Assembly (NCBI RefSeq): GCF_039645985.1
Contig: NZ_CP147919.1
Location: 1,240,001 to 1,304,000 of the forward strand
Origin: Sulfurimonas sp. HSL3-7
GTDB lineage: Bacteria; Campylobacterota; Campylobacteria; Campylobacterales; Sulfurimonadaceae
Length of the DNA stretch: 64,000 bases
Direction: 5' to 3'
Under the pieces are notes generated by a model that ran no database searches, was not told where the DNA came from, and saw nothing but the letters and a program-made list of their open reading frames with translations. The position numbers and the translations under genes are program-made. Positions 1-64,000 of this stretch are shown piece by piece (within the stretch, counting starts at the first letter, position 1; each line of letters opens with the position of its first letter).

Positions 1-2
1 AT

Positions 3-338
3 GTCTGGTGTGATTATCCATTTGACAGCAGCTTCGATCTCAAAGACGATCTGGCACATCTTATACTGGTCCAAAACCCTGATCATAACCAAAAGGGCGA
101 TTTCGCATTAAAAGAAGGGCGTGTCAGCAACAGTGGGGTGTCGCTCCATACCTTCTCGGGTATCGGCTACTACAGCCCCCGACTCTTTGACGATCTCCCT
201 TACGGCAAGTGCCCTTTGGCGCCCTTGTTACGCAAGGCAATAGCAGATGAAAAGGTCAGCGGCGAACTTTATGGGGGAGAATGGCGTGACGTCGGTACGC
301 CTGAGCGTTTGGCCGAGATCAATGCAACGTTTCGATAG
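3..338 (+). CDS. murU: MurNAc-1-phosphate uridylyltransferase-like nucleotidyltransferase, 3' end
   Basis: The reading frame is open from the first bases of the window and ends at 336-338, so only about the last 111 residues are present. The visible part reads VWCDYPFDSSFDL, then a QKGDFAL stretch, FSGIGYYSPRLF, and GGEWRDVGTPERL near the end. This is the C-terminal half of a sugar-phosphate nucleotidyltransferase; the W-D-V-GTPERL ending is typical of that superfamily and the GDFAL/FSGIG pattern fits MurU-type enzymes, which make UDP-MurNAc from MurNAc-1-phosphate in cell-wall recycling. A GTG at 138 is inside the frame and is not the start. The specific MurU assignment is inferred because the N-terminal catalytic signature lies outside the window. 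Confidence 0.72.
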   Translation, partial: VWCDYPFDSSFDLKDDLAHLILVQNPDHNQKGDFALKEGRVSNSGVSLHTFSGIGYYSPRLFDDLPYGKCPLAPLLRKAIADEKVSGELYGGEWRDVGTPERLAEINATFR

Positions 339-550
339 GGCCTATTTTACTTTTCACGTATAGTTACCTCGGCTGTCTGTTTGACCATTTCAGACTCTCA
401 GGACGATAGGGTCAGAAAAGGGCCTGAAGTGTCAAAAAGTAATAATCTGACCTTATTTGCAAGATAACTCTATATAAAGATAGATTATTTGGTGTCAACT
501 TCAAATCGCTTCGATACAATGGGGACAAAAATTATCAGGAGCGCTCTCTT

Positions 551-1336
551 ATGGCAACATTCCCTCTCGAAAAGATCAGGCTTTTGCGCAAAAAACTCTC
601 TACCCATCCCGTCTATGCGGCTGTCTCGAACATTGACGACCTGACACTCTTTATGCAGCACCACGTCTATTCGGTCTGGGACTTTATGTCCCTTCTCAAA
701 TATCTTCAGAACGAATTTGCCCCGACCGGGTCACCGTGGCTTCCGCACGGTGACGCTCGGGTCAGACGCTTTATCAACGACATTGTGCTGGAAGAGGAGT
801 CCGACGAGGGACTGCCGCTGGCGGACGGAACCCCGACTTATGCGAGCCATTTTGAACTTTATGTCGCGGCGATGGAAGAGGTACGCAACGGCAGCAGCAG
901 CAAGATAGAGGCTTTTGTCGGCGAGGTCGCATCGGGCTCGCTGCAGCGTGCGATGGATAATGTTGTTATTCCCGAACCGTCCCGTGTTTTTATGGGTACG
1001 ACCTTTGACTTCATCGACAGCGGCAAGCCCCATGTCGTTGCGGCGGCTTTCGCTTTGGGGAGAGAGCATATTATTCCGGAGATGTTCCGTGCCCTGCTTG
1101 CGACGATGAACATCACGAAAGAGCAGGCTGAGGTCTTCCACTACTATCTCGAACGCCATATCCACCTCGATTCCGACTTCCACGGGCCGATGTCCCTTCG
1201 AATGTTAGAACTGCTGTGCGGTGACGATGAAGAGAAGATCGCCGAGGCGGAAGCGGCTGCCCTCACTGCCATTGAAGCACGGATCAGCTTCTGGGACGGT
1301 GTATTAAAGGCGATCACGGATTCCCGTAGCTCCTGA
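551..1336 (+). CDS. DUF3050 family protein (heme-oxygenase-like fold)
   Basis: A 261-residue soluble protein without signal peptide. The N-terminal part carries the family pattern HPVYAAV, FMQHHVYSVWDFMSLLK and a PWLP segment; the middle has FELYVAAMEEV, and the C-terminal half has HYYLERHIHLDSDFHGP. The spaced His and Glu residues (MQHH, YLERHIHLDSDFHGP) fit a helical heme-oxygenase-like fold with a possible metal site. The family has no established reaction that I know of. The start is supported by an AGGAGCG motif 8-9 bases upstream. It stands alone, with a 212-base leader that shows no recognised element, and faces the next gene convergently. Confidence 0.8.
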   Translation: MATFPLEKIRLLRKKLSTHPVYAAVSNIDDLTLFMQHHVYSVWDFMSLLKYLQNEFAPTGSPWLPHGDARVRRFINDIVLEEESDEGLPLADGTPTYASHFELYVAAMEEVRNGSSSKIEAFVGEVASGSLQRAMDNVVIPEPSRVFMGTTFDFIDSGKPHVVAAAFALGREHIIPEMFRALLATMNITKEQAEVFHYYLERHIHLDSDFHGPMSLRMLELLCGDDEEKIAEAEAAALTAIEARISFWDGVLKAITDSRSS

Positions 1337-1448
1337 CCAGGATGCAGCCATAAGCGCAACCATCCAAGCTTAGAACATGACAAAGAGCTAACGCCTTGTC
1401 GTCTTTTTTAGCCGTCTTTAGATGTATTGCGAAGAGAAGTGTTTTCGA

Positions 1449-2396
1449 TCAGTGGCCGTACTCATCGGTAATCTCGTGGCCTACCAGTGCCTCCAAAACA
1501 TCTTCCATCGTAACGATGCCGACCCAGCCTGACTGGTCGGTGACGGCGGCCATATGGACCTTTCCTTTGATCATGCGGTTAAGCATGTCGTCCGCCTTGG
1601 TGTCAGTGCGGATATGGATAAATTTATTGCCCGCGCTGAGCTCTTCGACCGCTCCGGTATCGGGCATAAGACCGACAAGCTCTTTAATATTGAGCACACC
1701 GACGATACGGTCATCACGTAAAACGGGAAAACGGGTGTAACCGCTTGCTTTGAGTTCGGCGATCTTTGTCTCGTTGAGCGCGTCATTGTATCCGACCGTG
1801 TGGACCTCATGGCATGGTGTCATTAGATCTTCGGAACTTTTCTCCTGAAGCGAGAGTGCTCCGATGATGATGTCACGGTCGAGTGCGTCGATATCGCTGT
1901 CTTCCGACTGCTGATGCGTTTCGATGACATGCCGCAGCTCATGGCGGCTTAGCATGGATGGCAACTCTTCGCCCAGGACACGGTCAAGCACCATGGTGAT
2001 AGGGCCGGCAACAGGGTAGAAGGCAACCATCAAAAATCTGACCAGTCCCGCTACTTTTGCTCCGACGACAAGGGCGTGACGGGTCAGTAATGCAGCAGGA
2101 AGGATCTCTCCGAAAATAAGTATGAGGGCCGTTGAGATAACGCCGGCGATGACCCCTTCGCCTACCATACCGCCTAGAAAGATGGAAAGCGTGGCATTGA
2201 CAGCTGTGTTGCCCAGAAGGAGTGTAACGAGCAGTAAATTGCTGTGCTGGATGACGGGAAGGACCTTGGCGGCATTTTTGTCGCCGAGGTCGGCTGAACG
2301 CTGTACTTCATCGACGCCAAGTCCCATAAGGCCTATCGTCAGGCCTGAAAACATTCCGGAAGCGGAAATAAGTGCCAATATAATAATAATGTCCAT
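1449..2396 (-). CDS. CNNM/CorC-type membrane protein with CBS pair
   Basis: I place the start at 2396 (MDIIIILALIS), 13 codons inside the longest frame, because this gives a hydrophobic N-terminus at once; the extra upstream residues are polar and unlike the family. Residues 1-135 contain the CNNM (DUF21) transmembrane region with the GLMGLGVDEV segment and GEILPAALLTRHAL. A linker leads to two CBS motifs at about residues 185-305 (SSEDLMTPCHEV, then GWVGIVTMEDVLEALVG). The C-terminal CorC/HlyC domain found in larger relatives is absent; the protein ends soon after the second CBS motif. Family members are linked to magnesium/cobalt efflux or homeostasis; substrate is not evident here. Confidence 0.83.
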   Translation of the reverse strand: MDIIIILALISASGMFSGLTIGLMGLGVDEVQRSADLGDKNAAKVLPVIQHSNLLLVTLLLGNTAVNATLSIFLGGMVGEGVIAGVISTALILIFGEILPAALLTRHALVVGAKVAGLVRFLMVAFYPVAGPITMVLDRVLGEELPSMLSRHELRHVIETHQQSEDSDIDALDRDIIIGALSLQEKSSEDLMTPCHEVHTVGYNDALNETKIAELKASGYTRFPVLRDDRIVGVLNIKELVGLMPDTGAVEELSAGNKFIHIRTDTKADDMLNRMIKGKVHMAAVTDQSGWVGIVTMEDVLEALVGHEITDEYGH

Positions 2397-2864
2397 AAAC
2401 TCTCTGTATTGATTTAATTGGCAAAATGATAGCACACTATACTAAACAGGTGTGTATAAGTTACATTTACTGCCCGGCAGGCGGTTTTTTTTGTTACTGC
2501 TCTCAGTTTTTCAAAGAGAATAGACTTGATATCGACGTCTTTCTTGAGAATGACCGGGGGTTTTAGTGGTAGACGTTATCAAGCAGAGGTGTCTACCGGG
2601 GTAAAAAAAGGCGGTGTCTTACGTGATGCGGCCGGACTTTACCGTGATCTTATCCGACCGATCGTAGGGTGAGAACAAAGAGATCTTAGCAGTGCTGTAC
2701 TATAGATTGGCACTTCCGTAGGTTAATCTGTACGTATAGAGCGCTGTATACAGAGCAGGGTGGGGAAAAGCGTTTATGCTGATTTGTCCGATCGCAACTG
2801 GTTTAAAAGCTGTTTTTAGTCTATTTTAGTGTATGATGATGTTAATTTATACAAAGGCATATAG
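2397..2864. other. Intergenic region between divergent CNNM and Pal genes
   Basis: About 470 bases that should hold the promoters of the CNNM gene (left) and the Pal gene (right). I see no RNA gene, repeat or strong terminator. A 40-codon open frame (2550-2672) has no convincing ribosome binding site or recognisable product and I do not call it a gene. The last 100 bases before the Pal start are AT-rich. Confidence 0.4.
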
Positions 2865-3395
2865 ATGAAAATGATTGTTCTTTCTAGCGCATTGATCGCT
2901 GTTCTGGCTATGACGGGTTGTACAACCAAAGAACCTGTAGTTGAAGAAGAAGTTCAGGCGGCTCCGGTTGCAACGGTTCCTGCACCGGTAGAAGAAGAGG
3001 CTGTTGTCCCCGAAGCAAAGGTAATTGAACTTAGTCAGCCGACTGTAGCAGATCTTGAAGGCCAGATGAAAACGGTGAACTTTGATTTTGATAAATATGA
3101 TATCCGTTCGGATATGCAAGCGTATGTTGTTGCTAACAGCAAGTTGGCAAACGGTGAGGCTGCCGAGTATGCGATCAAACTTGAAGGCAACTGTGACGAG
3201 TGGGGAAGTGATGAATACAACTTCGCTCTGGGCCTTCGTCGTGCAAATGCGGTCAAATCTGAGATGGTTGCTGAAGGTGTTGATGCTGAGCGTATTTCGA
3301 TGGTAAGCTACGGTGAGAGCAACCCGGTCTGTACAGAGAAAACAAAAGAGTGCTGGTACCAAAACCGCCGAGTGGACGTTAAACTTCTTCCGTAA
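2865..3395 (+). CDS. pal: Peptidoglycan-associated lipoprotein (Pal/OmpA C-terminal domain)
   Basis: A 176-residue outer-membrane lipoprotein. Residues 1-19 form a lipoprotein signal with lipobox LAMTGC (Cys19). A Glu/Pro/Val-rich linker (about 23-60) follows, then an OmpA-like peptidoglycan-binding domain starting at VNFDFDKYDIR, with the GNCDEWGSDEYNFALGLRRA core and a WYQNRRVDVKL ending typical of Pal. Pal tethers the outer membrane to peptidoglycan and normally works with TolB. Here no tol genes adjoin it: the neighbours are unrelated and on the other strand. The start has an AAAGG motif upstream. The product and family are clear; it could also be called an Omp18-like OmpA-family protein. 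Confidence 0.88.
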   Translation: MKMIVLSSALIAVLAMTGCTTKEPVVEEEVQAAPVATVPAPVEEEAVVPEAKVIELSQPTVADLEGQMKTVNFDFDKYDIRSDMQAYVVANSKLANGEAAEYAIKLEGNCDEWGSDEYNFALGLRRANAVKSEMVAEGVDAERISMVSYGESNPVCTEKTKECWYQNRRVDVKLLP

Positions 3396-3469
3396 ACTCT
3401 TCTTGGGTTTTAGACCATTCGCAATCGCTTGATTGGGAATCCATACCGTTTTAGTGTATGCCTGATATT

Positions 3470-3757
3470 TCAGTTTGTTAAATTGAGAGCGTTAGAGACC
3501 TGGATCTCTATGAGCTCTTGCATACGCGAACACAGCTTTTGAAAATGCTCATTGTCAAGATGTGCTTTATAGCGCTTCTTGTTTTTCCATATCTCTATGA
3601 TAAAAAAGACATCCTTATCTTCATCGAGTTGATATAACTCATATTTCTGGCACCCTTTTTCCATCAGTGTCGCTTCCACCAAAACGTTTAGCAGGGGTTT
3701 TAACACTTCTGATTTTCCCTCGACAGCTTCAATGATGATCTGATTTGCAATGACCAT
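3470..3757 (-). CDS. ABM-domain (YgiN-like) putative quinol monooxygenase
   Basis: A 95-residue protein that is a single antibiotic-biosynthesis-monooxygenase (ABM) domain. The order is typical: NQIIIEAVEGK strand, helix up to LMEKGCQKYELYQ, strand FFIIEIWKNKK, then AHLDNEHFQKL. ABM proteins form ferredoxin-like dimers and include quinol monooxygenases and small cofactor-free oxygenases; the substrate cannot be read here. AAGGG sits 8 bases upstream of the start on the minus strand. The gene is convergent with pal and divergent from the GAPDH gene, so it is a single-gene unit. Confidence 0.8.
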   Translation of the reverse strand: MVIANQIIIEAVEGKSEVLKPLLNVLVEATLMEKGCQKYELYQLDEDKDVFFIIEIWKNKKRYKAHLDNEHFQKLCSRMQELIEIQVSNALNLTN

Positions 3758-3932
3758 TTATAATCCCTTCTTTTAAATGAGTATAACAAAAAAAGAAGAG
3801 GATGAAAATGCGCGTTATCATAGGGGATGTCAGCTCTTTACATCTTATTTCCTGCTAAAATCACGTAACAGATAAACCTCAAAGGCCGTATGGTTTTTTA
3901 AGGGTATTCATATAGTACAGGTTTGAAATAAA

Positions 3933-4949
3933 ATGCAGAAGATCAGGGTTTTTATTAACGGTTTCGGCCGTATCGGCCGTAGCGCATTGCGCGTGATGCT
4001 CGACGATGACGCTTTTGAGATCGTTGGGATCAACGATGTATTTCCTGTCTCTGAGTTCAAGTACCTTATGCAGTATGATTCGATCTATAAAGAGCTGCCG
4101 CACCGGGTCTCCCTTGAGAATGAGATCTTGCATGTGGGCAGACATACGATCAGGCTCTTTTGCCAGGCAGACCCTTCGTCTCTTGACCTCTCTTCTTTGC
4201 ATGTTGACGTTCTGCTGCAGTGCAGCGGTCTGTTTTTGACACGTCAGGCGAATGTACCATACCTTGAGCAGGGGGTAAAAAAGGTCATTTTCTCAGCACC
4301 GCCTCATGATGATACACCCAGTTTTATCATGGGTTTCAATGAAGAGACGTATGGCAATGAAGCAATTATCTCTAACTCCAGCTGCAGTGCCAATGCAATC
4401 GCCCCTGTTTTAAAGATCATCGAAGAACGATACGGCATCCATGATGCCTGCATCAGTATGGTCCACAGCTATACCGGCGAGCAAAACCTGCTTGACGGCA
4501 AAACCGTTACCAATGAACTTCGCCGCGCACGTTCGGCGACGCAAAACATTCTGCCGCTTAGCAGTAGCGCAACGGCTACGCTCGGCCGTTTTTTTCCCCG
4601 GCTGGAAGGACGCCTTTATACCAAAAGCATCAGGGTCCCTGTCCAGGCGACGACACTTTATGATTTTACACTCCATGTCCACCATACTGTTAAATGCGAA
4701 GAACTTACAGCACTGTTCTCCGAAAAAGCCCGGGGCAGGCTGCGAAATATTATCGCGACAGATGACACCTGCAAAGTCTCATCCGATTTTGTAAAGAACC
4801 GTCACAGTGCGACGATAGACCTTCCTTTGACGGAAGTTTTAGGCGGTAACTGTATTAAGCTGACAGCCTGGCAGGATAATGAATTTGGCTATGCCAGCCA
4901 GCTTGTAGCGATGGCCAAGCGAGTTTTTGAAAAAGAGATGCAACGTTAG
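3933..4949 (+). CDS. gap: Divergent type I glyceraldehyde-3-phosphate dehydrogenase
   Basis: A 338-residue GAPDH. The Rossmann motif INGFGRIGRSALR (residues 8-20), nucleotide-binding D35 in GINDV, the catalytic-site segment ISNSSCSAN with Cys151, His178 in MVHSYTGEQ and the closing WQDNEFGYASQ are all present. The reaction expected is NAD(P)-dependent oxidation of glyceraldehyde-3-phosphate with phosphate. Several near-invariant positions differ: SNASCTTN is SNSSCSAN, and the phosphate-site TSTGAAKA region is SSSATATL. This suggests a paralogue specialised in direction, cofactor or sugar-phosphate substrate (for example erythrose-4-phosphate) rather than the only GAPDH of the cell. No other glycolysis gene is next to it. 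The preceding 170 bases are AT-rich. Confidence 0.85.
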   Translation: MQKIRVFINGFGRIGRSALRVMLDDDAFEIVGINDVFPVSEFKYLMQYDSIYKELPHRVSLENEILHVGRHTIRLFCQADPSSLDLSSLHVDVLLQCSGLFLTRQANVPYLEQGVKKVIFSAPPHDDTPSFIMGFNEETYGNEAIISNSSCSANAIAPVLKIIEERYGIHDACISMVHSYTGEQNLLDGKTVTNELRRARSATQNILPLSSSATATLGRFFPRLEGRLYTKSIRVPVQATTLYDFTLHVHHTVKCEELTALFSEKARGRLRNIIATDDTCKVSSDFVKNRHSATIDLPLTEVLGGNCIKLTAWQDNEFGYASQLVAMAKRVFEKEMQR

Positions 4950-5185
4950 AAGATCATAATAGAACAGATAGCATTCTCTCAGGTGTACGATTCAAAAGAG
5001 CACAGGAAAAAATACAGTGCAATGAAGGTAAAAGATCGCAAAGGCGGACGAAGGATTCTGAGCAGAACTTGTTTTCGGAATCGAAGATGTATCGTTTACA
5101 GTGGTTAACACTGTATTGGTGCATTGTTCACCATCGGGCAGGCAGATTGCTATATAATTGTTTTAGACGGATAAAAAGGGATTCT

Positions 5186-6361
5186 ATGAAAAAACTGGCT
5201 GCAGTTCTATTGATCGCCGGTCCGCTTTTGGGAAACGAGCTGCCGCTCTCTGAGGAAAAATCGGAACTTCTGAAACTCAAAAGAGAGAAAATACAGGAAG
5301 ATATCGAGCGAGGCAAGAGCGCCTGGGTCTCGCCGCTGACTGTTTCGGCCTCGATCGCCAAAAACAAGGATGCGACAGACGGGCATAGCGAAGTGAAAAA
5401 TGCGGGTATTTCGCTAAACCAGGATATTTTCCGAAGCGGCGGTATCTATTATGCCGTCGACCAGGTGAAGGCCTCAGGGGAGGCGAGCCTGCTGGGGGTC
5501 GATATTGAAGAAGCGACCTATCTTAAAAATATCTACACGCTTAAAGCACAGATCGAACGTGACAAACTCAAATACGAGCAAAGCAACCTGACGCTGAAAA
5601 ATATGGATATCGACCTCTTTATTATCAAGGCCAAATACAAGGTCGGCAGTGCCGATATCAGTGAGCTCAACCGGGCGACGCTGGATCGCGACAGTGCACG
5701 TACAGACCTGATCGTCATCAAGAACACGCTCCGCAACGAACGCTATGAGTTGAAAAAATTCTCCGGGGTGGCGAATGCCGAGAAGATAAGGCTGCCGGAG
5801 ATCCCGTTGATCTCCGAGAACACGTACCTGCAGGATCATCTTGAACTGCTGCAATACAGTGCACTTGACAGAAGCGATAATGCCGCCTGGAAAGTGACGC
5901 GCTCGACCTATCTGCCGAAACTGACCGTCAACGGTACGCTGGGGTACAGCGATTATCAGGGGGACATAGCCGAGTACAGCGGCGACACCTACAGCTACGG
6001 TGCCGTGTTGAGTATGCCGCTAGACATCAATACGCGGGGCACGGTCGCATCGGGCAAGCTGCAATACCTGCAGACCAAAACGGCTGAGATTGACCGTAAG
6101 ATGGAGTTGGAGCAGGAGTATGCGATGCGCGTCAACACCATCGCCGATTACGAAGAGAAGATCGGCGTGGCCGAAGAGATGATCAAGATGTACGATGACC
6201 TTTACAATTTTACCAATAACCAATACAAAGCGGGTTTCAAGTCGGCGTACGACCTCGAATCGCTCGGGAATTCGGTCAAGATCCAGAAACTCGAGAAAGA
6301 GATACAGGGTTATAACATTATAATAGAGAAGATCTCACTCTATTTCGATACCAGACAGTGA
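5186..6361 (+). CDS. TolC-family outer membrane efflux protein
   Basis: The true start is ATG 5186, preceded by AAAAGGG and opening with a signal peptide (MKKLAAVLLIAGPLLGNEL); the frame extends 39 codons upstream but that part is not protein-like. The remaining roughly 370 residues are rich in long amphipathic helices typical of outer-membrane factors, with a GSADISELNRATLDRDSA helix and the paired second-repeat signature AGFKSAYDLESLGNS. It would form the outer-membrane duct of the tripartite pump encoded by the next three genes (7-base gap to the adaptor). At 391 residues it is a little shorter than classical TolC. Confidence 0.83.
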   Translation: MKKLAAVLLIAGPLLGNELPLSEEKSELLKLKREKIQEDIERGKSAWVSPLTVSASIAKNKDATDGHSEVKNAGISLNQDIFRSGGIYYAVDQVKASGEASLLGVDIEEATYLKNIYTLKAQIERDKLKYEQSNLTLKNMDIDLFIIKAKYKVGSADISELNRATLDRDSARTDLIVIKNTLRNERYELKKFSGVANAEKIRLPEIPLISENTYLQDHLELLQYSALDRSDNAAWKVTRSTYLPKLTVNGTLGYSDYQGDIAEYSGDTYSYGAVLSMPLDINTRGTVASGKLQYLQTKTAEIDRKMELEQEYAMRVNTIADYEEKIGVAEEMIKMYDDLYNFTNNQYKAGFKSAYDLESLGNSVKIQKLEKEIQGYNIIIEKISLYFDTRQ

Positions 6362-6368
6362 AGGAAGT

Positions 6369-7580
6369 ATGATGAAAGAGATGCAAAAGATCACAGCCTA
6401 CAGCAACAGCGCATTGAAATGGAAGATCGGTATTGCGATTTTTACACTGCTGCTGGTTGTCGGTGGATACTTCCTTTTTATGCCGAAAGATCAGGAAGAG
6501 GCGTTCCGTTATGTGACGCAGCCGCTTGAAAAAGGCGATTTGACGATGACCGTTTCGGCTACCGGCTATATTGAGCCGGTAGAGAATGTCGAAGTCGGTA
6601 CGGAGGTTTCCGGTACGATAGGAGAGGTCCTTGTCGATTACAACGATGTGGTCAAAAAGGGGCAGGTCCTGGCGCGTCTGGACAAGACAAAATACCAGAG
6701 CACCCTCGACAAGGCGGAGGCTTCCCTTGCCGCGGCAAAGGCCTCTTTGCAGAACATGAATGCGCAGCTTTACCAGGCGAAAGCGACGGTCACGCGCAAC
6801 AAAACGCTCAGAGCATCCACAAACAGGGCCCTTCCTTCACAAAGCGACTGGGACCGCGACTGGGCGAGTTACCTTACCGCGAAGGCACAGGTGGCCAATG
6901 CCGAGGCGATAGTCGATCAGGCCAGACATGCGCTGGTCTCGGCCCAGTATGACCTGGAGAGGACGACGGTCTATTCGCCGATCGACGGCATCGTTCTGGT
7001 GCGCGACATTGATCCGGGGCAGACGGTTGCGGCTTCGTTCCAGACACCGGTGCTCTTCAAAATTGCCAAAGATCTGACCCGCATGGAGCTGCAGGCGAGC
7101 ATCGATGAAGCCGACATCGCCAAGGTCAAGGCCGGACAGCGCGCGACCTTCAGTGTCGATGCCTATCCCGAGATAAGTTTTGAAGCACGTATCAAGCTGG
7201 TCCGGGTCAACTCTGAGATCGTCGATGGTGTCGTCACCTATCTGGCGGTGATGGATGTTGACAACAAAGACCTTCTGCTCAAACCGGGGATGAGCGCCGA
7301 TGCCGATATCATCACCAAGACACTCGGCGATACCTTCATCGTCTCAAAAGCGGCACTGCTCTACATCCCGGTCAAACCGACTGTATCGGGCCTCTTTGGA
7401 TCGGGCAAAAAGGAGAAGGTGACGATTGACCCCAAACCCCATGTCTGGCTTCTTGAGAACGGTCAGCCGAAAAAAGTCTATGTCAAAGTGCTCGGAAGCA
7501 GCGGTTCGAATTCCGCTCTCTCTTCCGAGGAGCTCAAAGAAGGAGACCCGCTCATTGTCACGCAGGAGAAGCGCGAATGA
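6369..7580 (+). CDS. MacA-like periplasmic adaptor protein (HlyD/RND-MFP family)
   Basis: 403 residues: a cytoplasmic N-terminus, one membrane segment at about 19-37 (IGIAIFTLLLVVGGYF), then the biotinyl-lipoyl half motif GYIEPVENVEVGTEVSGTI and VKKGQVLARLD, an alpha-hairpin at about 115-200, and the second lipoyl half YSPIDGIVLVRDIDPGQTV. The beta-barrel domain (IDEADIAKVKAGQ) and C-terminal membrane-proximal part follow. This order matches MacA-type adaptors that link an inner-membrane ABC transporter to TolC. It sits between the TolC-like gene and the ATPase gene, overlapping the latter by 4 bases, so translational coupling is likely. Confidence 0.87.
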   Translation: MMKEMQKITAYSNSALKWKIGIAIFTLLLVVGGYFLFMPKDQEEAFRYVTQPLEKGDLTMTVSATGYIEPVENVEVGTEVSGTIGEVLVDYNDVVKKGQVLARLDKTKYQSTLDKAEASLAAAKASLQNMNAQLYQAKATVTRNKTLRASTNRALPSQSDWDRDWASYLTAKAQVANAEAIVDQARHALVSAQYDLERTTVYSPIDGIVLVRDIDPGQTVAASFQTPVLFKIAKDLTRMELQASIDEADIAKVKAGQRATFSVDAYPEISFEARIKLVRVNSEIVDGVVTYLAVMDVDNKDLLLKPGMSADADIITKTLGDTFIVSKAALLYIPVKPTVSGLFGSGKKEKVTIDPKPHVWLLENGQPKKVYVKVLGSSGSNSALSSEELKEGDPLIVTQEKRE

Positions 7581-8257
7581 TCCGGCTGGAGAAGGTGACC
7601 AAGAGCTATGGCAGAGGCGAAGCGGCCACCCATGTCCTCAAAGAGGTTGACCTCGAGATACAGAACGGGGAGTTTGTCGCGATCATGGGCCCCAGCGGGA
7701 GCGGTAAATCCACACTGCTGAACATCCTTGGGGCGCTGGACGTCCCGAGCGACGGCAACTACTTTTTTGCCGAGACAAATATCAGGAACCTTTCCAAAGA
7801 CCAGTTGGCACTCTTTCGGCGCTATATTCTTGGGTTTGTCTTTCAGGGATTCAATCTTCTGAAAAAGACCTCTGCACTGGAGAATGTGGAGATGCCGCTG
7901 ATCTATCTGGGGCTCGGCGTAAAGCTGCGTAGAGAGAGGGCGACGGAAGCGCTGAAAAGTGTCGGCCTTGAAGAGCGTATGAACTACGACCCCGGGCAGC
8001 TCTCCGGCGGCCAGCAGCAGCGCGTGGCGATCGCCAGAGCGATGGTGACGCGTCCGAAAGTGCTCATCGCCGATGAGCCGACGGGTAACCTTGACACACA
8101 GCGCGGCCACGAGATCATGCAGCTGATAAAGGGCTTCAACGAAGAGGGGATCACCGTCATCATGGTAACGCATGAAAAGGATATCGCCGCCTATGCATCA
8201 AGGACGATCTACCTGCGCGACGGCCGGATCGAAAAGGAGAGCAGTCATGCTGTTTAA
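7577..8257 (+). CDS. MacB/LolD-type ABC transporter ATPase
   Basis: A 226-residue ATPase of the LolD/MacB class: Walker A GPSGSGKST at about residues 38-46, Q-loop in VFQGFNLL, ABC signature LSGGQQQRVAIARA, Walker B VLIADEPTGNLD and the H-loop VTHEKD. In MacB of Escherichia coli this domain is fused to the permease; here it is a separate protein followed by the permease gene with an 11-base overlap. It would drive mechanotransmission through the MacA-TolC duct. Substrate is unknown: such pumps export macrolides, peptides, lipopeptides or siderophores. Confidence 0.88.
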   Translation: MIRLEKVTKSYGRGEAATHVLKEVDLEIQNGEFVAIMGPSGSGKSTLLNILGALDVPSDGNYFFAETNIRNLSKDQLALFRRYILGFVFQGFNLLKKTSALENVEMPLIYLGLGVKLRRERATEALKSVGLEERMNYDPGQLSGGQQQRVAIARAMVTRPKVLIADEPTGNLDTQRGHEIMQLIKGFNEEGITVIMVTHEKDIAAYASRTIYLRDGRIEKESSHAV

Positions 8258-9461
8258 TGCCTTTTTGCAGGCCCTTCGCGAGATAAGACGAAACCTGATG
8301 CGTTCCCTGCTGACGGCGACGGGGATCGTCATTGGGATCGCGTCGGTTATCGCGATGGTCAACATCGGCAAAGGGGCCAGTGAATCGATCACGAAGAGCG
8401 TCGGCGAACTCGGCAGCAATACCCTCTTCATCATGCCGGGCCAGGAGCGCCACGGCCCGGGAACGCAATCGGTGCTTACCAAGGCGTTCAAGATGAAAGA
8501 TGTCGAAGTACTCAAGAGCTCCATCTTCGCACTGGAGGCGGTATCGCCGGCTGAGGGCTCCTCGCTGACGGTACTCTACAAGGACAAAAACTATCAGACC
8601 AGTGTCCGTGGCGTTGACAACGGCTATTTTGAGGTGCAGAACTGGAGCCTGAAAGAGGGGAAGGAGTTTGAAAAGAGCGAGCTCAGGACAGGGCAGAACG
8701 TCTGTATCCTCGGTCAGACCGTCATCAAGGAGCTTGCACTCTCAGACGAGTCGATCGTCGGCAAAAAGATCCGCCTTCAGAAGTTCTCATGCCAGGTGAT
8801 CGGCGTGTTGGAGGCCAAGGGGGCTAACACCTTCGGCATGGACCAGGATGACCTGGTCCTGGTGCCGATCAAGATGTTCCAGCGCCGTGTCAGCGGCAAC
8901 GACAACATCAATCTCATTATGGCTTCCGTTAAAGAGAATATCCCTCTCGAAGAGGCCAAACTGCAGATCCAGCAGCTGATGCGCGAGCAGAGGCATATCA
9001 AGAACGGGGAGGAGGACAACTTCTCGGTGCGGAGCATGACGGCGCTGCTCGACACGATCACCCAGATCACCTCGATGCTCACCGTCATGCTTGGTGCGGT
9101 CGCGGCGATATCGCTGGTCGTCGGGGGGATCGGCATCATGAACATCATGCTGGTCTCGGTGACCGAACGCACCCGCGAGATCGGCATCCGTATGGCCGTC
9201 GGGGCGATGGCGCAGGACATTCTGATCCAGTTCCTGATCGAGGCGGTCGTGCTTTCGGGCATCGGCGGCATCGTGGGTATCATTGTCGGTATGGCGATCA
9301 CCTTTGGTGTTGCCGTCGGGATGGACATCGCCCTGGTGATCGACCCGAGTATCACGATGGTCGCGCTGCTCTTTTCGATGCTGATCGGCATACTCTTCGG
9401 TATTATCCCAGCGCGTAAGGCGGCCAATATGAACCCGATTGATGCGTTGCGGTATGAGTAG
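8247..9461 (+). CDS. MacB/FtsX-type ABC transporter permease
   Basis: Start placed at ATG 8247, which overlaps the ATPase gene and opens with the amphipathic NAFLQALREIRRNLMRS helix typical of MacB permeases; the extra 25 upstream codons lie within the ATPase gene. Four membrane segments are visible: one near residues 18-42, then three in the last third. The large periplasmic domain lies between them. The conserved VGGIGIMNIMLVSVTERTREIG segment and the ending PARKAANMNPIDALRYE are diagnostic of the FtsX/MacB permease family. It closes a four-gene efflux operon; a hairpin-rich non-coding region follows. Confidence 0.87.
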   Translation: MLFNAFLQALREIRRNLMRSLLTATGIVIGIASVIAMVNIGKGASESITKSVGELGSNTLFIMPGQERHGPGTQSVLTKAFKMKDVEVLKSSIFALEAVSPAEGSSLTVLYKDKNYQTSVRGVDNGYFEVQNWSLKEGKEFEKSELRTGQNVCILGQTVIKELALSDESIVGKKIRLQKFSCQVIGVLEAKGANTFGMDQDDLVLVPIKMFQRRVSGNDNINLIMASVKENIPLEEAKLQIQQLMREQRHIKNGEEDNFSVRSMTALLDTITQITSMLTVMLGAVAAISLVVGGIGIMNIMLVSVTERTREIGIRMAVGAMAQDILIQFLIEAVVLSGIGGIVGIIVGMAITFGVAVGMDIALVIDPSITMVALLFSMLIGILFGIIPARKAANMNPIDALRYE

Positions 9462-9872
9462 GATGGGCTTTTCTTTTGTATTGGAAATATTTGTGAAAAT
9501 GCGGTAATGCCTTGATTTGAATTTAAAAGCTTGCGCTTTTTATCTTATTAGAATTGTCCGGAAAGTTTTGGCTTTAGTGCGTAGAGGGATAATTTCGGCA
9601 GTTGTGCCGAAATGTACGAAGGCTGGAAGCTGCTATTTTCATTCAGCTAATAGTGCCGAAGGGTATTGCCCTTTTCTTTTTTTGGTTACTTTTTTCTTTT
9701 CAGAGAAACATTTTACTACGCAAAAGCGGTACCCTTGTTTTGGGCAGGCAAAAGAAAAAAAGTGACACACTATCGATACAAAGACATTCAAAACAAGAAG
9801 GTTTAAAAATTTACGATTTGTGTGCCTATAATAGGTAGACTATCTGTCCGGGCAGGTTTGAATGTGAACTGC
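9462..9872. repeat. Non-coding region with two inverted repeats
   Basis: Between the MacB-like permease and the cytochrome P460 gene. It holds a perfect 9-base stem with a 4-base loop at 9592-9613 (atttcggca/tgccgaaat) and a wider inverted repeat with arms near 9685-9701 and 9748-9765 (gttacttttttcttttc against a near-complementary copy). Open frames crossing it (about 80 codons) are low-complexity read-throughs of the T-rich arms, not genes. The same gttact-T-run theme recurs near 12.85 kb, suggesting a dispersed repeat family. The first stem may also help end transcription of the efflux operon, although no clean T-run follows it. Confidence 0.55.
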
Positions 9873-10403
9873 TTAGTGAAGCTTTTGATACCGGGTGAAG
9901 AGAAAATCATTGTCGCTTGCCGCTGCATGACAGCTTACGCAGCCTTGCGTCCCTTTGTCCCAGCTCCTGTAGCCCCCGTCTGTTTTAACGAAACGCGCAT
10001 ATCCCCAGCCGTCTGCGGGATAGTTCTTGCTGTCTTTGACCATATATTCGATGCGCTGTACTTCATCGGCTTCCAAGGCATCGGGAAAATTTCCCATCGC
10101 CTTGACATTCCATCCGATCTTGACAACCTTGCTCCCTTCCGGAAGCGGTAACCGATTGTTCTTCAGTGCCTCAAAGGCTTCCGTGTTGGCCAGGATATAG
10201 CGGAGCTCTTTCTTGTCTGTTCTATAATGCGTTGCTACGATCTTATACTCCTGGAAATCTTTTATCAGGTTGAAGGGGAGTCCGTTCTGCAGCATCTTTA
10301 AAGTCTCCATCGCTTTATCGAAAGATCCGGTCTCATCTGCCGCAGCGGCACCAAACCCGATAACAGCACTTGCCAACAACATTAAAACGTTTTTTGCGTA
10401 CAT
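9873..10403 (-). CDS. Cytochrome P460 family monoheme protein
   Basis: The start at 10403 is fixed by a strong GGAGGT 7-8 bases upstream and gives a normal signal peptide (MYAKNVLMLLASAVIGFGAAAADE); the frame runs 30 codons further but without a site. The mature protein of about 150 residues has a single heme-binding motif CVSCH at residues 155-159 near the C-terminus, the hallmark position in cytochrome P460/c'-beta proteins. Family members are periplasmic hemes that oxidise hydroxylamine or bind NO. It is divergent from a two-component system, with a 211-base shared control region, so that system may regulate it. Confidence 0.82.
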   Translation of the reverse strand: MYAKNVLMLLASAVIGFGAAAADETGSFDKAMETLKMLQNGLPFNLIKDFQEYKIVATHYRTDKKELRYILANTEAFEALKNNRLPLPEGSKVVKIGWNVKAMGNFPDALEADEVQRIEYMVKDSKNYPADGWGYARFVKTDGGYRSWDKGTQGCVSCHAAASDNDFLFTRYQKLH

Positions 10404-10587
10404 GTGTACACCTCCAGATATGTTTTTTACACAGAAACAGTCTATAAGACCAATATGGAGATTGTGTGAACGAACCTCTTTTTTATAGTTCAAAACTTCA
10501 TAAACCTATTCTTAACGTTATCTCCACAATCAGCCTGTAGACTTTATATAACTTTTTTCAGAGTGAACTTTGTTGAATCAAATTTAT

Positions 10588-10593
10588 TATAAT
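10588..10593 (+). promoter_or_regulatory. Putative -10 box of the response regulator operon
   Basis: TATAAT lies 22 bases before the response regulator start, in a very AT-rich stretch, with an AAAGGTG ribosome binding site between. A TTGAAT-like hexamer further upstream is too close for ideal spacing, so only the -10 is offered. Confidence 0.45.
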
Positions 10594-10614
10594 ATAACGG
10601 CATAAAGGTGAAGC

Positions 10615-11292
10615 ATGAAAAAAAGGATCTTGATTGTCGAAGACGAATATGAGATCGTCCGTCTGATCAAAAACCGACTCGATCCGGAGCTGTTTGTCGT
10701 TGACTATGCACTTGATGGCCGGGAGGCGATGGACTTTATAGTTGGTAACCGCTATGACCTCGTCATACTGGATATCATGCTTCCCAGAGTAAACGGTCTC
10801 GAAGTCTGCCGCCATCTGCACAAGCATGCCCCCGAAACATTTATTTTTATCATATCGGCACTGACCGCTGAATCGCAGAAGATCGAAGCGTATGAGATGG
10901 GCGCCGACAGTTATATCCACAAACCTTTCTCTCCCAGGGTCCTCGCATCTGAGATCATGGCGCTTTTCCGCCGATGCAATACCTACCAGCATCTCGTCCG
11001 GCACAACGAGATCTCCCTGGAAGATGATTTTTTCCGCTTGCGTATAAACGGGCATGTGTTGCAACTGACCCCCAGTGAATATCTCATTTTCAGCACCCTG
11101 TTCGAAAACAGGCGTTCGCCCTTCTCACGCCTCGATCTCGCAGCGCTTATCTATGAACACGGCCAGGGTGACATCAGTGAGCGGGGTATTGACAGCCATG
11201 TCGCCCATATCCGCAAAAAACTTCAGCCGTTCGATCAAAAAGATCTCATAGAGACAGTACGCGGTAAAGGGTACGTGATCAATGCGGATTAA
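10615..11292 (+). CDS. OmpR/PhoB-family response regulator
   Basis: 225 residues. Receiver domain at 1-118 with the acidic pair E9/D10, phospho-acceptor Asp53 in LVILDIMLPRVNG, a Thr/Ser switch region (IISAL) and Lys103 in IHKPFSP. A winged-helix output domain at about 130-225 ends with SHVAHIRKKL and TVRGKGYVI, as in OmpR/PhoB proteins. It overlaps the sensor kinase gene by 11 bases, so the two are co-translated. The divergent cytochrome P460 gene is the obvious candidate target. Confidence 0.9.
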   Translation: MKKRILIVEDEYEIVRLIKNRLDPELFVVDYALDGREAMDFIVGNRYDLVILDIMLPRVNGLEVCRHLHKHAPETFIFIISALTAESQKIEAYEMGADSYIHKPFSPRVLASEIMALFRRCNTYQHLVRHNEISLEDDFFRLRINGHVLQLTPSEYLIFSTLFENRRSPFSRLDLAALIYEHGQGDISERGIDSHVAHIRKKLQPFDQKDLIETVRGKGYVINAD

Positions 11293-12280
11293 ATCTTTTC
11301 TGATTCTGGTTTACGGCACAGCCGGGCTCTTTATCGCCTCGATCACCGCCTTTATGACCTTTCTGATCATCGAAGAGCCGATCGGGTACAAAATGGGCTC
11401 CAAAATCGTGCTCACTGTTGTGCTGACAACCCCTGTCGTCATTCTGATCAGTGCTGTCACCGGAGGGTTGTTCGCGCGCCACATCAATGCCATCGCCGAG
11501 CGTCTGGAAAAGATCGCAGAGGGGGAATACGGCACCGATCTCTCCGGCAGTGCGATCAAAGAACTGGCGACCATCAACGATGTAAGCAACCGTTTGAGTC
11601 AGGAGATCAGCACGCTGTTAGGCTCGCTGAAAGCAAGAAACGAAGAGTTGAGCATGATGCTGCTTACCTTTTCGCACGATGTAAGAACACCGCTGATGAT
11701 CGCCAACGGCTACATCGAAGAGCTCGAAGACAACCTGGTCCCCAGTGAAAGATTGCCGGCTGTGTATGAAAAGCTGAAGAACGAAAATAACTATATCAAT
11801 GAGCTGTGTAATGATATTCTTACTTATCAACACTCCAGGGAGAAAGAAAGTCGCGTTAATGACGCGATACTGGTGCAGCCCATAGCCGATGAGGTCATTG
11901 CTCTTCTGGATGCACCTATTGTCAATGCTGTTGATCCGTCTATTTCTTTTGCTTTCAATGTCATCGATCTGAAGAAGGTCTTGATAAACCTTTTGCAAAA
12001 CGCACTCAAATATGCACAATCCGAAGAGATAAAGATCTACAGCCAAGACGCCGAAATCATAGTCGAAGACTCCGGCATAGGGATAGAGCCGGTGCATCAC
12101 AGCAAAATATTTGAGCCGTTCTACACTGTCGACAGCAGCAAGAACCGTGTACATAGCGGTTTCGGGCTGGGGTTGGCCATCACGAAAAATCTCTGCCGGC
12201 GCAACCAATGTCTCATCCAATACGATGCCGGTTATGAAAGAGGTGCCCGGTTTATTCTCTCCAAATCCTCTACGTCATAG
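11282..12280 (+). CDS. Sensor histidine kinase
   Basis: 332 residues. Two membrane segments at about 7-30 and 42-62 leave almost no periplasmic domain (about 10 residues), so the stimulus is probably sensed in the membrane or cytoplasm. A HAMP-like linker (about 63-115) precedes the HisKA box TFSHDVRTPLMIANGY with phospho-acceptor His132. The catalytic ATPase domain shows NLLQNALKYA (N box), VEDSGIGIE (G1), FEPFYTVD (F box) and HSGFGLGLAI (G2). All catalytic motifs are intact. It pairs with the overlapping upstream response regulator. Confidence 0.9.
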   Translation: MRIKSFLILVYGTAGLFIASITAFMTFLIIEEPIGYKMGSKIVLTVVLTTPVVILISAVTGGLFARHINAIAERLEKIAEGEYGTDLSGSAIKELATINDVSNRLSQEISTLLGSLKARNEELSMMLLTFSHDVRTPLMIANGYIEELEDNLVPSERLPAVYEKLKNENNYINELCNDILTYQHSREKESRVNDAILVQPIADEVIALLDAPIVNAVDPSISFAFNVIDLKKVLINLLQNALKYAQSEEIKIYSQDAEIIVEDSGIGIEPVHHSKIFEPFYTVDSSKNRVHSGFGLGLAITKNLCRRNQCLIQYDAGYERGARFILSKSSTS

Positions 12281-12959
12281 GTGATGCGAGAGACGGTTTT
12301 TGATGAGTTATGTAGTTTAAATGTTTTTTGCTAGTAGTGTTGTTAGGTTTTTCTTTGTGTGCACAAAGAAAAACCTAACGAAAAAAGAAAGTGCAAGAAC
12401 CTGACGGATATCGTTACTGCTAGAACTTTAAACTGTTAACAGTTGGCATTCCGTCACTACTGCCGGAATAAATGTTCTGACGTACAGGGGACACAAACTT
12501 CTAAGAAATTTTAAACCGTCTAGGGAGTTGAAAGTTCGACACTATGAGGCGCAGCCGAATTGAAAAGCATCAGCTTTTAGTCTCAATAAGATGCGTTACC
12601 GTTTTGCTTTTATCGTGGCATCTGCAGAGCTGACTGCAAGGAGTGGACTTGCGTTAAAAAAATCACTCTGTTTGAGCGTAGCGAGTTAGGGATTTTTAGG
12701 AAGGGAACGAATGGAAGGAAGGCAGTCGACAAGCAGCCTTCGGTGGTCGCATAGCGACAACACCTTTGGTTTCGAACCTATAAAAGCCAAGCAGTTGGCT
12801 TTTACTTTACGGTTCTCACCTCGAAGCCGTCACGAGAGCTTATTTGTTACTTTTTTTGCGGCAAAAAAAAGTAAGAGTGTATGCGATAAAAACACTTACT
12901 TCCTCTCAAAAACAGCAGTCAGAAGTTTCAAGATTATTATCTAAATTAGCTGTAGCTTT
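12281..12959. repeat. Palindrome-rich non-coding region
   Basis: About 680 bases without a supported gene. It contains a perfect palindrome with 18-base arms and a 2-base centre at 12342-12379 (gttaggtttttctttgtg and its complement), a small stem gtcgc-ata-gcgac, a perfect 9-base stem with loop gcag (aaaagccaa/ttggctttt), and an inverted repeat ttac-T7-gc/gc-A8-gtaa near 12847-12875. The open frame at 12711-12944 encodes a low-complexity read-through of these and is not a gene. The last element matches the theme of the 9685-9765 repeat, so the P460/two-component cassette has related repeats on both sides. Confidence 0.6.
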
Positions 12960-14243
12960 TTAGCGTTGCCAGCGCTTGATCTTATGCCCTTTGAGGGCGT
13001 AGAAGAAGATGAAGAGGTAGCACGGCAGGGTGACGGCATAGGCGAACTGCATGTCGCCGCCGAGCTCTGTCGCCTGACCGAAGACCAGGGGGATCAGTGC
13101 CCCGCCGGCGATGCTCATGATGAGCAGGGCACTCCCCTGGGCGGTGAATTTCCCAAGGCCTTGAAGCGCAAGGGGCCAGATGGCGGGCCAGACCAGGGCA
13201 TGCGAGAGCCCGAGCAGCGCCACCAGTGCGACCGGGTCGGGAATGGTGGCGATACCGCTCCAGCCCCACAGTACATTAGAGATGGCGCTGCTCTCGGAAG
13301 AGCTGAAAAGCAGGGCGACAATGGTCAGTGTTCCTCCGACAGCGGAGTAGATCAGTGCTCTCTCCTGGCTCAGATATTTGGGAATGGCAGCGACACCGAC
13401 GAGATAACCCATCACCATGAAAACCATCGTGTAGGAGGTGAGTGCGGTGAAGTTGGCGACGCCCAGGGTCTGCCCGAAGAGGCCGATCGTGTCACCCGCG
13501 ACGACCTCGACACCGACGTAGGCGAAGAGTGCCACGGCGCCGAGAACGACCTGGGGGTAGTGAAAGATATGTGTTTTCGCTTCATCTTCCTCTGCCTCGT
13601 TGAACTCGATCTCGGGCAGGGAGGAGAAGAGGACCAGGAAGATAAGACCGGTCAGGATCGCCGCCATGACAAGGTAGGGGACGATCAGCTTGGAAGCCAG
13701 CAGCTCTATCTCGGCGCCGGAGAGCACTTCTTTCGAAAAGAGGCTCAGGTCGCTGAAGATCAGCGCGGTGAAGACCAGCGGTGCGATGATGCCGGCTCCC
13801 TTGTTGACCACCCCCATGATGCTGATACGCATCGCCGCGCTCTCGGTCGGACCGATCAGGACGATGTAGGGGTTCGATGCCGTCTGCAGGATGGTCAGCC
13901 CGCTGCCGAGGGTGAAGAGCGCCGCCAAAAAGATGAGGAAGTCGGCGCTGAAGGCGGCAGGGATGAAAAGCAGGGCACCGACGGCCATGATGCCCAGGCC
14001 GATCGCCATCCCCTTTTTATAGCCTGTTTTGGTCAGAATAAAGGACATCGGGTAGGCCATCGTTGTGTAGGCGATGTAGAAGGCGAAGGTGACAAAAAGG
14101 GCCTGGAAGTCGTTAAGGTCGCAGATGACCTTCAGAAAGGGGATCAGCGAGCCGTTAAGCCAGGTGACAAAACCGAAGATAAAGAAGAGGGTGCCGATGA
14201 TCAGCATCGGAATCAGGCTGGATTGTTTTACGTCTGCAGGCAT
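12960..14243 (-). CDS. FucP/GluP-type sugar:H+ symporter (MFS)
   Basis: 427 residues with about 12 membrane segments. The N-terminal segment FFIFGFVTWLNGSLIPFLK and the LGSGLTILQTASNPYIVLIGP segment are strong signatures of the fucose/glucose/galactose permease (FucP) branch of the major facilitator superfamily. It would take up a neutral hexose or deoxyhexose with protons. It is the last of a three-gene minus-strand operon (unknown protein, HAD phosphatase, transporter), with a 6-base gap from the HAD gene, so import may be coupled to sugar-phosphate metabolism. The sugar cannot be read from sequence. Confidence 0.85.
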   Translation of the reverse strand: MPADVKQSSLIPMLIIGTLFFIFGFVTWLNGSLIPFLKVICDLNDFQALFVTFAFYIAYTTMAYPMSFILTKTGYKKGMAIGLGIMAVGALLFIPAAFSADFLIFLAALFTLGSGLTILQTASNPYIVLIGPTESAAMRISIMGVVNKGAGIIAPLVFTALIFSDLSLFSKEVLSGAEIELLASKLIVPYLVMAAILTGLIFLVLFSSLPEIEFNEAEEDEAKTHIFHYPQVVLGAVALFAYVGVEVVAGDTIGLFGQTLGVANFTALTSYTMVFMVMGYLVGVAAIPKYLSQERALIYSAVGGTLTIVALLFSSSESSAISNVLWGWSGIATIPDPVALVALLGLSHALVWPAIWPLALQGLGKFTAQGSALLIMSIAGGALIPLVFGQATELGGDMQFAYAVTLPCYLFIFFYALKGHKIKRWQR

Positions 14244-14249
14244 GTGTTC

Positions 14250-15080
14250 TCACTTCATTGTTGATTTCAGGTAGTGTGCCACGGCATCCTCGTCGTTGCT
14301 GTGTGGCAGGACGGTCTTGGCGACGGCCTTGGTCTCTGCGAGCGCGTTGGCCACCGCTGCCGACATCCCGGCAAGCCTGAACATCCCGATATCGTTGATG
14401 CTGTCGCCGAAAACGGTGACATCCTCGAGCGGACGGCCGAGAACGTCGCACACCTTTTTGAGGGCATGGGCCTTGTCGCCGAGGGGGTGAAGGATGGTGA
14501 GGAAGTAGTCGCCGGTGTAGTTCTCCGGAGAGAGTTTGAAGTGGAAGGTGTCACCGTAGATCCCTTTTAGGTGTTCGGTCAGGGCGACCAGCCGCTCTTT
14601 TGAGGCCATATAGACCACCTTGAAGGTCCGCTCTTTGGCAACGATATGGTCAAACTCCCTCAGACTGATATCGTCCCTGTAGTTGAGAAGCACCTTCTCC
14701 TGCGTGGGTGTTTTTGTGCGGGGAAAGTCGAAGCTCTCGTCGAGGTTGTCGTTTTTGAGGCCGATGACAAAGGGGTGGATGTTGTCGAAGCGGATCGCTT
14801 CGGCGATGAGATCGTTCGCAGCGGCGGTGTCGATAAACTTGGCGTCAATGATCTTTCGTTCGGGTGTCGCGATCAGCGTGCCGTCAAGCAGGATCATCGG
14901 GGCGTTGAAGGTCAGGCCGGGAAGGTATTTCATGGCGGCGTAGAAACTTCTGGCGGTGGCGATGGAAAGGGTGGACTCCTTCGCTTTGGCGTTCCAGATC
15001 TTTCGGGTAAAGTCGCTGACGCTCAGGTCGCTTCTTAAGAAGGTGTGGTCGAGGTCGGTGATGTAGACCTTGTTCATCAT
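14250..15080 (-). CDS. Cof-type HAD superfamily sugar phosphatase
   Basis: 276 residues. HAD motif I is DLDHTF near the N-terminus (Asp nucleophile), motif II is Thr in IATAR, and the C-terminal motif is KAHALKKVCDVLG followed by VFGDSINDIGMF with the metal-binding aspartates. A C2 cap lies between, as in Cof/YidA phosphatases that hydrolyse sugar phosphates or pyridoxal phosphate. The start may be the first or the second of two adjacent ATG codons. It lies 6 bases before the sugar permease gene and 9 bases after the upstream gene of the same operon. Confidence 0.85.
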   Translation of the reverse strand: MMNKVYITDLDHTFLRSDLSVSDFTRKIWNAKAKESTLSIATARSFYAAMKYLPGLTFNAPMILLDGTLIATPERKIIDAKFIDTAAANDLIAEAIRFDNIHPFVIGLKNDNLDESFDFPRTKTPTQEKVLLNYRDDISLREFDHIVAKERTFKVVYMASKERLVALTEHLKGIYGDTFHFKLSPENYTGDYFLTILHPLGDKAHALKKVCDVLGRPLEDVTVFGDSINDIGMFRLAGMSAAVANALAETKAVAKTVLPHSNDEDAVAHYLKSTMK

Positions 15081-15089
15081 TTTTCCAAA

Positions 15090-15635
15090 TTACTGCGCCG
15101 CATTGAGAGCCAGCTGGCCCATCTTTTTGAGCTTCTCCAGCATGTCTTCGCCGGCCTCAAGTGTTTGTTTCAGTTCGTTCAGGAAGTACTCTTTTGTCCT
15201 CTCGTCCGCCATGTTGAACGTGTAGAGGACCCATTCGATGTTGAGCGGGATGGCTTCACCCTCTTTCTGTAGTACAAAACTGCGATAGAGGTTGATATCG
15301 CTTTGTGAAAGCAGTGCAAGCGTTTGTCTGTAAAAATCATTGACCTCATAATCGATAAGCGATTCAAGCTCCTCTGCCGGAATGCTGGCATCAATCTCTT
15401 CCATGCCCCTTTGGCCGACAATGAGTGCATTGCCGAGTATGAGCTGTTCGCCGAGGAAAAAAGGCTCTTTTTTCTGTGAAAGTGCATTGGCATCACTGTA
15501 GATGATGTGCTGATTGAGCGTAGGGAGTTCGTCAATGAGTATGGAGTTGAAAAAACTGTAGACCGTGTTGGCCTTCATCTCGATCTCGATCGCTTCGATC
15601 TCTTTTGTCTCGGGGTTGATTGTCAGTGCTTTCAA
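15090..15635 (-). CDS. Conserved hypothetical protein, first gene of sugar permease operon
   Basis: 181 residues, no signal peptide or membrane segment. Residues 1-85 (start MKALTINPETKEIEAIEIE, then IIYSDANAL and LILGNALIVG) weakly resemble the small DUF3846-type fold; the rest is helical and acidic with a terminal LEKLKKMGQLALNA helix. I do not recognise a function. It is followed after 9 bases by the HAD phosphatase, so it probably shares a promoter with the phosphatase and transporter. Confidence 0.65.
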   Translation of the reverse strand: MKALTINPETKEIEAIEIEMKANTVYSFFNSILIDELPTLNQHIIYSDANALSQKKEPFFLGEQLILGNALIVGQRGMEEIDASIPAEELESLIDYEVNDFYRQTLALLSQSDINLYRSFVLQKEGEAIPLNIEWVLYTFNMADERTKEYFLNELKQTLEAGEDMLEKLKKMGQLALNAAQ

Positions 15636-15747
15636 GTGATGCCGTCCTCTGTAAAAAGTAGTAGTGAATCATAGCACAGGCTCACCACCAAAGCCCATTA
15701 GAACTGCCTTGAAGCCGTTGAAGATGAGCATAAATTATAAAATAGGT

Positions 15748-15753
15748 ATAATA
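15748..15753 (+). promoter_or_regulatory. Putative -10 box of the symporter gene
   Basis: TATAAT in the context aataggtataataat, 43 bases before the chosen symporter start. The region also lies upstream of the divergent hypothetical gene. Confidence 0.4.
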
Positions 15754-15796
15754 ATTTCACATAAACCGGGGTATGAGACCCGTAAACAGGAATGAT

Positions 15797-17134
15797 ATGG
15801 AAGCGATATATGCGATGATAGGTGCCGTTAACGGTTTTGTCTGGGGGCCGGTGATGCTGGTGCTCATCCTTGGGACCGGGCTCTATCTCTCTTTGGGGCT
15901 TCATTTTCTACCTGTACGTTTGATCCCTGAGGGGTTTAGACTCATCTGGCAGGGGCGAAAAGAGGAGAGGGATGAGGGCGAGATATCGCCGTTCAATGCC
16001 CTGATGACCTCGCTCTCGGCGACGATAGGAACCGGTAATATCGCCGGTGTCGCAACCGCGATCTTCATGGGCGGTCCGGGTGCGATGTTCTGGATGTGGG
16101 TGGCCGCGCTGCTGGGAATGGCGACCAAGTACGCCGAAGCTGTACTGGCGGTCAACTATCGTGAAGTCGATGAAAAGGGCAACCACGTCGGCGGCCCGAT
16201 GTTCTATATCAAGAACGGTCTGGGCGAAAAGTGGAAATGGCTGGGCGTTCTTTTTGCAGTGTTTGCATCGGTCGCCGGGTTCGGCATCGGAAACACTATT
16301 CAGGCTAACTCCGTCTCAGATGTCATGGAGTCCTCATTCGGAATCCCTGAACTTTATACCGGCATTGTGCTCTCTATCCTGGTGGGACTGGTGCTTATCG
16401 GCGGGATCAAACGTATTGCCCATGTTGCCGGCGCGGTTGTCCCCTTCATGGCCATCGCTTACTTTGCAAGCGGTCTGCTGATCCTGCTGCTTAACCTCAC
16501 TGCGATCCCCGAAGCCCTCGTGCTGATCGTAACCTCTGCCTTTACCCCGACAGCGGCGGCCGGCGGCTTTGCGGGCGCAAGCGTCTGGGCGGCACTTCAG
16601 TTCGGTGTGGCGCGCGGCATCTTCTCCAACGAGGCTGGGCTGGGCTCGGCTCCGATCGCACACGCCGCGGCAAAGACTGACTCTCCGGTAAGGCAGGGAC
16701 TTGTCGCGATGATGGGGACTTTTATCGACACCATCATCATCTGTACGATCACGGGGCTGGCCATCGTGCTTTCGGGTGCCTACCTCTCCGGTGAGAGCGG
16801 TGCCGCACTTTCGATGCTTGCCTTCTCTACAGTTTTGCCGTATGGCGGTGAATATGTGGTGACGCTGGGACTCATCGTCTTCGCTTTCACGACCCTGGTG
16901 GGGTGGAGTTTTTACGGTGAAAAGAGCGTCTATTTTCTTTTTGGCCAAAAAGCGATCATCCCTTTTAGACTGCTCTGGATACTCGTCATCCCCGTAGGAT
17001 CGGTGATGAACCTGAAATTCATCTGGCTGATGGCGGACACACTCAATGCCCTGATGGCGGTGCCGAACCTCATAGCATTGGCACTGCTCAGTCCGGTGGT
17101 CTTTATGCTGACAAAAGAGTATTTTCAGAAATAG
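15797..17134 (+). CDS. Na+/alanine (glycine) symporter, AgcS family
   Basis: About 445 residues with some 10-11 membrane segments. Family signatures are GTGNIAGVATAIFMGGPGAMFWMW, split here as GTGNIAGVATA and GGPGAMFWMW, then NHVGGPMFYIKNGLG and the strongly conserved GVARGIFSNEAGLGSAPIAH. These identify the AgcS/DagA sodium:amino-acid symporters (alanine or glycine uptake). I prefer the start at 15797 (AGGA upstream) over the in-frame ATG at 15773, which is 8 codons earlier. Single gene, convergent with the KefB-type antiporter. Confidence 0.88.
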   Translation: MEAIYAMIGAVNGFVWGPVMLVLILGTGLYLSLGLHFLPVRLIPEGFRLIWQGRKEERDEGEISPFNALMTSLSATIGTGNIAGVATAIFMGGPGAMFWMWVAALLGMATKYAEAVLAVNYREVDEKGNHVGGPMFYIKNGLGEKWKWLGVLFAVFASVAGFGIGNTIQANSVSDVMESSFGIPELYTGIVLSILVGLVLIGGIKRIAHVAGAVVPFMAIAYFASGLLILLLNLTAIPEALVLIVTSAFTPTAAAGGFAGASVWAALQFGVARGIFSNEAGLGSAPIAHAAAKTDSPVRQGLVAMMGTFIDTIIICTITGLAIVLSGAYLSGESGAALSMLAFSTVLPYGGEYVVTLGLIVFAFTTLVGWSFYGEKSVYFLFGQKAIIPFRLLWILVIPVGSVMNLKFIWLMADTLNALMAVPNLIALALLSPVVFMLTKEYFQK

Positions 17135-17189
17135 AAGAACCTCTCATATTTCTCCTGAGTGTTATAAACATGAAGACGTAACTGTTGGC

Positions 17190-18893
17190 TTATTCATCCT
17201 GTGATTCGAGGATGCTGTAGTCATCTTTTCGGAGTGCGGCCAGAAGATCTGTGACTTTTTCTTCTGGCACGTTCATCGCCATCAGTGTTTCGGCACCCAT
17301 TCTCAGACTCCCCTCCATCGCTTCGGGCATGGCCCAGTTCGCGCCGTTCTTGATGAGCAGCTTCTTCGTCTTCATATCTTTGGCACGGGCAAAGACTTTT
17401 ACTCCCGGATAGGTGTTTTTGATATGAGAAACGACCCGGATGGCGTGCAACGGTGTATCTACTGTGACCACGACCAGCTTTGATTTGGCAAGTTTGATCG
17501 CCCCGATGAAGTCGGCGTCGCTCATATCCCCATAATAGACAGGCTTGCCTTTACGGCGTTCTGCGGCGACCGTTTCGTAGTCGCTGTCGTAGGCGATATA
17601 GGGGATCTGGCTTCCTTCGAGAATGTTGCCTATCATCTGGCCGACCCGCCCGTACCCGGCGATGACCACCCCTTCAAACTTCTCATCTTCGGGAAGTTCA
17701 CCTCCGATCGGATCACTCACTCCCTGGGCACTGGAAACGAACAGCTCGCCTACCTTGATAGAGAAAGGGGTCAAGAGCATTGTGATTGAGATCACAGCGA
17801 TGCCAACGGCAAAGACCTCTGCACCGATCACCCCCAGTGCCAGGGCGGCGCTGAAGAGGACAAAGCCAAATTCTCCGCTCTGTGCGAGAAGAAAGGAGAT
17901 CTGAACGGCATTGTTCCTGCTGTGGCCGAACACCAGGGCAAGAATAAAGAGTACTACGATCTTGAAAAGCATGATCAAAAAAACATGCTGCGCGATGATG
18001 GCGGGGTGATCCAGAACGATGTCCAGGTCAAGGGACATTCCCACCGCTACAAAAAAGAGGCTCATCAAGGCCCCCTTATAGGGTTCGATGTGGGCCGCGA
18101 TCTGGAGGCTGTATTTGGAGTCAGAGAGTGTCATCCCCATTAAAAATGCCCCCAGTGCCATAGAAAGTCCCGAATACTCCATCGACCAGGCGGCGAAGAC
18201 CACCGAAAACATTACGGTGAAGACGAAAGCTTCTTTGTTGTGGTCTTTGGCAAAACGTTCGAGCAGAAACGGTACAAAATATTTGCCGATGACGAACACG
18301 GAAGCGATCATCCCCAGGACAAAGAGCAGCTGTTTCCAGAACGAAACACTCTCCAGTGGTGTTCCGCTTCCGGAGAGCAGCGGGACGACGGCCAGCAGCG
18401 GAACAACGGCCAGATCCTGCATCAGCAGCACCGCAAAGGCGCTGCTGCCGTAGCGGCTGGCTATTTCGCCGCGCTCCTGGAGTATCTGGATTACAAATGC
18501 CGTTGAAGAGAGGGCCAGCGTCAGACCGATCAGGAAGGCGACGCCGGGTGTAAGCGGCATCACAAAAGAGAGATACACCCCGATAACTGCTCCCGAAAGG
18601 AGGATCTGCAGACTCCCGAACCCGAAAACGTCTCTTCGCATGGTCCAAAGTTTGCTGGGCTTCATCTCCAGTCCGATCAAAAAGAGCAGCAGTACCACCC
18701 CGATCTCTGCGAAGTGGCGTAGGGTCCCTACTTCACTGGTCAGGTAAGGTCCAGGAGTATAGGGGCCTACGATCACCCCGGCCACCAGAAGTCCCAGGAT
18801 AGAACCCAGTCCCAGTTTTTTTGAGAGCCCAACAGTCAAGGAGACGATGAACAATAAAAAGAGTGTGGAGAAAAGGAGTGCTTCAATGCCCAT
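17190..18893 (-). CDS. KefB/CPA2-type monovalent cation:proton antiporter with TrkA-N domain
   Basis: 567 residues. The first about 380 are a 12-13-segment Na+/H+ exchanger domain of the CPA2 family, including LLLFLIGLEMKPSKLW, LTLALSSTAFVIQ and LLAQSGEFGFVLFS. A cytoplasmic TrkA-N (RCK) domain follows at about 405-525 with nucleotide-binding GYGRVGQMIGNILEG and the acidic D at the end of the second strand (IAYDSD). This is the KefB/KefC/YbaL architecture: potassium or sodium efflux in exchange for protons, gated by nucleotide or glutathione. No KefF/KefG ancillary gene is next to it, so YbaL-like is as likely as Kef. Confidence 0.87.
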   Translation of the reverse strand: MGIEALLFSTLFLLFIVSLTVGLSKKLGLGSILGLLVAGVIVGPYTPGPYLTSEVGTLRHFAEIGVVLLLFLIGLEMKPSKLWTMRRDVFGFGSLQILLSGAVIGVYLSFVMPLTPGVAFLIGLTLALSSTAFVIQILQERGEIASRYGSSAFAVLLMQDLAVVPLLAVVPLLSGSGTPLESVSFWKQLLFVLGMIASVFVIGKYFVPFLLERFAKDHNKEAFVFTVMFSVVFAAWSMEYSGLSMALGAFLMGMTLSDSKYSLQIAAHIEPYKGALMSLFFVAVGMSLDLDIVLDHPAIIAQHVFLIMLFKIVVLFILALVFGHSRNNAVQISFLLAQSGEFGFVLFSAALALGVIGAEVFAVGIAVISITMLLTPFSIKVGELFVSSAQGVSDPIGGELPEDEKFEGVVIAGYGRVGQMIGNILEGSQIPYIAYDSDYETVAAERRKGKPVYYGDMSDADFIGAIKLAKSKLVVVTVDTPLHAIRVVSHIKNTYPGVKVFARAKDMKTKKLLIKNGANWAMPEAMEGSLRMGAETLMAMNVPEEKVTDLLAALRKDDYSILESQDE

Positions 18894-19115
18894 GACAACT
18901 CGCTGATGTGATAGATGCTATATTGTAACACTAAAAAGGAACGATGTAAGATTTTACTTCTCTCTCATCGCAGTCTTTAGATCTGAGGGGAATGGGATGC
19001 CGTATATATGTATCCCGGCAGCTGCCATGGCTGTGCCCGAAGAATCTTACGGAGACAGCAAAAAACCAGGGGATAAAGATACCGGCCGTTAACTTTGGCA
19101 GGCTACCATTTCGCT

Positions 19116-19400
19116 ATGAAATATTTGATGATAATCATGCTTGTATTTGCCATGAGTTTCTCTGCACTTGGAAGTTCTATGCTTGCCGATGGCGAACTGC
19201 CTGTCACGCAGTCAGTTGAAATGGTCATAGACGCTTCAGAGTCGTGTGATGCGGAAGAACCCAACCCATCCGACGAGTCCAAGCATTTTGTCGTCAGACC
19301 CCAGTATTTCGATAAAGATGTACTCTCCTCTTTTCAGCGTGTCTCATTTCACTATTCGAATGAGGAAAAACTCGCACTGAATAAACCGCCGCAACACTAA
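19116..19400 (+). CDS. Small exported hypothetical protein
   Basis: With the start at 19116 the product is 94 residues, beginning with a convincing signal peptide (MKYLMIIMLVFAMSFSALGSS). The mature part is short, acidic and polar (SESCDAEEPNPSDESKHFV) with one Cys and no recognised domain. The next upstream ATG (19095) would spoil the signal sequence. No strong ribosome binding site is visible, so gene status is tentative. It sits alone between the antiporter and the carbonic anhydrase, in the same direction as the latter. Confidence 0.45.
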   Translation: MKYLMIIMLVFAMSFSALGSSMLADGELPVTQSVEMVIDASESCDAEEPNPSDESKHFVVRPQYFDKDVLSSFQRVSFHYSNEEKLALNKPPQH

Positions 19401-19563
19401 ACTCACCGCATAATTCTTTAACGTTCCGAAGATACCGTATCTGCTGATGCCACTGCGTGCAAGGCACATTACATCTTGATTTCAGTCAAAGATGTACAGA
19501 GTATTGATCGGACGATCACATATAAAACACTATATAAAATACTATTTTAAAAGGTAGATACCA

Positions 19564-20217
19564 ATGATAAAAAAAAGCAGTCTGCTTGTGGGCAATGAGA
19601 TGTTCAAAAAAAGTTATTTTAAAAAACACGAAAAAGAGTTGATGGACCTGGTCGAACACGGGCAAAATCCCAGTGCGCTCTTTATAGGGTGCGCCGATTC
19701 CAGGGTCATCCCCAATCTTATTACGCAGACCGAACCTGGAGAGCTCTTTGTACTGAGAAATGTGGGCAATTTTGTCGCTCCCTACAACCCGGATGAAGAT
19801 TACCATTCGACCGCGGCGGGGATCGAATACGCGGTCACCGCGCTGGAGGTCTCGGAGATCATTATCTGCGGCCATACACATTGCGGTGCCATCGCCTCTC
19901 TCTACAGCGAAATTGACGAGAAACCCTTCATCCATACAAAGAAATGGCTCACATTGGGCAGCAAGGCAAAGGCGCTATCGATCCTGGCACTGGGAAAGAC
20001 GGCCCCGAAAGAGGAGCTACTGCGGCTCACCGAAAAGCTCTCCGTCGTCTCTCAGATCGAAAATCTTCTCACCTATCCTTATGTCAAGCAGCGGCTTGAC
20101 GAAGGAAATCTGCATATTCACGGCTGGATTTATGACATGGAGAGCGGTGCTATCGAGTATTACGACCCGGACGAGTATGCTTTCAAGTCGCTCAGCGAGG
20201 TGAAAAATGATCAATAG
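19564..20217 (+). CDS. Beta-class carbonic anhydrase
   Basis: 217 residues. Zinc ligands are Cys43 in GCADSR, His104 and Cys107 in CGHTHCG; the catalytic Asp45-Arg47 dyad is present. The enzyme interconverts CO2 and bicarbonate in the cytoplasm. AAGGT lies upstream of the start. It overlaps the following SulP gene by 11 bases, so the two proteins are translated together; such pairs are generally read as bicarbonate acquisition modules, suiting an organism that fixes CO2 or needs bicarbonate for carboxylations. Confidence 0.92.
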   Translation: MIKKSSLLVGNEMFKKSYFKKHEKELMDLVEHGQNPSALFIGCADSRVIPNLITQTEPGELFVLRNVGNFVAPYNPDEDYHSTAAGIEYAVTALEVSEIIICGHTHCGAIASLYSEIDEKPFIHTKKWLTLGSKAKALSILALGKTAPKEELLRLTEKLSVVSQIENLLTYPYVKQRLDEGNLHIHGWIYDMESGAIEYYDPDEYAFKSLSEVKNDQ

Positions 20218-21772
20218 CGTTTTCAAGGAGATCAAGAGCGATCTTCCGGCGAGTATCATTGTCTTTTTCGTCGCCTTGCCGCTGTGCCTTGGGATTGCAC
20301 TGGCCTCGGGTGCGCCGCTTTTTTCGGGCATCATCGCCGGTATCGTCGGCGGTATTGTCGTCGGCATGGCGAGCGGTTCGCGACTCGGCGTCAGCGGTCC
20401 GGCTGCAGGGCTCGCGGTCATTGTCTTCGGCGGGATCGCGACTCTGGGTTCATGGGAGGCATTTCTGGCAGCACTGGTACTGGCAGGCCTTTTCCAGATC
20501 GCGATGGGGTATATGAAGGCGGGGTTTATCGCCTACTTCTTCCCGACATCGGTCATTACGGGGCTGTTGACGGGTATCGGTCTGCTGATCATCCTGAAAC
20601 AGATCCCCCATGCACTCGGCTACGATACGAGTTTCCTCGGAGACGAGGCCTTTCTGCAGGCAGGCGGCGAGAACACTTTTACTGCCATTTCCACTGCATT
20701 TCAGCTCTTCACTCCTGGCGCCATCATCATCTCTCTGGCCTCTTTGGCGATCCTGATCCTCTGGGAGAAGGTATTGACAAAAAAGAGCCGTCTTTTCGAG
20801 ATCCTTCAGGGACCGATCGTTGTCGTCTTTTTCGGGATCGCGATGAACTATATGTTCCAAAACGGATGGCTGGATTTCACACTGACACCGGAGCAGATTG
20901 TTACGCTGCCGGTCGTCTCGAGTCTGGGCGAATTCATCAGCCAGTTCAGTTTCCCGGATTTCTCGCAGCTGAGCAATCCTGAGGTATACAAGATCGCCGT
21001 GGTGCTGGCCATCGTGGCAAGTCTGGAGACGCTGCTCTCCGTCGAGGCGGCGGACAAACTCGACCCACATAAACGGGTGACCCCGACCAACCGTGAGCTT
21101 AAGGCGCAGGGGCTGGGCAATATGGTCTCGGGAATGATCGGAGGGCTGCCGATCACGCAGGTGGTGGTCCGAAGTTCTGCCAACATCTCCTTCGGGGCAA
21201 AAACAAAACTTTCGACGATAATGCACGGCTTTTTTCTGCTGATCAGCGTTGTATCCATCGCCTCGCTGCTGAACATGATTCCGCTGGCATCGCTTTCGGC
21301 CATTTTGTTCATGGTTGGCTACAAACTGGCAAAACCTTCTCTGTTCAAGTGGATGTACCGTCAGGGGTGGGAGCAGTTCATCCCGTTCACAGTGACGATC
21401 GTGATGATGCTGGTAACAGACCTGTTGACCGGGGTGCTTTTCGGTCTGGTCGCCAGCATTATCTTCACGCTGCACCACAGTTACCGCAACTCCTACTATA
21501 TGAAAGATATCGTGACCAACGATGAGGGGCGGGATGTCCACCATATCGTACTGGCGGAGGAGGTCTCCTTTTTCAATAAAGCGAGCATCATCAAGACACT
21601 CGAGGCGATTCCCGAAAACGCGAAAGTGATCATTGACTGTTCAAAATCCAAGGCGATCGCCTACGATGTGGTGGAGTTTATACGTGACTACCCTCTGCAG
21701 GCGGCAGTCAAAAACATCACGGTCGAAACGGTTAACTATATTCCGCCGGAGGTGAAAGTTCAGAGAGGGTAG
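20207..21772 (+). CDS. SulP-family anion (probable bicarbonate) transporter
   Basis: 521 residues with about 11-12 membrane segments and a short C-terminal STAS-like domain (from about residue 430, VHHIVLAEEVSFFNKASI). SulP signatures include LPLCLGIALASGAPLFSGI near residue 22 and ANISFGAKTKLSTIMHGFF. GAGGTGAAAA precedes the start inside the carbonic anhydrase gene. SulP proteins move sulfate, bicarbonate or other anions; coupling to the overlapping carbonic anhydrase gene points to bicarbonate. The transport direction and sodium dependence cannot be read from sequence. Confidence 0.87.
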   Translation: MINSVFKEIKSDLPASIIVFFVALPLCLGIALASGAPLFSGIIAGIVGGIVVGMASGSRLGVSGPAAGLAVIVFGGIATLGSWEAFLAALVLAGLFQIAMGYMKAGFIAYFFPTSVITGLLTGIGLLIILKQIPHALGYDTSFLGDEAFLQAGGENTFTAISTAFQLFTPGAIIISLASLAILILWEKVLTKKSRLFEILQGPIVVVFFGIAMNYMFQNGWLDFTLTPEQIVTLPVVSSLGEFISQFSFPDFSQLSNPEVYKIAVVLAIVASLETLLSVEAADKLDPHKRVTPTNRELKAQGLGNMVSGMIGGLPITQVVVRSSANISFGAKTKLSTIMHGFFLLISVVSIASLLNMIPLASLSAILFMVGYKLAKPSLFKWMYRQGWEQFIPFTVTIVMMLVTDLLTGVLFGLVASIIFTLHHSYRNSYYMKDIVTNDEGRDVHHIVLAEEVSFFNKASIIKTLEAIPENAKVIIDCSKSKAIAYDVVEFIRDYPLQAAVKNITVETVNYIPPEVKVQRG

Positions 21773-21862
21773 AGAAGAGAACCATCCGCTGAAGAGCAAT
21801 TGCTTTTGCTCTGTTTATCATAGTGGAGTATGATTAAAGACAATCTACTTTAGGAGAAAAAG

Positions 21863-22393
21863 ATGTATAGACGTATTCTGATCGCAACCGTGCTTGTTTC
21901 CACCCTGGTCGCCGGAAGCGCAATGGCATGCAGCCAGGGCGGCAACGCTTCTTGCGGCGAAGGCAAACAGAGCCATGGTATGAAGGGCCAGGGACAGCAT
22001 GGTGAAGGGAAAAGACATTTTGTCCGAAAGGTAATCGCGGCCGTGAGCAAAAGCGGTATAAACAGCGAGCAGGCAGAGAAGGTGACCGACGCTATCAACG
22101 CTTTCAAGCAGGAGAAGATGGAGATCATGATGGTGCGTTCCATGCCGCTTGACGCTTTCAAAGGAAACGCTTTCGACAAGAAGGTATTCCGAGAGATCAT
22201 GCTGAGTACACCCGAAGCGATTATCAATGCCAAAGCGAAATTATTTGAAGATATCTACGCCATCCTCGACAAAGAGCAACGTAAGGTATTTACACGCGAA
22301 TTTACTGCTCATATGGTCGAAAAGAAGATCAAAGAGAACATGATCAAGGGGCATATGCTTCCGAACAAAGGTCGCGGCGGCAGCTGCAGATAG
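21863..22393 (+). CDS. Spy/CpxP-like periplasmic protein
   Basis: 176 residues with a signal peptide (MYRRILIATVLVSTLVAGSAMA) followed by Cys23. A Gly/His/Lys-rich segment (about 24-50) may bind metal. The helical body has KVTDAINAFKQEKMEIMM, a short loop and AKAKLFEDIYAILDKEQRKVF, which resembles the LTxxQ-type helices of Spy/CpxP chaperones and periplasmic metal sensors. A strong ribosome binding site (TAGGAGAAA) precedes it. No two-component system is adjacent, so its regulation is not evident. The C-terminus is basic and ends RGGSCR. Confidence 0.65.
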   Translation: MYRRILIATVLVSTLVAGSAMACSQGGNASCGEGKQSHGMKGQGQHGEGKRHFVRKVIAAVSKSGINSEQAEKVTDAINAFKQEKMEIMMVRSMPLDAFKGNAFDKKVFREIMLSTPEAIINAKAKLFEDIYAILDKEQRKVFTREFTAHMVEKKIKENMIKGHMLPNKGRGGSCR

Positions 22394-22482
22394 AGAACGG
22401 ACAGCGTGCTTTCGGCTTGTTGAAGTTCGCATAAACAGAATCCGGCAATTTCAAAGGTCCTCTCCACTACCAGGTTAAAATA

Positions 22483-22506
22483 GATCACAACGGCAACGTT
22501 GTGATC
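22483..22506 (+). terminator. Perfect hairpin downstream of the Spy-like gene
   Basis: Arms gatcacaacg and cgttgtgatc pair perfectly around a gcaa loop (a GNRA-type tetraloop). It lies 90 bases after the Spy-like stop codon. Only a mixed CT-rich stretch follows, not a pure T-run, so it may be a terminator, an mRNA-stabilising stem or part of an unknown small RNA. Confidence 0.4.
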
Positions 22507-22653
22507 CTCTTCATTCTCAAAACAAGATAATCATCCTTGGCTGCACATAAAAATCCCCAACAGAGTATTTGGAAAATAACAAAAATACTATCGTTTCAGG
22601 TAAGAACACGCTTTATGTTCACGCTGTCAGCATAACATCGAGACGTATTTGAT

Positions 22654-22659
22654 TATAAT
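22654..22659 (+). promoter_or_regulatory. Putative -10 box of the PAP2 gene
   Basis: TATAAT in the context tttgattataatagtt, 20 bases before the chosen start, with a TAAGGAAG ribosome binding site between. Confidence 0.45.
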
Positions 22660-22679
22660 AGTTCTTGTAAGGAAGTGTG

Positions 22680-23438
22680 ATGCTCAAAATCCTACCGATC
22701 TGTATCGTTTCTATTTTGCTGTATAGCGGGTGCTCAACGCACGGTTCGTACTGGCCGGGCGGGGAGCGGTGGCGCGAAGCGGCGCTGAATGCGGCGACAG
22801 ATCCGGTGACGTGGATTCCGGCAGCGGGTGCCGTGGCTGTTGCTGCGGGGGGCTTTGATGATAAGATATCCGACTGGGCGCGGGAAGAGGCACCTGTTTT
22901 TGGATCGGAAAAGAGAGCTAACGAGATGAGCGATGATTTCCGGGATTATGCGCGTTACGGGATGCTGGCCACCACGTTTATGGTTTATGACGGGGAAGAG
23001 TACTGGCTGCCGCTGGCCGAGCGTATCGTGGTCGAGTATGCCGGGGTGGTCGCCACGGATCGCGTGACAGGATGGCTTAAAAAGAAGAGCGAACGGGAAC
23101 GTCCCAACGGGACCAATACGCGGAGTTTTCCTTCGGGCCACAGCTCGGCGGCTTTCGCCTATGCGGCGATGGCCAACCGCAATATCGACCGGCTGCCGCT
23201 GACACAGGGGTGGAAATACGCCGCACAGACGGTCGAAACCTCATTTGCCGTTCTGACCGCGTGGGCGCGCGTCGAAGCGGGGGCACATTACCCCTCTGAT
23301 GTTCTTGCCGGTGCCGCACTGGGCAACTTCATTTCCCTACTGCTGCACGATGCCTTCCTTGGTAAGGAGAGTACGCTCCGCATCCGGACAGATACACAGG
23401 GAGGAGATACGCTACTGGTCCTTGAGAAAGCGTTTTAA
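22680..23438 (+). CDS. PAP2-superfamily phosphatase lipoprotein
   Basis: Start at ATG 22680; a GTG immediately before it is in frame, but AAGGAAG is well placed for the ATG. The N-terminus is a lipoprotein signal ending LLYSGC, so the protein is probably anchored to a membrane facing the periplasm, unlike the usual multi-pass PAP2 enzymes. The three PAP2 motifs are present: KKKSERERP at about residues 135-143, SFPSGHSS at about 150-157 and ARVEAGAHYPSDV at about 196-208, with the catalytic histidines. A likely role is dephosphorylation of a lipid phosphate such as undecaprenyl pyrophosphate or of a periplasmic phosphate ester. In the third motif the usual Ser-Arg pair reads Ala-Arg. Confidence 0.82.
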   Translation: MLKILPICIVSILLYSGCSTHGSYWPGGERWREAALNAATDPVTWIPAAGAVAVAAGGFDDKISDWAREEAPVFGSEKRANEMSDDFRDYARYGMLATTFMVYDGEEYWLPLAERIVVEYAGVVATDRVTGWLKKKSERERPNGTNTRSFPSGHSSAAFAYAAMANRNIDRLPLTQGWKYAAQTVETSFAVLTAWARVEAGAHYPSDVLAGAALGNFISLLLHDAFLGKESTLRIRTDTQGGDTLLVLEKAF

Positions 23439-23531
23439 TGCAACACCGGCCTTTCAGATGAGACGACTTTCATCTTGAGTCTGTTTCTGCATGACTTGCC
23501 GCGCTTGAGAGAGCATCAAGATGCATTTGAA

Positions 23532-23537
23532 TATAAT
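23532..23537 (+). promoter_or_regulatory. Putative -10 box of the AsmA-like gene
   Basis: TATAAT in tgaatataattgtcc, 38 bases before the chosen start of the AsmA-like gene. A TTG that overlaps its end opens the longest frame but has no ribosome binding site. Confidence 0.4.
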
Positions 23538-23575
23538 TGTCCTTATCAGTCTTAAAAGTACGTAAAGGTTTTTTT

Positions 23576-26500
23576 ATGAAGTGGTTCGGAATTGTTCTCT
23601 CTGTTTTATTGGTGCTGTTGATCGCCCTCTACACGCTGCTCTTCACCCCGTTTGGCAACGGCATCCTCAAGCCTGTTTTGCAAGAGAGGCTCAACACCTC
23701 ATTGAATGCAGAGGCGGTCATCGAGACTTTTGCGCTTGATATGAGCAGTTTTGAAATCAAAATTGCACTGACCCCTTCTAATGTCATTGCCGCTTCCGGA
23801 ACCTATTCGCCTTTTTCACAAGCTGTTGATGCTGTTTACACTATAGCTTTTGAAAAGATGAATGAACTGGAAACGCTGCTGCAGCGCCGTTCTCAGGGCA
23901 AGATCCATATCAGTGGTACGGCAAAAGGTGATGCCGATGTGATGAAAATAGCCGGAGAGAGCGACATTGCCTCTTCACAGACCCGTTATGACGTCACGCT
24001 GAAATCGTTTAATCCGGCAGCGGTCATCGCGACGATTGATAATGCCAGACTTGATGAGCTGCTGGCCCTGGCAGGCGAAAAGGCTTATGCCGATGCCAGG
24101 GTCTCGTTGCAGACGGAGATCAAAGGTGTCGATGTTAACAATTTTGACGGTGATATCAGTTTTCTGGTCAAAAACGGCAAAGTCGACAGAGCACTGATGC
24201 GCCGTGACTTCAACATTACGCTGCCTCAGACCCGCTTTGGTGTCAAGGTGGTCGCCAAACTCAAAGGTGACGCGGTTGACTACAGTGCTGTAGCCGACTC
24301 AAATCTCCTCACGCTCAACTCGGGGGGCAACGTCATTGTACAACCGATGAAGATGGATCTGGACTATGACCTCGATATCAAAGAGCTTGCCTTGCTCCGT
24401 CCTCTGACGAATGCACCTTTGCGCGGCGCTTTTGCCACGAAGGGAAATGTAAAAGGGGATGAAGCCGCACTGAACATTCTGGGCAAAAGCGATATCGCCG
24501 GAAGTGACAGCCGTTACGACATTACACTGTCGCATTTCAAACCCTCTAAAGTGTTGGCCACTGTCAAAAATGCAAAACTCTCGAAGCTGCTCTACCTTGC
24601 CGGTGAAGAGAAGTATGCCGAGGCCGATGTAAACCTCAACGTGGACCTCTCAGATCTTGACCCGCAAAATCTGCAAGGCAGTGCAAAACTCGATGTCAGC
24701 AGCGGTACAGTTTTTCCTAAAACAATGAAAAAAGCGTATAGTATAGCACTGCCGAAAACGGATTTCAATACCCGCTTCAGCGCCGATCTGAAAGGTAAAG
24801 AGATCGATTATACCCTTGCGCTGCTCTCCAATCTGGCGCAGATCAATTCAAAAGGTTCTTTTGAACCGGGCACGATGAAAAGCGATATCGCCTATGATCT
24901 CAACATCAAAGAATTGGCGCTTTTCAAACCGCTGACCAAGGCACCGCTTCGCGGTCCTTTTGCGACAGCCGGCCAGATCAGAGGCGACAAGGAAGCGATG
25001 CAGATCAAAGGGCATTCGGACATCGCGGCAAGTCAGACAACGTATGACATCGCTCTTAAAGCGATGCAGCCGTCAAAACTTCAGGCACAGATCAAAAACG
25101 CCCGTTTGGAAAAACTCATCTTTATGGCCGGTGAGCCTGCCTTTGCGAACGGCGAACTTAATGTTGATATTGCATTGGATGAGCTGGACCCTGACGATCT
25201 GCAGGGAAATGTAAAAGCCACTGTTTCAAAAGCCTCGTTTAGCGAGAAAGTGCTCAAAAACAGCTATAAGATTGACCTGCCGAAAACAGCGTTCTCCAGC
25301 GACATATCGGCAAAACTTGCAGGCAAAGATATTGCGTATACGGCTGCATTTGTATCAGACCTTGCGAAGATCGACTCAAAAGGGAATATTCAGCCCAAGA
25401 CCATGGCGATGGACCTTGATCTGAAGCTGGCAATAGCGAAGCTTGAACTCCTCAAACCGATTACCAACGCACCGTTGCGCGGCCCATTTTCGCTTTCAAC
25501 AACAGCTAAAGGGGATGAAAAATCACTCACGGTTGAAGGCAAAGCCAAGATCGCCGGAGCCGATGCCGGTTTTAATGCGAGACTGGAGTCCTTTGCACCG
25601 CGAACACTCAAAGCCAAGATCGCCGACATGCAGCTGGCAAAGATCCTCTATATGACAGAACAGCTTCACTATGCAGACGGCCTTCTGAATGTCGATGTCA
25701 ATATCGATGATGCGCGTCAAGGGAAGCTTTCAGGAAAGATACTCAGCAGTGTTACAAAGGGCAGGGTGGACACCAAAACGGTCGAAAAGGCATTTGAATT
25801 TACGGCGATGCCGAAAACGACATTTACAGCCAAGACCGTATCGGTGCTCTCAAAGAACCGTATTGACACCAAGATCGATGTGGCGTCAAACCTGGCAGGT
25901 CTAAAGGTCAAGCGGGCGCGTTTTGATGTGGAAAAAGGGTCGTTGCACGCAGATTACAGGGCAGAGATACCTGACGTGGACAAGCTCTACTTTGCGACGC
26001 AGCGGCATCTCAAAGGTGCCGTGACCGCAACCGGTGAACTTTCCAAAGCAAAAGACCTTGATTTTAGCGCGCACTCCAAACTGTTCGGCGGCCGTATTGA
26101 TGCGAAGCTGCATAATGATGACTTCCATGCCGACATGACAAAACTTAACACCCTGGGCGTGCTCAAAATGCTGATCTACCCTGAGATATTCGACTCGAAC
26201 CTTGACGGCAAGCTCGATTACAATCTGGCGAAAAAGAGCGGCACGTTCCATGCAAAGACGAGAAACGGGCACTTTACAAAGAACCAGATGCTGGACCTGG
26301 TCAAACAGTACGGTAAGAAGGATCTCTATAAAGAGAACTTTGTCTCGACTTTCAACAGCCGTATCAGAGAGGAACATATCTATACCGACCTGGATATGCG
26401 TTCAAACAAGTCCTCGATCACCGGTAAAAACGTCTATCTCAACTCAAAGACCAAACAGATCAAGGCCAAGCTCGACATCAATGCTAACAATAACCCGCTG

Positions 26501-26626
26501 AAAGTGGAGCTCAAAGGCAGTGCAGAGCGGCCGAAAGTGACGATCGATGCGTCAAAACTCATCGAAAAAGAGCTCAAGAAAGAGGCCGGCAAAAAGATAA
26601 ACAAGCTGCTCAAAGGACTCTTCTAG
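23576..26626 (+). CDS. AsmA-like inner-membrane-anchored repeat protein
   Basis: Start at ATG 23576 (AAAGG upstream) gives 1016 residues: a short cytoplasmic end, one membrane anchor (WFGIVLSVLLVLLIALYTLLF), then a long periplasmic part. The periplasmic part has four internal repeats beginning at 23900, 24428, 24956 and 25484, each exactly 528 bases (176 codons) apart, with recurring segments such as KPLTNAPLRG, GKSDIAGS, LLYLAGE and LDPQNLQG. The C-terminus has the AsmA/DUF748-type ending KVELKGSAERPKVTID and a basic KKINKLLKGLF tail. Anchor plus beta-rich repeat body fits AsmA-like proteins, now viewed as periplasm-spanning lipid-transfer bridges. This is an architectural assignment; no close named family is recognised. 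Confidence 0.65.
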   Translation: MKWFGIVLSVLLVLLIALYTLLFTPFGNGILKPVLQERLNTSLNAEAVIETFALDMSSFEIKIALTPSNVIAASGTYSPFSQAVDAVYTIAFEKMNELETLLQRRSQGKIHISGTAKGDADVMKIAGESDIASSQTRYDVTLKSFNPAAVIATIDNARLDELLALAGEKAYADARVSLQTEIKGVDVNNFDGDISFLVKNGKVDRALMRRDFNITLPQTRFGVKVVAKLKGDAVDYSAVADSNLLTLNSGGNVIVQPMKMDLDYDLDIKELALLRPLTNAPLRGAFATKGNVKGDEAALNILGKSDIAGSDSRYDITLSHFKPSKVLATVKNAKLSKLLYLAGEEKYAEADVNLNVDLSDLDPQNLQGSAKLDVSSGTVFPKTMKKAYSIALPKTDFNTRFSADLKGKEIDYTLALLSNLAQINSKGSFEPGTMKSDIAYDLNIKELALFKPLTKAPLRGPFATAGQIRGDKEAMQIKGHSDIAASQTTYDIALKAMQPSKLQAQIKNARLEKLIFMAGEPAFANGELNVDIALDELDPDDLQGNVKATVSKASFSEKVLKNSYKIDLPKTAFSSDISAKLAGKDIAYTAAFVSDLAKIDSKGNIQPKTMAMDLDLKLAIAKLELLKPITNAPLRGPFSLSTTAKGDEKSLTVEGKAKIAGADAGFNARLESFAPRTLKAKIADMQLAKILYMTEQLHYADGLLNVDVNIDDARQGKLSGKILSSVTKGRVDTKTVEKAFEFTAMPKTTFTAKTVSVLSKNRIDTKIDVASNLAGLKVKRARFDVEKGSLHADYRAEIPDVDKLYFATQRHLKGAVTATGELSKAKDLDFSAHSKLFGGRIDAKLHNDDFHADMTKLNTLGVLKMLIYPEIFDSNLDGKLDYNLAKKSGTFHAKTRNGHFTKNQMLDLVKQYGKKDLYKENFVSTFNSRIREEHIYTDLDMRSNKSSITGKNVYLNSKTKQIKAKLDINANNNPLKVELKGSAERPKVTIDASKLIEKELKKEAGKKINKLLKGLF
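23900..26011 (+). repeat. Four in-phase 528-bp protein-coding repeats
   Basis: Repeat units start at 23900, 24428, 24956 and 25484, with a degenerate fifth start just after 26011 (KGAVTATGELSKAKDL). Each unit opens with a KGD/RGD-containing segment and ends at the PLRG segment of the next. Identity is moderate at protein level and low at DNA level, so the duplications are old but length has been held at 176 residues. Confidence 0.8.
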
Positions 26627-26651
26627 GAAAAGCTTACACGGCTTAGCTGCG

Positions 26652-26939
26652 CTACCTCTGCCTGCGCAAAGCGTGGCGGCGCCCTCTCTCATTGCGGATA
26701 TGATGCTTTCTACAGTGATGTTTTTTGAGACGGTGTTTCGGGTAAATATAGGTTACATCACGGGGACGGGCATAGGTGTATGTCGTGTTGTCCCGGCGAT
26801 AATGGTGCATCTCTGCAATTGATGCAACAAGGACACCGGCACCAACCCCCGGCGCTACGTTCTGTTTACGTTCACTACAGGCAAATGCCTGCGTCGCCAT
26901 CAAAAGACTTGCCGCCAATAAGATTCCAGTTGCTTTCAT
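26652..26939 (-). CDS. Small exported basic, His/Arg-rich protein
   Basis: 95 residues. A signal peptide (MKATGILLAASLLMATQAFA) is followed by Cys21, a Gly/Ala-rich hydrophobic stretch (about 30-42) and a strongly basic C-terminal half with HHYRRD, KKHHCRKHH and RGRRHALRRQR. A good ribosome binding site (GGGAGG) precedes the start, supporting expression. The tail could bind metal, nucleic acid or anionic envelope polymers. I do not recognise a family. It is convergent with the AsmA-like gene. Confidence 0.6.
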   Translation of the reverse strand: MKATGILLAASLLMATQAFACSERKQNVAPGVGAGVLVASIAEMHHYRRDNTTYTYARPRDVTYIYPKHRLKKHHCRKHHIRNERGRRHALRRQR

Positions 26940-27385
26940 AACAGCCTCCCTGTCTAAAAATATAAAAAACTATACGTATTGATCGTGGGTCCATTGTGGA
27001 GAAGAACGGATTTTAATGCGGCATCGTTACCCCGGTGTAATCATCCGGAACAGCTTTTGTAATACGGCCCGGCTATGATCTGAAAACGCCAATAAAAAGA
27101 GTCTTTATGTACAGACTGTTTAAAAAATTCGACGACCTTTTCTTCAAATTTATCAATCTCGATTACGAAGAGTGTACCTTTACGCACAAGATGCGTTGAA
27201 AACACGCTCTCATCTCCCCCAAGTCAGAGCGGACCTTTCTCGCCTCTTGATCAGCTCTCTTTGTATCCGGAAGCCGGCCTCAGTAAGACAATAAAAATGG
27301 ATTAAAAAATCAATTTACTTTGTCAGCTTATTTCCATAGAGAAAAAAGTTGCTATCATTTCGCACTTAACTTATGGAGAAAGACC
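26940..27385. other. Intergenic region with one short open frame
   Basis: About 450 bases between divergent genes. It contains a 30-codon frame at 27107-27199 (starting MYRLFKKFDDLFFKFINLD) in the same direction as the downstream operon; it is aromatic- and Asp-rich, but there is no clear ribosome binding site, so it is only a possible small protein. Promoters of the flanking genes must lie here. No RNA gene or repeat is seen. Confidence 0.35.
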
Positions 27386-27841
27386 ATGACTGAAAATGAG
27401 ATTCTTATCGACAAAGCCTGCAAGCTCTGGCACGCATGGTTCAAAGATGAGGAGCATGACTACTCGGAGCGCGAAGATTCGGATGTTGAATACTTTATAG
27501 GGGTGCTTCTCTACAACCAGTTCGCCTTTGAGAAGGCCCTTTCAACGATGAAGACGATGGATGTCGCATATGATTTTATCCAGGCGTGTGAAGAGAGCTA
27601 CGATGAGGTGCGCGAGATATTGGCGCAACTGAAGGTGCATGATGATGCCGAGGCGCTGGAGATCCTGCAGCAGCATATACGAAAGTCGATCGACAAATAC
27701 CGCGTAGGCGGCGACCTTTACCTTCTTAACCGCCTGGCCGGCCATATCAATACACTCGAAGGGATCTACAATGAAGAGATCCGGGCGGATGAGGTTGACT
27801 TTGAGCGGCTCGCGACACAGAGCACACATATATATAAATAG
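27386..27841 (+). CDS. Hypothetical acidic cytoplasmic protein
   Basis: Start at ATG 27386, with GGAGAAAG upstream; the frame extends 22 codons earlier without support. The 151-residue product is acidic, helical and has no signal peptide or membrane segment. Its N-terminal part (KLWHAWFKDEEHDYSEREDSD) is followed by regular helices up to VDFERLATQSTHIYK. I do not recognise a family. It is the first of a tightly spaced run of genes (gap of 12 bases to the next). Confidence 0.7.
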   Translation: MTENEILIDKACKLWHAWFKDEEHDYSEREDSDVEYFIGVLLYNQFAFEKALSTMKTMDVAYDFIQACEESYDEVREILAQLKVHDDAEALEILQQHIRKSIDKYRVGGDLYLLNRLAGHINTLEGIYNEEIRADEVDFERLATQSTHIYK

Positions 27842-27853
27842 GCAGAGAAAATT

Positions 27854-28453
27854 ATGTTAAACCCAAATACAGAACTTCCCCAGAACCTACAGGATCTGGT
27901 CGAAAGACTCTCCTATGTCCAGGCGATCCCCCTTGGAACGACACAGAGTATCCCTTTTATCGCAGTCAAGCTCTCGGATGAAAACGAGAAATATCTGGCC
28001 GATAATGCCATCACCTGCGAGTTTAAACCTTCCATCTTCAATATCAGCTATAAAGGGGAGAACATCGCGCTTTGCTATGTTCAGTTCCGTCTGAACGGCT
28101 CCGATGAGCATATCTATACGGCCAGCTATGACCTGAAAAACGACAAGCAGTATAGCGATTGTTATGATCTGCTGGCAATGAAACAGTACGGCCTGCTGGT
28201 GCTGACCAATAACAGCCATGACTTTCTGCAGTTCGATGCCAATATCGAACTCGATTTTAACCCGCAGGCGATGATCCACGGTGCGCGTGAGCAGGGAACG
28301 GAATATGAGCCGCTGCTCTTCAGCGAGGTCTCCTACGGTCTTTCCATGCAGGGTGAAACGCCTGCCGCACTTTGGCGCTTTTTGGAACAGGTGGCGCCGT
28401 TGGATAAAAAATGGTACGCGTCGATGCAGCTGGGTGCGACCAAAGAAGCGTGA
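27854..28453 (+). CDS. Hypothetical protein
   Basis: 199 residues, soluble, mixed alpha/beta, no signal peptide. Noticeable segments are YVQAIPLGTTQSIPFIAVKL, ENIALCYVQFRLNG and YGLLVLTNNSHDFLQFDA. No family recognised. Its stop codon overlaps the start of the next gene (TGATG), so the two are probably translationally coupled. Confidence 0.7.
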   Translation: MLNPNTELPQNLQDLVERLSYVQAIPLGTTQSIPFIAVKLSDENEKYLADNAITCEFKPSIFNISYKGENIALCYVQFRLNGSDEHIYTASYDLKNDKQYSDCYDLLAMKQYGLLVLTNNSHDFLQFDANIELDFNPQAMIHGAREQGTEYEPLLFSEVSYGLSMQGETPAALWRFLEQVAPLDKKWYASMQLGATKEA

Positions 28454-29046
28454 TGGGGATCTTTTCCGGACTCTTTCGCTCCAAACGCAGCATCCCTGTT
28501 GAAAACAGCTTTGAGAAGATGCCGATCTTTCATCAGCTCCTGCAGTTCCCGTTCCCCCTTGACTGGCCGCTTGAACCTCTTTACCGCGAGCTTGAAGAGG
28601 GGAGATTCGTGATTGAGTTTTCCGCTGCCGGCCAGAGCCGTGAAAACTGGCAGGACAAGCTGATCATTCAGGGCTTCAACAATGCGAACGACGATGTCGA
28701 TATGAATGCGCGCATGCTCTTGAAAATGATGAAAGAGGAGATGCGTGCTTTGAACGAAGAGAGCTTCTATTATGAAGAGCTCTATTCAGACACGGTGCTC
28801 ACCAGAGAGAAGATGGCGGTGCTGATGGGGCTCAAAGAACTGCCAGATGACAAAAGCAGGGGGCAGTTCGGCCTCTACATGGTCCTGGAGGGTGAACATG
28901 ACATCTACATTGTTCAGCGTTCATGGAAAGGGAGAACAGATGAAAAAGAGGGCTATGTCATGACTCGCGCAGAGCTTGACGCATGGCTTGCCGATTTTAA
29001 AAAGATAGAGCTGCTCGATAAGAGCGCACTGCCGGAAGGCATGTAG
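28453..29046 (+). CDS. Hypothetical protein
   Basis: Start chosen at ATG 28453, which overlaps the preceding stop by one base; an upstream in-frame start lies inside the previous gene. 197 residues, acidic, no signal peptide, with FPLDWPLEPLYRELEEGRF, a Met-rich helix (MNARMLLKMMKEEMRAL) and YIVQRSWKGRTDEKEGYVM. No family recognised. The gap to the next gene is 3 bases. Confidence 0.68.
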   Translation: MGIFSGLFRSKRSIPVENSFEKMPIFHQLLQFPFPLDWPLEPLYRELEEGRFVIEFSAAGQSRENWQDKLIIQGFNNANDDVDMNARMLLKMMKEEMRALNEESFYYEELYSDTVLTREKMAVLMGLKELPDDKSRGQFGLYMVLEGEHDIYIVQRSWKGRTDEKEGYVMTRAELDAWLADFKKIELLDKSALPEGM

Positions 29047-29049
29047 CCC

Positions 29050-29487
29050 ATGACGCGTGCTGAACAGATCCGTATAACGTGGTACGACGGTCTTGACAAC
29101 TATATGTCCGTAGTGCACAGCGAAGATACTGTGCTGGCCGGTTTTTTTACGGTACGGGAATGGGACTTCATACAGTGTATCTACCTGCCGGTTGCCCGGG
29201 AGAGCGACCTTCATCTGGATGACAGGGGCTTTCTCTTTCATGGCGATGCAGTCGAGATCTATACGCCCGAAGGTGAGACACGTATCGCTAAAAGCGATTT
29301 TTTCAGCCTGCTACGCAGACTCTATGCGGTCCTCATCGAAGGGGCGAACGAAGATCATCACAGTGTACGCTATGAGCCGTGGTGGCAGGCGTTCATCGAT
29401 GCAGCTTATGCACTTGACACAAAGTGTGACATTTTGAGTATCACGGAAGAAGAAGAGATTATTACCGACAGACTAAGCAACAGGTAG
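29050..29487 (+). CDS. Hypothetical protein
   Basis: 145 residues, soluble and acidic. The N-terminal half is beta-rich (IRITWYDGLDNYMSVVHSE, then GFLFHGDAVEIYTPEGETR), the C-terminal half helical with aromatic residues (YEPWWQAFIDAAYAL). No family recognised. It is the fourth gene of the closely packed run. Confidence 0.65.
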   Translation: MTRAEQIRITWYDGLDNYMSVVHSEDTVLAGFFTVREWDFIQCIYLPVARESDLHLDDRGFLFHGDAVEIYTPEGETRIAKSDFFSLLRRLYAVLIEGANEDHHSVRYEPWWQAFIDAAYALDTKCDILSITEEEEIITDRLSNR

Positions 29488-29499
29488 TCTCTTTAGCAG

Positions 29500-29505
29500 T
29501 ATAAT
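29500..29505 (+). promoter_or_regulatory. Putative internal -10 box before the GyrI-like gene
   Basis: TATAAT lies 27 bases before the GyrI-like start, inside the 44-base gap after the fourth hypothetical gene, suggesting that the GyrI-like and DTW genes can be transcribed separately. Confidence 0.4.
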
Positions 29506-29531
29506 ATGAAAAAATTTGAGAGAAGAATAAA

Positions 29532-29996
29532 ATGCAACCAGTAGTCGAACAGGTCAGTGCCAAAACCATTGCGGGCATGAGCCTTCGCACCAATAATGAA
29601 CGTGAGTCCAATCCGGAGACGGCAAGTATCCCGACCATGTGGAAGAACTTTTTCGAGTACAACGTCATGGCGGCAATACCGAAACAGATCGATCCGCTGG
29701 TTGTTTACGGGGTCTACTATAACTACGAGTCGGACAGCATGGGCGATTACGACCTGCTTATCGGTTTGCAGACCGCGGCAAAAGAGAAGCCTGCCAACCT
29801 GAACCTTGTCGAGATCAAAGCCGGCAAATACCTTGTCTTCAAGGTACTCGAAGCCTCACCCGTGGGCATTAAAGACACCTGGGCCGGCATCGAAGGGTAT
29901 TTTGAACAGGTGGGCGAGCATGAGCGTGCCTATACGACGGACTTTGAGATCTATCAGGGTAAAGACGACATCTCCATCTACATTGCTATTAAGTAA
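29532..29996 (+). CDS. GyrI-like/effector-binding domain protein
   Basis: 154 residues that form one GyrI-like (AraC effector-binding, SRPBCC-like dimeric) domain: VEQVSAKTIAGMSLRT at the start, TMWKNFFEYN, VYGVYYNYESDSMGDYDLLIG in the middle and FEIYQGKDDISIYIAIK at the end. Such stand-alone domains bind small hydrophobic or cationic ligands; some are DNA gyrase inhibitors or accessory proteins of regulators. No DNA-binding domain is attached. A ribosome binding site GAGAGAAG precedes the start. Confidence 0.8.
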   Translation: MQPVVEQVSAKTIAGMSLRTNNERESNPETASIPTMWKNFFEYNVMAAIPKQIDPLVVYGVYYNYESDSMGDYDLLIGLQTAAKEKPANLNLVEIKAGKYLVFKVLEASPVGIKDTWAGIEGYFEQVGEHERAYTTDFEIYQGKDDISIYIAIK

Positions 29997-30009
29997 CTGA
30001 AGAACTATC

Positions 30010-30690
30010 TTGGGAGCATCGCGTCGCAATACGGTAGAAGAGGTCAGAGCAAAGTGCTATCGCTGCTACCGGCCGGTGAGTTCATGTATGTGTCCGCATG
30101 TACGCCCCATCGAGACGAGGACCAAGTTTGTCATCCTGATGCATCCCAAAGAGTTCAAAAAGATCAAAAACGGCACGGGCCATCTGACCCATCTCTCCCT
30201 TCCCAATTCAGAACTTTATATCGATATCGACTTTACGCATCACAAGGCGGTCAATGCCTTGATAGAAGATGCGAACAATCTCTGTTTTGTTCTTTATCCG
30301 GGCGATGAGAGCCATGATCTCAACAGAGAACGCATCGATGCCGGCAGCAGGCAGATCGTCATCTTCATCATTGACTCGACGTGGGTCTGCTCGGTGAAGA
30401 TGTTGCGGCTGAGTCGAAACCTTCAGGCTCTGCCAAAGCTCAGTTTTACCCACTCCAGACGTTCAGCGTTCCAGATCAAAGAACAGCCTGCAGCGTACTG
30501 TCTCTCCACAATAGAGTCGACATTGACTGTTCTGGAGCTGTTGAACGAGCATAAGACGGAAAGTATAGATCAAGAGGCATTTGAACGTTTCCTGGACCCG
30601 TTCAAAGCGATGATCCAGTACCAGATAGGGTGTATCGCTGATTCCCGCAGCAGCCACATCAATGCCGTGCGGTTTAAAAAGAGAGGCTAG
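30010..30690 (+). CDS. DTW-domain tRNA-uridine aminocarboxypropyltransferase
   Basis: About 226 residues beginning at a non-ATG codon (a TTG at about 30010; no ATG lies close). Near the N-terminus is a zinc-binding Cys cluster CYRCYRPVSSCMC, followed by VILMHPKEFKKIKNGTGHL, IIDSTW (the DTW motif, with an STW core) and LSFTHSRRSAF. This matches the TDD/DTW family that transfers an aminocarboxypropyl group from S-adenosylmethionine to uridine in tRNA. It ends the run of genes that starts at 27386. Its TAG stop is formed where a MITE-like element begins. Confidence 0.85.
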   Translation: MGASRRNTVEEVRAKCYRCYRPVSSCMCPHVRPIETRTKFVILMHPKEFKKIKNGTGHLTHLSLPNSELYIDIDFTHHKAVNALIEDANNLCFVLYPGDESHDLNRERIDAGSRQIVIFIIDSTWVCSVKMLRLSRNLQALPKLSFTHSRRSAFQIKEQPAAYCLSTIESTLTVLELLNEHKTESIDQEAFERFLDPFKAMIQYQIGCIADSRSSHINAVRFKKRG

Positions 30691-30851
30691 GAGTCTGTCG
30701 GATTAGTCTGATTGAAGCGAAAAATTCAGTTTTTGAGTCAGGTTTTTGACGCTTTTGAGGCGAATAGCCGTAGCTATTTAACGAAAACAGGTCAAAAAGA
30801 TGGCCAAAAAATGGATTTTGCAGCCAATTGAGCATTAATCCGACAGCCTCC
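30690..30851. mobile_element. MITE-like 162-bp palindromic element with TA duplication
   Basis: The element starts GGAGTCTGTCGGATTA and ends with the near-complement TAATCCGACAGCCTCC (15 of 16 bases pair). The two halves are imperfectly complementary along their whole length, meeting at AATAGC-CGTA-GCTATT near 30771-30786. A TA dinucleotide lies directly outside each end (30688-30689 and 30852-30853), the target duplication expected for IS630/Tc1-type transposition. It has no coding capacity. It sits exactly between two convergent genes. Confidence 0.75.
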
Positions 30852-31078
30852 TAAAGCTCCTCTTCGCTTTCAAATTCGCCAAAGAGGGAAGAGGCATCGA
30901 CCATCTCATCTTCGAGCTTCTTGAGCTCCTCAGCCTCGACTTTGGCATACTCCTCTTCGACAAACTCGATGAACGCCTCGATATCGAGTTCCGGTTTGTA
31001 GAATTTTGCATACCCCAAGGCGATCTCAACAAATTCCGGTCCGCATCCAAAATCGATCAATTCCTGTTTTAGACTCAT
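30851..31078 (-). CDS. Small acidic hypothetical protein
   Basis: 75 residues, strongly acidic, ending FGEFESEEEL. The N-terminus (MSLKQELIDFGCGPEFVEIA) is followed by a long Glu-rich helix (FIEFVEEEYAKVEAEELKK). No signal peptide and no recognised family. Its stop codon TAG uses the terminal base of the adjacent MITE-like element, so the original C-terminus may have differed. It is followed upstream on the same strand by another small gene (9-base gap). Confidence 0.55.
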   Translation of the reverse strand: MSLKQELIDFGCGPEFVEIALGYAKFYKPELDIEAFIEFVEEEYAKVEAEELKKLEDEMVDASSLFGEFESEEEL

Positions 31079-31087
31079 CGTATTTCC

Positions 31088-31309
31088 TCACTTTTTGATG
31101 ACAAAGATATGAAGATAGCCGAAGTATTTGATCAGCTTCAGGTTTTTTTCGGCGTCGATATCGGGTTTTATCTCCGTAAAAAAGGCACTGAGTTCTGCAT
31201 CGCTCAGGTCGCCGAGATAGCGGTAGTCGCTGTGTTCTTCGCAATTGAACCGTACCAGGCGGTGGTTGGCGGCATTCTCTTCGGATATCCATATTTTCAT
31301 AGGTGGCAT
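31088..31309 (-). CDS. Small hypothetical protein
   Basis: 73 residues (or 70 if the second ATG, 9 bases on, is used). Contains FNCEEHSDYRYLGDLSDAEL and ends YFGYLHIFVIKK. No signal peptide; no family recognised. Probably co-transcribed with the small acidic gene that follows. Confidence 0.5.
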   Translation of the reverse strand: MPPMKIWISEENAANHRLVRFNCEEHSDYRYLGDLSDAELSAFFTEIKPDIDAEKNLKLIKYFGYLHIFVIKK

Positions 31310-31393
31310 TTTATCGAAAGTTGATCAAGAGTGGTAGAAGATCGGGGTGATTTGCAAAATTGGCAGGAAACAGAGGCGGCGAGGGCGGAAATA

Positions 31394-31801
31394 CTACTCG
31401 TATTTCCAAAGCTCATATTTGTTCCATGCTTCGGGCGCTTTTTTGCAGCCGTTTTCATAGGCCGACCGGATATAAGGCACGGCTTTTTTGAATGATCGCA
31501 ACACCCCTTCACCTTTGCAGTACATCAGACCGATCTTCAGCAGTGATTTCGCATGTTCCTGTACTGAGGCTTTTTGATACCAGTAGAGTGCTTTCTTGTA
31601 GTTCTGTTCGACGCCTTTGCCTTTATAGTAGAGATTGGCGATGTTGTACTGCGCTTTCATGTCCCCCTCGTTTGCATAAGGTTCCCAATAGTGAAGTGCC
31701 GTTGTGAAGTCACCGTTTTTATAGGCGTCGACACCTTTGTTGTAATTATTGGCCATTATCACGCCGGCACTCAATAATAGCATTACGAAGAGTTTTTTCA
31801 T
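31394..31801 (-). CDS. Exported Sel1-repeat (SLR/TPR-like) protein
   Basis: 135 residues with a signal peptide (MKKLFVMLLLSAGVIMA). The mature part contains about three Sel1-like repeats: YEPYANEGDMKAQYNIANLY, YWYQKASVQEHAKSLLKIG and AVPYIRSAYENGCKKA. Sel1 repeats are alpha-solenoid protein-interaction modules, common in exported proteins of Campylobacterota. It is divergent from the type I secretion operon, separated by about 230 AT-rich bases that hold both promoters. Confidence 0.78.
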   Translation of the reverse strand: MKKLFVMLLLSAGVIMANNYNKGVDAYKNGDFTTALHYWEPYANEGDMKAQYNIANLYYKGKGVEQNYKKALYWYQKASVQEHAKSLLKIGLMYCKGEGVLRSFKKAVPYIRSAYENGCKKAPEAWNKYELWKYE

Positions 31802-32004
31802 TTTTGATCCTTTTCTGGGATATAGTATTTAATATAACATAATTATTACTTATCACCACAGGCAGTTGCTTTATAATTTTTGTTTATTTATTATTAAAAT
31901 AAGTGAAAATAAATTCTGGAAATTTCAGATGTATGAAAACTACACAGTAAGCGGGAATTTCACAGCTTAATGGCGAAAAAATGTGATTTGATTGTGACAA
32001 TATG

Positions 32005-32010
32005 TATAAT
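32005..32010 (+). promoter_or_regulatory. Putative -10 box of the type I secretion operon
   Basis: TATAAT in a very AT-rich stretch, 26 bases before the chosen start of the TolC-OmpA gene and upstream of its AAGGA ribosome binding site. Confidence 0.45.
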
Positions 32011-32036
32011 CAATGTTTATATTTAAGGATGTGATG

Positions 32037-33947
32037 ATGAATAAACTACTGGTTTTACTGTTCCCGTTTTCGTTGTTGGCACTGACAATGGATGAGATGG
32101 TCCAAGAGACGCTTGACAAAAATCCGAACATGCAGAAAGATATCGGCAGCTATCGCGCCGTCAGTTATGATCTGGACAAAGCTGAATCAGGATGGAAACC
32201 GAATGTAGACATTCGCGGCGATATCGGTTATGAGCATACGGACAAGTCCTACTCAGATAACGGCGCATTGGATACAGAGACCGATCTGATGCGGACTACC
32301 GCGGGCATTGTCGCTACGGAAAACCTTTTTGAAGGGTTTGCAACAGAAGCTGACATTGCAGAGCAGAAAAGCCGTATTCTATCGGCGCGTTTCAACACGC
32401 TTCAAAATGCCAATGCCCTGGCTTTGAGAGCGAGCGAGGTCTACATCGAAGTGCTACGTCAAAAAGCGCTGCTGGACCTTTTTGAGGAGAATGTGAACAA
32501 CCATGAACGTATCTACGGTCTGATCCGCGAGAAGACCGAAGCGGGTTCAGGCAGACGTTCGGATGTCGAACAGTCGCAAGGGCGTCTGGCACTGGCATAC
32601 TCCAACTATATTGCGCAGGTCAACAACTACCAGGACGCCATTGTGAACTTCGAACATGTTTACGGGGAGGCGCACAGCGCTTCATCACTGGAGACCCCGT
32701 CAGCACCTTCGCTGCCGGCCGATACCTTTGAAGAGCTTTGGCAAATCGCACAGCAGAATAATCCGACACTGCTGCTAGAACGCGAAAACATTCATGTCCA
32801 GAAAGCACGCTATACCAAAGAGAAGGGCAACTATTACCCGAGCGTCGATCTTGAACTTGCCGCCGAGACCAATAAAAATGTGCAAGGGTACGAGGGAACG
32901 AACAACAACGCACGCGGCCTGCTGAAACTTTATTACAACCTTTACCGCGGCGGTACCGATGAAGCGACGCGTCTGCAGAACCTGGCGTATGTTTCAGTAC
33001 AAAAAGAGAGCTTCAACGCCCAGCAGCGCGCTGTCAAAGAGAAGCTGAAGCTGGCATGGCTGGCACATCAGATCACCTTCAGACAGACACGCTGTATCCG
33101 TCTTCATGTCGAATATTCCAAGAAAACGGCGGAGTCGTATGCGCAGGAGTACCAGCTGGGCCGCCGCAGCATCGTCGACCTTCTGAATGCGGAACTTGAG
33201 TACAACGATGCGCGAAAACAGCTCAAAAATGCCGAGTCGGATGTTCTTTTTGCGCGCTACAGAATTTTGGAGGCGATCGGTCTTTTGAATTTCGCCCTGG
33301 AGACCAATATTGAAGAGAAGATCGGTGCAAAACGTCCCGACAATGTGACGATGAGTATGCGCCGGTTTGACAACATCGATCTTTACGGCGAAAATGAGAA
33401 CAATATCGATATCAACAATATCTGTAAAGGGCCTTACGCTCCGCTTTCGATCAAAAAGCCGGAAGCCGCGCCGGTTGTCGTTGCAGTCTCTTCGGATGAC
33501 ATTGCGGTTGACGATGTCGTCGAGTATATGAAAGAGGACTCCAAGCCGGTCATCATGGAGAGCCTGACCTTTGAATCGCAGTCGGCGATCCTTTCAGAGG
33601 GCGGCAAGCGGTATCTTGCGCTGATCGCCAAGGACCTTATAAAAAACGATGAATACATCATCGAGATCGCGGGGCATACTGACAATATCGGTACGGATGC
33701 CTACAATCAAAAGCTTTCAGAACAGCGTGCCGACAGTGCCAAAAAAGCCCTGGTCAAAGAGGGGGTCAGCCCCGAGAGCATCGTGGTGATCGGCGAGGGC
33801 GAGCTTAAACCGATGGCGGACAACAACACATCCGAAGGGCGTGCACTTAACCGCCGTATTGAGATGAAGATGATCAAGCGTGATCAGTACGGCAACGTGA
33901 CCGAAACAGCCATCAATACAACAAAAGAAGTGCAGATCGAACAGTAA
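32037..33947 (+). CDS. Type I secretion outer-membrane protein: TolC domain fused to OmpA domain
   Basis: The start is the second of two adjacent ATGs (AAGGA 7 bases upstream); the first ATG of the frame, at 32013, is less likely. 636 residues: signal peptide (MNKLLVLLFPFSLLALT), a TolC-like outer-membrane factor domain at about 20-420 (EVYIEVLRQKALLDLFEEN, RRSIVDLLNAELEYNDARK), a linker, and an OmpA-like peptidoglycan-binding domain at about 505-625 (IEIAGHTDNIGTDAYNQKLS, SEGRALNRRIEMKM). The TolC part forms the outer-membrane duct; the OmpA part would anchor it to peptidoglycan. The fusion is the odd feature. It is 2 bases upstream of the ABC exporter gene. Confidence 0.87.
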   Translation: MNKLLVLLFPFSLLALTMDEMVQETLDKNPNMQKDIGSYRAVSYDLDKAESGWKPNVDIRGDIGYEHTDKSYSDNGALDTETDLMRTTAGIVATENLFEGFATEADIAEQKSRILSARFNTLQNANALALRASEVYIEVLRQKALLDLFEENVNNHERIYGLIREKTEAGSGRRSDVEQSQGRLALAYSNYIAQVNNYQDAIVNFEHVYGEAHSASSLETPSAPSLPADTFEELWQIAQQNNPTLLLERENIHVQKARYTKEKGNYYPSVDLELAAETNKNVQGYEGTNNNARGLLKLYYNLYRGGTDEATRLQNLAYVSVQKESFNAQQRAVKEKLKLAWLAHQITFRQTRCIRLHVEYSKKTAESYAQEYQLGRRSIVDLLNAELEYNDARKQLKNAESDVLFARYRILEAIGLLNFALETNIEEKIGAKRPDNVTMSMRRFDNIDLYGENENNIDINNICKGPYAPLSIKKPEAAPVVVAVSSDDIAVDDVVEYMKEDSKPVIMESLTFESQSAILSEGGKRYLALIAKDLIKNDEYIIEIAGHTDNIGTDAYNQKLSEQRADSAKKALVKEGVSPESIVVIGEGELKPMADNNTSEGRALNRRIEMKMIKRDQYGNVTETAINTTKEVQIEQ

Positions 33948-33949
33948 CG

Positions 33950-36097
33950 ATGCATAAACATACAGAGGTCGATCCTTTACTCGCATGTCTGGTGATCTTT
34001 ACCAAGATCCACCACCGTCCCTTCAGTGTCGAAGCATTGACGCACGGTCTGCCTCTTAAAGAGGACGAGTCAACCCCTTCTCTCTTTTCAAACGAAAAAT
34101 CAAAGTCACTCTTTTCGCGTGCGGCGAAGCGCGCCGGTTTCAGTTGCAAACTGGTTGAACGTCCGCTTGATGGGATCTCCTCGTTGGTCCTTCCGGTCAT
34201 TCTGCTGCTGAAAGAGGGTGACGCCTGTGTTCTCGAAGAAATCGACAGGCAGAACAGCCGCGCCAAGATCATCATCCCGGAGCTGCCTGATGCTGAGCAG
34301 TGGATCAGCCTTGAAAAACTGGAATCGCTTTACATCGGCTACGCCTACTTCATCAAAAAAGAGCACCGCTTCGAACAGCACGACAAGAAGGTGCTGAACA
34401 CAGACCATAAACACTGGTTCTGGAGTTCGCTCAAATATTCGCGTTCGATCTACCGGGATGTCATTGTCGCCTCCTTTGTGATCAACCTTTTCGTTCTAGC
34501 GGCGCCGCTCTTTACGATGAACGTTTATGACCGCGTCGTGCCCAACAACGCCATCGAGACGATGTGGGTACTGGCCATCGGCATTCTGGTCATCTATGTG
34601 CTCGATACGGTCCTGAAGCTTCTGCGTACCTATCTGCTGGAGACGGCGGGCAAGAAGAGCGATATCATCATCTCCTCGATTCTGTTTGAGAAGGTGATGA
34701 ACCTCAAGATGGCAGTGCGTCCGAAGTCCGTCGGCTCCTTTGCCAACAACCTCAAAGAGTTTGAGAGCATCCGCAACTTCTTGACCTCCTCGACCATTGC
34801 CACACTGATCGACCTCCCTTTCGCCCTTCTTTTCCTGGCCGTGGCCTACTATATCGGCGGTCTGATCATTCTGGTGCCCCTGGGCGTCATTGCGGTGATC
34901 ATCTTCTACAGCTGGATCGTCAAGGAGCCGCTGCGCCGTAGCATTGAAAGCACCTATGAGGCTTCGGCGCACAAGAACGGCGTATTGATCGAGAGCCTGA
35001 TGAACCTTGAGACCATCAAGGTGCTCGGCGCCGACGGCCATTCGCAGTGGAACTGGGAAGAGAGCACCGGCGACATCGCCCACAAAGGGTTCCGCTCCAA
35101 GATATTTTCGGCCTCGATCCAGACCGTCACCTCGTTCATGGTGCAGCTCAACACGGTGATCGTGCTGATCGTCGGTGTCTATATGATCGAAGACATGGCG
35201 CTCACGATGGGCGGTCTGATCGCTTCGGTGATCCTCACTTCGCGCATCATCTCGCCGATGGGGCAGATCGCCGCCCTGCTGGCAAACTACGAGCAGACAA
35301 AAACCGCCTACAGTTCGCTTGAGCAGATCATGCAGCTTCCTGTCGAGAGAGAGGCGGACAAGCAATTCGTTTACCGCGACAACCTGCAGGGCAAGATCAC
35401 CTTCAACGATGTCGTGTTCAGCTATCCGGAGGAGGAGAAGTCGGCACTCAAAGGGGTCTCGTTCACGATCAATCCGGGCGAGCGCGTCGGCATCATAGGC
35501 AAGATCGGGTCGGGAAAATCGACGATCCAGAAGCTGCTGCTCAAACTTTACGAGCCTCAGAGCGGTTCGGTCCTGATCGACGATATCGATATCTCGCAGA
35601 TCGACCCTGCCGATCTGCGAAGACAGGTCAGTTACGTTCCCCAGGAGGTTGCGCTTTTCAACACCTCGCTGCGGGCCAATATCGTCTATAAAAAGCCGAG
35701 CGTCGACAACGACGCACTTTTGAGAGCGGCGCACATCGGTCTGGTCAGCGAGTTCGTCAACCACCACCCGCAGGGCTTTGACATGCCGATAGGCGAACAG
35801 GGCGCCGGCCTTTCAGGGGGGCAAAAGCAGGCGGTCGGGATCGCCCGTGCCTTCATCACCGAGACGCCGATGGTGATCCTCGACGAGCCGAGCAATGCGA
35901 TGGACAGCAGTTCCGAAGCACTGCTGCTTAAACGTCTCGACGAAGCGACAAAAGGCAAGACGACTATTCTGGTCACACACAAGTCTTCAATGATGGCACT
36001 GGTGGAGAGACTGATTATCATAGACAACGGCAGGATCGTAATGGACGGGGCAAAAGAGAAGGTGCTTCAGGCACTCAAAGGGGGCTCGAATGCGTGA
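33950..36097 (+). CDS. lapB: LapB-type type I secretion ABC exporter with inactive C39-like domain
   Basis: 715 residues. Residues 1-135 match a C39 peptidase-like domain, but the catalytic Cys is not in place (DPLLACLVIF) and the His is replaced (EGDACVLEE), so it is a non-cleaving CLD, as in exporters of giant adhesins. Membrane segments follow at about 165-430 (FVLAAPLFTMNVYDRVVPNNA). The ATPase domain has Walker A GKIGSGKST at about 516-524, signature LSGGQKQ at about 620 and Walker B MVILDEPSNAMD at about 641. Expected substrate: the large adhesin encoded at 40.6-46.7 kb. Overlaps the adaptor gene by 8 bases. Confidence 0.88.
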   Translation: MHKHTEVDPLLACLVIFTKIHHRPFSVEALTHGLPLKEDESTPSLFSNEKSKSLFSRAAKRAGFSCKLVERPLDGISSLVLPVILLLKEGDACVLEEIDRQNSRAKIIIPELPDAEQWISLEKLESLYIGYAYFIKKEHRFEQHDKKVLNTDHKHWFWSSLKYSRSIYRDVIVASFVINLFVLAAPLFTMNVYDRVVPNNAIETMWVLAIGILVIYVLDTVLKLLRTYLLETAGKKSDIIISSILFEKVMNLKMAVRPKSVGSFANNLKEFESIRNFLTSSTIATLIDLPFALLFLAVAYYIGGLIILVPLGVIAVIIFYSWIVKEPLRRSIESTYEASAHKNGVLIESLMNLETIKVLGADGHSQWNWEESTGDIAHKGFRSKIFSASIQTVTSFMVQLNTVIVLIVGVYMIEDMALTMGGLIASVILTSRIISPMGQIAALLANYEQTKTAYSSLEQIMQLPVEREADKQFVYRDNLQGKITFNDVVFSYPEEEKSALKGVSFTINPGERVGIIGKIGSGKSTIQKLLLKLYEPQSGSVLIDDIDISQIDPADLRRQVSYVPQEVALFNTSLRANIVYKKPSVDNDALLRAAHIGLVSEFVNHHPQGFDMPIGEQGAGLSGGQKQAVGIARAFITETPMVILDEPSNAMDSSSEALLLKRLDEATKGKTTILVTHKSSMMALVERLIIIDNGRIVMDGAKEKVLQALKGGSNA

Positions 36098-37424
36098 CAA
36101 AAGACATTCCCGCGACGACCTGAGCTATATGGCGTCGCTCTCATCGGCGGTGCTGCAGAAAAACTCACCGGCCTCGCGCATCATCATCTGGACGATCTTT
36201 GTCAGCGTCTTTTGGCTGATCGGGTGGGCCTACTTTGCCGAGATCGATGAACTCACTCGCGGAACAGGAAAGGTGATCCCCTCCAAGCAGGTTCAGGTCA
36301 TCCAGAACCTTGAAGGGGGGATCGTCTCCGAGATACTGGTGGATGAGGGCGAAATCGTTGAAAAAGGGCAGGTGCTCCTGAAAATAGACGACACCTCCTT
36401 CTCCTCTTCATATGAAGAGAATAACCTGCGCTACCTGGAGCTCAAGGCCAACGCCATACGTCTCGAGGCCGAAGCCGAGGGGAGGGTGTTCCAGACGGCG
36501 TCTCTTGCCAAACATGATGAAGAGATGGAGAAGTTCATGGCGCATGAACATGCTCTCTATGAACTCAACAAGAAACAGTTGGCCAAAAAACTCAACATTC
36601 TCAAAGAGCAGATCAAGCAGCGCGAACAGGAGCTGCGCGAAGCACAGTCGAAGTACAGACAGCTTCAGGATGATTATGCGTTTATCTCTCAGGAGGTGAA
36701 GATCACCGAACCGCTTGTTGAGAAAGGGATCGTCTCGCAGGTCGAGTTCCTGCAGCTGTCGCGTCAGGCTTCGGGAATCCGCGGGGAGATGAACAGCGTC
36801 AAGCTGGCCATTCCGCGCACCCGCTCTACCATCGAAGAGGCTAAAAACAAAATGGCCGAAGCCGAGATCGACTTCAGGCATGACGCCAAAGAGGAGCTCA
36901 ACAAGGTGCAGGCCGAGATAGCGCGCATCATGGAGTCATCGGGAGCGCTCGAGGACAGGGTGAAGCGAACGCTTGTCCGTTCTCCGGTCAAAGGAGTTGT
37001 CCAGCGCCTGTTGGTTAACACCGTCAACGGGGTCATCCAGCCGGGTATGGATATTGTCGAGATCATCCCGTTCAACGACACGCTTTTGATTGAGACCAAG
37101 ATCAAGCCCTCCGACATCGCCTACCTCTACCCGGGCCAGAAGGCGATGGTCAAGTTTACGGCCTATGATTTTTCGATCTACGGTTCGCTGGAGGGCAAGG
37201 TGACCCTGATCAGTGCCGATACGATAAGCGACGAAGAGGGCAACACCTTTTACCTTGTCCGTATCAAAACCGACAAAAACCATCTGGAGTTTGAAGGCAA
37301 ACAACATGATATACTTGTCGGTATGATTGCAAATGTGGATATTATTACCGGTAAAAAGAGCGTGCTTGATTTTATATTGAAGCCGATACTCAAAGTCCAG
37401 CAAGCGGCGTTGAGGGAACGATGA
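36090..37424 (+). CDS. lapC: LapC-type membrane fusion protein (HlyD family)
   Basis: 444 residues: a short cytoplasmic end, one membrane segment at about 31-50 (IIIWTIFVSVFWLIGWAYF), lipoyl half motif VIPSKQVQVIQNLEGGIVSEI, a long coiled coil at about 150-280 rich in Glu/Gln/Arg, the second lipoyl half VRSPVKGVVQRLLVNTVNG and a beta-barrel ending in LVGMIANVDIITGKKSVLDF, the typical C-terminus of type I secretion adaptors. It connects the ABC exporter to the TolC-OmpA duct. It overlaps the next gene by 4 bases (ATGA). Confidence 0.88.
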   Translation: MRDKRHSRDDLSYMASLSSAVLQKNSPASRIIIWTIFVSVFWLIGWAYFAEIDELTRGTGKVIPSKQVQVIQNLEGGIVSEILVDEGEIVEKGQVLLKIDDTSFSSSYEENNLRYLELKANAIRLEAEAEGRVFQTASLAKHDEEMEKFMAHEHALYELNKKQLAKKLNILKEQIKQREQELREAQSKYRQLQDDYAFISQEVKITEPLVEKGIVSQVEFLQLSRQASGIRGEMNSVKLAIPRTRSTIEEAKNKMAEAEIDFRHDAKEELNKVQAEIARIMESSGALEDRVKRTLVRSPVKGVVQRLLVNTVNGVIQPGMDIVEIIPFNDTLLIETKIKPSDIAYLYPGQKAMVKFTAYDFSIYGSLEGKVTLISADTISDEEGNTFYLVRIKTDKNHLEFEGKQHDILVGMIANVDIITGKKSVLDFILKPILKVQQAALRER

Positions 37425-37975
37425 TACAGCTTTTCAGCAAGGATGAGTCGCTCTTCAGACGTCTCAACGAGATAGGAATAGCGTACCAGGGGGTTACGGA
37501 TATCGATGCGGACGAAGAGAAGGTCTTTGTCTCCGATGTCGACAGCTTTGCCTCACTGCTTATGCATTACCCGTCGGCAAAAGTGTTCGTTTTAAGTCCG
37601 ATGCCGAATTTTACTGAAGGTGTAACGCTGCTGCAGCAAGGGGTCAGGGGTTACGGCAACAGTTATATGCAGAAGACACACTTCTGCCAGGCCGTCGCCA
37701 CTATCGAAAACGATGCGATCTGGATCTATCCGGAACTGATGCAGGAACTCATACTGCAGGGGTCCAAAGCGGTAATCAGCAACGAAGATGTTTTGGAATC
37801 ACTCAGCGTCCGTGAGCGGGATGTGGCGAAAGAGCTGGAAAAAGGGTTGAGCAACAAAGAGATCGCCTTGGCTCTTGCGATCACCGAACGCACCGTCAAG
37901 GCGCATCTCAGCTCCATCTATGAGAAGCTCGGTGTCAGCGACCGTCTGGCGCTGGCCGTACTGCTGCGAAAATAA
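37421..37975 (+). CDS. LuxR-type regulator with degenerate receiver domain
   Basis: 184 residues. The N-terminal about 115 residues are receiver-like in pattern (VFVLSPMPNFTEGVTLLQQGVRGYGNSYM) but lack the usual phospho-acceptor Asp and conserved Lys in the right setting. The C-terminal HTH is a clear NarL/LuxR type: LSVRERDVAKELEKGLSNKE, then ITERTVKAHLSSIYEKLGVS. It is translationally coupled to the LapC-type gene, as the last gene of the secretion operon, so it probably controls adhesin or secretion genes without classical phosphorylation. Confidence 0.82.
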   Translation: MIQLFSKDESLFRRLNEIGIAYQGVTDIDADEEKVFVSDVDSFASLLMHYPSAKVFVLSPMPNFTEGVTLLQQGVRGYGNSYMQKTHFCQAVATIENDAIWIYPELMQELILQGSKAVISNEDVLESLSVRERDVAKELEKGLSNKEIALALAITERTVKAHLSSIYEKLGVSDRLALAVLLRK

Positions 37976-38063
37976 ACGTATTTATCACTTCTGTTGCTCA
38001 TTGATAGGCCGCAGGCAGAAACTGACCGGAAATTTTATTCCGGCACTTGAGGTTTAAAATTGC

Positions 38064-39575
38064 CTATTTATTCTCATAAGGGCGATAGGCCAGAACGACC
38101 CGCCATTCTTTGTTGTTGAGTTTGACACTCTGCCAGATGGCCTCTTTGATAGCTTTTTCGTCGGATTCTGGTGCAAGATAGAGGTAGCTCCCTTTACCCG
38201 CGGGCGCCGAGACGATCTTTCTGCTCAGCTTAAGCAGGTTTTTGTAGTCCGCATAGATAGGGTCGGTGAAGAGCATTCTGCCGATCTCCGACTTGTCCTG
38301 ATCGTAGATGATCATGCCATCGGGCTGCATGATCCAGAGTTCATAGTCTTCGGGGATGGCGGTTTTTTTAAGCAGGGAGTCGACCAGCAGTTCGGGACGG
38401 ATCAACAGGTTGACGAAGCCGGCAAAGGCATTTTTGCTGTTGTAAAGGGGGCGGGAGACGACCACCGCCGTAAAATTTTCGACTGCCGTAAATCCGTCGC
38501 TGAGCAGCGGTGCCGGTTTTTTCATCATGGCCTTCACATGTTCCTGGGAGCTGATGTCCGAATTTTCGAAGTTTTTGTATTCTCTCGGCTCTACCATACG
38601 CATAATGCCCTTGGTATCGACAAAAGAGGCTTCGACAATGTCGGGGTTTTCGTCAAGGAGGGTGTTGAGGAGTTTCCTGATCTCACTCTGTTTTTTGACA
38701 TCCACTTTGCTTTTTTCGATCAATGTTGCCAGCGATCCGTCGATTTGGTTCAAACGCTTTTGCAGTCCGGGTACAAAGCGATCGAGCGAAAGTTTCAGTT
38801 TCGGCGGCGTCGCAGCTTTCGTCCCCTCTATTTTGGCCAGGAACATCCACCACTCCATGTTGGGCAGTTTCAGGTAATTTCCGTGGCGGGGACTGTCGAG
38901 TTCGTACTGCACGGGGCCGCTTTCGTTTTTGAGGGCTTGTGTGACGGCGTCACGCAGAGACTTGCTCCCCTGCGTCAGTGCGTTCATGAAGATGAAATCA
39001 CTGTCGTTGTCAAGCATCATCATCCCCTTGGAGTTCAGGACAAACCAGGTGTACTCCCCGGGCAGGGCAATCTCACGGTTGAGCTTTTCTTGCAGTTCGT
39101 CCAGGAAGACCGAGGCGCCGAGTGCACCGGTCACCTTGCCATTCGTCACGATAGGCGCAGCCATCAGAGCCGACTTCTTTCCGGACGAGCGGCTGTAGAT
39201 CGGAAAACCCATGATAGGGTTGCCGGCAAACAGTGAATGGAAATAACCCCGGTTGCTCAGATTGAGATTGGTGTAATCGAGTGCTACCGAGTAGTAGTTG
39301 CCATCGGGCAAAACATAGAAATAGACCCCCGGTGTAACCGCTTCAAGCTGTTTGAGGTAGCGCTTGATCCCTTTCCAGTCGCCGTTTTTGGCCTCCGGAG
39401 TAGAGGCAATCATCTTAAGAGATGCCAGGGTGTTCATCAACACGCTATCCAGATAGTGCGATGCTGTGTTGAGCGTAGTTTTTGGGACTGCCGTCTTCGG
39501 GTTTTGGGCAGCAGAAGCTGCCCATGCTGAGCTTGCCAAGATGAAAACAAACAGCGCGGAAATGACCTTTTTCAT
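38064..39575 (-). CDS. Exported double-Cache sensor-like protein without output domain
   Basis: 503 residues. A signal peptide (MKKVISALFVFILASSAWA) is followed by two Cache-like periplasmic sensor halves: about 35-245 (GVYFYVLPDGNYYSVALDYTN, split as GVYFYVLPDGNYYSVAL; then NRGYFHSLFAG and APIVTNGKVTGALG) and about 280-500 (ENPDIVEASFVDTKGIMRMV, SRPLYNSKNAFAGFVNLLI). Unlike chemoreceptors or kinases with such domains, it has no second membrane segment, HAMP or signalling output. It may be a periplasmic ligand-binding partner of another receptor. It lies between the secretion operon and the adhesin, on the adhesin's strand. Confidence 0.72.
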   Translation of the reverse strand: MKKVISALFVFILASSAWAASAAQNPKTAVPKTTLNTASHYLDSVLMNTLASLKMIASTPEAKNGDWKGIKRYLKQLEAVTPGVYFYVLPDGNYYSVALDYTNLNLSNRGYFHSLFAGNPIMGFPIYSRSSGKKSALMAAPIVTNGKVTGALGASVFLDELQEKLNREIALPGEYTWFVLNSKGMMMLDNDSDFIFMNALTQGSKSLRDAVTQALKNESGPVQYELDSPRHGNYLKLPNMEWWMFLAKIEGTKAATPPKLKLSLDRFVPGLQKRLNQIDGSLATLIEKSKVDVKKQSEIRKLLNTLLDENPDIVEASFVDTKGIMRMVEPREYKNFENSDISSQEHVKAMMKKPAPLLSDGFTAVENFTAVVVSRPLYNSKNAFAGFVNLLIRPELLVDSLLKKTAIPEDYELWIMQPDGMIIYDQDKSEIGRMLFTDPIYADYKNLLKLSRKIVSAPAGKGSYLYLAPESDEKAIKEAIWQSVKLNNKEWRVVLAYRPYENK

Positions 39576-39818
39576 TTTTTTCTCCTGTGTTTACTTATGA
39601 TGCTCCGGCAACATACGGCTTTTGTGCTGTATACGTTGTTCAAGAGAAACATAAAGTAACGATTTAATGCATACGGATCTATTCTATCACATTTTTGATC
39701 TAAAAATTCAGATTCGAAATAACGGCAAGCAGTTACGGGTTGGCAGTGGCAAAGTATTCGGTAAAAAAACAGCTGCCTGGGGCAATCCCTGATGACTGTT
39801 TCCGGGGGAGAGCGGCTT

Positions 39819-40139
39819 TTAAAACTTGTGTTCGAGCTTGATGGTGGTCTGTTCCTTGTTGTCGATCAGTTCGCCCTGTTTGAGTTCCGGGGCATATTCC
39901 ACGCCGATAGAGGTGTTCTTGTCGATCTCGGTCTTGAAGAGTTCTATAGCGACACCTTCAACGACCGGTTTGGGCTGGTCGGTCAATATGCGAAGCCGTT
40001 CCTGCTCCTTTGTCTCGGGCATACGGGTGTCTTTGATGCTCTCTTTGACCCCACTGATGTTGCCTTCTTTCAGTCTGTCGACAAGGGTTTCGGCATGCAG
40101 AGTAGTTAAGAAGATAAAAAGTAAAAATAGGATTTTCAC
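39819..40139 (-). CDS. Small exported hypothetical protein
   Basis: 106 residues with a signal peptide (MKILFLLFIFLTTLHA). The mature part is charged (VDRLKEGNISGVKESIKD) with a beta-like C-terminal half ending TTIKLEHKF, a pattern seen in small outer-membrane or periplasmic proteins. No family recognised. It lies downstream of the adhesin on the same strand, across a tandem repeat region. Confidence 0.55.
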   Translation of the reverse strand: MKILFLLFIFLTTLHAETLVDRLKEGNISGVKESIKDTRMPETKEQERLRILTDQPKPVVEGVAIELFKTEIDKNTSIGVEYAPELKQGELIDNKEQTTIKLEHKF

Positions 40140-40619
40140 GAAAATTGGCGCCTTTTGTAATGTCGGAAATGAAGTTGATGACCCATTATGATATTGAAAT
40201 TATATAGCAGAGAAATAAACGGACGTACTCAGAGATACAGGACGCTTGGCAGCATTGAATTGAACACGGCATAAAGTCTGTATAGTTAGGCACTTAAAAG
40301 GCTAAAGCCTGATAGAGGATAGAACTGAATTCTGTATCGTAAAATGCCGAGTTTGAGGAGAACTCAGCCTTAGCGTAGCGTCGGGGGCTTTGCCTCAAAT
40401 CGTTGAAAGAAAAAAGTGCGGTTTAACTGCACGTGGGCACTCTGCTGAAGATGACCAAAGGAAATACCTTCAGGTGGAACTTAGCGTTAGCGTAGCGTCG
40501 GGGGCTTTGCCTCAAATCGTTGAAAGAAAAAAGTGCGGTTTAACTGCACGTGGGCACTCTGCCTAAGAGAACTTAGCGTTAGCGTAGCGTCGGGGGCTTT
40601 GCCTCTGACGCGTATAAAA
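40140..40619. other. Non-coding region downstream of the adhesin gene
   Basis: About 480 bases between the small exported protein and the adhesin stop codon. The right half is occupied by a 117-bp-period direct repeat (described separately). The left part (40140-40369) holds no gene; it contains a short imperfect hairpin aaggctaaagcct near 40300. Confidence 0.5.
40370..40605. repeat. Direct repeat, 117-bp period, 2 full copies plus a partial
   Basis: A 76-base block starting ttagcgtagcgtcggggg and ending gggcactctgc occurs at 40370-40445 and again, identical as far as I can read, at 40487-40562. A third, truncated copy (27 bases, to ctttgcctc) is at 40579-40605, only 14 bases before the adhesin stop codon. 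Each copy contains a small imperfect stem (gtgc...gcac) and is preceded by a short gaact-like segment. Confidence 0.85.
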
Positions 40620-43600
40620 TTATGAAACGACGATATCCTGCTCGATATTGACCGTGACGGCGTTGATGCCGTCGCTGACGATGTAGACATCGACCGTGTG
40701 GCCGTTGCCGTCATCAACACCGGTCGCTGTCTGCATCCATGTCTCAGTACTTCCTACCGGTTTAGAGACATTGTCGCCGCTGTCGCCGTAGATGCTTAGG
40801 ACATTGTCGATGTCTGTCATGTTGATAATATCTTCAACGGTCAGGTTTGAAACAGCGTGATCGGCACCGGCGAGGTCGAGGATCTCCATGTTCTGAATAT
40901 TTGCAATAGTGCTGAAATCCAGGTCGTCACCGCTGCTTAATATCAGTGTATCGGTTCCCAGACCACCATCATTGGAGAGGGCCGCAGCGTCATACAACAT
41001 GATGTCGTTGCCGTTAACAACCAGATCGGCACTCGATGTGTCTCCATCACTGTCCGTCAATGTATAGGTAAAGGTTTCGGTGACATCAAGATTGGTTGTC
41101 GGATTATCGGACAGGGTGTAAGTGACTTCATCCAAATAGATCTTGTCGCCGAATCCGCTGGTCTCGATAACAATATATTTAAAGTCCACATTGCCAACAG
41201 GATCAACCTGTATTGCCTGGTCGGCTGAGCCTAAAAATGATACAACGTCAAACGTAGACTCTTTATAGACAAGGTCCCCGGCTTCATTGAAAGCTGTTAC
41301 TGTCACACTGTCAAAGAAAGAGAAAAAAGAGTCGTCATTGAGATGTAATTGGACATCTGAAACATTCTGGTCGAACTCCATGACAAGGGCCTCAGTGCCG
41401 TCAATAGCGTCACTTGAGAAAAAACCGCCGTCGCCTACGCCGATCCCCTTGGCGTTCTCTGTAACATTGTCAGTAAAGCTGGAAAGATTGTCCAGGTCCA
41501 GTATACCTCCGCTCAGCAGATAGTCGTTGTTCTGGAAGGCATAAAAGCTTACATTATCCCATTCGGCGATCGTACTGCCACCGGTGAGAACGGAGCTCGG
41601 CCCGTTGTAGGTGTACGTGTAATCACCGTTTTGATAAAAGACGATATTCCCATAATCAGCGGCAATGGTGAGCTCTCCGTTGACATCAAAACTGTAAACA
41701 GTACCGTTGAAGGTGATTGAAGTGAGCGCTGTAGACCCATCGCCCAGAATATCGGTCAAGCCGTTGTAGTTGTCCGTGATGACATTGCCTGAAGTTGTAC
41801 TGCCGTTATCAGTCTGTGTGTCGGCTTTATTGTCAAAGGCCTCAGGCAGATGGTCGATAGTAATCGTGCCGGATGTCGTCGTTGCAGTCGATTCATTACC
41901 CGCTGCATCGGTAGCAGAAACAGAAATGTCATAGGTGTAATCCGTCAGTGCGTCGGCGTCCGGAACAGTCATAGACCATGTCCCATTACCATTGTTGGTA
42001 GCGGTGTAGTCGGTACTGCCTATTGTCACAACAATAGTGGCAGTGGGATCATCGGTTGCCCCCGTGATTGTCGGCGTTGTGTCCGTAGTAATGACATCGT
42101 TGACCGTGACATCAGGTGCGGTAAAGTCGGTTAAGACGCTCTTCTGATCCGTCACCGTGTTACCGGCCTTGTCGGCAACGATAGTCGCTGAGACGATGTA
42201 CGTTGAACCGTCACTGAGCGCTGCGATATCTGCGGCCGGAACAGTGACGCTGAAGATGTTGGGCGTCGTGGCGCTGTTCGAGCCTGTTGCGGTGGCCTGG
42301 TAGCTCTTGCCGTTTATTTCGACAACGACCTCATTGCCTGCCACCAGTGTCGTGGTCCCTGTGACCGTTATACCCTGCTGCGTATCGGCGTAATTGATGT
42401 ATTCGCTGATGGCATCGAGCGTGACCGTCGCATCGGCACCGTTAATGCCGTTGCCGCCAGTGGTGTCGGTTACACTGGTGTCCAGAATGACCGTTTGCTG
42501 ATCGGAGGCGATATTGCCGGCGCTGTCGGCAGTGACCTCGGCAGTGACGATATAGGTGCCGTCAGGATAGGCGCTAAAGGTGTCTTTCGGAATGTCCATG
42601 CTGAAGAGACCGTCCTGTGCCAGTGTCGTAGAGAAGAGCGTACCGTCGACATAAATGCTGATGACAGCGCCGTTGGCTGCCGTCGTCGAACCGGATATGA
42701 CGATCAGATTACTGCTTGTCGTTTCGTCCAGATTGATATAGTTGTCACTGATAGGATCAAGCAGGATGGTTGCATCGCCGGCGTCGTCGCTACGGGTGTC
42801 GACGTCGATAATCTGCGTCTGGGAAACCTGGTTGCCGGCTGTGTCCGTTACAGTTGCGACAACCGTGTAGTTGCCGTCGGCCAACGGTGTGCTCTGCAGG
42901 TCAAGAGACCAGCTGTTACCGACGACAGTCGCGTCGTAGGGGTTGCCGTTGACTGTCAGAGAGAGGCGGTTACCGCTCTCATTGTCGAAGGTACCCTGAA
43001 TAAGTAGCGACGTATCGTTGGTAATGAAGTCGCCGGCGATGCCTGTATCTTCCGTGATGCTGTCGATAGTAACGACGTTACCTCCGTTACTATTGTTAGT
43101 GTCATCCGGAGCGCTGTTATCAGTAGTGATGGCCTGTGTGATCGTCGTAATGGTACCGGTGCCGGCTTCGGTCTCCGTCACGCTGAGCGTATAGGTGGCA
43201 TCAGCCGCAAGCGGGTTGGCCGTCAGATCAAGGCTCCAGCTGCCGTCGGAGTTGACCGTCAGTTCGCTGTCCGCAGCCGTGTAAACAACCCCGTCCATAG
43301 TGACTTCCAGGGTATTGTTTTGCGCATCGACCATCGACCCCGAAATGACAAGGGTCGTGTCCTGGGTGATGAAGTCGGCACTGCTCAGACCGGTGTCAGT
43401 CGTGATACTCTCGACGTTGAGCACGCCTGTCACCGGCGTGATGATGATATCTTTTGAGACGTCGGCACTGTTGCCGGCCACATCGACGATGGTCGCCGTA
43501 ACGGTATGGGTCTCGGCGCTCATCGGAAGGGAGGTGAGGTCAAGCGTCCACTCCTTGCCGAGAATGACCGGTGTGTAGACGACGCCGTCTATGGTGAGGA

Positions 43601-46600
43601 CAAGCCGGGTATCGGGCTCGCTGTCGAAGGTCCCTTTGATGATGATCGTCTTGTCGCTGGTCGTGACACTGCCTCCGCTGAAGTTGACCGGCCCGCTGTT
43701 GTCCTCGATGGCGTCTATGGTGACAAGGTTGCCGCCGTTGTCGTTGTCGCCGCCATCGGCAATGATGTCGGTCAGCGTCGTATCCAACAGTACCGTCTGC
43801 GAATCGCTTACCAGGTTTCCTGCGGCATCGGCAGCGACCTCTGCCGTAACGGTGTAGGTGCCGTCAGGGTAGGCTGTAAAGGTGTTTTTCGGTATATCAA
43901 AACCGAAGGTACCGCCATTGGCCTGGACGACGGCAAACTCTGTGCCGTCAACACGGATCGTGATATCCGAACCGTCGAGAGCCGTTGTCGTACCGGTGAT
44001 GGCGACAAGGGTATCGCTTGTCGTCTCGGCCAGGTTGATGTAGTTGTTGCTGATCTCATGCAGCGTGATCGTCGCATCGGCTCCGCCGAGGGTGTTGCCG
44101 TTGCCGTTGTTGTCAGAGTTGCTGGTGTCGACCGTGACATCTTCCGTGTCGCTTGCCGTGTTGCCCGCCTCGTCTGCGACGACGGTCGCGGTGACGATGT
44201 AGGTGCCGTCGTTCAACACCGTCAGCTCTTCGGTCGGTATCGCAACGGAGAAGGTGTTCGGCGTACCGGCGATATTACCGCCTGTCGCCGTGGCCGTGTA
44301 GCTCTTGCCGTTCAACTCGACGGTCACCTCATTGCCTGCGATCAGGGTAGTGGTGCCGGTTACCGTGATTCCGGACTGGGTCTCATCGAGGTTGATGTAA
44401 TTGTCGCTGATCTCATCCAGCATTACGGTGGCGTCGGCACCGCCGATACCGGTCCCGCTGCCGTTGTTATTTGAGGCAGTGGTGTCGACGATCACATCTT
44501 CGGTGTCGCTGACCGTGTTGCCCGCCTTGTCGGCTACGACCGTCGCCGTTACATCATAGGTGCCGTCTGTCAGGAGTGCCAGGTCTGCGGCCGGTATCGT
44601 CACCGAGAAGGTGTTTTCAAGAGTGTCGAGGTTCCCGCCGACGGCTGTTGCCGAGTAGGTTTTCCCGCCGAGTTCGACAAGGACTTCATTGCCGGAGACC
44701 AGGGTCGTCGTCCCGGTGACCGTGATACCCTGCTGGGACTCTTCGAGGTTGATATAGTTGTCGCTGATCTCGTCAAGTGTTACGGTCGCATCGGCCCCGC
44801 CGATACCCGTACCGCTGCCATTGTCATCCGTGCTGCTTGTATCGATGACAATATCTTTAGCGATCGTGACGACATTGCCGGCAGCGTCGGTGACCGTAGC
44901 TTCAACGGAATGGGTCCCGTCTGTCAACGGGGTGCCTTCGAGGTTGGCTTCCCACAGCTTGTCCGTGATGACAACAGGGACAACAATGCCGTTCAGCGTG
45001 ACTTCCAGAGCGTTACCGGTCTCATTGTCATAGGTACCGCGAATGATCAAGGTAGTGTCGTTCGTGATAAAGTCGTTATTGAATTCACCGTTGTCCTCGG
45101 TAATGCTGTCGATGCTGACGACCTTGCCGCCGTTGTCGTTGTCAGCGTCGTTCAAAACAGTATCGACAACGATTTCACCTGTTACGACACTCTCGTTGCC
45201 GGCCGGATCGGTCGCGGTAACGGTTACTGAAGTCGGACCTTCAGGTAGTGCAGCGATTGTGTCGTCGTCCAATGTCCATGTCCCGTTACCGTTGTTGTTC
45301 GCGGTGTAGTCGTTGCCGCCGACAGAAACGATGATATCCGCGTCACCGTCGTCGGTCGTTCCGCTGATGGCCGGTGTCGTGTCGTTGGTCACGAGAGGGT
45401 TGATCGTAACAGAAGGGGGTGTCGTATCGACAGCGATCGAGCCGGTTGTTGTCGTTGCGGCCGTCGATTCATTACCGGCGGGATCAGTAGCGACGACGGT
45501 GATCATCGTATCACCGGGCGTCAGAGCATCTTCATCCGGAACAGTCACACTCCAGGTACCGTCACCATTATTGGTTGCATCATAATCGGAACCGGCGACG
45601 GTAACAACAATTGAAGCCGTTGTGTCATCTACGGTACCGCTGATCGTCGGTGTGGTGTCATTGGTAAGCAGGTCATCGACTGTGACAGAAGGGGGCGTCG
45701 CATCGACCGTGATGACCGCTGTATCGGTTGCGGTGTTGCCGGCAGGGTCGGTCGCGGTGACGGTAACAGTGGTGTTACCCTCAGGCAGTGCACCGGTGAC
45801 CGGTACACTCCAGGTGCCGTCGCCGTTGTTGGTGGCTGCATAGTCGTTGGCGCCGATGGTGACAACAATTGAAGCCGTTGTGTCATCAACGGTACCGCTG
45901 ATCGTCGGTGTGGTGTCATTGGTAAGCAGGTCATCGACTGTGACAGAAGGGGGCGTCGCATCGACCGTGATGACCGCTGTATCGGTTGCGGTGTTGCCGG
46001 CAGGGTCGGTCGCAATAACCGTAACAGCGGTGTTCCCTTCAGGCAGTGCACCGGTGATCGGCACCGTCCAGGTGCCGTCGCCGTTGTTGGTGGCTGCATA
46101 GTCGTTGCTGCCGACAGAGACAATGATCTCTGCATCCGGGTCGTTGGTGGTCCCGCTGATCGTCGGCGTCGTGTCGTTGGTCAATATGTCATTGAGGGTG
46201 ATTACGGCAGAAGTGTCATCGACGACGAGACCGAATTTATCGTCTTCCTCGTCCATAAAACCCTGTTTGGCGGAATCGGATTGCGCAAGCATGCTTGAAC
46301 CTGCATCGCCGAGGTTGTCGATATGGTGAACGAAACCATCGACGATCAAGGAAGAGCCGCCGACGGCCAGAGGCTCGCCTGAAGCGGTCTCTTCAAATAC
46401 AGAGAGGTTGGGGTCTTCTGTGAGTATTGTCTTGAGCGAATCGACTTCGGCCTGTGTCAAGTCACTATCGAGCGCCAGAGCATCATGAACACTTTTGTCA
46501 AGGGCGACGCTTTGATTCGGTCCCACGGTAATGGAAGAGCCGTCTGCAAAGCGGATAACGACCTGAGCGTTTGCACCCGTACTGATGATATCACTCTCGG

Positions 46601-46700
46601 AGAGCTGCATATTTTTTGTCAGCTGTGCTGTTGTTCCGTTGCCCAATGTCAACGTCGCGTCACCGGAGATATTTTCGATATAACCAATTTGTATAGACAT
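40620..46700 (-). CDS. Giant LapA/Bap-like type I secreted adhesin with retention module
   Basis: 2026 residues, no classical signal peptide. Residues 1-125 are a LapA-type retention module (MSIQIGYIENISGDATL, ANAQVVIRFADGSSITVGP) with a candidate LapG cleavage site at ETASGE (104-109). Then come about 14 Ig-like modules of three classes: five of about 86 residues (TNDTTPTISGT), four of about 100 (ITEDTGIAGDFITNDTSL type) and five of about 110 (GGADATVTLDEISDNYINL type). A beta-rich C-terminal region (about 1640-2026) contains VCBS-like TFTYTLTDSDGDTSSADL and ends in the secretion signal region; a classical run of RTX nonapeptides is absent. AAAAAGG precedes the start. Expected role: c-di-GMP-controlled surface attachment and biofilm. 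Confidence 0.88.
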   Translation of the reverse strand: MSIQIGYIENISGDATLTLGNGTTAQLTKNMQLSESDIISTGANAQVVIRFADGSSITVGPNQSVALDKSVHDALALDSDLTQAEVDSLKTILTEDPNLSVFEETASGEPLAVGGSSLIVDGFVHHIDNLGDAGSSMLAQSDSAKQGFMDEEDDKFGLVVDDTSAVITLNDILTNDTTPTISGTTNDPDAEIIVSVGSNDYAATNNGDGTWTVPITGALPEGNTAVTVIATDPAGNTATDTAVITVDATPPSVTVDDLLTNDTTPTISGTVDDTTASIVVTIGANDYAATNNGDGTWSVPVTGALPEGNTTVTVTATDPAGNTATDTAVITVDATPPSVTVDDLLTNDTTPTISGTVDDTTASIVVTVAGSDYDATNNGDGTWSVTVPDEDALTPGDTMITVVATDPAGNESTAATTTTGSIAVDTTPPSVTINPLVTNDTTPAISGTTDDGDADIIVSVGGNDYTANNNGNGTWTLDDDTIAALPEGPTSVTVTATDPAGNESVVTGEIVVDTVLNDADNDNGGKVVSIDSITEDNGEFNNDFITNDTTLIIRGTYDNETGNALEVTLNGIVVPVVITDKLWEANLEGTPLTDGTHSVEATVTDAAGNVVTIAKDIVIDTSSTDDNGSGTGIGGADATVTLDEISDNYINLEESQQGITVTGTTTLVSGNEVLVELGGKTYSATAVGGNLDTLENTFSVTIPAADLALLTDGTYDVTATVVADKAGNTVSDTEDVIVDTTASNNNGSGTGIGGADATVMLDEISDNYINLDETQSGITVTGTTTLIAGNEVTVELNGKSYTATATGGNIAGTPNTFSVAIPTEELTVLNDGTYIVTATVVADEAGNTASDTEDVTVDTSNSDNNGNGNTLGGADATITLHEISNNYINLAETTSDTLVAITGTTTALDGSDITIRVDGTEFAVVQANGGTFGFDIPKNTFTAYPDGTYTVTAEVAADAAGNLVSDSQTVLLDTTLTDIIADGGDNDNGGNLVTIDAIEDNSGPVNFSGGSVTTSDKTIIIKGTFDSEPDTRLVLTIDGVVYTPVILGKEWTLDLTSLPMSAETHTVTATIVDVAGNSADVSKDIIITPVTGVLNVESITTDTGLSSADFITQDTTLVISGSMVDAQNNTLEVTMDGVVYTAADSELTVNSDGSWSLDLTANPLAADATYTLSVTETEAGTGTITTITQAITTDNSAPDDTNNSNGGNVVTIDSITEDTGIAGDFITNDTSLLIQGTFDNESGNRLSLTVNGNPYDATVVGNSWSLDLQSTPLADGNYTVVATVTDTAGNQVSQTQIIDVDTRSDDAGDATILLDPISDNYINLDETTSSNLIVISGSTTAANGAVISIYVDGTLFSTTLAQDGLFSMDIPKDTFSAYPDGTYIVTAEVTADSAGNIASDQQTVILDTSVTDTTGGNGINGADATVTLDAISEYINYADTQQGITVTGTTTLVAGNEVVVEINGKSYQATATGSNSATTPNIFSVTVPAADIAALSDGSTYIVSATIVADKAGNTVTDQKSVLTDFTAPDVTVNDVITTDTTPTITGATDDPTATIVVTIGSTDYTATNNGNGTWSMTVPDADALTDYTYDISVSATDAAGNESTATTTSGTITIDHLPEAFDNKADTQTDNGSTTSGNVITDNYNGLTDILGDGSTALTSITFNGTVYSFDVNGELTIAADYGNIVFYQNGDYTYTYNGPSSVLTGGSTIAEWDNVSFYAFQNNDYLLSGGILDLDNLSSFTDNVTENAKGIGVGDGGFFSSDAIDGTEALVMEFDQNVSDVQLHLNDDSFFSFFDSVTVTAFNEAGDLVYKESTFDVVSFLGSADQAIQVDPVGNVDFKYIVIETSGFGDKIYLDEVTYTLSDNPTTNLDVTETFTYTLTDSDGDTSSADLVVNGNDIMLYDAAALSNDGGLGTDTLILSSGDDLDFSTIANIQNMEILDLAGADHAVSNLTVEDIINMTDIDNVLSIYGDSGDNVSKPVGSTETWMQTATGVDDGNGHTVDVYIVSDGINAVTVNIEQDIVVS
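45604..46013 (-). repeat. Near-identical 258-bp coding repeat in the adhesin
   Basis: The 152-base block at 45604-45755 recurs at 45862-46013 with a single difference, offset by 258 bases (86 codons). It encodes consecutive VDDLLTNDTTPTISGT-type Ig modules. Near identity at DNA level means recent duplication or ongoing gene conversion. Confidence 0.85.
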
Positions 46701-46840
46701 GATAAGCCTTTTTAATATTAATAAAAGTTATAGATTCTATCTCACTTTTGTCAGGCAAGTCTATTGTACAAAGGTACTAGTAATATAAAAAATATTTATC
46801 TGACTTCTTTTGCGGCGATGCACATGAGCGTGTGACATGG

Positions 46841-46846
46841 TATAAT
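46841..46846 (+). promoter_or_regulatory. Putative -10 box of the lapG-lapD operon
   Basis: TATAAT in the context acatggtataatcc, giving an extended TGn-type -10, 33 bases upstream of the LapG GTG start. The adhesin promoter must lie in the same 178-base divergent region, on the other strand. Confidence 0.5.
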
Positions 46847-46878
46847 CCAGCAAAATAAAAGTCGGGAAGGATACCGGG

Positions 46879-47511
46879 GTGATCAGTAGAGTCGTTTTTG
46901 TACCGCTTTGTGTCACCCTTCTTTTGGCTGAACCTTATGTCAGTGAACTTTTGACCGACAGAATCGAAGCAAAATACGGCTCTTTTGCCAAAAACAGGTT
47001 TGCACTGCTAAACAAGATCATGGACGATGCCAGAGGCCAGGACGAACTCCGGCAGCTGGAGATCATCAACGACTTCTACAACGGTGTCCCCTATCTTTCC
47101 GATGAAAAAAACTACAAGAGCAAGGATTACTGGGCGACACCGCTGGAGTTTCTCGGACGCGACCGCGGCGATTGCGAAGACTATGTGATCGCCAAGTATT
47201 TTGCACTGAAGTTTCTGGGCATCGATACCAACAAGCTCTACTTCACCTATGTCCGATCGCGAAAGTTCAACGCGCCGCATATGGTCTTGACCTATTTCGC
47301 CACGCCGGATTCTATCCCTTTGGTCCTTGACAACTTCAACTACCGGATCTTCCCGGCAAACGAGCGTAAGGATCTTCTCCCTGTCTACAATTTTAACGGC
47401 GATAACCTCTACATCGCGCAACAGGCCGGTTACGGCGAAAAGGTCGACCGGAAACAAAGTTTCAAGCAGTGGGACGTGCTGCTGCATAATATTCAAAGGC
47501 AAAAACTATGA
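46879..47511 (+). CDS. lapG: LapG-type periplasmic cysteine protease (BTLCP)
   Basis: 210 residues starting at GTG (GGAAGG upstream). A signal peptide (ISRVVFVPLCVTLLLAEP) is followed by the bacterial transglutaminase-like cysteine protease domain: Cys99 in RDRGDCEDYVIAKY, His134 in NAPHMVLTYF and Asp151 in VLDNFNYRI form the catalytic triad; acidic residues around Cys99 fit the calcium site of LapG. In Pseudomonas LapG cuts the N-terminal retention module of LapA and frees the adhesin. It is divergent from the adhesin gene and overlaps lapD by 4 bases. Confidence 0.92.
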   Translation: MISRVVFVPLCVTLLLAEPYVSELLTDRIEAKYGSFAKNRFALLNKIMDDARGQDELRQLEIINDFYNGVPYLSDEKNYKSKDYWATPLEFLGRDRGDCEDYVIAKYFALKFLGIDTNKLYFTYVRSRKFNAPHMVLTYFATPDSIPLVLDNFNYRIFPANERKDLLPVYNFNGDNLYIAQQAGYGEKVDRKQSFKQWDVLLHNIQRQKL

Positions 47512-49418
47512 CACTCTTTAAACAATTGGCACTTCTGTTATCACTTTTTTTACTGATCATCCTCACCACGGTGACGGTCCAGAACTTTACGTCGACGATC
47601 GAGAACGCCGAGCAGCAGCTCTACAGTGATGCGCAGAACACGGCCGCCTCGCTGAGTCTTTCGCTGGCTGCGGCCAACGGTGATGAGAGCACCATGGCCA
47701 CGATGATCAATGCCAATTTCGACAGCGGCCACTACCGCTGGATCGTTTTGAAGAATAGGAATGAAGAGGTGATCCATGAGCGTGTAAGAGATGACTGTTC
47801 GCCCGATGTTCCGGAGTGGTTCGTCGATCTGGTCGGTATTGATGTCCCTGTGGCCGCGGCGCCGGTCTCTTCGGGCTGGATGGTCATCGGCACGCTGAGC
47901 GTGGAGGGTGATGACTCGCATACCTATTTGATGCTTTACAACTCGTTCAAACAGCTGCTCGGAAGTTTTGCATTTTTTACGCTTGCGAGCCTGACGGCAC
48001 TCCATCTGCTGCTCTACACCATACTGGCACCGCTGCGACTGCTTCAGAAGCAGGCGGAGGCGATAGGCAGGAACGAATTCCGCTACCAGGAGCGGCTGCC
48101 GTTCACCAAAGAGTTTCGCGAGATCGTTGTCACGATGAACGCGATGGTCAAAAAAGCAGAGAACAGTTTCAAGACGGGAAGCCGCGCAGTTGAGCAGAAC
48201 CGCAGGCTGCTCTACACCGAAAAACTGCCCCGACTTTATAACGAGCACTACCTGATGCTGACCTGCCAGGAGGAGCTGATGGGCAGCGGTGAGTACGACG
48301 GGGGTGTGGTCGTGATCGCAGAGTTCAGCGGTCTTGAGATCGCCGAGTCGCAGCTGGGCAGGGAGGGGGCTGAAGAGCTGCTGATCGAACTGGCGACCTT
48401 TTTGATAGAGAAGGCTTCGCTTGCGACGAAGGGGTTGGTGGCCCGTCTTTCCAAAACACGTTTTGCGCTTCTGTTGCCGGGCTCGAAAGAGGCCGACGCG
48501 GCCATTATCGTCCGCGCCGTTTATGAAGGCTTCCAGAAACAGCTCGAGGCGTGCAGGCTTGACGACTGCGATCTTCTGATAGGCTCCTATGCCTTCAATG
48601 CGGAAGAGAGCTATCAGACCTTTATGCGCAGGGCGATAGAGAATATCGCTGACGTAAAAGAAGGGCTTCCTCCACAGGATCACCATCTCGAGCCGGTGCA
48701 GTTTATGCAGTCACAGTGGGAAGCGCTCATCAATGCGGCACTGGAAAAAGAGCGTTTCAGCTATCATGTCCGTAATGTCCTCGACGCATCGACCGACACC
48801 ATCTATGACAGGGCCATTACGATCGTTATGCATGACGAGGGCGGCAAAGAGTACCCCTACGGGCGGTTTATCGCGCCGGCCGTCAAGGCGCACAAAGTCC
48901 TGGAGATCTATCTGCAGGTGATCAAGCTGATGGTGCAGAACTTTACGGAGAGCGACAAGCAGGGGCGCTACACCTTTTCGCTGGCGAAGAGCCTGTTGCT
49001 CGAAGAACGCACCTTCGCCGCGCTTCAGGAGGAGTTTGAGAAGTTTGAAAACACCCACCAGCTTGACTTCTGTATCGAGCTGCCTGAGAGTTTCATCGCC
49101 GATGAACAGGCAATGGCCAAGCGGTACGTTGATCTTATCAAGGCGCACGGCTACCGCTTCGGCATCGGCGAGTTCAGTGCCGAATCCGAGAACCTTGCCT
49201 ACCTTGAACAGTTCAGACCGGAGTTCATCAAGATCAGCAAACTCTATCTGCTTGATATGATCGCAAAAGAGTCGCCGCTTCTGGCCAGTCTGCAGACGGC
49301 GGCCGACTCCCTGGGGATCAGGATCATCGCGACCGGTGTCAGCGGTGAAGATGAACTTGCAATGATTAAAGCAGCAGGAATCACGATTGTTCAGGGATAT
49401 ATCACCGAAGTTATATAA
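47508..49418 (+). CDS. lapD: LapD-type c-di-GMP receptor with degenerate GGDEF and EAL domains
   Basis: 636 residues: membrane segment 5-25, periplasmic LapD domain about 26-150 with Trp124 in VSSGWMVIG (the position equivalent to the LapG-binding Trp of Pseudomonas LapD), second membrane segment about 152-175, HAMP about 176-228, degenerate GGDEF about 235-390 (LSKTRFALLLPG replaces GGDEF) and an EAL-like domain about 395-636 lacking the EAL signature and the DDFG motif (GIGEFSAESENL). It therefore cannot make or cleave c-di-GMP but may bind it and sequester LapG. It overlaps lapG by 4 bases. Confidence 0.9.
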   Translation: MTLFKQLALLLSLFLLIILTTVTVQNFTSTIENAEQQLYSDAQNTAASLSLSLAAANGDESTMATMINANFDSGHYRWIVLKNRNEEVIHERVRDDCSPDVPEWFVDLVGIDVPVAAAPVSSGWMVIGTLSVEGDDSHTYLMLYNSFKQLLGSFAFFTLASLTALHLLLYTILAPLRLLQKQAEAIGRNEFRYQERLPFTKEFREIVVTMNAMVKKAENSFKTGSRAVEQNRRLLYTEKLPRLYNEHYLMLTCQEELMGSGEYDGGVVVIAEFSGLEIAESQLGREGAEELLIELATFLIEKASLATKGLVARLSKTRFALLLPGSKEADAAIIVRAVYEGFQKQLEACRLDDCDLLIGSYAFNAEESYQTFMRRAIENIADVKEGLPPQDHHLEPVQFMQSQWEALINAALEKERFSYHVRNVLDASTDTIYDRAITIVMHDEGGKEYPYGRFIAPAVKAHKVLEIYLQVIKLMVQNFTESDKQGRYTFSLAKSLLLEERTFAALQEEFEKFENTHQLDFCIELPESFIADEQAMAKRYVDLIKAHGYRFGIGEFSAESENLAYLEQFRPEFIKISKLYLLDMIAKESPLLASLQTAADSLGIRIIATGVSGEDELAMIKAAGITIVQGYITEVI

Positions 49419-49497
49419 TAATTTAAGGGTATCTCTAAATACCCCGGCAATCTTCAGAGGGAAGAAAGAGAGATGCCCTTGATACAAAGGTGAAATC

Positions 49498-50226
49498 ATG
49501 AAAAAAGCTCTTTTCGTACTGCTGCTTTCTGCTGTCGCACTGATGGGCGACGAAGCCCATGATATTATGAAGAAGATCGACAACAATATCCGCGGTCAGA
49601 ACATCTATCTGCAGATGAAGATGACCATTACGTCGATGGGCCATACACGGACAATGAAGATCCAGACCTGGGCCAAAGGGACGAAGAAAAGTTTTGTCAA
49701 GACCATCTACCCGCCCAAAGACAAAGGCATTACCTTTTTAAGCCTGGACAACCAGATGTGGCAGTATGTGCCGAAGATCGAACGTATCATCAAGATACCG
49801 CCGTCGATGATGCTGCAAAACTGGATGGGATCGGACATCACCAATGACGACATGGTCAAGCAGAGCTCTATCGTCGACGATTACGATCCCAGGATCCTTG
49901 ACAAAGAGGGGACGGTCGTGACGATGGAACTAACGCCCAAAGAGGACGCTGCCGTCGTCTGGGGAAAGATCATCTCCTACATCGATACCACGACCTACAC
50001 CAGCCAAAAAGATATCTTTTATGACGAAGACGGTAAAGAGGTGCGCATCTTTTATTACGAAAACGTCAAGAAATACGGCCCCTACTATATGCCGACATAC
50101 TGGAAACTCCAGCCGGTCGACAAGCCGAACAACCGTACCGAGATCTTCCTGGAAGAGGTCAAATACGACAGTGATATCTCAGAGCAGTACTTTCAAAAAA
50201 GTGCGCTTAAAAGGTTCTCCCGCTGA
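49498..50226 (+). CDS. LolA-like outer membrane lipoprotein-sorting protein
   Basis: 242 residues with a signal peptide (MKKALFVLLLSAVALMGDEA). The body matches the LolA-like COG2834 family (PF17131 type): TIYPPKDKGITFL, MWQYVPKIERIIKIPPSMM, NWMGSDITNDDMV and the C-terminal KYDSDISEQYFQ. These periplasmic proteins have a hydrophobic beta-half-barrel that carries a lipid or lipoprotein. It is the first gene of a five-gene operon with two LolC/E-like permeases, a LolD-like ATPase and a beta-barrel protein; its stop overlaps the next start by one base. AAAGG precedes the start. It is not the housekeeping LolA. Confidence 0.83.
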   Translation: MKKALFVLLLSAVALMGDEAHDIMKKIDNNIRGQNIYLQMKMTITSMGHTRTMKIQTWAKGTKKSFVKTIYPPKDKGITFLSLDNQMWQYVPKIERIIKIPPSMMLQNWMGSDITNDDMVKQSSIVDDYDPRILDKEGTVVTMELTPKEDAAVVWGKIISYIDTTTYTSQKDIFYDEDGKEVRIFYYENVKKYGPYYMPTYWKLQPVDKPNNRTEIFLEEVKYDSDISEQYFQKSALKRFSR

Positions 50227-51443
50227 TGTTCAGGCTCGCACTTAAAAACATCCTCTTTTACAAAGGGCGCTCTATCACCACCTTTGTGCTGACCTTTGTC
50301 TCCGCGCTCTTCTTTATCGTCTATGTGGCGATGATGGACGGTTCGCACAACTCGATGCTGCAAAATGCGCTTAAAGTCTATACCGGTGCCATCGAGATCT
50401 ATAAAAAAGGGTACCGTGATATCGGCGGCAACGAGTATCTTATTACCGATGTCCGCTCGATCGAAAAGAAGCTGGAGAAAATAGCGGGGATCGCCGCGTA
50501 CACCTCACGCTACGAGACCTACGGGCTCTTGTCCTCCGCCGAGCACTCAGCGGCGGCGATGGTCGCGGGGGTCGATCCTGACAAAGAGAGGGGCATCAGT
50601 GAGCTTGAAGTGGCGCTCGTCGAAGGGGCGTACCTTGCACAAGACGGCGGCAACTGTCTCTACGCCGGTGCGGACCTTGTCAAAAAGCTGCAGGTCAGCG
50701 TGGGTGACGAGATCAGTTTTGTCGGCGGTGCCAGCGACAACTCGTTTGCGGCCGACATCTTCAGGCTCTGCGGTATCTTTAAGACAGGCTCTTTCGAGTT
50801 TGACGCTTCGTCGTCGTTTATTGCCCGGAACTATTTTGACACGCTGATGTATGCTCAAAACAAGGCATCCTATATCACGATCAAACTCGATGACATCAAC
50901 AGAGCCGATGCGGTCAATGCAGAGATCTCGAAAGCGTTGGACAGCGACTATGAGAGCGTGACGTGGAAGGTCCTGATGTCGTCGATGGTCGAGGCGATGG
51001 AGGTCGACAGCGTCTTCGGATATATCAGTATGTCGCTCTTTTTTGTGGTGATCTTCTTTGTGGTGATGATCTACAGTTTTATCAATGCCAGTGCACGGGT
51101 CAGAGAGTTCGGAACACTGCGCTGCATCGGTCTTTCAAGCGCCAACATGCAGGCGCTGCTGTTTTACGAGATCTTTATCCTCTCGACGGCGGCGATCCTG
51201 CTTGCCGGACCGATAGGCGGCTGCATCAACTACTACTTCAGTGTCAACCCCATCATCATCCCGGGGATCAGCGAGACCTATAAAGAGTACGGTATCGTTT
51301 CGGACGAGATCCCTTTCGATTTCAACCTCTTTACCATCAGCTGGAATATTGCGGTGATCTATGTGCTCAATTTCCTAAGCATTATCTACCCCGTCAGCTA
51401 TATCAATGCGTTCAAACCCATAGAGGCGACACATCATGTATAG
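50226..51443 (+). CDS. LolC/E (FtsX-type) ABC permease A
   Basis: 405 residues. N-terminal membrane segment at about 20-40, a large periplasmic domain, then three membrane segments in the last 150 residues. The FtsX-type core reads FINASARVREFGTLRCIGLS and the C-terminal end SYINAFKPIEATHHV. Periplasmic domain and topology match LolC/LolE/MacB. The next gene encodes a second, related permease with an 8-base overlap, so a heterodimer as in LolCDE is expected. Confidence 0.85.
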   Translation: MFRLALKNILFYKGRSITTFVLTFVSALFFIVYVAMMDGSHNSMLQNALKVYTGAIEIYKKGYRDIGGNEYLITDVRSIEKKLEKIAGIAAYTSRYETYGLLSSAEHSAAAMVAGVDPDKERGISELEVALVEGAYLAQDGGNCLYAGADLVKKLQVSVGDEISFVGGASDNSFAADIFRLCGIFKTGSFEFDASSSFIARNYFDTLMYAQNKASYITIKLDDINRADAVNAEISKALDSDYESVTWKVLMSSMVEAMEVDSVFGYISMSLFFVVIFFVVMIYSFINASARVREFGTLRCIGLSSANMQALLFYEIFILSTAAILLAGPIGGCINYYFSVNPIIIPGISETYKEYGIVSDEIPFDFNLFTISWNIAVIYVLNFLSIIYPVSYINAFKPIEATHHV

Positions 51444-52647
51444 TGTTATCCTCAAACTGGCATGGAACAACGCGTTTTTACGACTCCGGCGTACGCTGCT
51501 GGTCATCATCATGATCGCGGTGAGCATGAGCATGATGCTCAGCATAGAGGGGATCTACGACGGCATGGTCATCAACATGGTGGACAAGACCATACGCAGT
51601 GACAGCGGTGATATCAGCATCTATAACCCGAAGTACCGCCTCAACAAACTCCTGCAAAACAGCATCAAAGGTGCCGACGAGATCAAAGCCGCACTTGAGA
51701 CCCGTCAGGATGTCGAATCGGTCGTCACGCGTTTCAGTGTCGAGGGGCTCAGCTCAACGGCGCACAAATCGTCCTTTTCCAGCATCATCGGTATCGACCT
51801 GGACGATGAGGAACGTTTCGGCGCCTTCAGCGACTTTTTAAAAGAGGGCGAGATCAGTTTCGGCAAACGCGGGGCGCTTATCGGCAGCGAACTGGCAAAG
51901 ACCCTGAAGATACGCATCGGCTCAAAAGTGGTCTTCACGACGCAGGACAGCAGCGGCGACATCAACGCTATCGCCGTGAGGATCAGAGGCATCGTGCAGA
52001 CGACCAATATCGTGCTTGATGCAACGGCGCTCTATATCGACAACAAGCGGCTGCACACCTTTTTGGGCGTCGGTGAAGACGAAGCGACACAGATCGCGAT
52101 ACGGACAAAATCAGAGACGCTTCAGCAGGAGCTGCAGAAGAGATACAAGAGGCTCGACGTGCTGAGTCTGATGGATCTCAACCCGATGCTCAAGATGATG
52201 GAAGATATGATGGTCATCTTTAACTCCATCACCTTCGGTATCGTGATGATGGTGGTCTTCATCGGGATACTGGGTGTAATGTATGTCTCGATCCTCGACC
52301 GTATCCGGGAGTTCGGCATCATGCGCGGTATCGGCATGCCGTTCAGGCTGATCCGCCTGCAGATACTGCTCGAAGCCCTCTTCGTCGGGCTGCTGGGGTA
52401 TCTGACCGGTGCGGTGCTGGGGGTGGCGGCACTGCTCTATCTCCAATACTTCGGCCTCGACATGAGCGCCTGGGCAGACGGGTTGGAGAGTTTCGGGTAT
52501 GAATCGATCATCTACGCACACATGCAGATCAGCTATTTTACGAACACCTTCCTGGCGATCATCGCGGCATCGCTTCTGAGCGTCCTGTTGCCGCTCAGAA
52601 AGATCAAAACACTCAACCCTATCGAGGTCATAAAGGCAGAGACATGA
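51436..52647 (+). CDS. LolC/E (FtsX-type) ABC permease B
   Basis: 403 residues, four membrane segments: one near 20-40 and three in the C-terminal third. The core segment YVSILDRIREFGIMRGIGMP and the ending KTLNPIEVIKAET are typical of FtsX/LolC-E permeases. Related to, but clearly distinct in sequence from, permease A. Overlaps the ATPase gene by 4 bases (ATGA). Confidence 0.86.
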   Translation: MYSVILKLAWNNAFLRLRRTLLVIIMIAVSMSMMLSIEGIYDGMVINMVDKTIRSDSGDISIYNPKYRLNKLLQNSIKGADEIKAALETRQDVESVVTRFSVEGLSSTAHKSSFSSIIGIDLDDEERFGAFSDFLKEGEISFGKRGALIGSELAKTLKIRIGSKVVFTTQDSSGDINAIAVRIRGIVQTTNIVLDATALYIDNKRLHTFLGVGEDEATQIAIRTKSETLQQELQKRYKRLDVLSLMDLNPMLKMMEDMMVIFNSITFGIVMMVVFIGILGVMYVSILDRIREFGIMRGIGMPFRLIRLQILLEALFVGLLGYLTGAVLGVAALLYLQYFGLDMSAWADGLESFGYESIIYAHMQISYFTNTFLAIIAASLLSVLLPLRKIKTLNPIEVIKAET

Positions 52648-53315
52648 TAAAACTGGAGAATGTGCAGAAATATTTCTACCGGGGCGAACCCCGGGAGGTC
52701 CATGCGCTCAGAGACATAAACCTGACCATCGAAAAGGGTGAGTACACCCTCTTCAACGGCCCCTCCGGGTGCGGAAAAACGACGCTTCTCAACGCCATCG
52801 GTGCGCTCGACGATGTCGACAGCGGCACGATCTACCTCGACAACAGGGATATTACGCTCCTTGATGAGAAGGAGCGGACGACGCTGCGGCTCAACGAGAT
52901 GGGCTTTGTCTTTCAGGCCTACAATCTTGTGCCGGTACTGACCGTAAGCGAGAACATCAGTTTCATCATGAAGCTGCGGGGGTTCAGTGAAAAAGAGATC
53001 AATGAAAGGGTGCTGGAAGTCGCCTCGATGCTGGAGATAGACAACAAGCTGGGCGCGCTACCCAATACCCTCAGCGGCGGCCAGCAGCAGCGCGTTGCCG
53101 TGGCCCGTGCGGTAGCGGCCAAACCCAAGATCATTCTGGCTGACGAGCCGACAGCAAACCTGGACTCCAAAAACTCAACGGCGTTGATGGAGATGATGCG
53201 GTCGCTAAACGAGAAAGAGGGGGTGACGATCATCTTTGCCTCGCATGATGAGTATGTCGTCGAAAGTGTAAGGCGTATTGTGAAGATGAATGATGGGGCT
53301 ATCGTTGACAGTTAA
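52644..53315 (+). CDS. LolD-type ABC transporter ATPase
   Basis: 223 residues. Walker A GPSGCGKTT at about 41-49, Q-loop VFQAYNLVP, signature LSGGQQQRVAVARAVA, Walker B IILADEPTANLDSKN and H-loop FASHDE. This is a typical LolD/MacB-class ATPase. It overlaps permease B by 4 bases and the beta-barrel gene by 26 bases, so all five proteins of the operon are made together. Confidence 0.9.
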   Translation: MIKLENVQKYFYRGEPREVHALRDINLTIEKGEYTLFNGPSGCGKTTLLNAIGALDDVDSGTIYLDNRDITLLDEKERTTLRLNEMGFVFQAYNLVPVLTVSENISFIMKLRGFSEKEINERVLEVASMLEIDNKLGALPNTLSGGQQQRVAVARAVAAKPKIILADEPTANLDSKNSTALMEMMRSLNEKEGVTIIFASHDEYVVESVRRIVKMNDGAIVDS

Positions 53316-54480
53316 AAGAGCGCTCGTCTTACTGGCCATAGCAGCAGTGCCGCTTTTAGCAGATCTTGACTATACCGTCACCAATACGAACTTTACGATC
53401 TCCCAGCCCTCCGTCTTCCCGGGTGCAGATACGAGCTATCTCTACAACTATGACAGGCTGCGGTTGCGCAGCGACTACACCAACGGCGGTTTTTTTGCGA
53501 CCTTCATCGGCGACGGGGTGAACTATCTGGGTGATGATTATATCGCGAGTGACTCTTTTGACTATACCAAACAGCTGGAGTCCGACACCCCGTTTAAAAC
53601 ACAGACCTCTTTTCATGACTACAGCGGCGGGACGGTCTACGCCAAGCTGTATCGTCTCTACGGCGGGTACGAAGACGCGGAGAACCGGCTGACGGCAGGT
53701 TTGATAAACGTCACCATGGGGGTAGGGCGTATCTGGACGCCGACCAACCTTTTCAACCCGCGCAACACCTACGGCCTCGAACCGGATGAAGTCTTCGGCG
53801 TCGCCGCTCTCTCCTATACACGTCATCTCTCCGGCACGTCGGACCTGACGGTCGTGGCCAGTCAAAAGGCGGACGGCAGTTTCAAATACGCAGCCCGCCT
53901 GAAGGCTTTTTTGGAACTGGGTGATGTCGCAGCCAATGCGGTCCGTTCCGACGAGACATTGATGCTGGGGTATGAGATCGAAGCGAACCTCGCTGATACC
54001 GGTATCGAAGTGCGCAGCGAAGGCGCCTACATCAAAAACAACAGTGTCGCCAGCTATCATGCCGATAGCAACACGACAGAGGAGGAGAGTGTCGCGTTTT
54101 TCCAGGGTATAGTCGGGGCCGATTACGGTTTTGAAAACGGCATCACCGTTGTCGCCGAAGCGCTCTACAGCTCGGAGAAGTTTGCCTACAACGACATCCT
54201 GCCCAACATCGATTCGGAGATCTTCTCCAACCTTGTCTACTCCAGGTTTTACATGGCGGCAACCGTCAGTTACACCTTCAACCTCTTTTTGGACGGCTCG
54301 CTTCTCTACATTGAGAGTTTTAACGACCGGAACTCCCGCTTTGTCTCACCGGCATTGACCTACACCCTCAACGACTTCAACAGCTTTACGCTCGGGGGCA
54401 TGCTCCAAAACGGCCCTGCAGGGAGCGAGTTCGGATCATTCGGCAACACCTATTTTTTCGAATGGCAGCTAAGCTTTTAG
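53290..54480 (+). CDS. Outer-membrane beta-barrel-like protein of the Lol-like operon
   Basis: 396 residues with a signal peptide (LSLTVKRALVLLAIAAVPLLADL). The rest is rich in aromatic amphipathic strands (YLYNYDRLRLRSDYTNGGF, YAKLYRLYGGYEDAENRLTA, MAATVSYTFNLFLDGSLLY) and the protein ends NTYFFEWQLSF, with the terminal Phe that serves as a signal for outer-membrane assembly. No named family is recognised; RIWTPTNLFNPRNTYGLEPDE resembles porin-like proteins found with lipid exporters. It overlaps the ATPase gene by 26 bases, so it is probably the outer-membrane partner of the transport system. Confidence 0.7.
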   Translation: MMGLSLTVKRALVLLAIAAVPLLADLDYTVTNTNFTISQPSVFPGADTSYLYNYDRLRLRSDYTNGGFFATFIGDGVNYLGDDYIASDSFDYTKQLESDTPFKTQTSFHDYSGGTVYAKLYRLYGGYEDAENRLTAGLINVTMGVGRIWTPTNLFNPRNTYGLEPDEVFGVAALSYTRHLSGTSDLTVVASQKADGSFKYAARLKAFLELGDVAANAVRSDETLMLGYEIEANLADTGIEVRSEGAYIKNNSVASYHADSNTTEEESVAFFQGIVGADYGFENGITVVAEALYSSEKFAYNDILPNIDSEIFSNLVYSRFYMAATVSYTFNLFLDGSLLYIESFNDRNSRFVSPALTYTLNDFNSFTLGGMLQNGPAGSEFGSFGNTYFFEWQLSF

Positions 54481-54584
54481 CGCTGCCCTTTAATCTAATT
54501 GGATAGTTTTAGTCCTTTTTAAAGACATCTCATCTATGATGAAAATAAGCTTGTTATAGATATCTATTTATAAAAAGAATTAAT

Positions 54585-56252
54585 ATGTCATTACACAGGT
54601 TCCATATCTTTTTTGTCCTTACAGCGCTTACCGGTATCCTTCTGCTATCTTTTTCTATTAATCACCTGCTTCAAAAAAACATTGACGCCAATGTTGAAAA
54701 CGGCATCAAAAATGCCTCTATTGAGATCAGCGAACAGATGCATAACAATCTCGAAAGGATTCAACAGAAGTTTTCGCTGTATGAAAAAGCTACGCTGAGA
54801 AATGCGCAGGAACTTGCCGATTATGTGGCATTTTATCCGGATGACGAGAATCTCACAAACTTTGCCGGATTCATTAACACCAGTGACGTTGACGGCTATT
54901 ATGAGGCCTATATCATCAATGAGGAGAAGGTGGTTGAAAAAAGCACCAACCCTTTTTTTATCGGTTTCGATTTTAAGACATTTCCGTATTATGTACAGGT
55001 GTTAGAGCAATTAAAAGCGGGGAAGAAAGGCTCACATATATCTGCGATAACCATCGAAAACAGCACTATGGAACTGCGCAAATACTATTTTAAAAGAGGT
55101 GCAGGCAACTACTGGGTCGCAATAGGGCATGTCATTCCGATTGAGAGCTATGCCAAAAAGAACCTTGCCAGCTTGTACAAGATCTACCCCGCGCTTAAGA
55201 AACTCGATGTGTTTATCGTCACACCCGAATATGTGCAGCAGGTCAACAAAGCGTTTTCGCAGGGGATAAACGCGGGTCAGATGATAGGGCGCGACGTTCA
55301 GGCGGCATCAATGATATTTGAGGATCTCGGGCTTCCGAATTGTTCGGACTACCCAGGCTGCCAGACCATTTTCTCTGCGTTCCAAAACGACAGTATCATC
55401 TATTTGCATGAAGATGCGCCGAATCTTCAAACGGTTTATGCCCTTGCCTATAACGCGATAAGAACGGGTTCGGAGGATTTTTTGTTGATCGCCAAGATGC
55501 GGTTTGATCCCAAACCGTTTCTGGATCAATACAGGCAGCTGAAAAGCCTGCTTTATTTTTTCATCGTATTCATCCTGACCTCGACGATATTGAGTTTCAT
55601 GTTGATATACCGAGCAGTCATCAAAAAGATCATCGACATTACGCGGCAGATGCAAAAAGACGAACCTATTGTCGTCAGAGGACATCTTTTCAACGAGTTC
55701 AAATACTTTATTCAGCGCTACAACAGTGTTCTGCTTCGCTGGAAAGAGGAGCTGCATCGTCTCAATGAGATCTCAATGCAGGATGAGTTGACGAAGTGTT
55801 ACAACCGGCGTTATTTCAATCGGAAGATGAACCAGCAGATCGAACTCTACCAGCGTTACGGGCATACCTTCTCGATGATGATGTTCGATATTGATGATTT
55901 CAAGAGGATCAACGATATCTACGGTCACAGCGTCGGCGATTACGTCTTAAGTGCGATAGCGAGCGACGTCAAGACACAGATACGTACCAGTGATATACTG
56001 TGCCGTATCGGCGGTGAAGAGTTTGCCGTGATCTTGCCGGAGATCGGTCTGGAAAGTGCTGCCATTGTTGCGGAGAAGGTCCGTGCGGCCATAGAGCAAC
56101 AGAACTATATAGACCGTGAGAAGGTTACGGTCAGTGTCGGCGTGGGAAGTTTTACCGAAGGGGATGACTTCAACTCCTTTTACAGAGCGGTCGATTCGCT
56201 GCTTTATGACTCAAAAGAGAACGGGAAAAATCGCGTTCATCTACGCGCTTAG
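54585..56252 (+). CDS. Membrane diguanylate cyclase with periplasmic sensor and I-site
   Basis: 555 residues. Membrane segment at about 7-27, a periplasmic Cache-like sensor at about 30-320 (LTNFAGFINTSDVDGYYEAYI), second membrane segment at about 325-345, then a GGDEF domain at about 395-553 with DELTKCYNRRYFN, MMMFDIDDFKRINDIYGH and active-site GGEEF near 474-478. The RTSD motif five residues before GGEEF is a full inhibitory I-site, so product feedback is expected. It would make c-di-GMP, the ligand expected for the LapD-type receptor 5 kb upstream, although it is not in the same operon. Confidence 0.9.
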   Translation: MSLHRFHIFFVLTALTGILLLSFSINHLLQKNIDANVENGIKNASIEISEQMHNNLERIQQKFSLYEKATLRNAQELADYVAFYPDDENLTNFAGFINTSDVDGYYEAYIINEEKVVEKSTNPFFIGFDFKTFPYYVQVLEQLKAGKKGSHISAITIENSTMELRKYYFKRGAGNYWVAIGHVIPIESYAKKNLASLYKIYPALKKLDVFIVTPEYVQQVNKAFSQGINAGQMIGRDVQAASMIFEDLGLPNCSDYPGCQTIFSAFQNDSIIYLHEDAPNLQTVYALAYNAIRTGSEDFLLIAKMRFDPKPFLDQYRQLKSLLYFFIVFILTSTILSFMLIYRAVIKKIIDITRQMQKDEPIVVRGHLFNEFKYFIQRYNSVLLRWKEELHRLNEISMQDELTKCYNRRYFNRKMNQQIELYQRYGHTFSMMMFDIDDFKRINDIYGHSVGDYVLSAIASDVKTQIRTSDILCRIGGEEFAVILPEIGLESAAIVAEKVRAAIEQQNYIDREKVTVSVGVGSFTEGDDFNSFYRAVDSLLYDSKENGKNRVHLRA

Positions 56253-56254
56253 GA

Positions 56255-56260
56255 TATAAT
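56255..56260 (+). promoter_or_regulatory. Putative -10 box of the lrgAB operon
   Basis: TATAAT in taggatataatcgc, 32 bases upstream of the chosen lrgA start and just after the cyclase stop codon. Confidence 0.45.
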
Positions 56261-56291
56261 CGCGCCAGAATTCCAGAAGAAGGTGCCGGTT

Positions 56292-56678
56292 ATGAAAAAA
56301 CAGCCTGAGTCGGGTTGGATGATGCTGCTGACGATCGTTAAAGAGCTTGCGATCATTTTAGCCATTTACGCTTTGGCAGAAGCGCTGTCACACCTCCTTG
56401 ATACCAGATTTCCCGGCAGCGTCATCGGCATGCTGCTGCTTCTGGCGGCGCTTCATCTCAAATGGATCAAGGTCGACGACATCCGCTACGTCTCCTCTTT
56501 TCTGTTGGGCTATATGCCGCTCTTCTTTATCCCGGCCGGGGTCGGCGTGATGGCGAGCTACACCCTGATGGAGGGCTTTTATCTCCCCGTTATCGTGCTG
56601 ACGCTCGTCTCCACGGTGATCGTCATGGCCGTGACGGGGCGTCTGGTACAACGCCTGGTACAGAGGGAGAAAGCATGA
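56292..56678 (+). CDS. lrgA: LrgA/CidA family holin-like protein
   Basis: The ATG at 56292 (GAAGAAGG upstream) is preferred to the in-frame GTG at 56283. 128 residues with four membrane segments; the signatures FPGSVIGMLLLLAALHLKW and FFIPAGVGVMASY identify LrgA/CidA. These proteins act with LrgB in programmed-death, pyruvate or glycolate export functions; the exact role is debated. It overlaps lrgB by 4 bases. Confidence 0.88.
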   Translation: MKKQPESGWMMLLTIVKELAIILAIYALAEALSHLLDTRFPGSVIGMLLLLAALHLKWIKVDDIRYVSSFLLGYMPLFFIPAGVGVMASYTLMEGFYLPVIVLTLVSTVIVMAVTGRLVQRLVQREKA

Positions 56679-57373
56679 TGCAGAGTCTTCTGAGCACGCC
56701 GCTTTTCGGTCTGCTGCTGACGCTTCTTGCCGGTGTGCTTGGCCTCTATATCAAGGCGAAGATGTCATGGCGACTCTTCAACCCGATGCTTTTCAGTATG
56801 GTGCTCATCATTTCGGTGCTGCTCCTTTTCAACATCCCCTATGCCGATTACCGTATCGGCGGCGACCTCATTATGAAGATGCTCGGCCCCATCACGGTGG
56901 TCCTCGCCGTACCGCTCTATCAGCACCACGACAAACTGCGCCGCCACGCCCTTGCCATTTTGCTTGGCGTGGCGATCGGCTCGCTCTCCGCGCTGGTCTC
57001 GGTCTGGCTCTTCGCCTGGATGGCGGGGCTCGACCTGACCCTGATGAAATCTTTGCTGCCGCGCTCCATTACGACGCCGATCGGCATCGCCGCCTCCGAG
57101 ATGCTCGATGGGCTGGTCGGCCTGACGGTCCTCTCCATCGTCATCACCGGCACCTTCGGCGCCATTGTCGCCGACTGGCTTTTCAAGGTCTTCAAAATCA
57201 CCGACCCCATCGCCAAAGGGGTCTCCCTCGGTACAAGCGCCCACGCCATCGGCACGGGAAAGGCTTTTGAGTACGGTCAGCTGGAGGGGGCGATGAGTGG
57301 CCTCTCCATCGCCATCGCCGGGGTGAGCACGATACTGTGGCTGCTTCTGTTTCAGTTGTTAGGCGTCATCTAG
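56675..57373 (+). CDS. lrgB: LrgB/CidB family membrane protein
   Basis: 232 residues, starting at an ATG that overlaps the lrgA stop (ATGATG). About 7 membrane segments; signatures LLPRSITTPIGIAASEMLDG and GVSLGTSAHAIGTGKAFEYG identify LrgB. Longer frames that begin inside lrgA are spurious. A short copy of the last 22 codons of this gene lies 0.9 kb downstream, at 58205. Confidence 0.9.
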   Translation: MMQSLLSTPLFGLLLTLLAGVLGLYIKAKMSWRLFNPMLFSMVLIISVLLLFNIPYADYRIGGDLIMKMLGPITVVLAVPLYQHHDKLRRHALAILLGVAIGSLSALVSVWLFAWMAGLDLTLMKSLLPRSITTPIGIAASEMLDGLVGLTVLSIVITGTFGAIVADWLFKVFKITDPIAKGVSLGTSAHAIGTGKAFEYGQLEGAMSGLSIAIAGVSTILWLLLFQLLGVI

Positions 57374-57436
57374 TCTCAAAAATGCAACCTGAATATATTG
57401 CAGCGGTTTCAAAAATGTAACCTCAATACATTACAC
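57374..57436 (+). repeat. Imperfect direct repeat upstream of the 57468 gene
   Basis: Two copies of a roughly 29-base motif, tctcaaaaatgcaacctg... at 57374 and ttcaaaaatgtaacctca... at 57408, spaced about 34 bases apart (three helical turns). They sit immediately upstream of the next gene, so a regulator-binding role is possible. Confidence 0.45.
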
Positions 57437-57467
57437 TGGATGTATTGCACGTATTTTAGGAGCAGAG

Positions 57468-58067
57468 ATGACGGTTGCGTATGTAGGCCCAAGCGTACTG
57501 ATTTCGTCGCGCGGTGTCACGTTTGATGCCAAGAAAGAAGACAAGTTCCTCTATCTGTTCAGTGCGGCTGAACTGCTTGATGCCATCGACCACACCTATA
57601 TCGGAGGCGAGGTCTACAGCTACGCCTCAGCGGAGGGAAAATGGACAGTCGCCGTACTGCTGGAGAAGCTGAAACGCCACAATGACGATATTGAGACCGT
57701 CATCAACACGGCTGAAGCGAGTGCAGATGCCTACATCGACGGCATGGTCAAACGGGTCCGGGCGTCAACGACAGTGACCGAAGCAGAACGCAGCGTCTAT
57801 ATCGACAATATTGAGCTGATGCGCACCTATATGATACAGCGTCATATTAACAAGCGTGTCTACTATGCTGTCGTTGCACAAGTGGTAGCGTGTTTGCGAC
57901 AGAACAGGATCGCTTATATCTCTGCAACGATGAATGCAGGTTGTTTCCATGTTTTGAACACCATACAGCGCTGCCTGCATCAACAGAAGAGGCCTGTCAA
58001 TTCGCTGCTCTCTTTTGAGCGGGAGGGCGATGCGCTTATGGTCAAACTCTCTATCGCCGATTTTTAA
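57468..58067 (+). CDS. Hypothetical protein
   Basis: 199 residues, soluble, no signal peptide. N-terminal part YVGPSVLISSRGVTFDAKKE, a helical middle (TVITEAERS-like segment, MQRHINKRV-type helix) and VNSLLSFEREGDALMVKLS at the end. No family recognised. TTAGGAGCAG precedes the start. Upstream direct repeats and an isolated position suggest independent regulation. Confidence 0.65.
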   Translation: MTVAYVGPSVLISSRGVTFDAKKEDKFLYLFSAAELLDAIDHTYIGGEVYSYASAEGKWTVAVLLEKLKRHNDDIETVINTAEASADAYIDGMVKRVRASTTVTEAERSVYIDNIELMRTYMIQRHINKRVYYAVVAQVVACLRQNRIAYISATMNAGCFHVLNTIQRCLHQQKRPVNSLLSFEREGDALMVKLSIADF

Positions 58068-58204
58068 AAGAGAAGAAGATGCATCCTATCGCTTAACTCC
58101 AAACTGATTGATACTTCAAACGTTGTCACTACCGGCCGAAAGATTGCTGATCGAAAAAGAGCGGACAGTGCCGTAGAGCTGACGACTGCATCTTAGCTTT
58201 TACA

Positions 58205-58270
58205 TACGCCATCGCCGGGGTGAGCACGATACCGCGGCGGCTGCTGTTGCGGTTTCTGGGGCCGCTCTGA
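58205..58270 (+). pseudogene. Fragment of an lrgB 3' end
   Basis: The 66 bases translate to TYAIAGVSTIPRRLLLRFLGPL and a stop, matching the last 22 codons of LrgB (SIAIAGVSTILWLLLFQLLGVI). A 25-base block beginning gccatcgccggggtgagcac is identical to the lrgB copy at 57311. There is no start or upstream coding sequence, so this is a duplicated remnant. Confidence 0.7.
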
Positions 58271-58286
58271 GCGGAGAAGCGGCCTT

Positions 58287-58781
58287 TCAGGAGCGCTTCT
58301 CTTCTCTCTCCCACCGGCGTTTGAGGTTATGGATATAGACGATCAGGATGAAGAAGAGGGCGGAGGTAAAGCCCAGCGCCAGCATGAGGTTTGTCTCTTC
58401 AGGGACGGTGTCGAGAAGGATGAGCTTTCTGATGATGACCACGAATCCGATCTCCAGCAGGGTCAAAACATAGTCGAAACTGTTTCGGATAAGAAAGGTC
58501 TTGACGATCGCGATGACGATCAGCGTAAAAAGCCCGTCGGTCAGGATCATCTTGATGGAGGGAAAGTCGAGGGCGCCCTGTGCCAGCGTAAAGGAGACGA
58601 TCTTGTGCGAGAGGCTCAGGATGCAGACGGCCAGGTAGAGTATCATCACGGCGATAAATGCGTATTTGAGCGTGGTGATCGCTTTTATAAGCAGAAGATC
58701 GGCTCGCGCTTCGACGGTGCTGTCGAAGTTCTTTACGATGATGGCGGAGCGTCCTAAGAGCGTTTTGAGGGCAGTGTTCAT
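58287..58781 (-). CDS. PsiE-like phosphate-starvation-inducible membrane protein
   Basis: 164 residues with four membrane segments (about 36-56, 80-100, 105-125, 130-150). The conserved core DGLFTLIVIAIVKTFLIRN and DYVLTLLEIGFVVIIRKLIL is the PsiE signature. PsiE proteins are induced by phosphate limitation in Escherichia coli, with unknown function. Single gene, minus strand, 47 bases after the aminotransferase gene on the same strand. Confidence 0.82.
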   Translation of the reverse strand: MNTALKTLLGRSAIIVKNFDSTVEARADLLLIKAITTLKYAFIAVMILYLAVCILSLSHKIVSFTLAQGALDFPSIKMILTDGLFTLIVIAIVKTFLIRNSFDYVLTLLEIGFVVIIRKLILLDTVPEETNLMLALGFTSALFFILIVYIHNLKRRWEREEKRS

Positions 58782-58828
58782 GTCGGTTTCCGTTGTTGAG
58801 GGTATGCCCCGGTTTTGGGGCAGAGGGT

Positions 58829-59944
58829 TTAGCAGCTGCCTTCGCGAAGGCAGTCGGCAATGATCGTAACGCCTCTTTGCATCCGGGCGAAGTCGGTGTG
58901 GGTGAAGTTGAAGCGTATTTCGTCGAGGGCGCCAGTCTCGGGGTAGAACTCGCTGCCGGGGACAAAGGCGACGTCACGCTCCATGCAGCGTCCGACCAGC
59001 GCCTTGGTGTCGATCCCCGGTATCTTTCCGTAGATAAACATGCCGCCCCGCGGTTCGTTGAATTCAAACTCGGGTAGAAGGGTGCGGAGGGTCTCTGCCA
59101 TCACACACTTTTTGGCCTCGTAACTGCGGCGTATGGTTTCGATATGCCCTTCGAGGCCGTTGTTCTGCCAGTAGGCATCGATAATGCGTTGATCAAGCGT
59201 CGACGTATGAAGGTCGAGGGCCTCCTTGACTGCCATGATACGGCGAATGTTCGCTTCGCTCGCGCGGATCCATCCAACCCTCAATCCCGGTGCGAGAATC
59301 TTTGAAAATGAGCCGAGATGGAAACTATCGTGCGGCATATCGGCGCTGATGGCGGGCATACGGCGGTCGAAGAAGAGCTCGCTGTAGGCGGCATCTTCGA
59401 TCAGAAGTGCCCCCTCCTGCTGCATGAGTTCGGCTATCGCACGGCGTTTTTCTGCACTGTAGCTTATGCCCGTCGGGTTCTGGAAGTCGGGGATGAGATA
59501 GGCCGCCTTGGAATAAGCGATGCTGCGGGCAAAGTGCTCCATACCGATGCCGTCCTCTTCGAGGGCAATGCCGTCGACGGCCACACCGGCAAGCCTGAAG
59601 GCGCTGAGGGCACCGAGATAGGCAGGCAGTTCGACCGTCACGCCGTTTTTAAGCAGCCCCATGGCGATCAGGTTGATCGCCTGCTGGGAACCGGTGGTGA
59701 TAAGGATCTCTTCGGCATGCGTTTCGAAGCCGATGTCGCTGTAACGGCGGGCGATCTTGTCTCTGAGGGGCCCGTACCCCTGGGAACGGGAATACTGAAG
59801 GGACGAGGGATCCGCAATGGCCGTATCGGCGGCCCGGCGGAACGCTTCGACCGGAAAGAGCTCGGCGTCGGGAAGGCCTCCAGCGAATGAGATGGAATCC
59901 TTGGTGATGACATCCAGGATCTCCCGGATGAATTGGCGTTTCAT
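58829..59944 (-). CDS. PLP-dependent aminotransferase (class I/II, LysN/MocR-like without HTH)
   Basis: Start at 59944, fixed by AAAGGAGAAAAC upstream; longer frames reach into the divergent regulator. 371 residues: SISFAGGLPDAELFP at the start, ITTGSQQAINLIAMG, the PDFQNPTGISYS stretch, EDAAYSELFF (Asp for the PLP pyridine nitrogen), GSFSKILAPGLRVGWI with the PLP-binding Lys, and FTHTDFARMQRG. This matches 2-aminoadipate (LysN-type) and aromatic aminotransferases. Divergent from an AraC-family regulator gene, which may control it. Confidence 0.87.
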   Translation of the reverse strand: MKRQFIREILDVITKDSISFAGGLPDAELFPVEAFRRAADTAIADPSSLQYSRSQGYGPLRDKIARRYSDIGFETHAEEILITTGSQQAINLIAMGLLKNGVTVELPAYLGALSAFRLAGVAVDGIALEEDGIGMEHFARSIAYSKAAYLIPDFQNPTGISYSAEKRRAIAELMQQEGALLIEDAAYSELFFDRRMPAISADMPHDSFHLGSFSKILAPGLRVGWIRASEANIRRIMAVKEALDLHTSTLDQRIIDAYWQNNGLEGHIETIRRSYEAKKCVMAETLRTLLPEFEFNEPRGGMFIYGKIPGIDTKALVGRCMERDVAFVPGSEFYPETGALDEIRFNFTHTDFARMQRGVTIIADCLREGSC

Positions 59945-60041
59945 GTTTTCTCCTTTGATGCGCGCATGATACGCCGATTTCGCCTCTTTTTCTTCAATAT
60001 TTCTTGCATAAAAGTTTGCAGATCTTGCTAAAATACTGTTT

Positions 60042-60917
60042 ATGAAAACAGAGACCCGCCAGCACCATGCCCAGATCGTCAATGATGCGCTCTACTACAT
60101 CTACAAACATATCGATTCGCCCATCACCCTGGAACTGCTGGCGGAGCAGAACGACACGAGCATCTACCATTTCCACCGCATCTTCCGGGAGCAGACGGGA
60201 CGCAACTTCTACGACACCCTCCAGTCGATCCGCCTGCAGAAAGCGGCCAACCTTCTTCTCGCCAACCGTGACGCGAAGGTCTCTCAGATCGCGCAGCAGT
60301 GCGGCTACAGCACGCACTCTGCCTTTATCCGTGCATTCTCCCAGCGCTACGGTGTCACGCCGACACGGTGGCGGAAGGGGTATTACCGGGAGTTTTCCAA
60401 AAAGAACATCCGCCTATCCGACAACACGCCGCGGATCACCTCGGACTTTTCAGGCCTTAAGCCGACGGTCCTCAAGATGCCGGCGATGCGTGTTGCCTAC
60501 ATGCGCCACCGCGGCTACAACCGTTCCATCGGTGAAGTGTGGCAGCGTCTCTACGCCTTTGCGATCGAACACGGCATTGAGGATGCGGTGCAGATCGGTA
60601 TCCATCACGACAACCCCTCCATCACACCGCTGAACGAGTGTGCCTATGTCGCCGCGATAAAGATCGATGGCGATTTCGAAGTCTCGGGCTCCGTCTCGAG
60701 CTTTACCATCCCCTCGTCGCTCTGCGCGCGTTTCAGTGTTCAGGGGCGCTACGGCGAGGTGCCGAACCTGATCCGCCATATCTACCACACCTGGCTTCCC
60801 GGCAGCGGCTACGAGGCGAAGACGCTGCCGCCCTACGTCATCTACCACAAGAACCACTTCCTCAGCAGCGACGAACGCTTCGACCTCGACTTTTACCTCC
60901 CCGTCACCGTCGTCTAG
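60042..60917 (+). CDS. AraC-family regulator with GyrI-like effector domain
   Basis: 291 residues. Residues 10-115 carry two helix-turn-helix motifs of the AraC/XylS family (LELLAEQNDTSIYHFHRIFR and VSQIAQQCGYSTHSAFIRAF, RYGVTPTRWR). The C-terminal half (about 145-290) is a GyrI-like effector-binding domain (MRVAYMRHRGYN, FDLDFYLPV), the Rob/SoxS-type pairing in MarA-Rob-like regulators. It probably senses a small molecule and may regulate the divergent aminotransferase gene 97 bases away. A second, stand-alone GyrI-like domain is encoded at 29532. Confidence 0.88.
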   Translation: MKTETRQHHAQIVNDALYYIYKHIDSPITLELLAEQNDTSIYHFHRIFREQTGRNFYDTLQSIRLQKAANLLLANRDAKVSQIAQQCGYSTHSAFIRAFSQRYGVTPTRWRKGYYREFSKKNIRLSDNTPRITSDFSGLKPTVLKMPAMRVAYMRHRGYNRSIGEVWQRLYAFAIEHGIEDAVQIGIHHDNPSITPLNECAYVAAIKIDGDFEVSGSVSSFTIPSSLCARFSVQGRYGEVPNLIRHIYHTWLPGSGYEAKTLPPYVIYHKNHFLSSDERFDLDFYLPVTVV

Positions 60918-61073
60918 TCCGGACGATGGCCCGCTCACCGACCGTAAGAAGTGGCTTGTAAGGTGTTCAACTCTATAATGGATGATAAGTAAAGCGCCCC
61001 GTTGACGGCAGCCCTGCGTTTCACGGCGATGTCGGCGGGCCTTATAATGACTGATTTTATGAAAAGGAAGCAG

Positions 61074-61682
61074 ATGCATACGGTCCGCTGCGGTAATGAA
61101 GAGATGACACCCTCCAAGGTGGTCTGCATCGGCAGGAACTACGTCGAGCATATCGAGGAGCTGGGCAACGAAGTCCCATCCTCCATGGTGGTCTTCAACA
61201 AGCCCAACTCGGCTGTCAGCGCGACGCTGCACTATATCAGCGCGGATTGCCGTTTCGAAGGGGAGATCTGTTTTCTCATAAAAGCAGGGCAGTTCTACGG
61301 GGTCGGCTTCGGCCTCGACCTGACCAAAGCCGATATACAGAACCACCTTAAGTCCAAAGGGCTGCCGTGGGAGAGGGCGAAGGGGTTTGACAAATCGGCG
61401 GTGCTCAGCGACTTCGTCGTGCTCGATGCACCCCTAAAGACCCTTCGGATGACCCTGCATATCAACGGCACACTGACCCAGTTCGCCGACTACGGCCTCA
61501 TGATCTACAAGCCCGAGACCATGCTTGAAGAGATAAAGAGCTTCATGCGTCTCGAAGACGGCGATGTCATCATGAGCGGCACGCCGAAAGGGGTCGCTGC
61601 CTACAACAGAGGCGACTGCTTTGTCGGGCGGGTCTATTCGGGCGGGAGGCTGCTTGTCGAAAAAGAGTGGAGAGTAGAGTAG
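61074..61682 (+). CDS. Fumarylacetoacetate hydrolase-family protein
   Basis: Start at ATG 61074, with AAAAGGAAG upstream; the frame runs 24 codons further without support. 202 residues: VVCIGRNYVEHIEELGN near residue 16, CRFEGEICFLI with the metal-binding Glu pair, the VGFGLDLTKADIQNHLK stretch, KGFDKSAVLSDF and MSGTPKGVAAYNRGD. All are FAH-family motifs (FAHD1-like acylpyruvate hydrolase or oxaloacetate decarboxylase; ring-cleavage hydratase relatives). The reaction needs Mg2+ or Mn2+. It appears to be a single gene. Confidence 0.87.
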   Translation: MHTVRCGNEEMTPSKVVCIGRNYVEHIEELGNEVPSSMVVFNKPNSAVSATLHYISADCRFEGEICFLIKAGQFYGVGFGLDLTKADIQNHLKSKGLPWERAKGFDKSAVLSDFVVLDAPLKTLRMTLHINGTLTQFADYGLMIYKPETMLEEIKSFMRLEDGDVIMSGTPKGVAAYNRGDCFVGRVYSGGRLLVEKEWRVE

Positions 61683-61746
61683 AGTCGGTCACCGTCTCTC
61701 AATTTTTCCTGCGTCATATAACAGGCGCTATCGGCAGCGGCTGAAC

Positions 61747-62538
61747 TTAGTAGACCGCCGCGACGAACCGCTTGAGTTCATTGATGAAAGCGGCGGGGTT
61801 CTCCATGCAGCTAAGGTGGCCGGCGTGTTCTATGACACAGAGGCGGGAGCTCTCTATCTTTTCATGCATCAGCTCCGCTGCCGAAGGGGGCGTGATGGCG
61901 TCCTTTTCACCTACGAGAATAAGTACCGGCACCGAGATCTCCGGCAGTCTGCTGCATGTCTCCCCGCGTTCGCGAAGCGCGTGCAGGGTTTTGACGACCG
62001 TCCGTTCCGGGGTGCTGAGTATCATCTCTTTTACGGCGGCGATCTCTTCTCTCTTTGTCCGTAACGATTCCGGTGCAAAAAGCTTCTCTATGCTCCCATC
62101 GGCATAGGCTTCTATGCCGTTCTCCCGGAGGCTCTCGATCGCCTTTAGCCGGTTCTCTTTACTCTCGGGCGTATCGGCCATGCAGTGGGTATCGCTCAAG
62201 ACGAGTGCATTAAAACGGTCCGGATAGTTCACAATGGCGTTCAGGGCGATGTAGCCGCCCATGGAGAAACCGCAGAGCATGGCCCTGCGGATCTTCAAAG
62301 CATCCATAAGCGCCAGCAGATCTTGTACGAAAAGCTCAATGGAGAAGGGCTCGTCGCCGGCATCGGATTCGCCGTGCCCCCGGACATCGTATGCGACCAC
62401 ACGGCACTCTTCTCTGAGCGCCTCCATCTGTTCGTTCCACATGGACTTGTTGAAAGGGAAGCCGTGTATCATGATAATGGCCGGCGCGTTAACCTCGCCT
62501 ATATCACGGTAACCCACCGTATGATTGTTTATTGTCAT
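61747..62538 (-). CDS. Alpha/beta hydrolase
   Basis: 263 residues, no signal peptide. Oxyanion hole MIHGFPFNKSMW, nucleophile elbow GFSMGG (Ser), Asp in LVGEKDAITPP and His in EHAGHLSCMENP form the catalytic triad. Order and length fit esterase-lipase or 3-oxoadipate enol-lactonase-like hydrolases. Substrate unknown. No ring-cleavage gene is adjacent except the FAH-family gene, which faces it convergently. Confidence 0.88.
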   Translation of the reverse strand: MTINNHTVGYRDIGEVNAPAIIMIHGFPFNKSMWNEQMEALREECRVVAYDVRGHGESDAGDEPFSIELFVQDLLALMDALKIRRAMLCGFSMGGYIALNAIVNYPDRFNALVLSDTHCMADTPESKENRLKAIESLRENGIEAYADGSIEKLFAPESLRTKREEIAAVKEMILSTPERTVVKTLHALRERGETCSRLPEISVPVLILVGEKDAITPPSAAELMHEKIESSRLCVIEHAGHLSCMENPAAFINELKRFVAAVY

Positions 62539-62865
62539 CGTTATCTTCTCTCCTTGATCAGGCGCCGCACAGAGAAGGGCTGCCTTTGTTGGTATCAGCG
62601 CTGTTGTCTGCTGAAAAGGTATTTGAAAAAGAGATTGAACGTTTTTCCGCGCACTACCTTTAATTATAGTCCGATCAATATTTATTGTCAGTTAATACCG
62701 GTTTCTATATGGTCGGTTTTACTTGCGCTTCAGTGCACAAGCGCTCTTTTTCGCGTGTTATATAATATATTCCATAGCCGCTATGCAGCCATCGTGTTCT
62801 GTCGGGTTGTTTATTGTTAAGTTTAGATGCTGTAAACTCCCTGAAATGAAAATCAAAGGTGACAG
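62539..62865. other. Intergenic region between divergent hydrolase and membrane protein genes
   Basis: About 330 bases with no supported gene. It holds one copy (62754-62777) of a 24-base promoter-like sequence that is repeated after the next gene. No RNA gene or terminator is evident. Confidence 0.4.
62754..62777 (+). promoter_or_regulatory. TATAAT-containing element, copy 1
   Basis: The 24-base sequence cgtgttatataatat, then attccatag, contains a -10-like TATAAT (62761-62766). It lies about 90 bases before the next gene and matches copy 2 at 63392 in 23 of 24 positions. Confidence 0.5.
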
Positions 62866-63369
62866 ATGACAGAGACAGCGGCATTGATTCAAAGCAAACT
62901 GAAGGCGTATCGCATCATACATCTGGCGATGGTCATGGGAAGTGTGGTCTACGGGGTGGTGGTCGTCTATATCCATCAGTACGCCCCCATCCCGCCCACG
63001 ATCACGGATGTCCAGACGGTGACGATGATCGAATTCGCCCTGATCTTCTACATCGTGGGTCTGCTGGCCGCCGCAGCGGTGACGCGCAAAAAAATGCTCA
63101 ACTCCGATGCGATATTCAAACGGCGCGAAACAGCAAAAGAGCCTTTAGACCAGCCGCCGTTCATCGCCAACTACCTCTCCTCCCTTTTTGTCGTATGGGC
63201 TCTCATCGAGGCGATCACGATCGGCGGGATCGTGCTTTTTCTGACAAGCGGGAAAGTGATGATCCCTCTGATCATGATTTCGATCGCCGTCCTCTCCAAA
63301 CTCGCCAACGGACCCCGCCGTGAGGAGCTGAGGCAGCTTGCCGCAGCAGACAATTCCGCTGCGCAATGA
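62866..63369 (+). CDS. Hypothetical multi-pass membrane protein
   Basis: 167 residues with about four hydrophobic segments (about 17-38, 55-75, 100-125, 130-150), separated by short polar stretches. Opens MTETAALIQSKLKAYRII and ends in a charged cytoplasmic tail NGPRREELRQLAAAD. No family recognised. AAAGGTGACAG precedes the start. It is flanked on both sides by the same promoter-like element. Confidence 0.65.
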   Translation: MTETAALIQSKLKAYRIIHLAMVMGSVVYGVVVVYIHQYAPIPPTITDVQTVTMIEFALIFYIVGLLAAAAVTRKKMLNSDAIFKRRETAKEPLDQPPFIANYLSSLFVVWALIEAITIGGIVLFLTSGKVMIPLIMISIAVLSKLANGPRREELRQLAAADNSAAQ

Positions 63370-63391
63370 CCCGAACCCTCTCTGCTTTCCC

Positions 63392-63415
63392 CGTGTTATA
63401 TAATATCTTCCATAG
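63392..63415 (+). promoter_or_regulatory. TATAAT-containing element, copy 2
   Basis: Same 24-base sequence as at 62754, with one base changed. It is about 115 bases upstream of the metallophosphoesterase gene, for which it could be the promoter. Confidence 0.5.
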
Positions 63416-63528
63416 TGCAGGCGGGTGTCGCTGTAGCACCTGCAACGCAATGGCACGGTTCGGGAAGAAAACAGGCCGATTTTTAGTATTTTAAAGTAGA
63501 ATCAACCATTACAAAAGAAGACAGCCAT

Positions 63529-64000
63529 TTGAAAATAATCCATTTTTCCGACACCCACCTCGGCTTCAGCGACCTGGATGTCGTGAATGAAGCCGGTATC
63601 AACCAACGTGAAGCGGACTTTTACAAGGCCTTCAGTGATGTCATTGATGCCATTGTAGAGACCCGACCCGACTATGTGATGCATACGGGTGACCTGTTTC
63701 ACAGAGCCAGCCCTTCAAACAGAGCGATCACCTTTGCCCTGACGCAGCTCAAACGCCTTGAAGAGGCCAAAATTCCTTTTATCATCATTGCCGGAAACCA
63801 CTCTACACCGCGCACCTCCACCTCTTCACCGATCCTGCAGGCGCTGCGAACGCTTGACAACATCCATCCCGTTTTTGAACAGCACTACGAGAAGGTGGAA
63901 TTCGACGATGTCATCTTTCATGCACTGCCGCATGTCAATGACGAGCGGATAATCCCGGACGAGCTGGAACAGGTCGAGGCCAGCATCGATGCGGGCAGGA
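63529..64000 (+). CDS. SbcD/Mre11-like metallophosphoesterase, 5' part
   Basis: Starts at a TTG (63529) followed by KIIHFSDTHLGFSDLDV; the frame stays open to the window end, so the gene is truncated here. The first 157 residues carry the calcineurin-like phosphoesterase metal-binding motifs in order: DTH (about 8-10), GDLFH (about 53-57) and GNH (about 81-83), plus ALPHV at about 126-130. These fit the nuclease subunit of SbcCD/Mre11-Rad50-like DNA repair complexes. The motif after GNH is Ser, not the usual Asp. A partner SbcC ATPase would lie beyond the window. The start codon is inferred; no ATG is near. Confidence 0.8.
   Translation, partial: MKIIHFSDTHLGFSDLDVVNEAGINQREADFYKAFSDVIDAIVETRPDYVMHTGDLFHRASPSNRAITFALTQLKRLEEAKIPFIIIAGNHSTPRTSTSSPILQALRTLDNIHPVFEQHYEKVEFDDVIFHALPHVNDERIIPDELEQVEASIDAGR

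Follow-up and report, generated by a model that had tools for sequence, protein, structure and literature searches.

The five-gene cassette and its parts

The window analysed here is a stretch of 64,000 nt that corresponds to positions 1240001-1304000 of a genome consisting of one contig (C1, 2.87 Mb), which comes from a Campylobacterota bacterium; Sulfurimonas and metagenome-assembled genomes of 'Helicobacteraceae' are its closest named relatives. Within this window, positions 49498-54480 are filled by five open reading frames of the + strand, and each of them overlaps the following one (by 1, 8, 4 and 26 bases, successively), in agreement with the overlapping five-gene operon described in a first-pass annotation of this DNA. 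The identities given there to its products (a LolA-like carrier, two permeases, an ATPase and a barrel-like protein) were likewise borne out by Pfam matches, hydropathy, motifs and a model of the barrel.

The first gene (49498..50226) encodes a putative periplasmic carrier of 242 aa, which belongs to the LolA_like family (PF17131) with an E value of 5.9e-44 and a score of 150.3 bits, the gathering cut-off being 30. It is followed by the genes for permease 1 (P1; 50226..51443, 405 aa) and its paralogue, permease 2 (P2; 51436..52647, 403 aa). Both permeases contain MacB_PCD and FtsX domains and four predicted transmembrane helices, the first at the N terminus and the other three at the C terminus, separated by a periplasmic domain of ~215 residues; according to Pfam and hydropathy, this organization (1+3 helices, a large periplasmic MacB_PCD and an FtsX domain) is that of type VII (MacB-like) ABC permeases. 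The fourth gene (52644..53315) encodes a 223-aa ATPase of the LolD/MacB/FtsE kind (ABC_tran, E=3e-33), with the motifs GPSGCGKT (Walker A), LSGGQ and ASH (H-loop). The last one (53290..54480) encodes a 396-aa protein which, from its AlphaFold2 model and its conserved linkage, is predicted to be an 18-strand outer-membrane beta-barrel. As judged by eye, the carrier and barrel proteins have N-terminal signal peptides; a lipobox was looked for in both and found in neither, and the last residue of the barrel protein is Phe. By family and predicted fold, the set of parts would then be complete for a path from the inner to the outer membrane, as had been claimed.

Structure prediction of the barrel and the carrier, which the first-pass annotation had proposed as a check, gave a porin-like barrel of 18 predicted strands and a carrier with a predicted LolA fold. 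The carrier model is of middling confidence (pLDDT 67; shallow alignment). Its best fold matches are 4z48, 3bk5, 3buu and P. gingivalis LolA3 (9tp6), the true LolA and LolB structures being more distant. The register of LolA Arg43 falls on Lys64 of the carrier, by way of a short, low-probability match only (residues 82-98). The barrel was modelled from 12 relatives, also with middling confidence (mean pLDDT 63, pTM 0.60; shallow alignment), its strands following the signal peptide. The structures nearest to this model (Foldseek, VIA-align 2) are OprD/Occ channels, the alginate exporter AlgE and the Campylobacter MOMP, with Z about 21-22, rmsd 3.2-4.2, 285-325 residues aligned and ~10% identity; these three are among the matches listed, and the lack of Omp85-type barrels in that list is no proof of difference. 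The barrel has no Pfam family (DUF2490 came up at just E 0.018, in 4 of 12 members), and no solved structure related to it by sequence was found. A predicted fold in common with OprD, AlgE and MOMP does not establish the function of the barrel.

Conservation and genomic surroundings

A phylogenetic profile of the five genes, also recommended in the first-pass annotation, revealed the co-inheritance of carrier and barrel (397 genomes) and a kept gene order (22 loci). The barrel is encoded in 30 of the 397 Campylobacterota genomes searched, a count obtained from 35 matches minus five weak ones; the latter (family f7), partial matches to proteins of ~700 aa, were set aside as unrelated. In every one of the 30 barrel-bearing genomes, a PF17131 gene lies on the same contig as the barrel gene (within 7 kb in 26 of them). 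The order carrier-P1-P2-ATPase-barrel, on one strand, is complete in 21 of the 22 readable relative loci, including those of Vibrio and Persicobacter, and L024 is the readable locus without a carrier nearby. Inserted genes are tolerated in several copies. The spread beyond Campylobacterota is based on two plasmid-collection records, from Vibrio campbellii (L102) and Persicobacter (L103), which show an identical gene order and a recognizable relative of the barrel (best E values of 4e-6 and 3e-12, respectively). Since the gene order is kept in three phyla, chance can be excluded: the cassette is a real, conserved unit. The suspicion that the barrel could be an unrelated porin with no conserved linkage, formulated in the first-pass annotation, does not agree with these counts.

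One variant of the cassette (L039 4254-11735) has three P1-type permeases, one of them sitting between the ATPase and the barrel.

The flanking genes vary among loci. The operon does directly follow lapD, as reported, with a gap of 79 bases between lapD and the carrier gene. The tie that such a position implied did not hold: lapG-lapD is shared with the nearest relative (L019) alone, i.e., in 1 of 22 readable loci, and a functional link to lapG/lapD was ruled out on this basis. No consensus promoter was found upstream of the carrier gene and, therefore, the cassette is possibly transcribed together with lapG-lapD in this strain. These two genes are part of a LapA-type setup (window 32013-49418) which comprises an OmpA-domain TolC-like protein, an ABC exporter, an HlyD adaptor, a 2026-aa adhesin with Big_13 Ig-like repeats, lapG and lapD. 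GGDEF genes are present near several cassette copies, at varying positions. The gene immediately preceding the cassette encodes a TetR-type regulator in a Campylobacterota genome (L038 9030-9614, Pfam) and in Persicobacter (L103 10453-11049, by eye); the window and most relatives have no TetR gene beside it.

Relation to Lol and to other carrier systems

According to the first-pass annotation, the operon was distinct from the housekeeping Lol system, a claim that would fall if it were the only Lol system in the genome. A separate housekeeping locus exists elsewhere: it contains lolA (PF03548; C1:1506085) and the gene for a LolC/E-type (lolC/F) protein (C1:1502076), with secA between them. This lolA is the sole PF03548 match in the genome, and the cassette carrier matches PF17131 only. 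The 'Lol' family label itself did not find support. With the lolCE model (TIGR02212, cut-off 362.45), P1 and P2 score 103.6 and 76.5 bits, in a test in which the housekeeping LolC/E-type protein of the genome also remains below the cut-off (246.8); with the LolD model (TIGR02211), the cassette ATPase scores 189.9 bits against a cut-off of 307.75. In a tree whose long branches limit deep placements, P1 and P2 are outside the branch formed by E. coli LolC, LolE and the housekeeping LolC/E-type protein. From sequence comparison, membership of the cassette in Lol proper is not supported. In the same tree, P1 and P2 make up one clade each, and these separated before the copies of Campylobacterota, Vibrio and Persicobacter diverged, which is what a heterodimer would predict. 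In general terms, the cassette resembles LolABCDE in combining a type VII ABC complex with a periplasmic carrier of predicted LolA fold, but differs from it in the carrier family, in the tree position of its permeases and in having an outer-membrane barrel of its own instead of LolB.

The genome has a second PF17131 gene (C1:1583306; L040 8351-13282), in a separate locus, beside a divergent TetR gene and the genes for a 387-aa barrel-sized protein and a 751-aa MMPL pump. Its carrier matches both PF17131 and DUF1329, the AmeB family, and the module as a whole resembles AmeABCD of Castellaniella, which consists of a DUF1302 outer-membrane protein, the DUF1329 carrier AmeB and an RND pump (PMC6394551). 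In the carrier tree, the carriers of ABC loci and those of other loci form two clean sister groups (100/100); these other loci are mostly of the RND type, an RND fragment being seen in 20 of 30 within a short flank only. In addition, the barrel profiles of the ABC and RND modules match each other (E 1.4e-7, 81 columns around MGVGRIWTPTNLFNP; reversed control 0.33), albeit in one motif region of a kind that might arise in unrelated large barrels. Taken together, the sister groups and the profile match point to one carrier-and-barrel design with two kinds of motor.

Other RND (MMPL) operons, such as AmeABCD and PG1175-1181 of P. gingivalis (the species of LolA3), also have a LolA-superfamily carrier and, in several cases, TetR control. 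In AmeABCD, as in the sister module of this genome, an outer-membrane barrel or barrel-sized protein adjoins the carrier. Unlike all of them, the cassette is driven by a two-permease ABC pump, and in Campylobacterota its carrier belongs to a separate clade. PG1175-1181 includes TetR, MMPL and PF17131 genes together with ABC ATP-binding proteins; it is raised 13-136 fold under iron deficiency (PMC10434189) and is among the most-raised genes under limited hemin (PMC10470040). The aryl polyene transport system ApeL-ApeM-ApeN similarly pairs a LolA-like chaperone with a dedicated inner-membrane pump, but this pump is of the RND type, the acceptor is LolB-like and the genes lie inside a biosynthetic cluster (PMC8253772). 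Type VII permease domains are shared with MacAB-TolC, and mechanotransmission, the working principle of MacB, which carries no cargo over the inner membrane (PMC5985334), is likely to apply to the cassette too; in the cassette, however, a soluble carrier and a porin-like barrel replace the MacA adaptor and TolC. No paper naming the exact five-gene set was found in the open-access literature, to which the search was largely devoted.

Candidate mechanism and competing readings

To our knowledge, few routes are known by which hydrophobic molecules cross the periplasm, i.e., Lol, Lpt, Mla/Mce and TolC pumps. With somewhat better than even confidence, we propose that the cassette is an ATP-driven shuttle, complete in itself, that takes a hydrophobic or amphipathic, probably non-lipoprotein, cargo across the envelope, and the ABC counterpart of the modules made of carrier, barrel and RND pump. 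Because the relative loci share no neighbouring gene for making a cargo, the hydrophobic class of the cargo is assigned by analogy, and a general envelope lipid or an environmental hydrophobic compound seems likelier than a product made by a dedicated cluster. The direction would presumably be that of export. Solved 18-strand relatives of the barrel (OprD, AlgE, MOMP) pass mainly water-soluble substrates, which counts against a hydrophobic cargo.

In the proposed mechanism, P1 and P2 would assemble as a heterodimer with two copies of the ATPase and operate by mechanotransmission of the MacB/LolCDE type: ATP binding and hydrolysis would move the periplasmic domains and, in this way, lift the cargo off the outer leaflet of the inner membrane. 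The LolA-like carrier would then take the cargo into its hydrophobic cleft and cross the periplasm, and the loaded carrier would dock on the 18-strand barrel, where the cargo could be released into or across the outer membrane.

An unlikely, yet credible, alternative is that the cassette expels toxic hydrophobic compounds (solvents, fatty acids, terpene-like molecules) and takes no part in envelope building. Such a role would suit its patchy distribution within the family, the TetR genes found directly upstream in two ABC-module loci and beside the genome's own RND module, and the link between AmeABCD and monoterpene metabolism, as AmeB is required for full growth of Castellaniella on monoterpenes (PMC6394551). 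But the window and most relatives lack an adjoining TetR gene, and an ABC pump that has two permeases and works with a soluble carrier would fit a one-to-one handover better than bulk efflux.

A little more doubtful still is a second Lol pathway for a subset of lipoproteins (e.g., surface lipoproteins), with the barrel replacing LolB as translocon or insertase. Its arguments are the predicted LolA fold of the carrier, the fact that lolCE is the best-scoring NCBIfam model for P1 and P2, and the Borrelia system BBJ23-BBJ29, in which a MacB-like permease, a LolA-like protein and an Omp85-type barrel have been proposed to handle lipoproteins or another non-polar ligand (PMC13078400). That system has a single (homodimeric) permease and two TPR proteins, whereas the cassette has two permeases, a predicted porin-like barrel of 18 strands and no TPR proteins. 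Against a second Lol pathway, the genome already possesses the housekeeping one, the permeases are placed outside the LolC/LolE branch and no conserved lipoprotein gene is linked to the cassette among the relative loci. Furthermore, a deletion of lolA3 in F. johnsoniae caused no phenotype, and the PF17131-type LolA3 of P. gingivalis, which lacks the LolA arginine, scarcely binds LolB (PMC13103446).

Finally, retrograde transport, in which the barrel would admit a hydrophobic nutrient and the carrier would convey it inward to the ABC complex, is highly improbable: the predicted barrel fold is indeed closest to OprD/Occ-like uptake channels, but the roles described for MacB/LolCDE-type pumps are export, trafficking and sensing, with no cargo carried over the inner membrane (PMC5985334), and the sister modules run on RND pumps.

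LolA-like carriers and large porin-like barrels may constitute a general class of trans-envelope exporters with exchangeable inner-membrane motors (two-permease type VII ABC or RND), a view held tentatively and somewhat short of even confidence. Its ABC branch has been found in three phyla and would amount to a hitherto undescribed form of lipid or hydrophobe export that ends in a porin-like barrel and not in LolB, LptD, Omp85 or TolC. As pump, carrier and outer-membrane exit would be compactly encoded together, five genes would suffice to test how the carrier hands over to the outer membrane. The cassette also provides a context for many proteins annotated as 'outer membrane lipoprotein-sorting protein', which may not sort lipoproteins.

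Two other loci of the window deserve mention. A 1029-aa protein (window 23537-26626) with an N-terminal hydrophobic stretch has no Pfam match at E 1e-5 and, by eye, could be AsmA/TamB-like. A separate set of genes for TolC (OEP), an HlyD adaptor and a MacB-type permease (window 5069-9461) corresponds to a tripartite pump.
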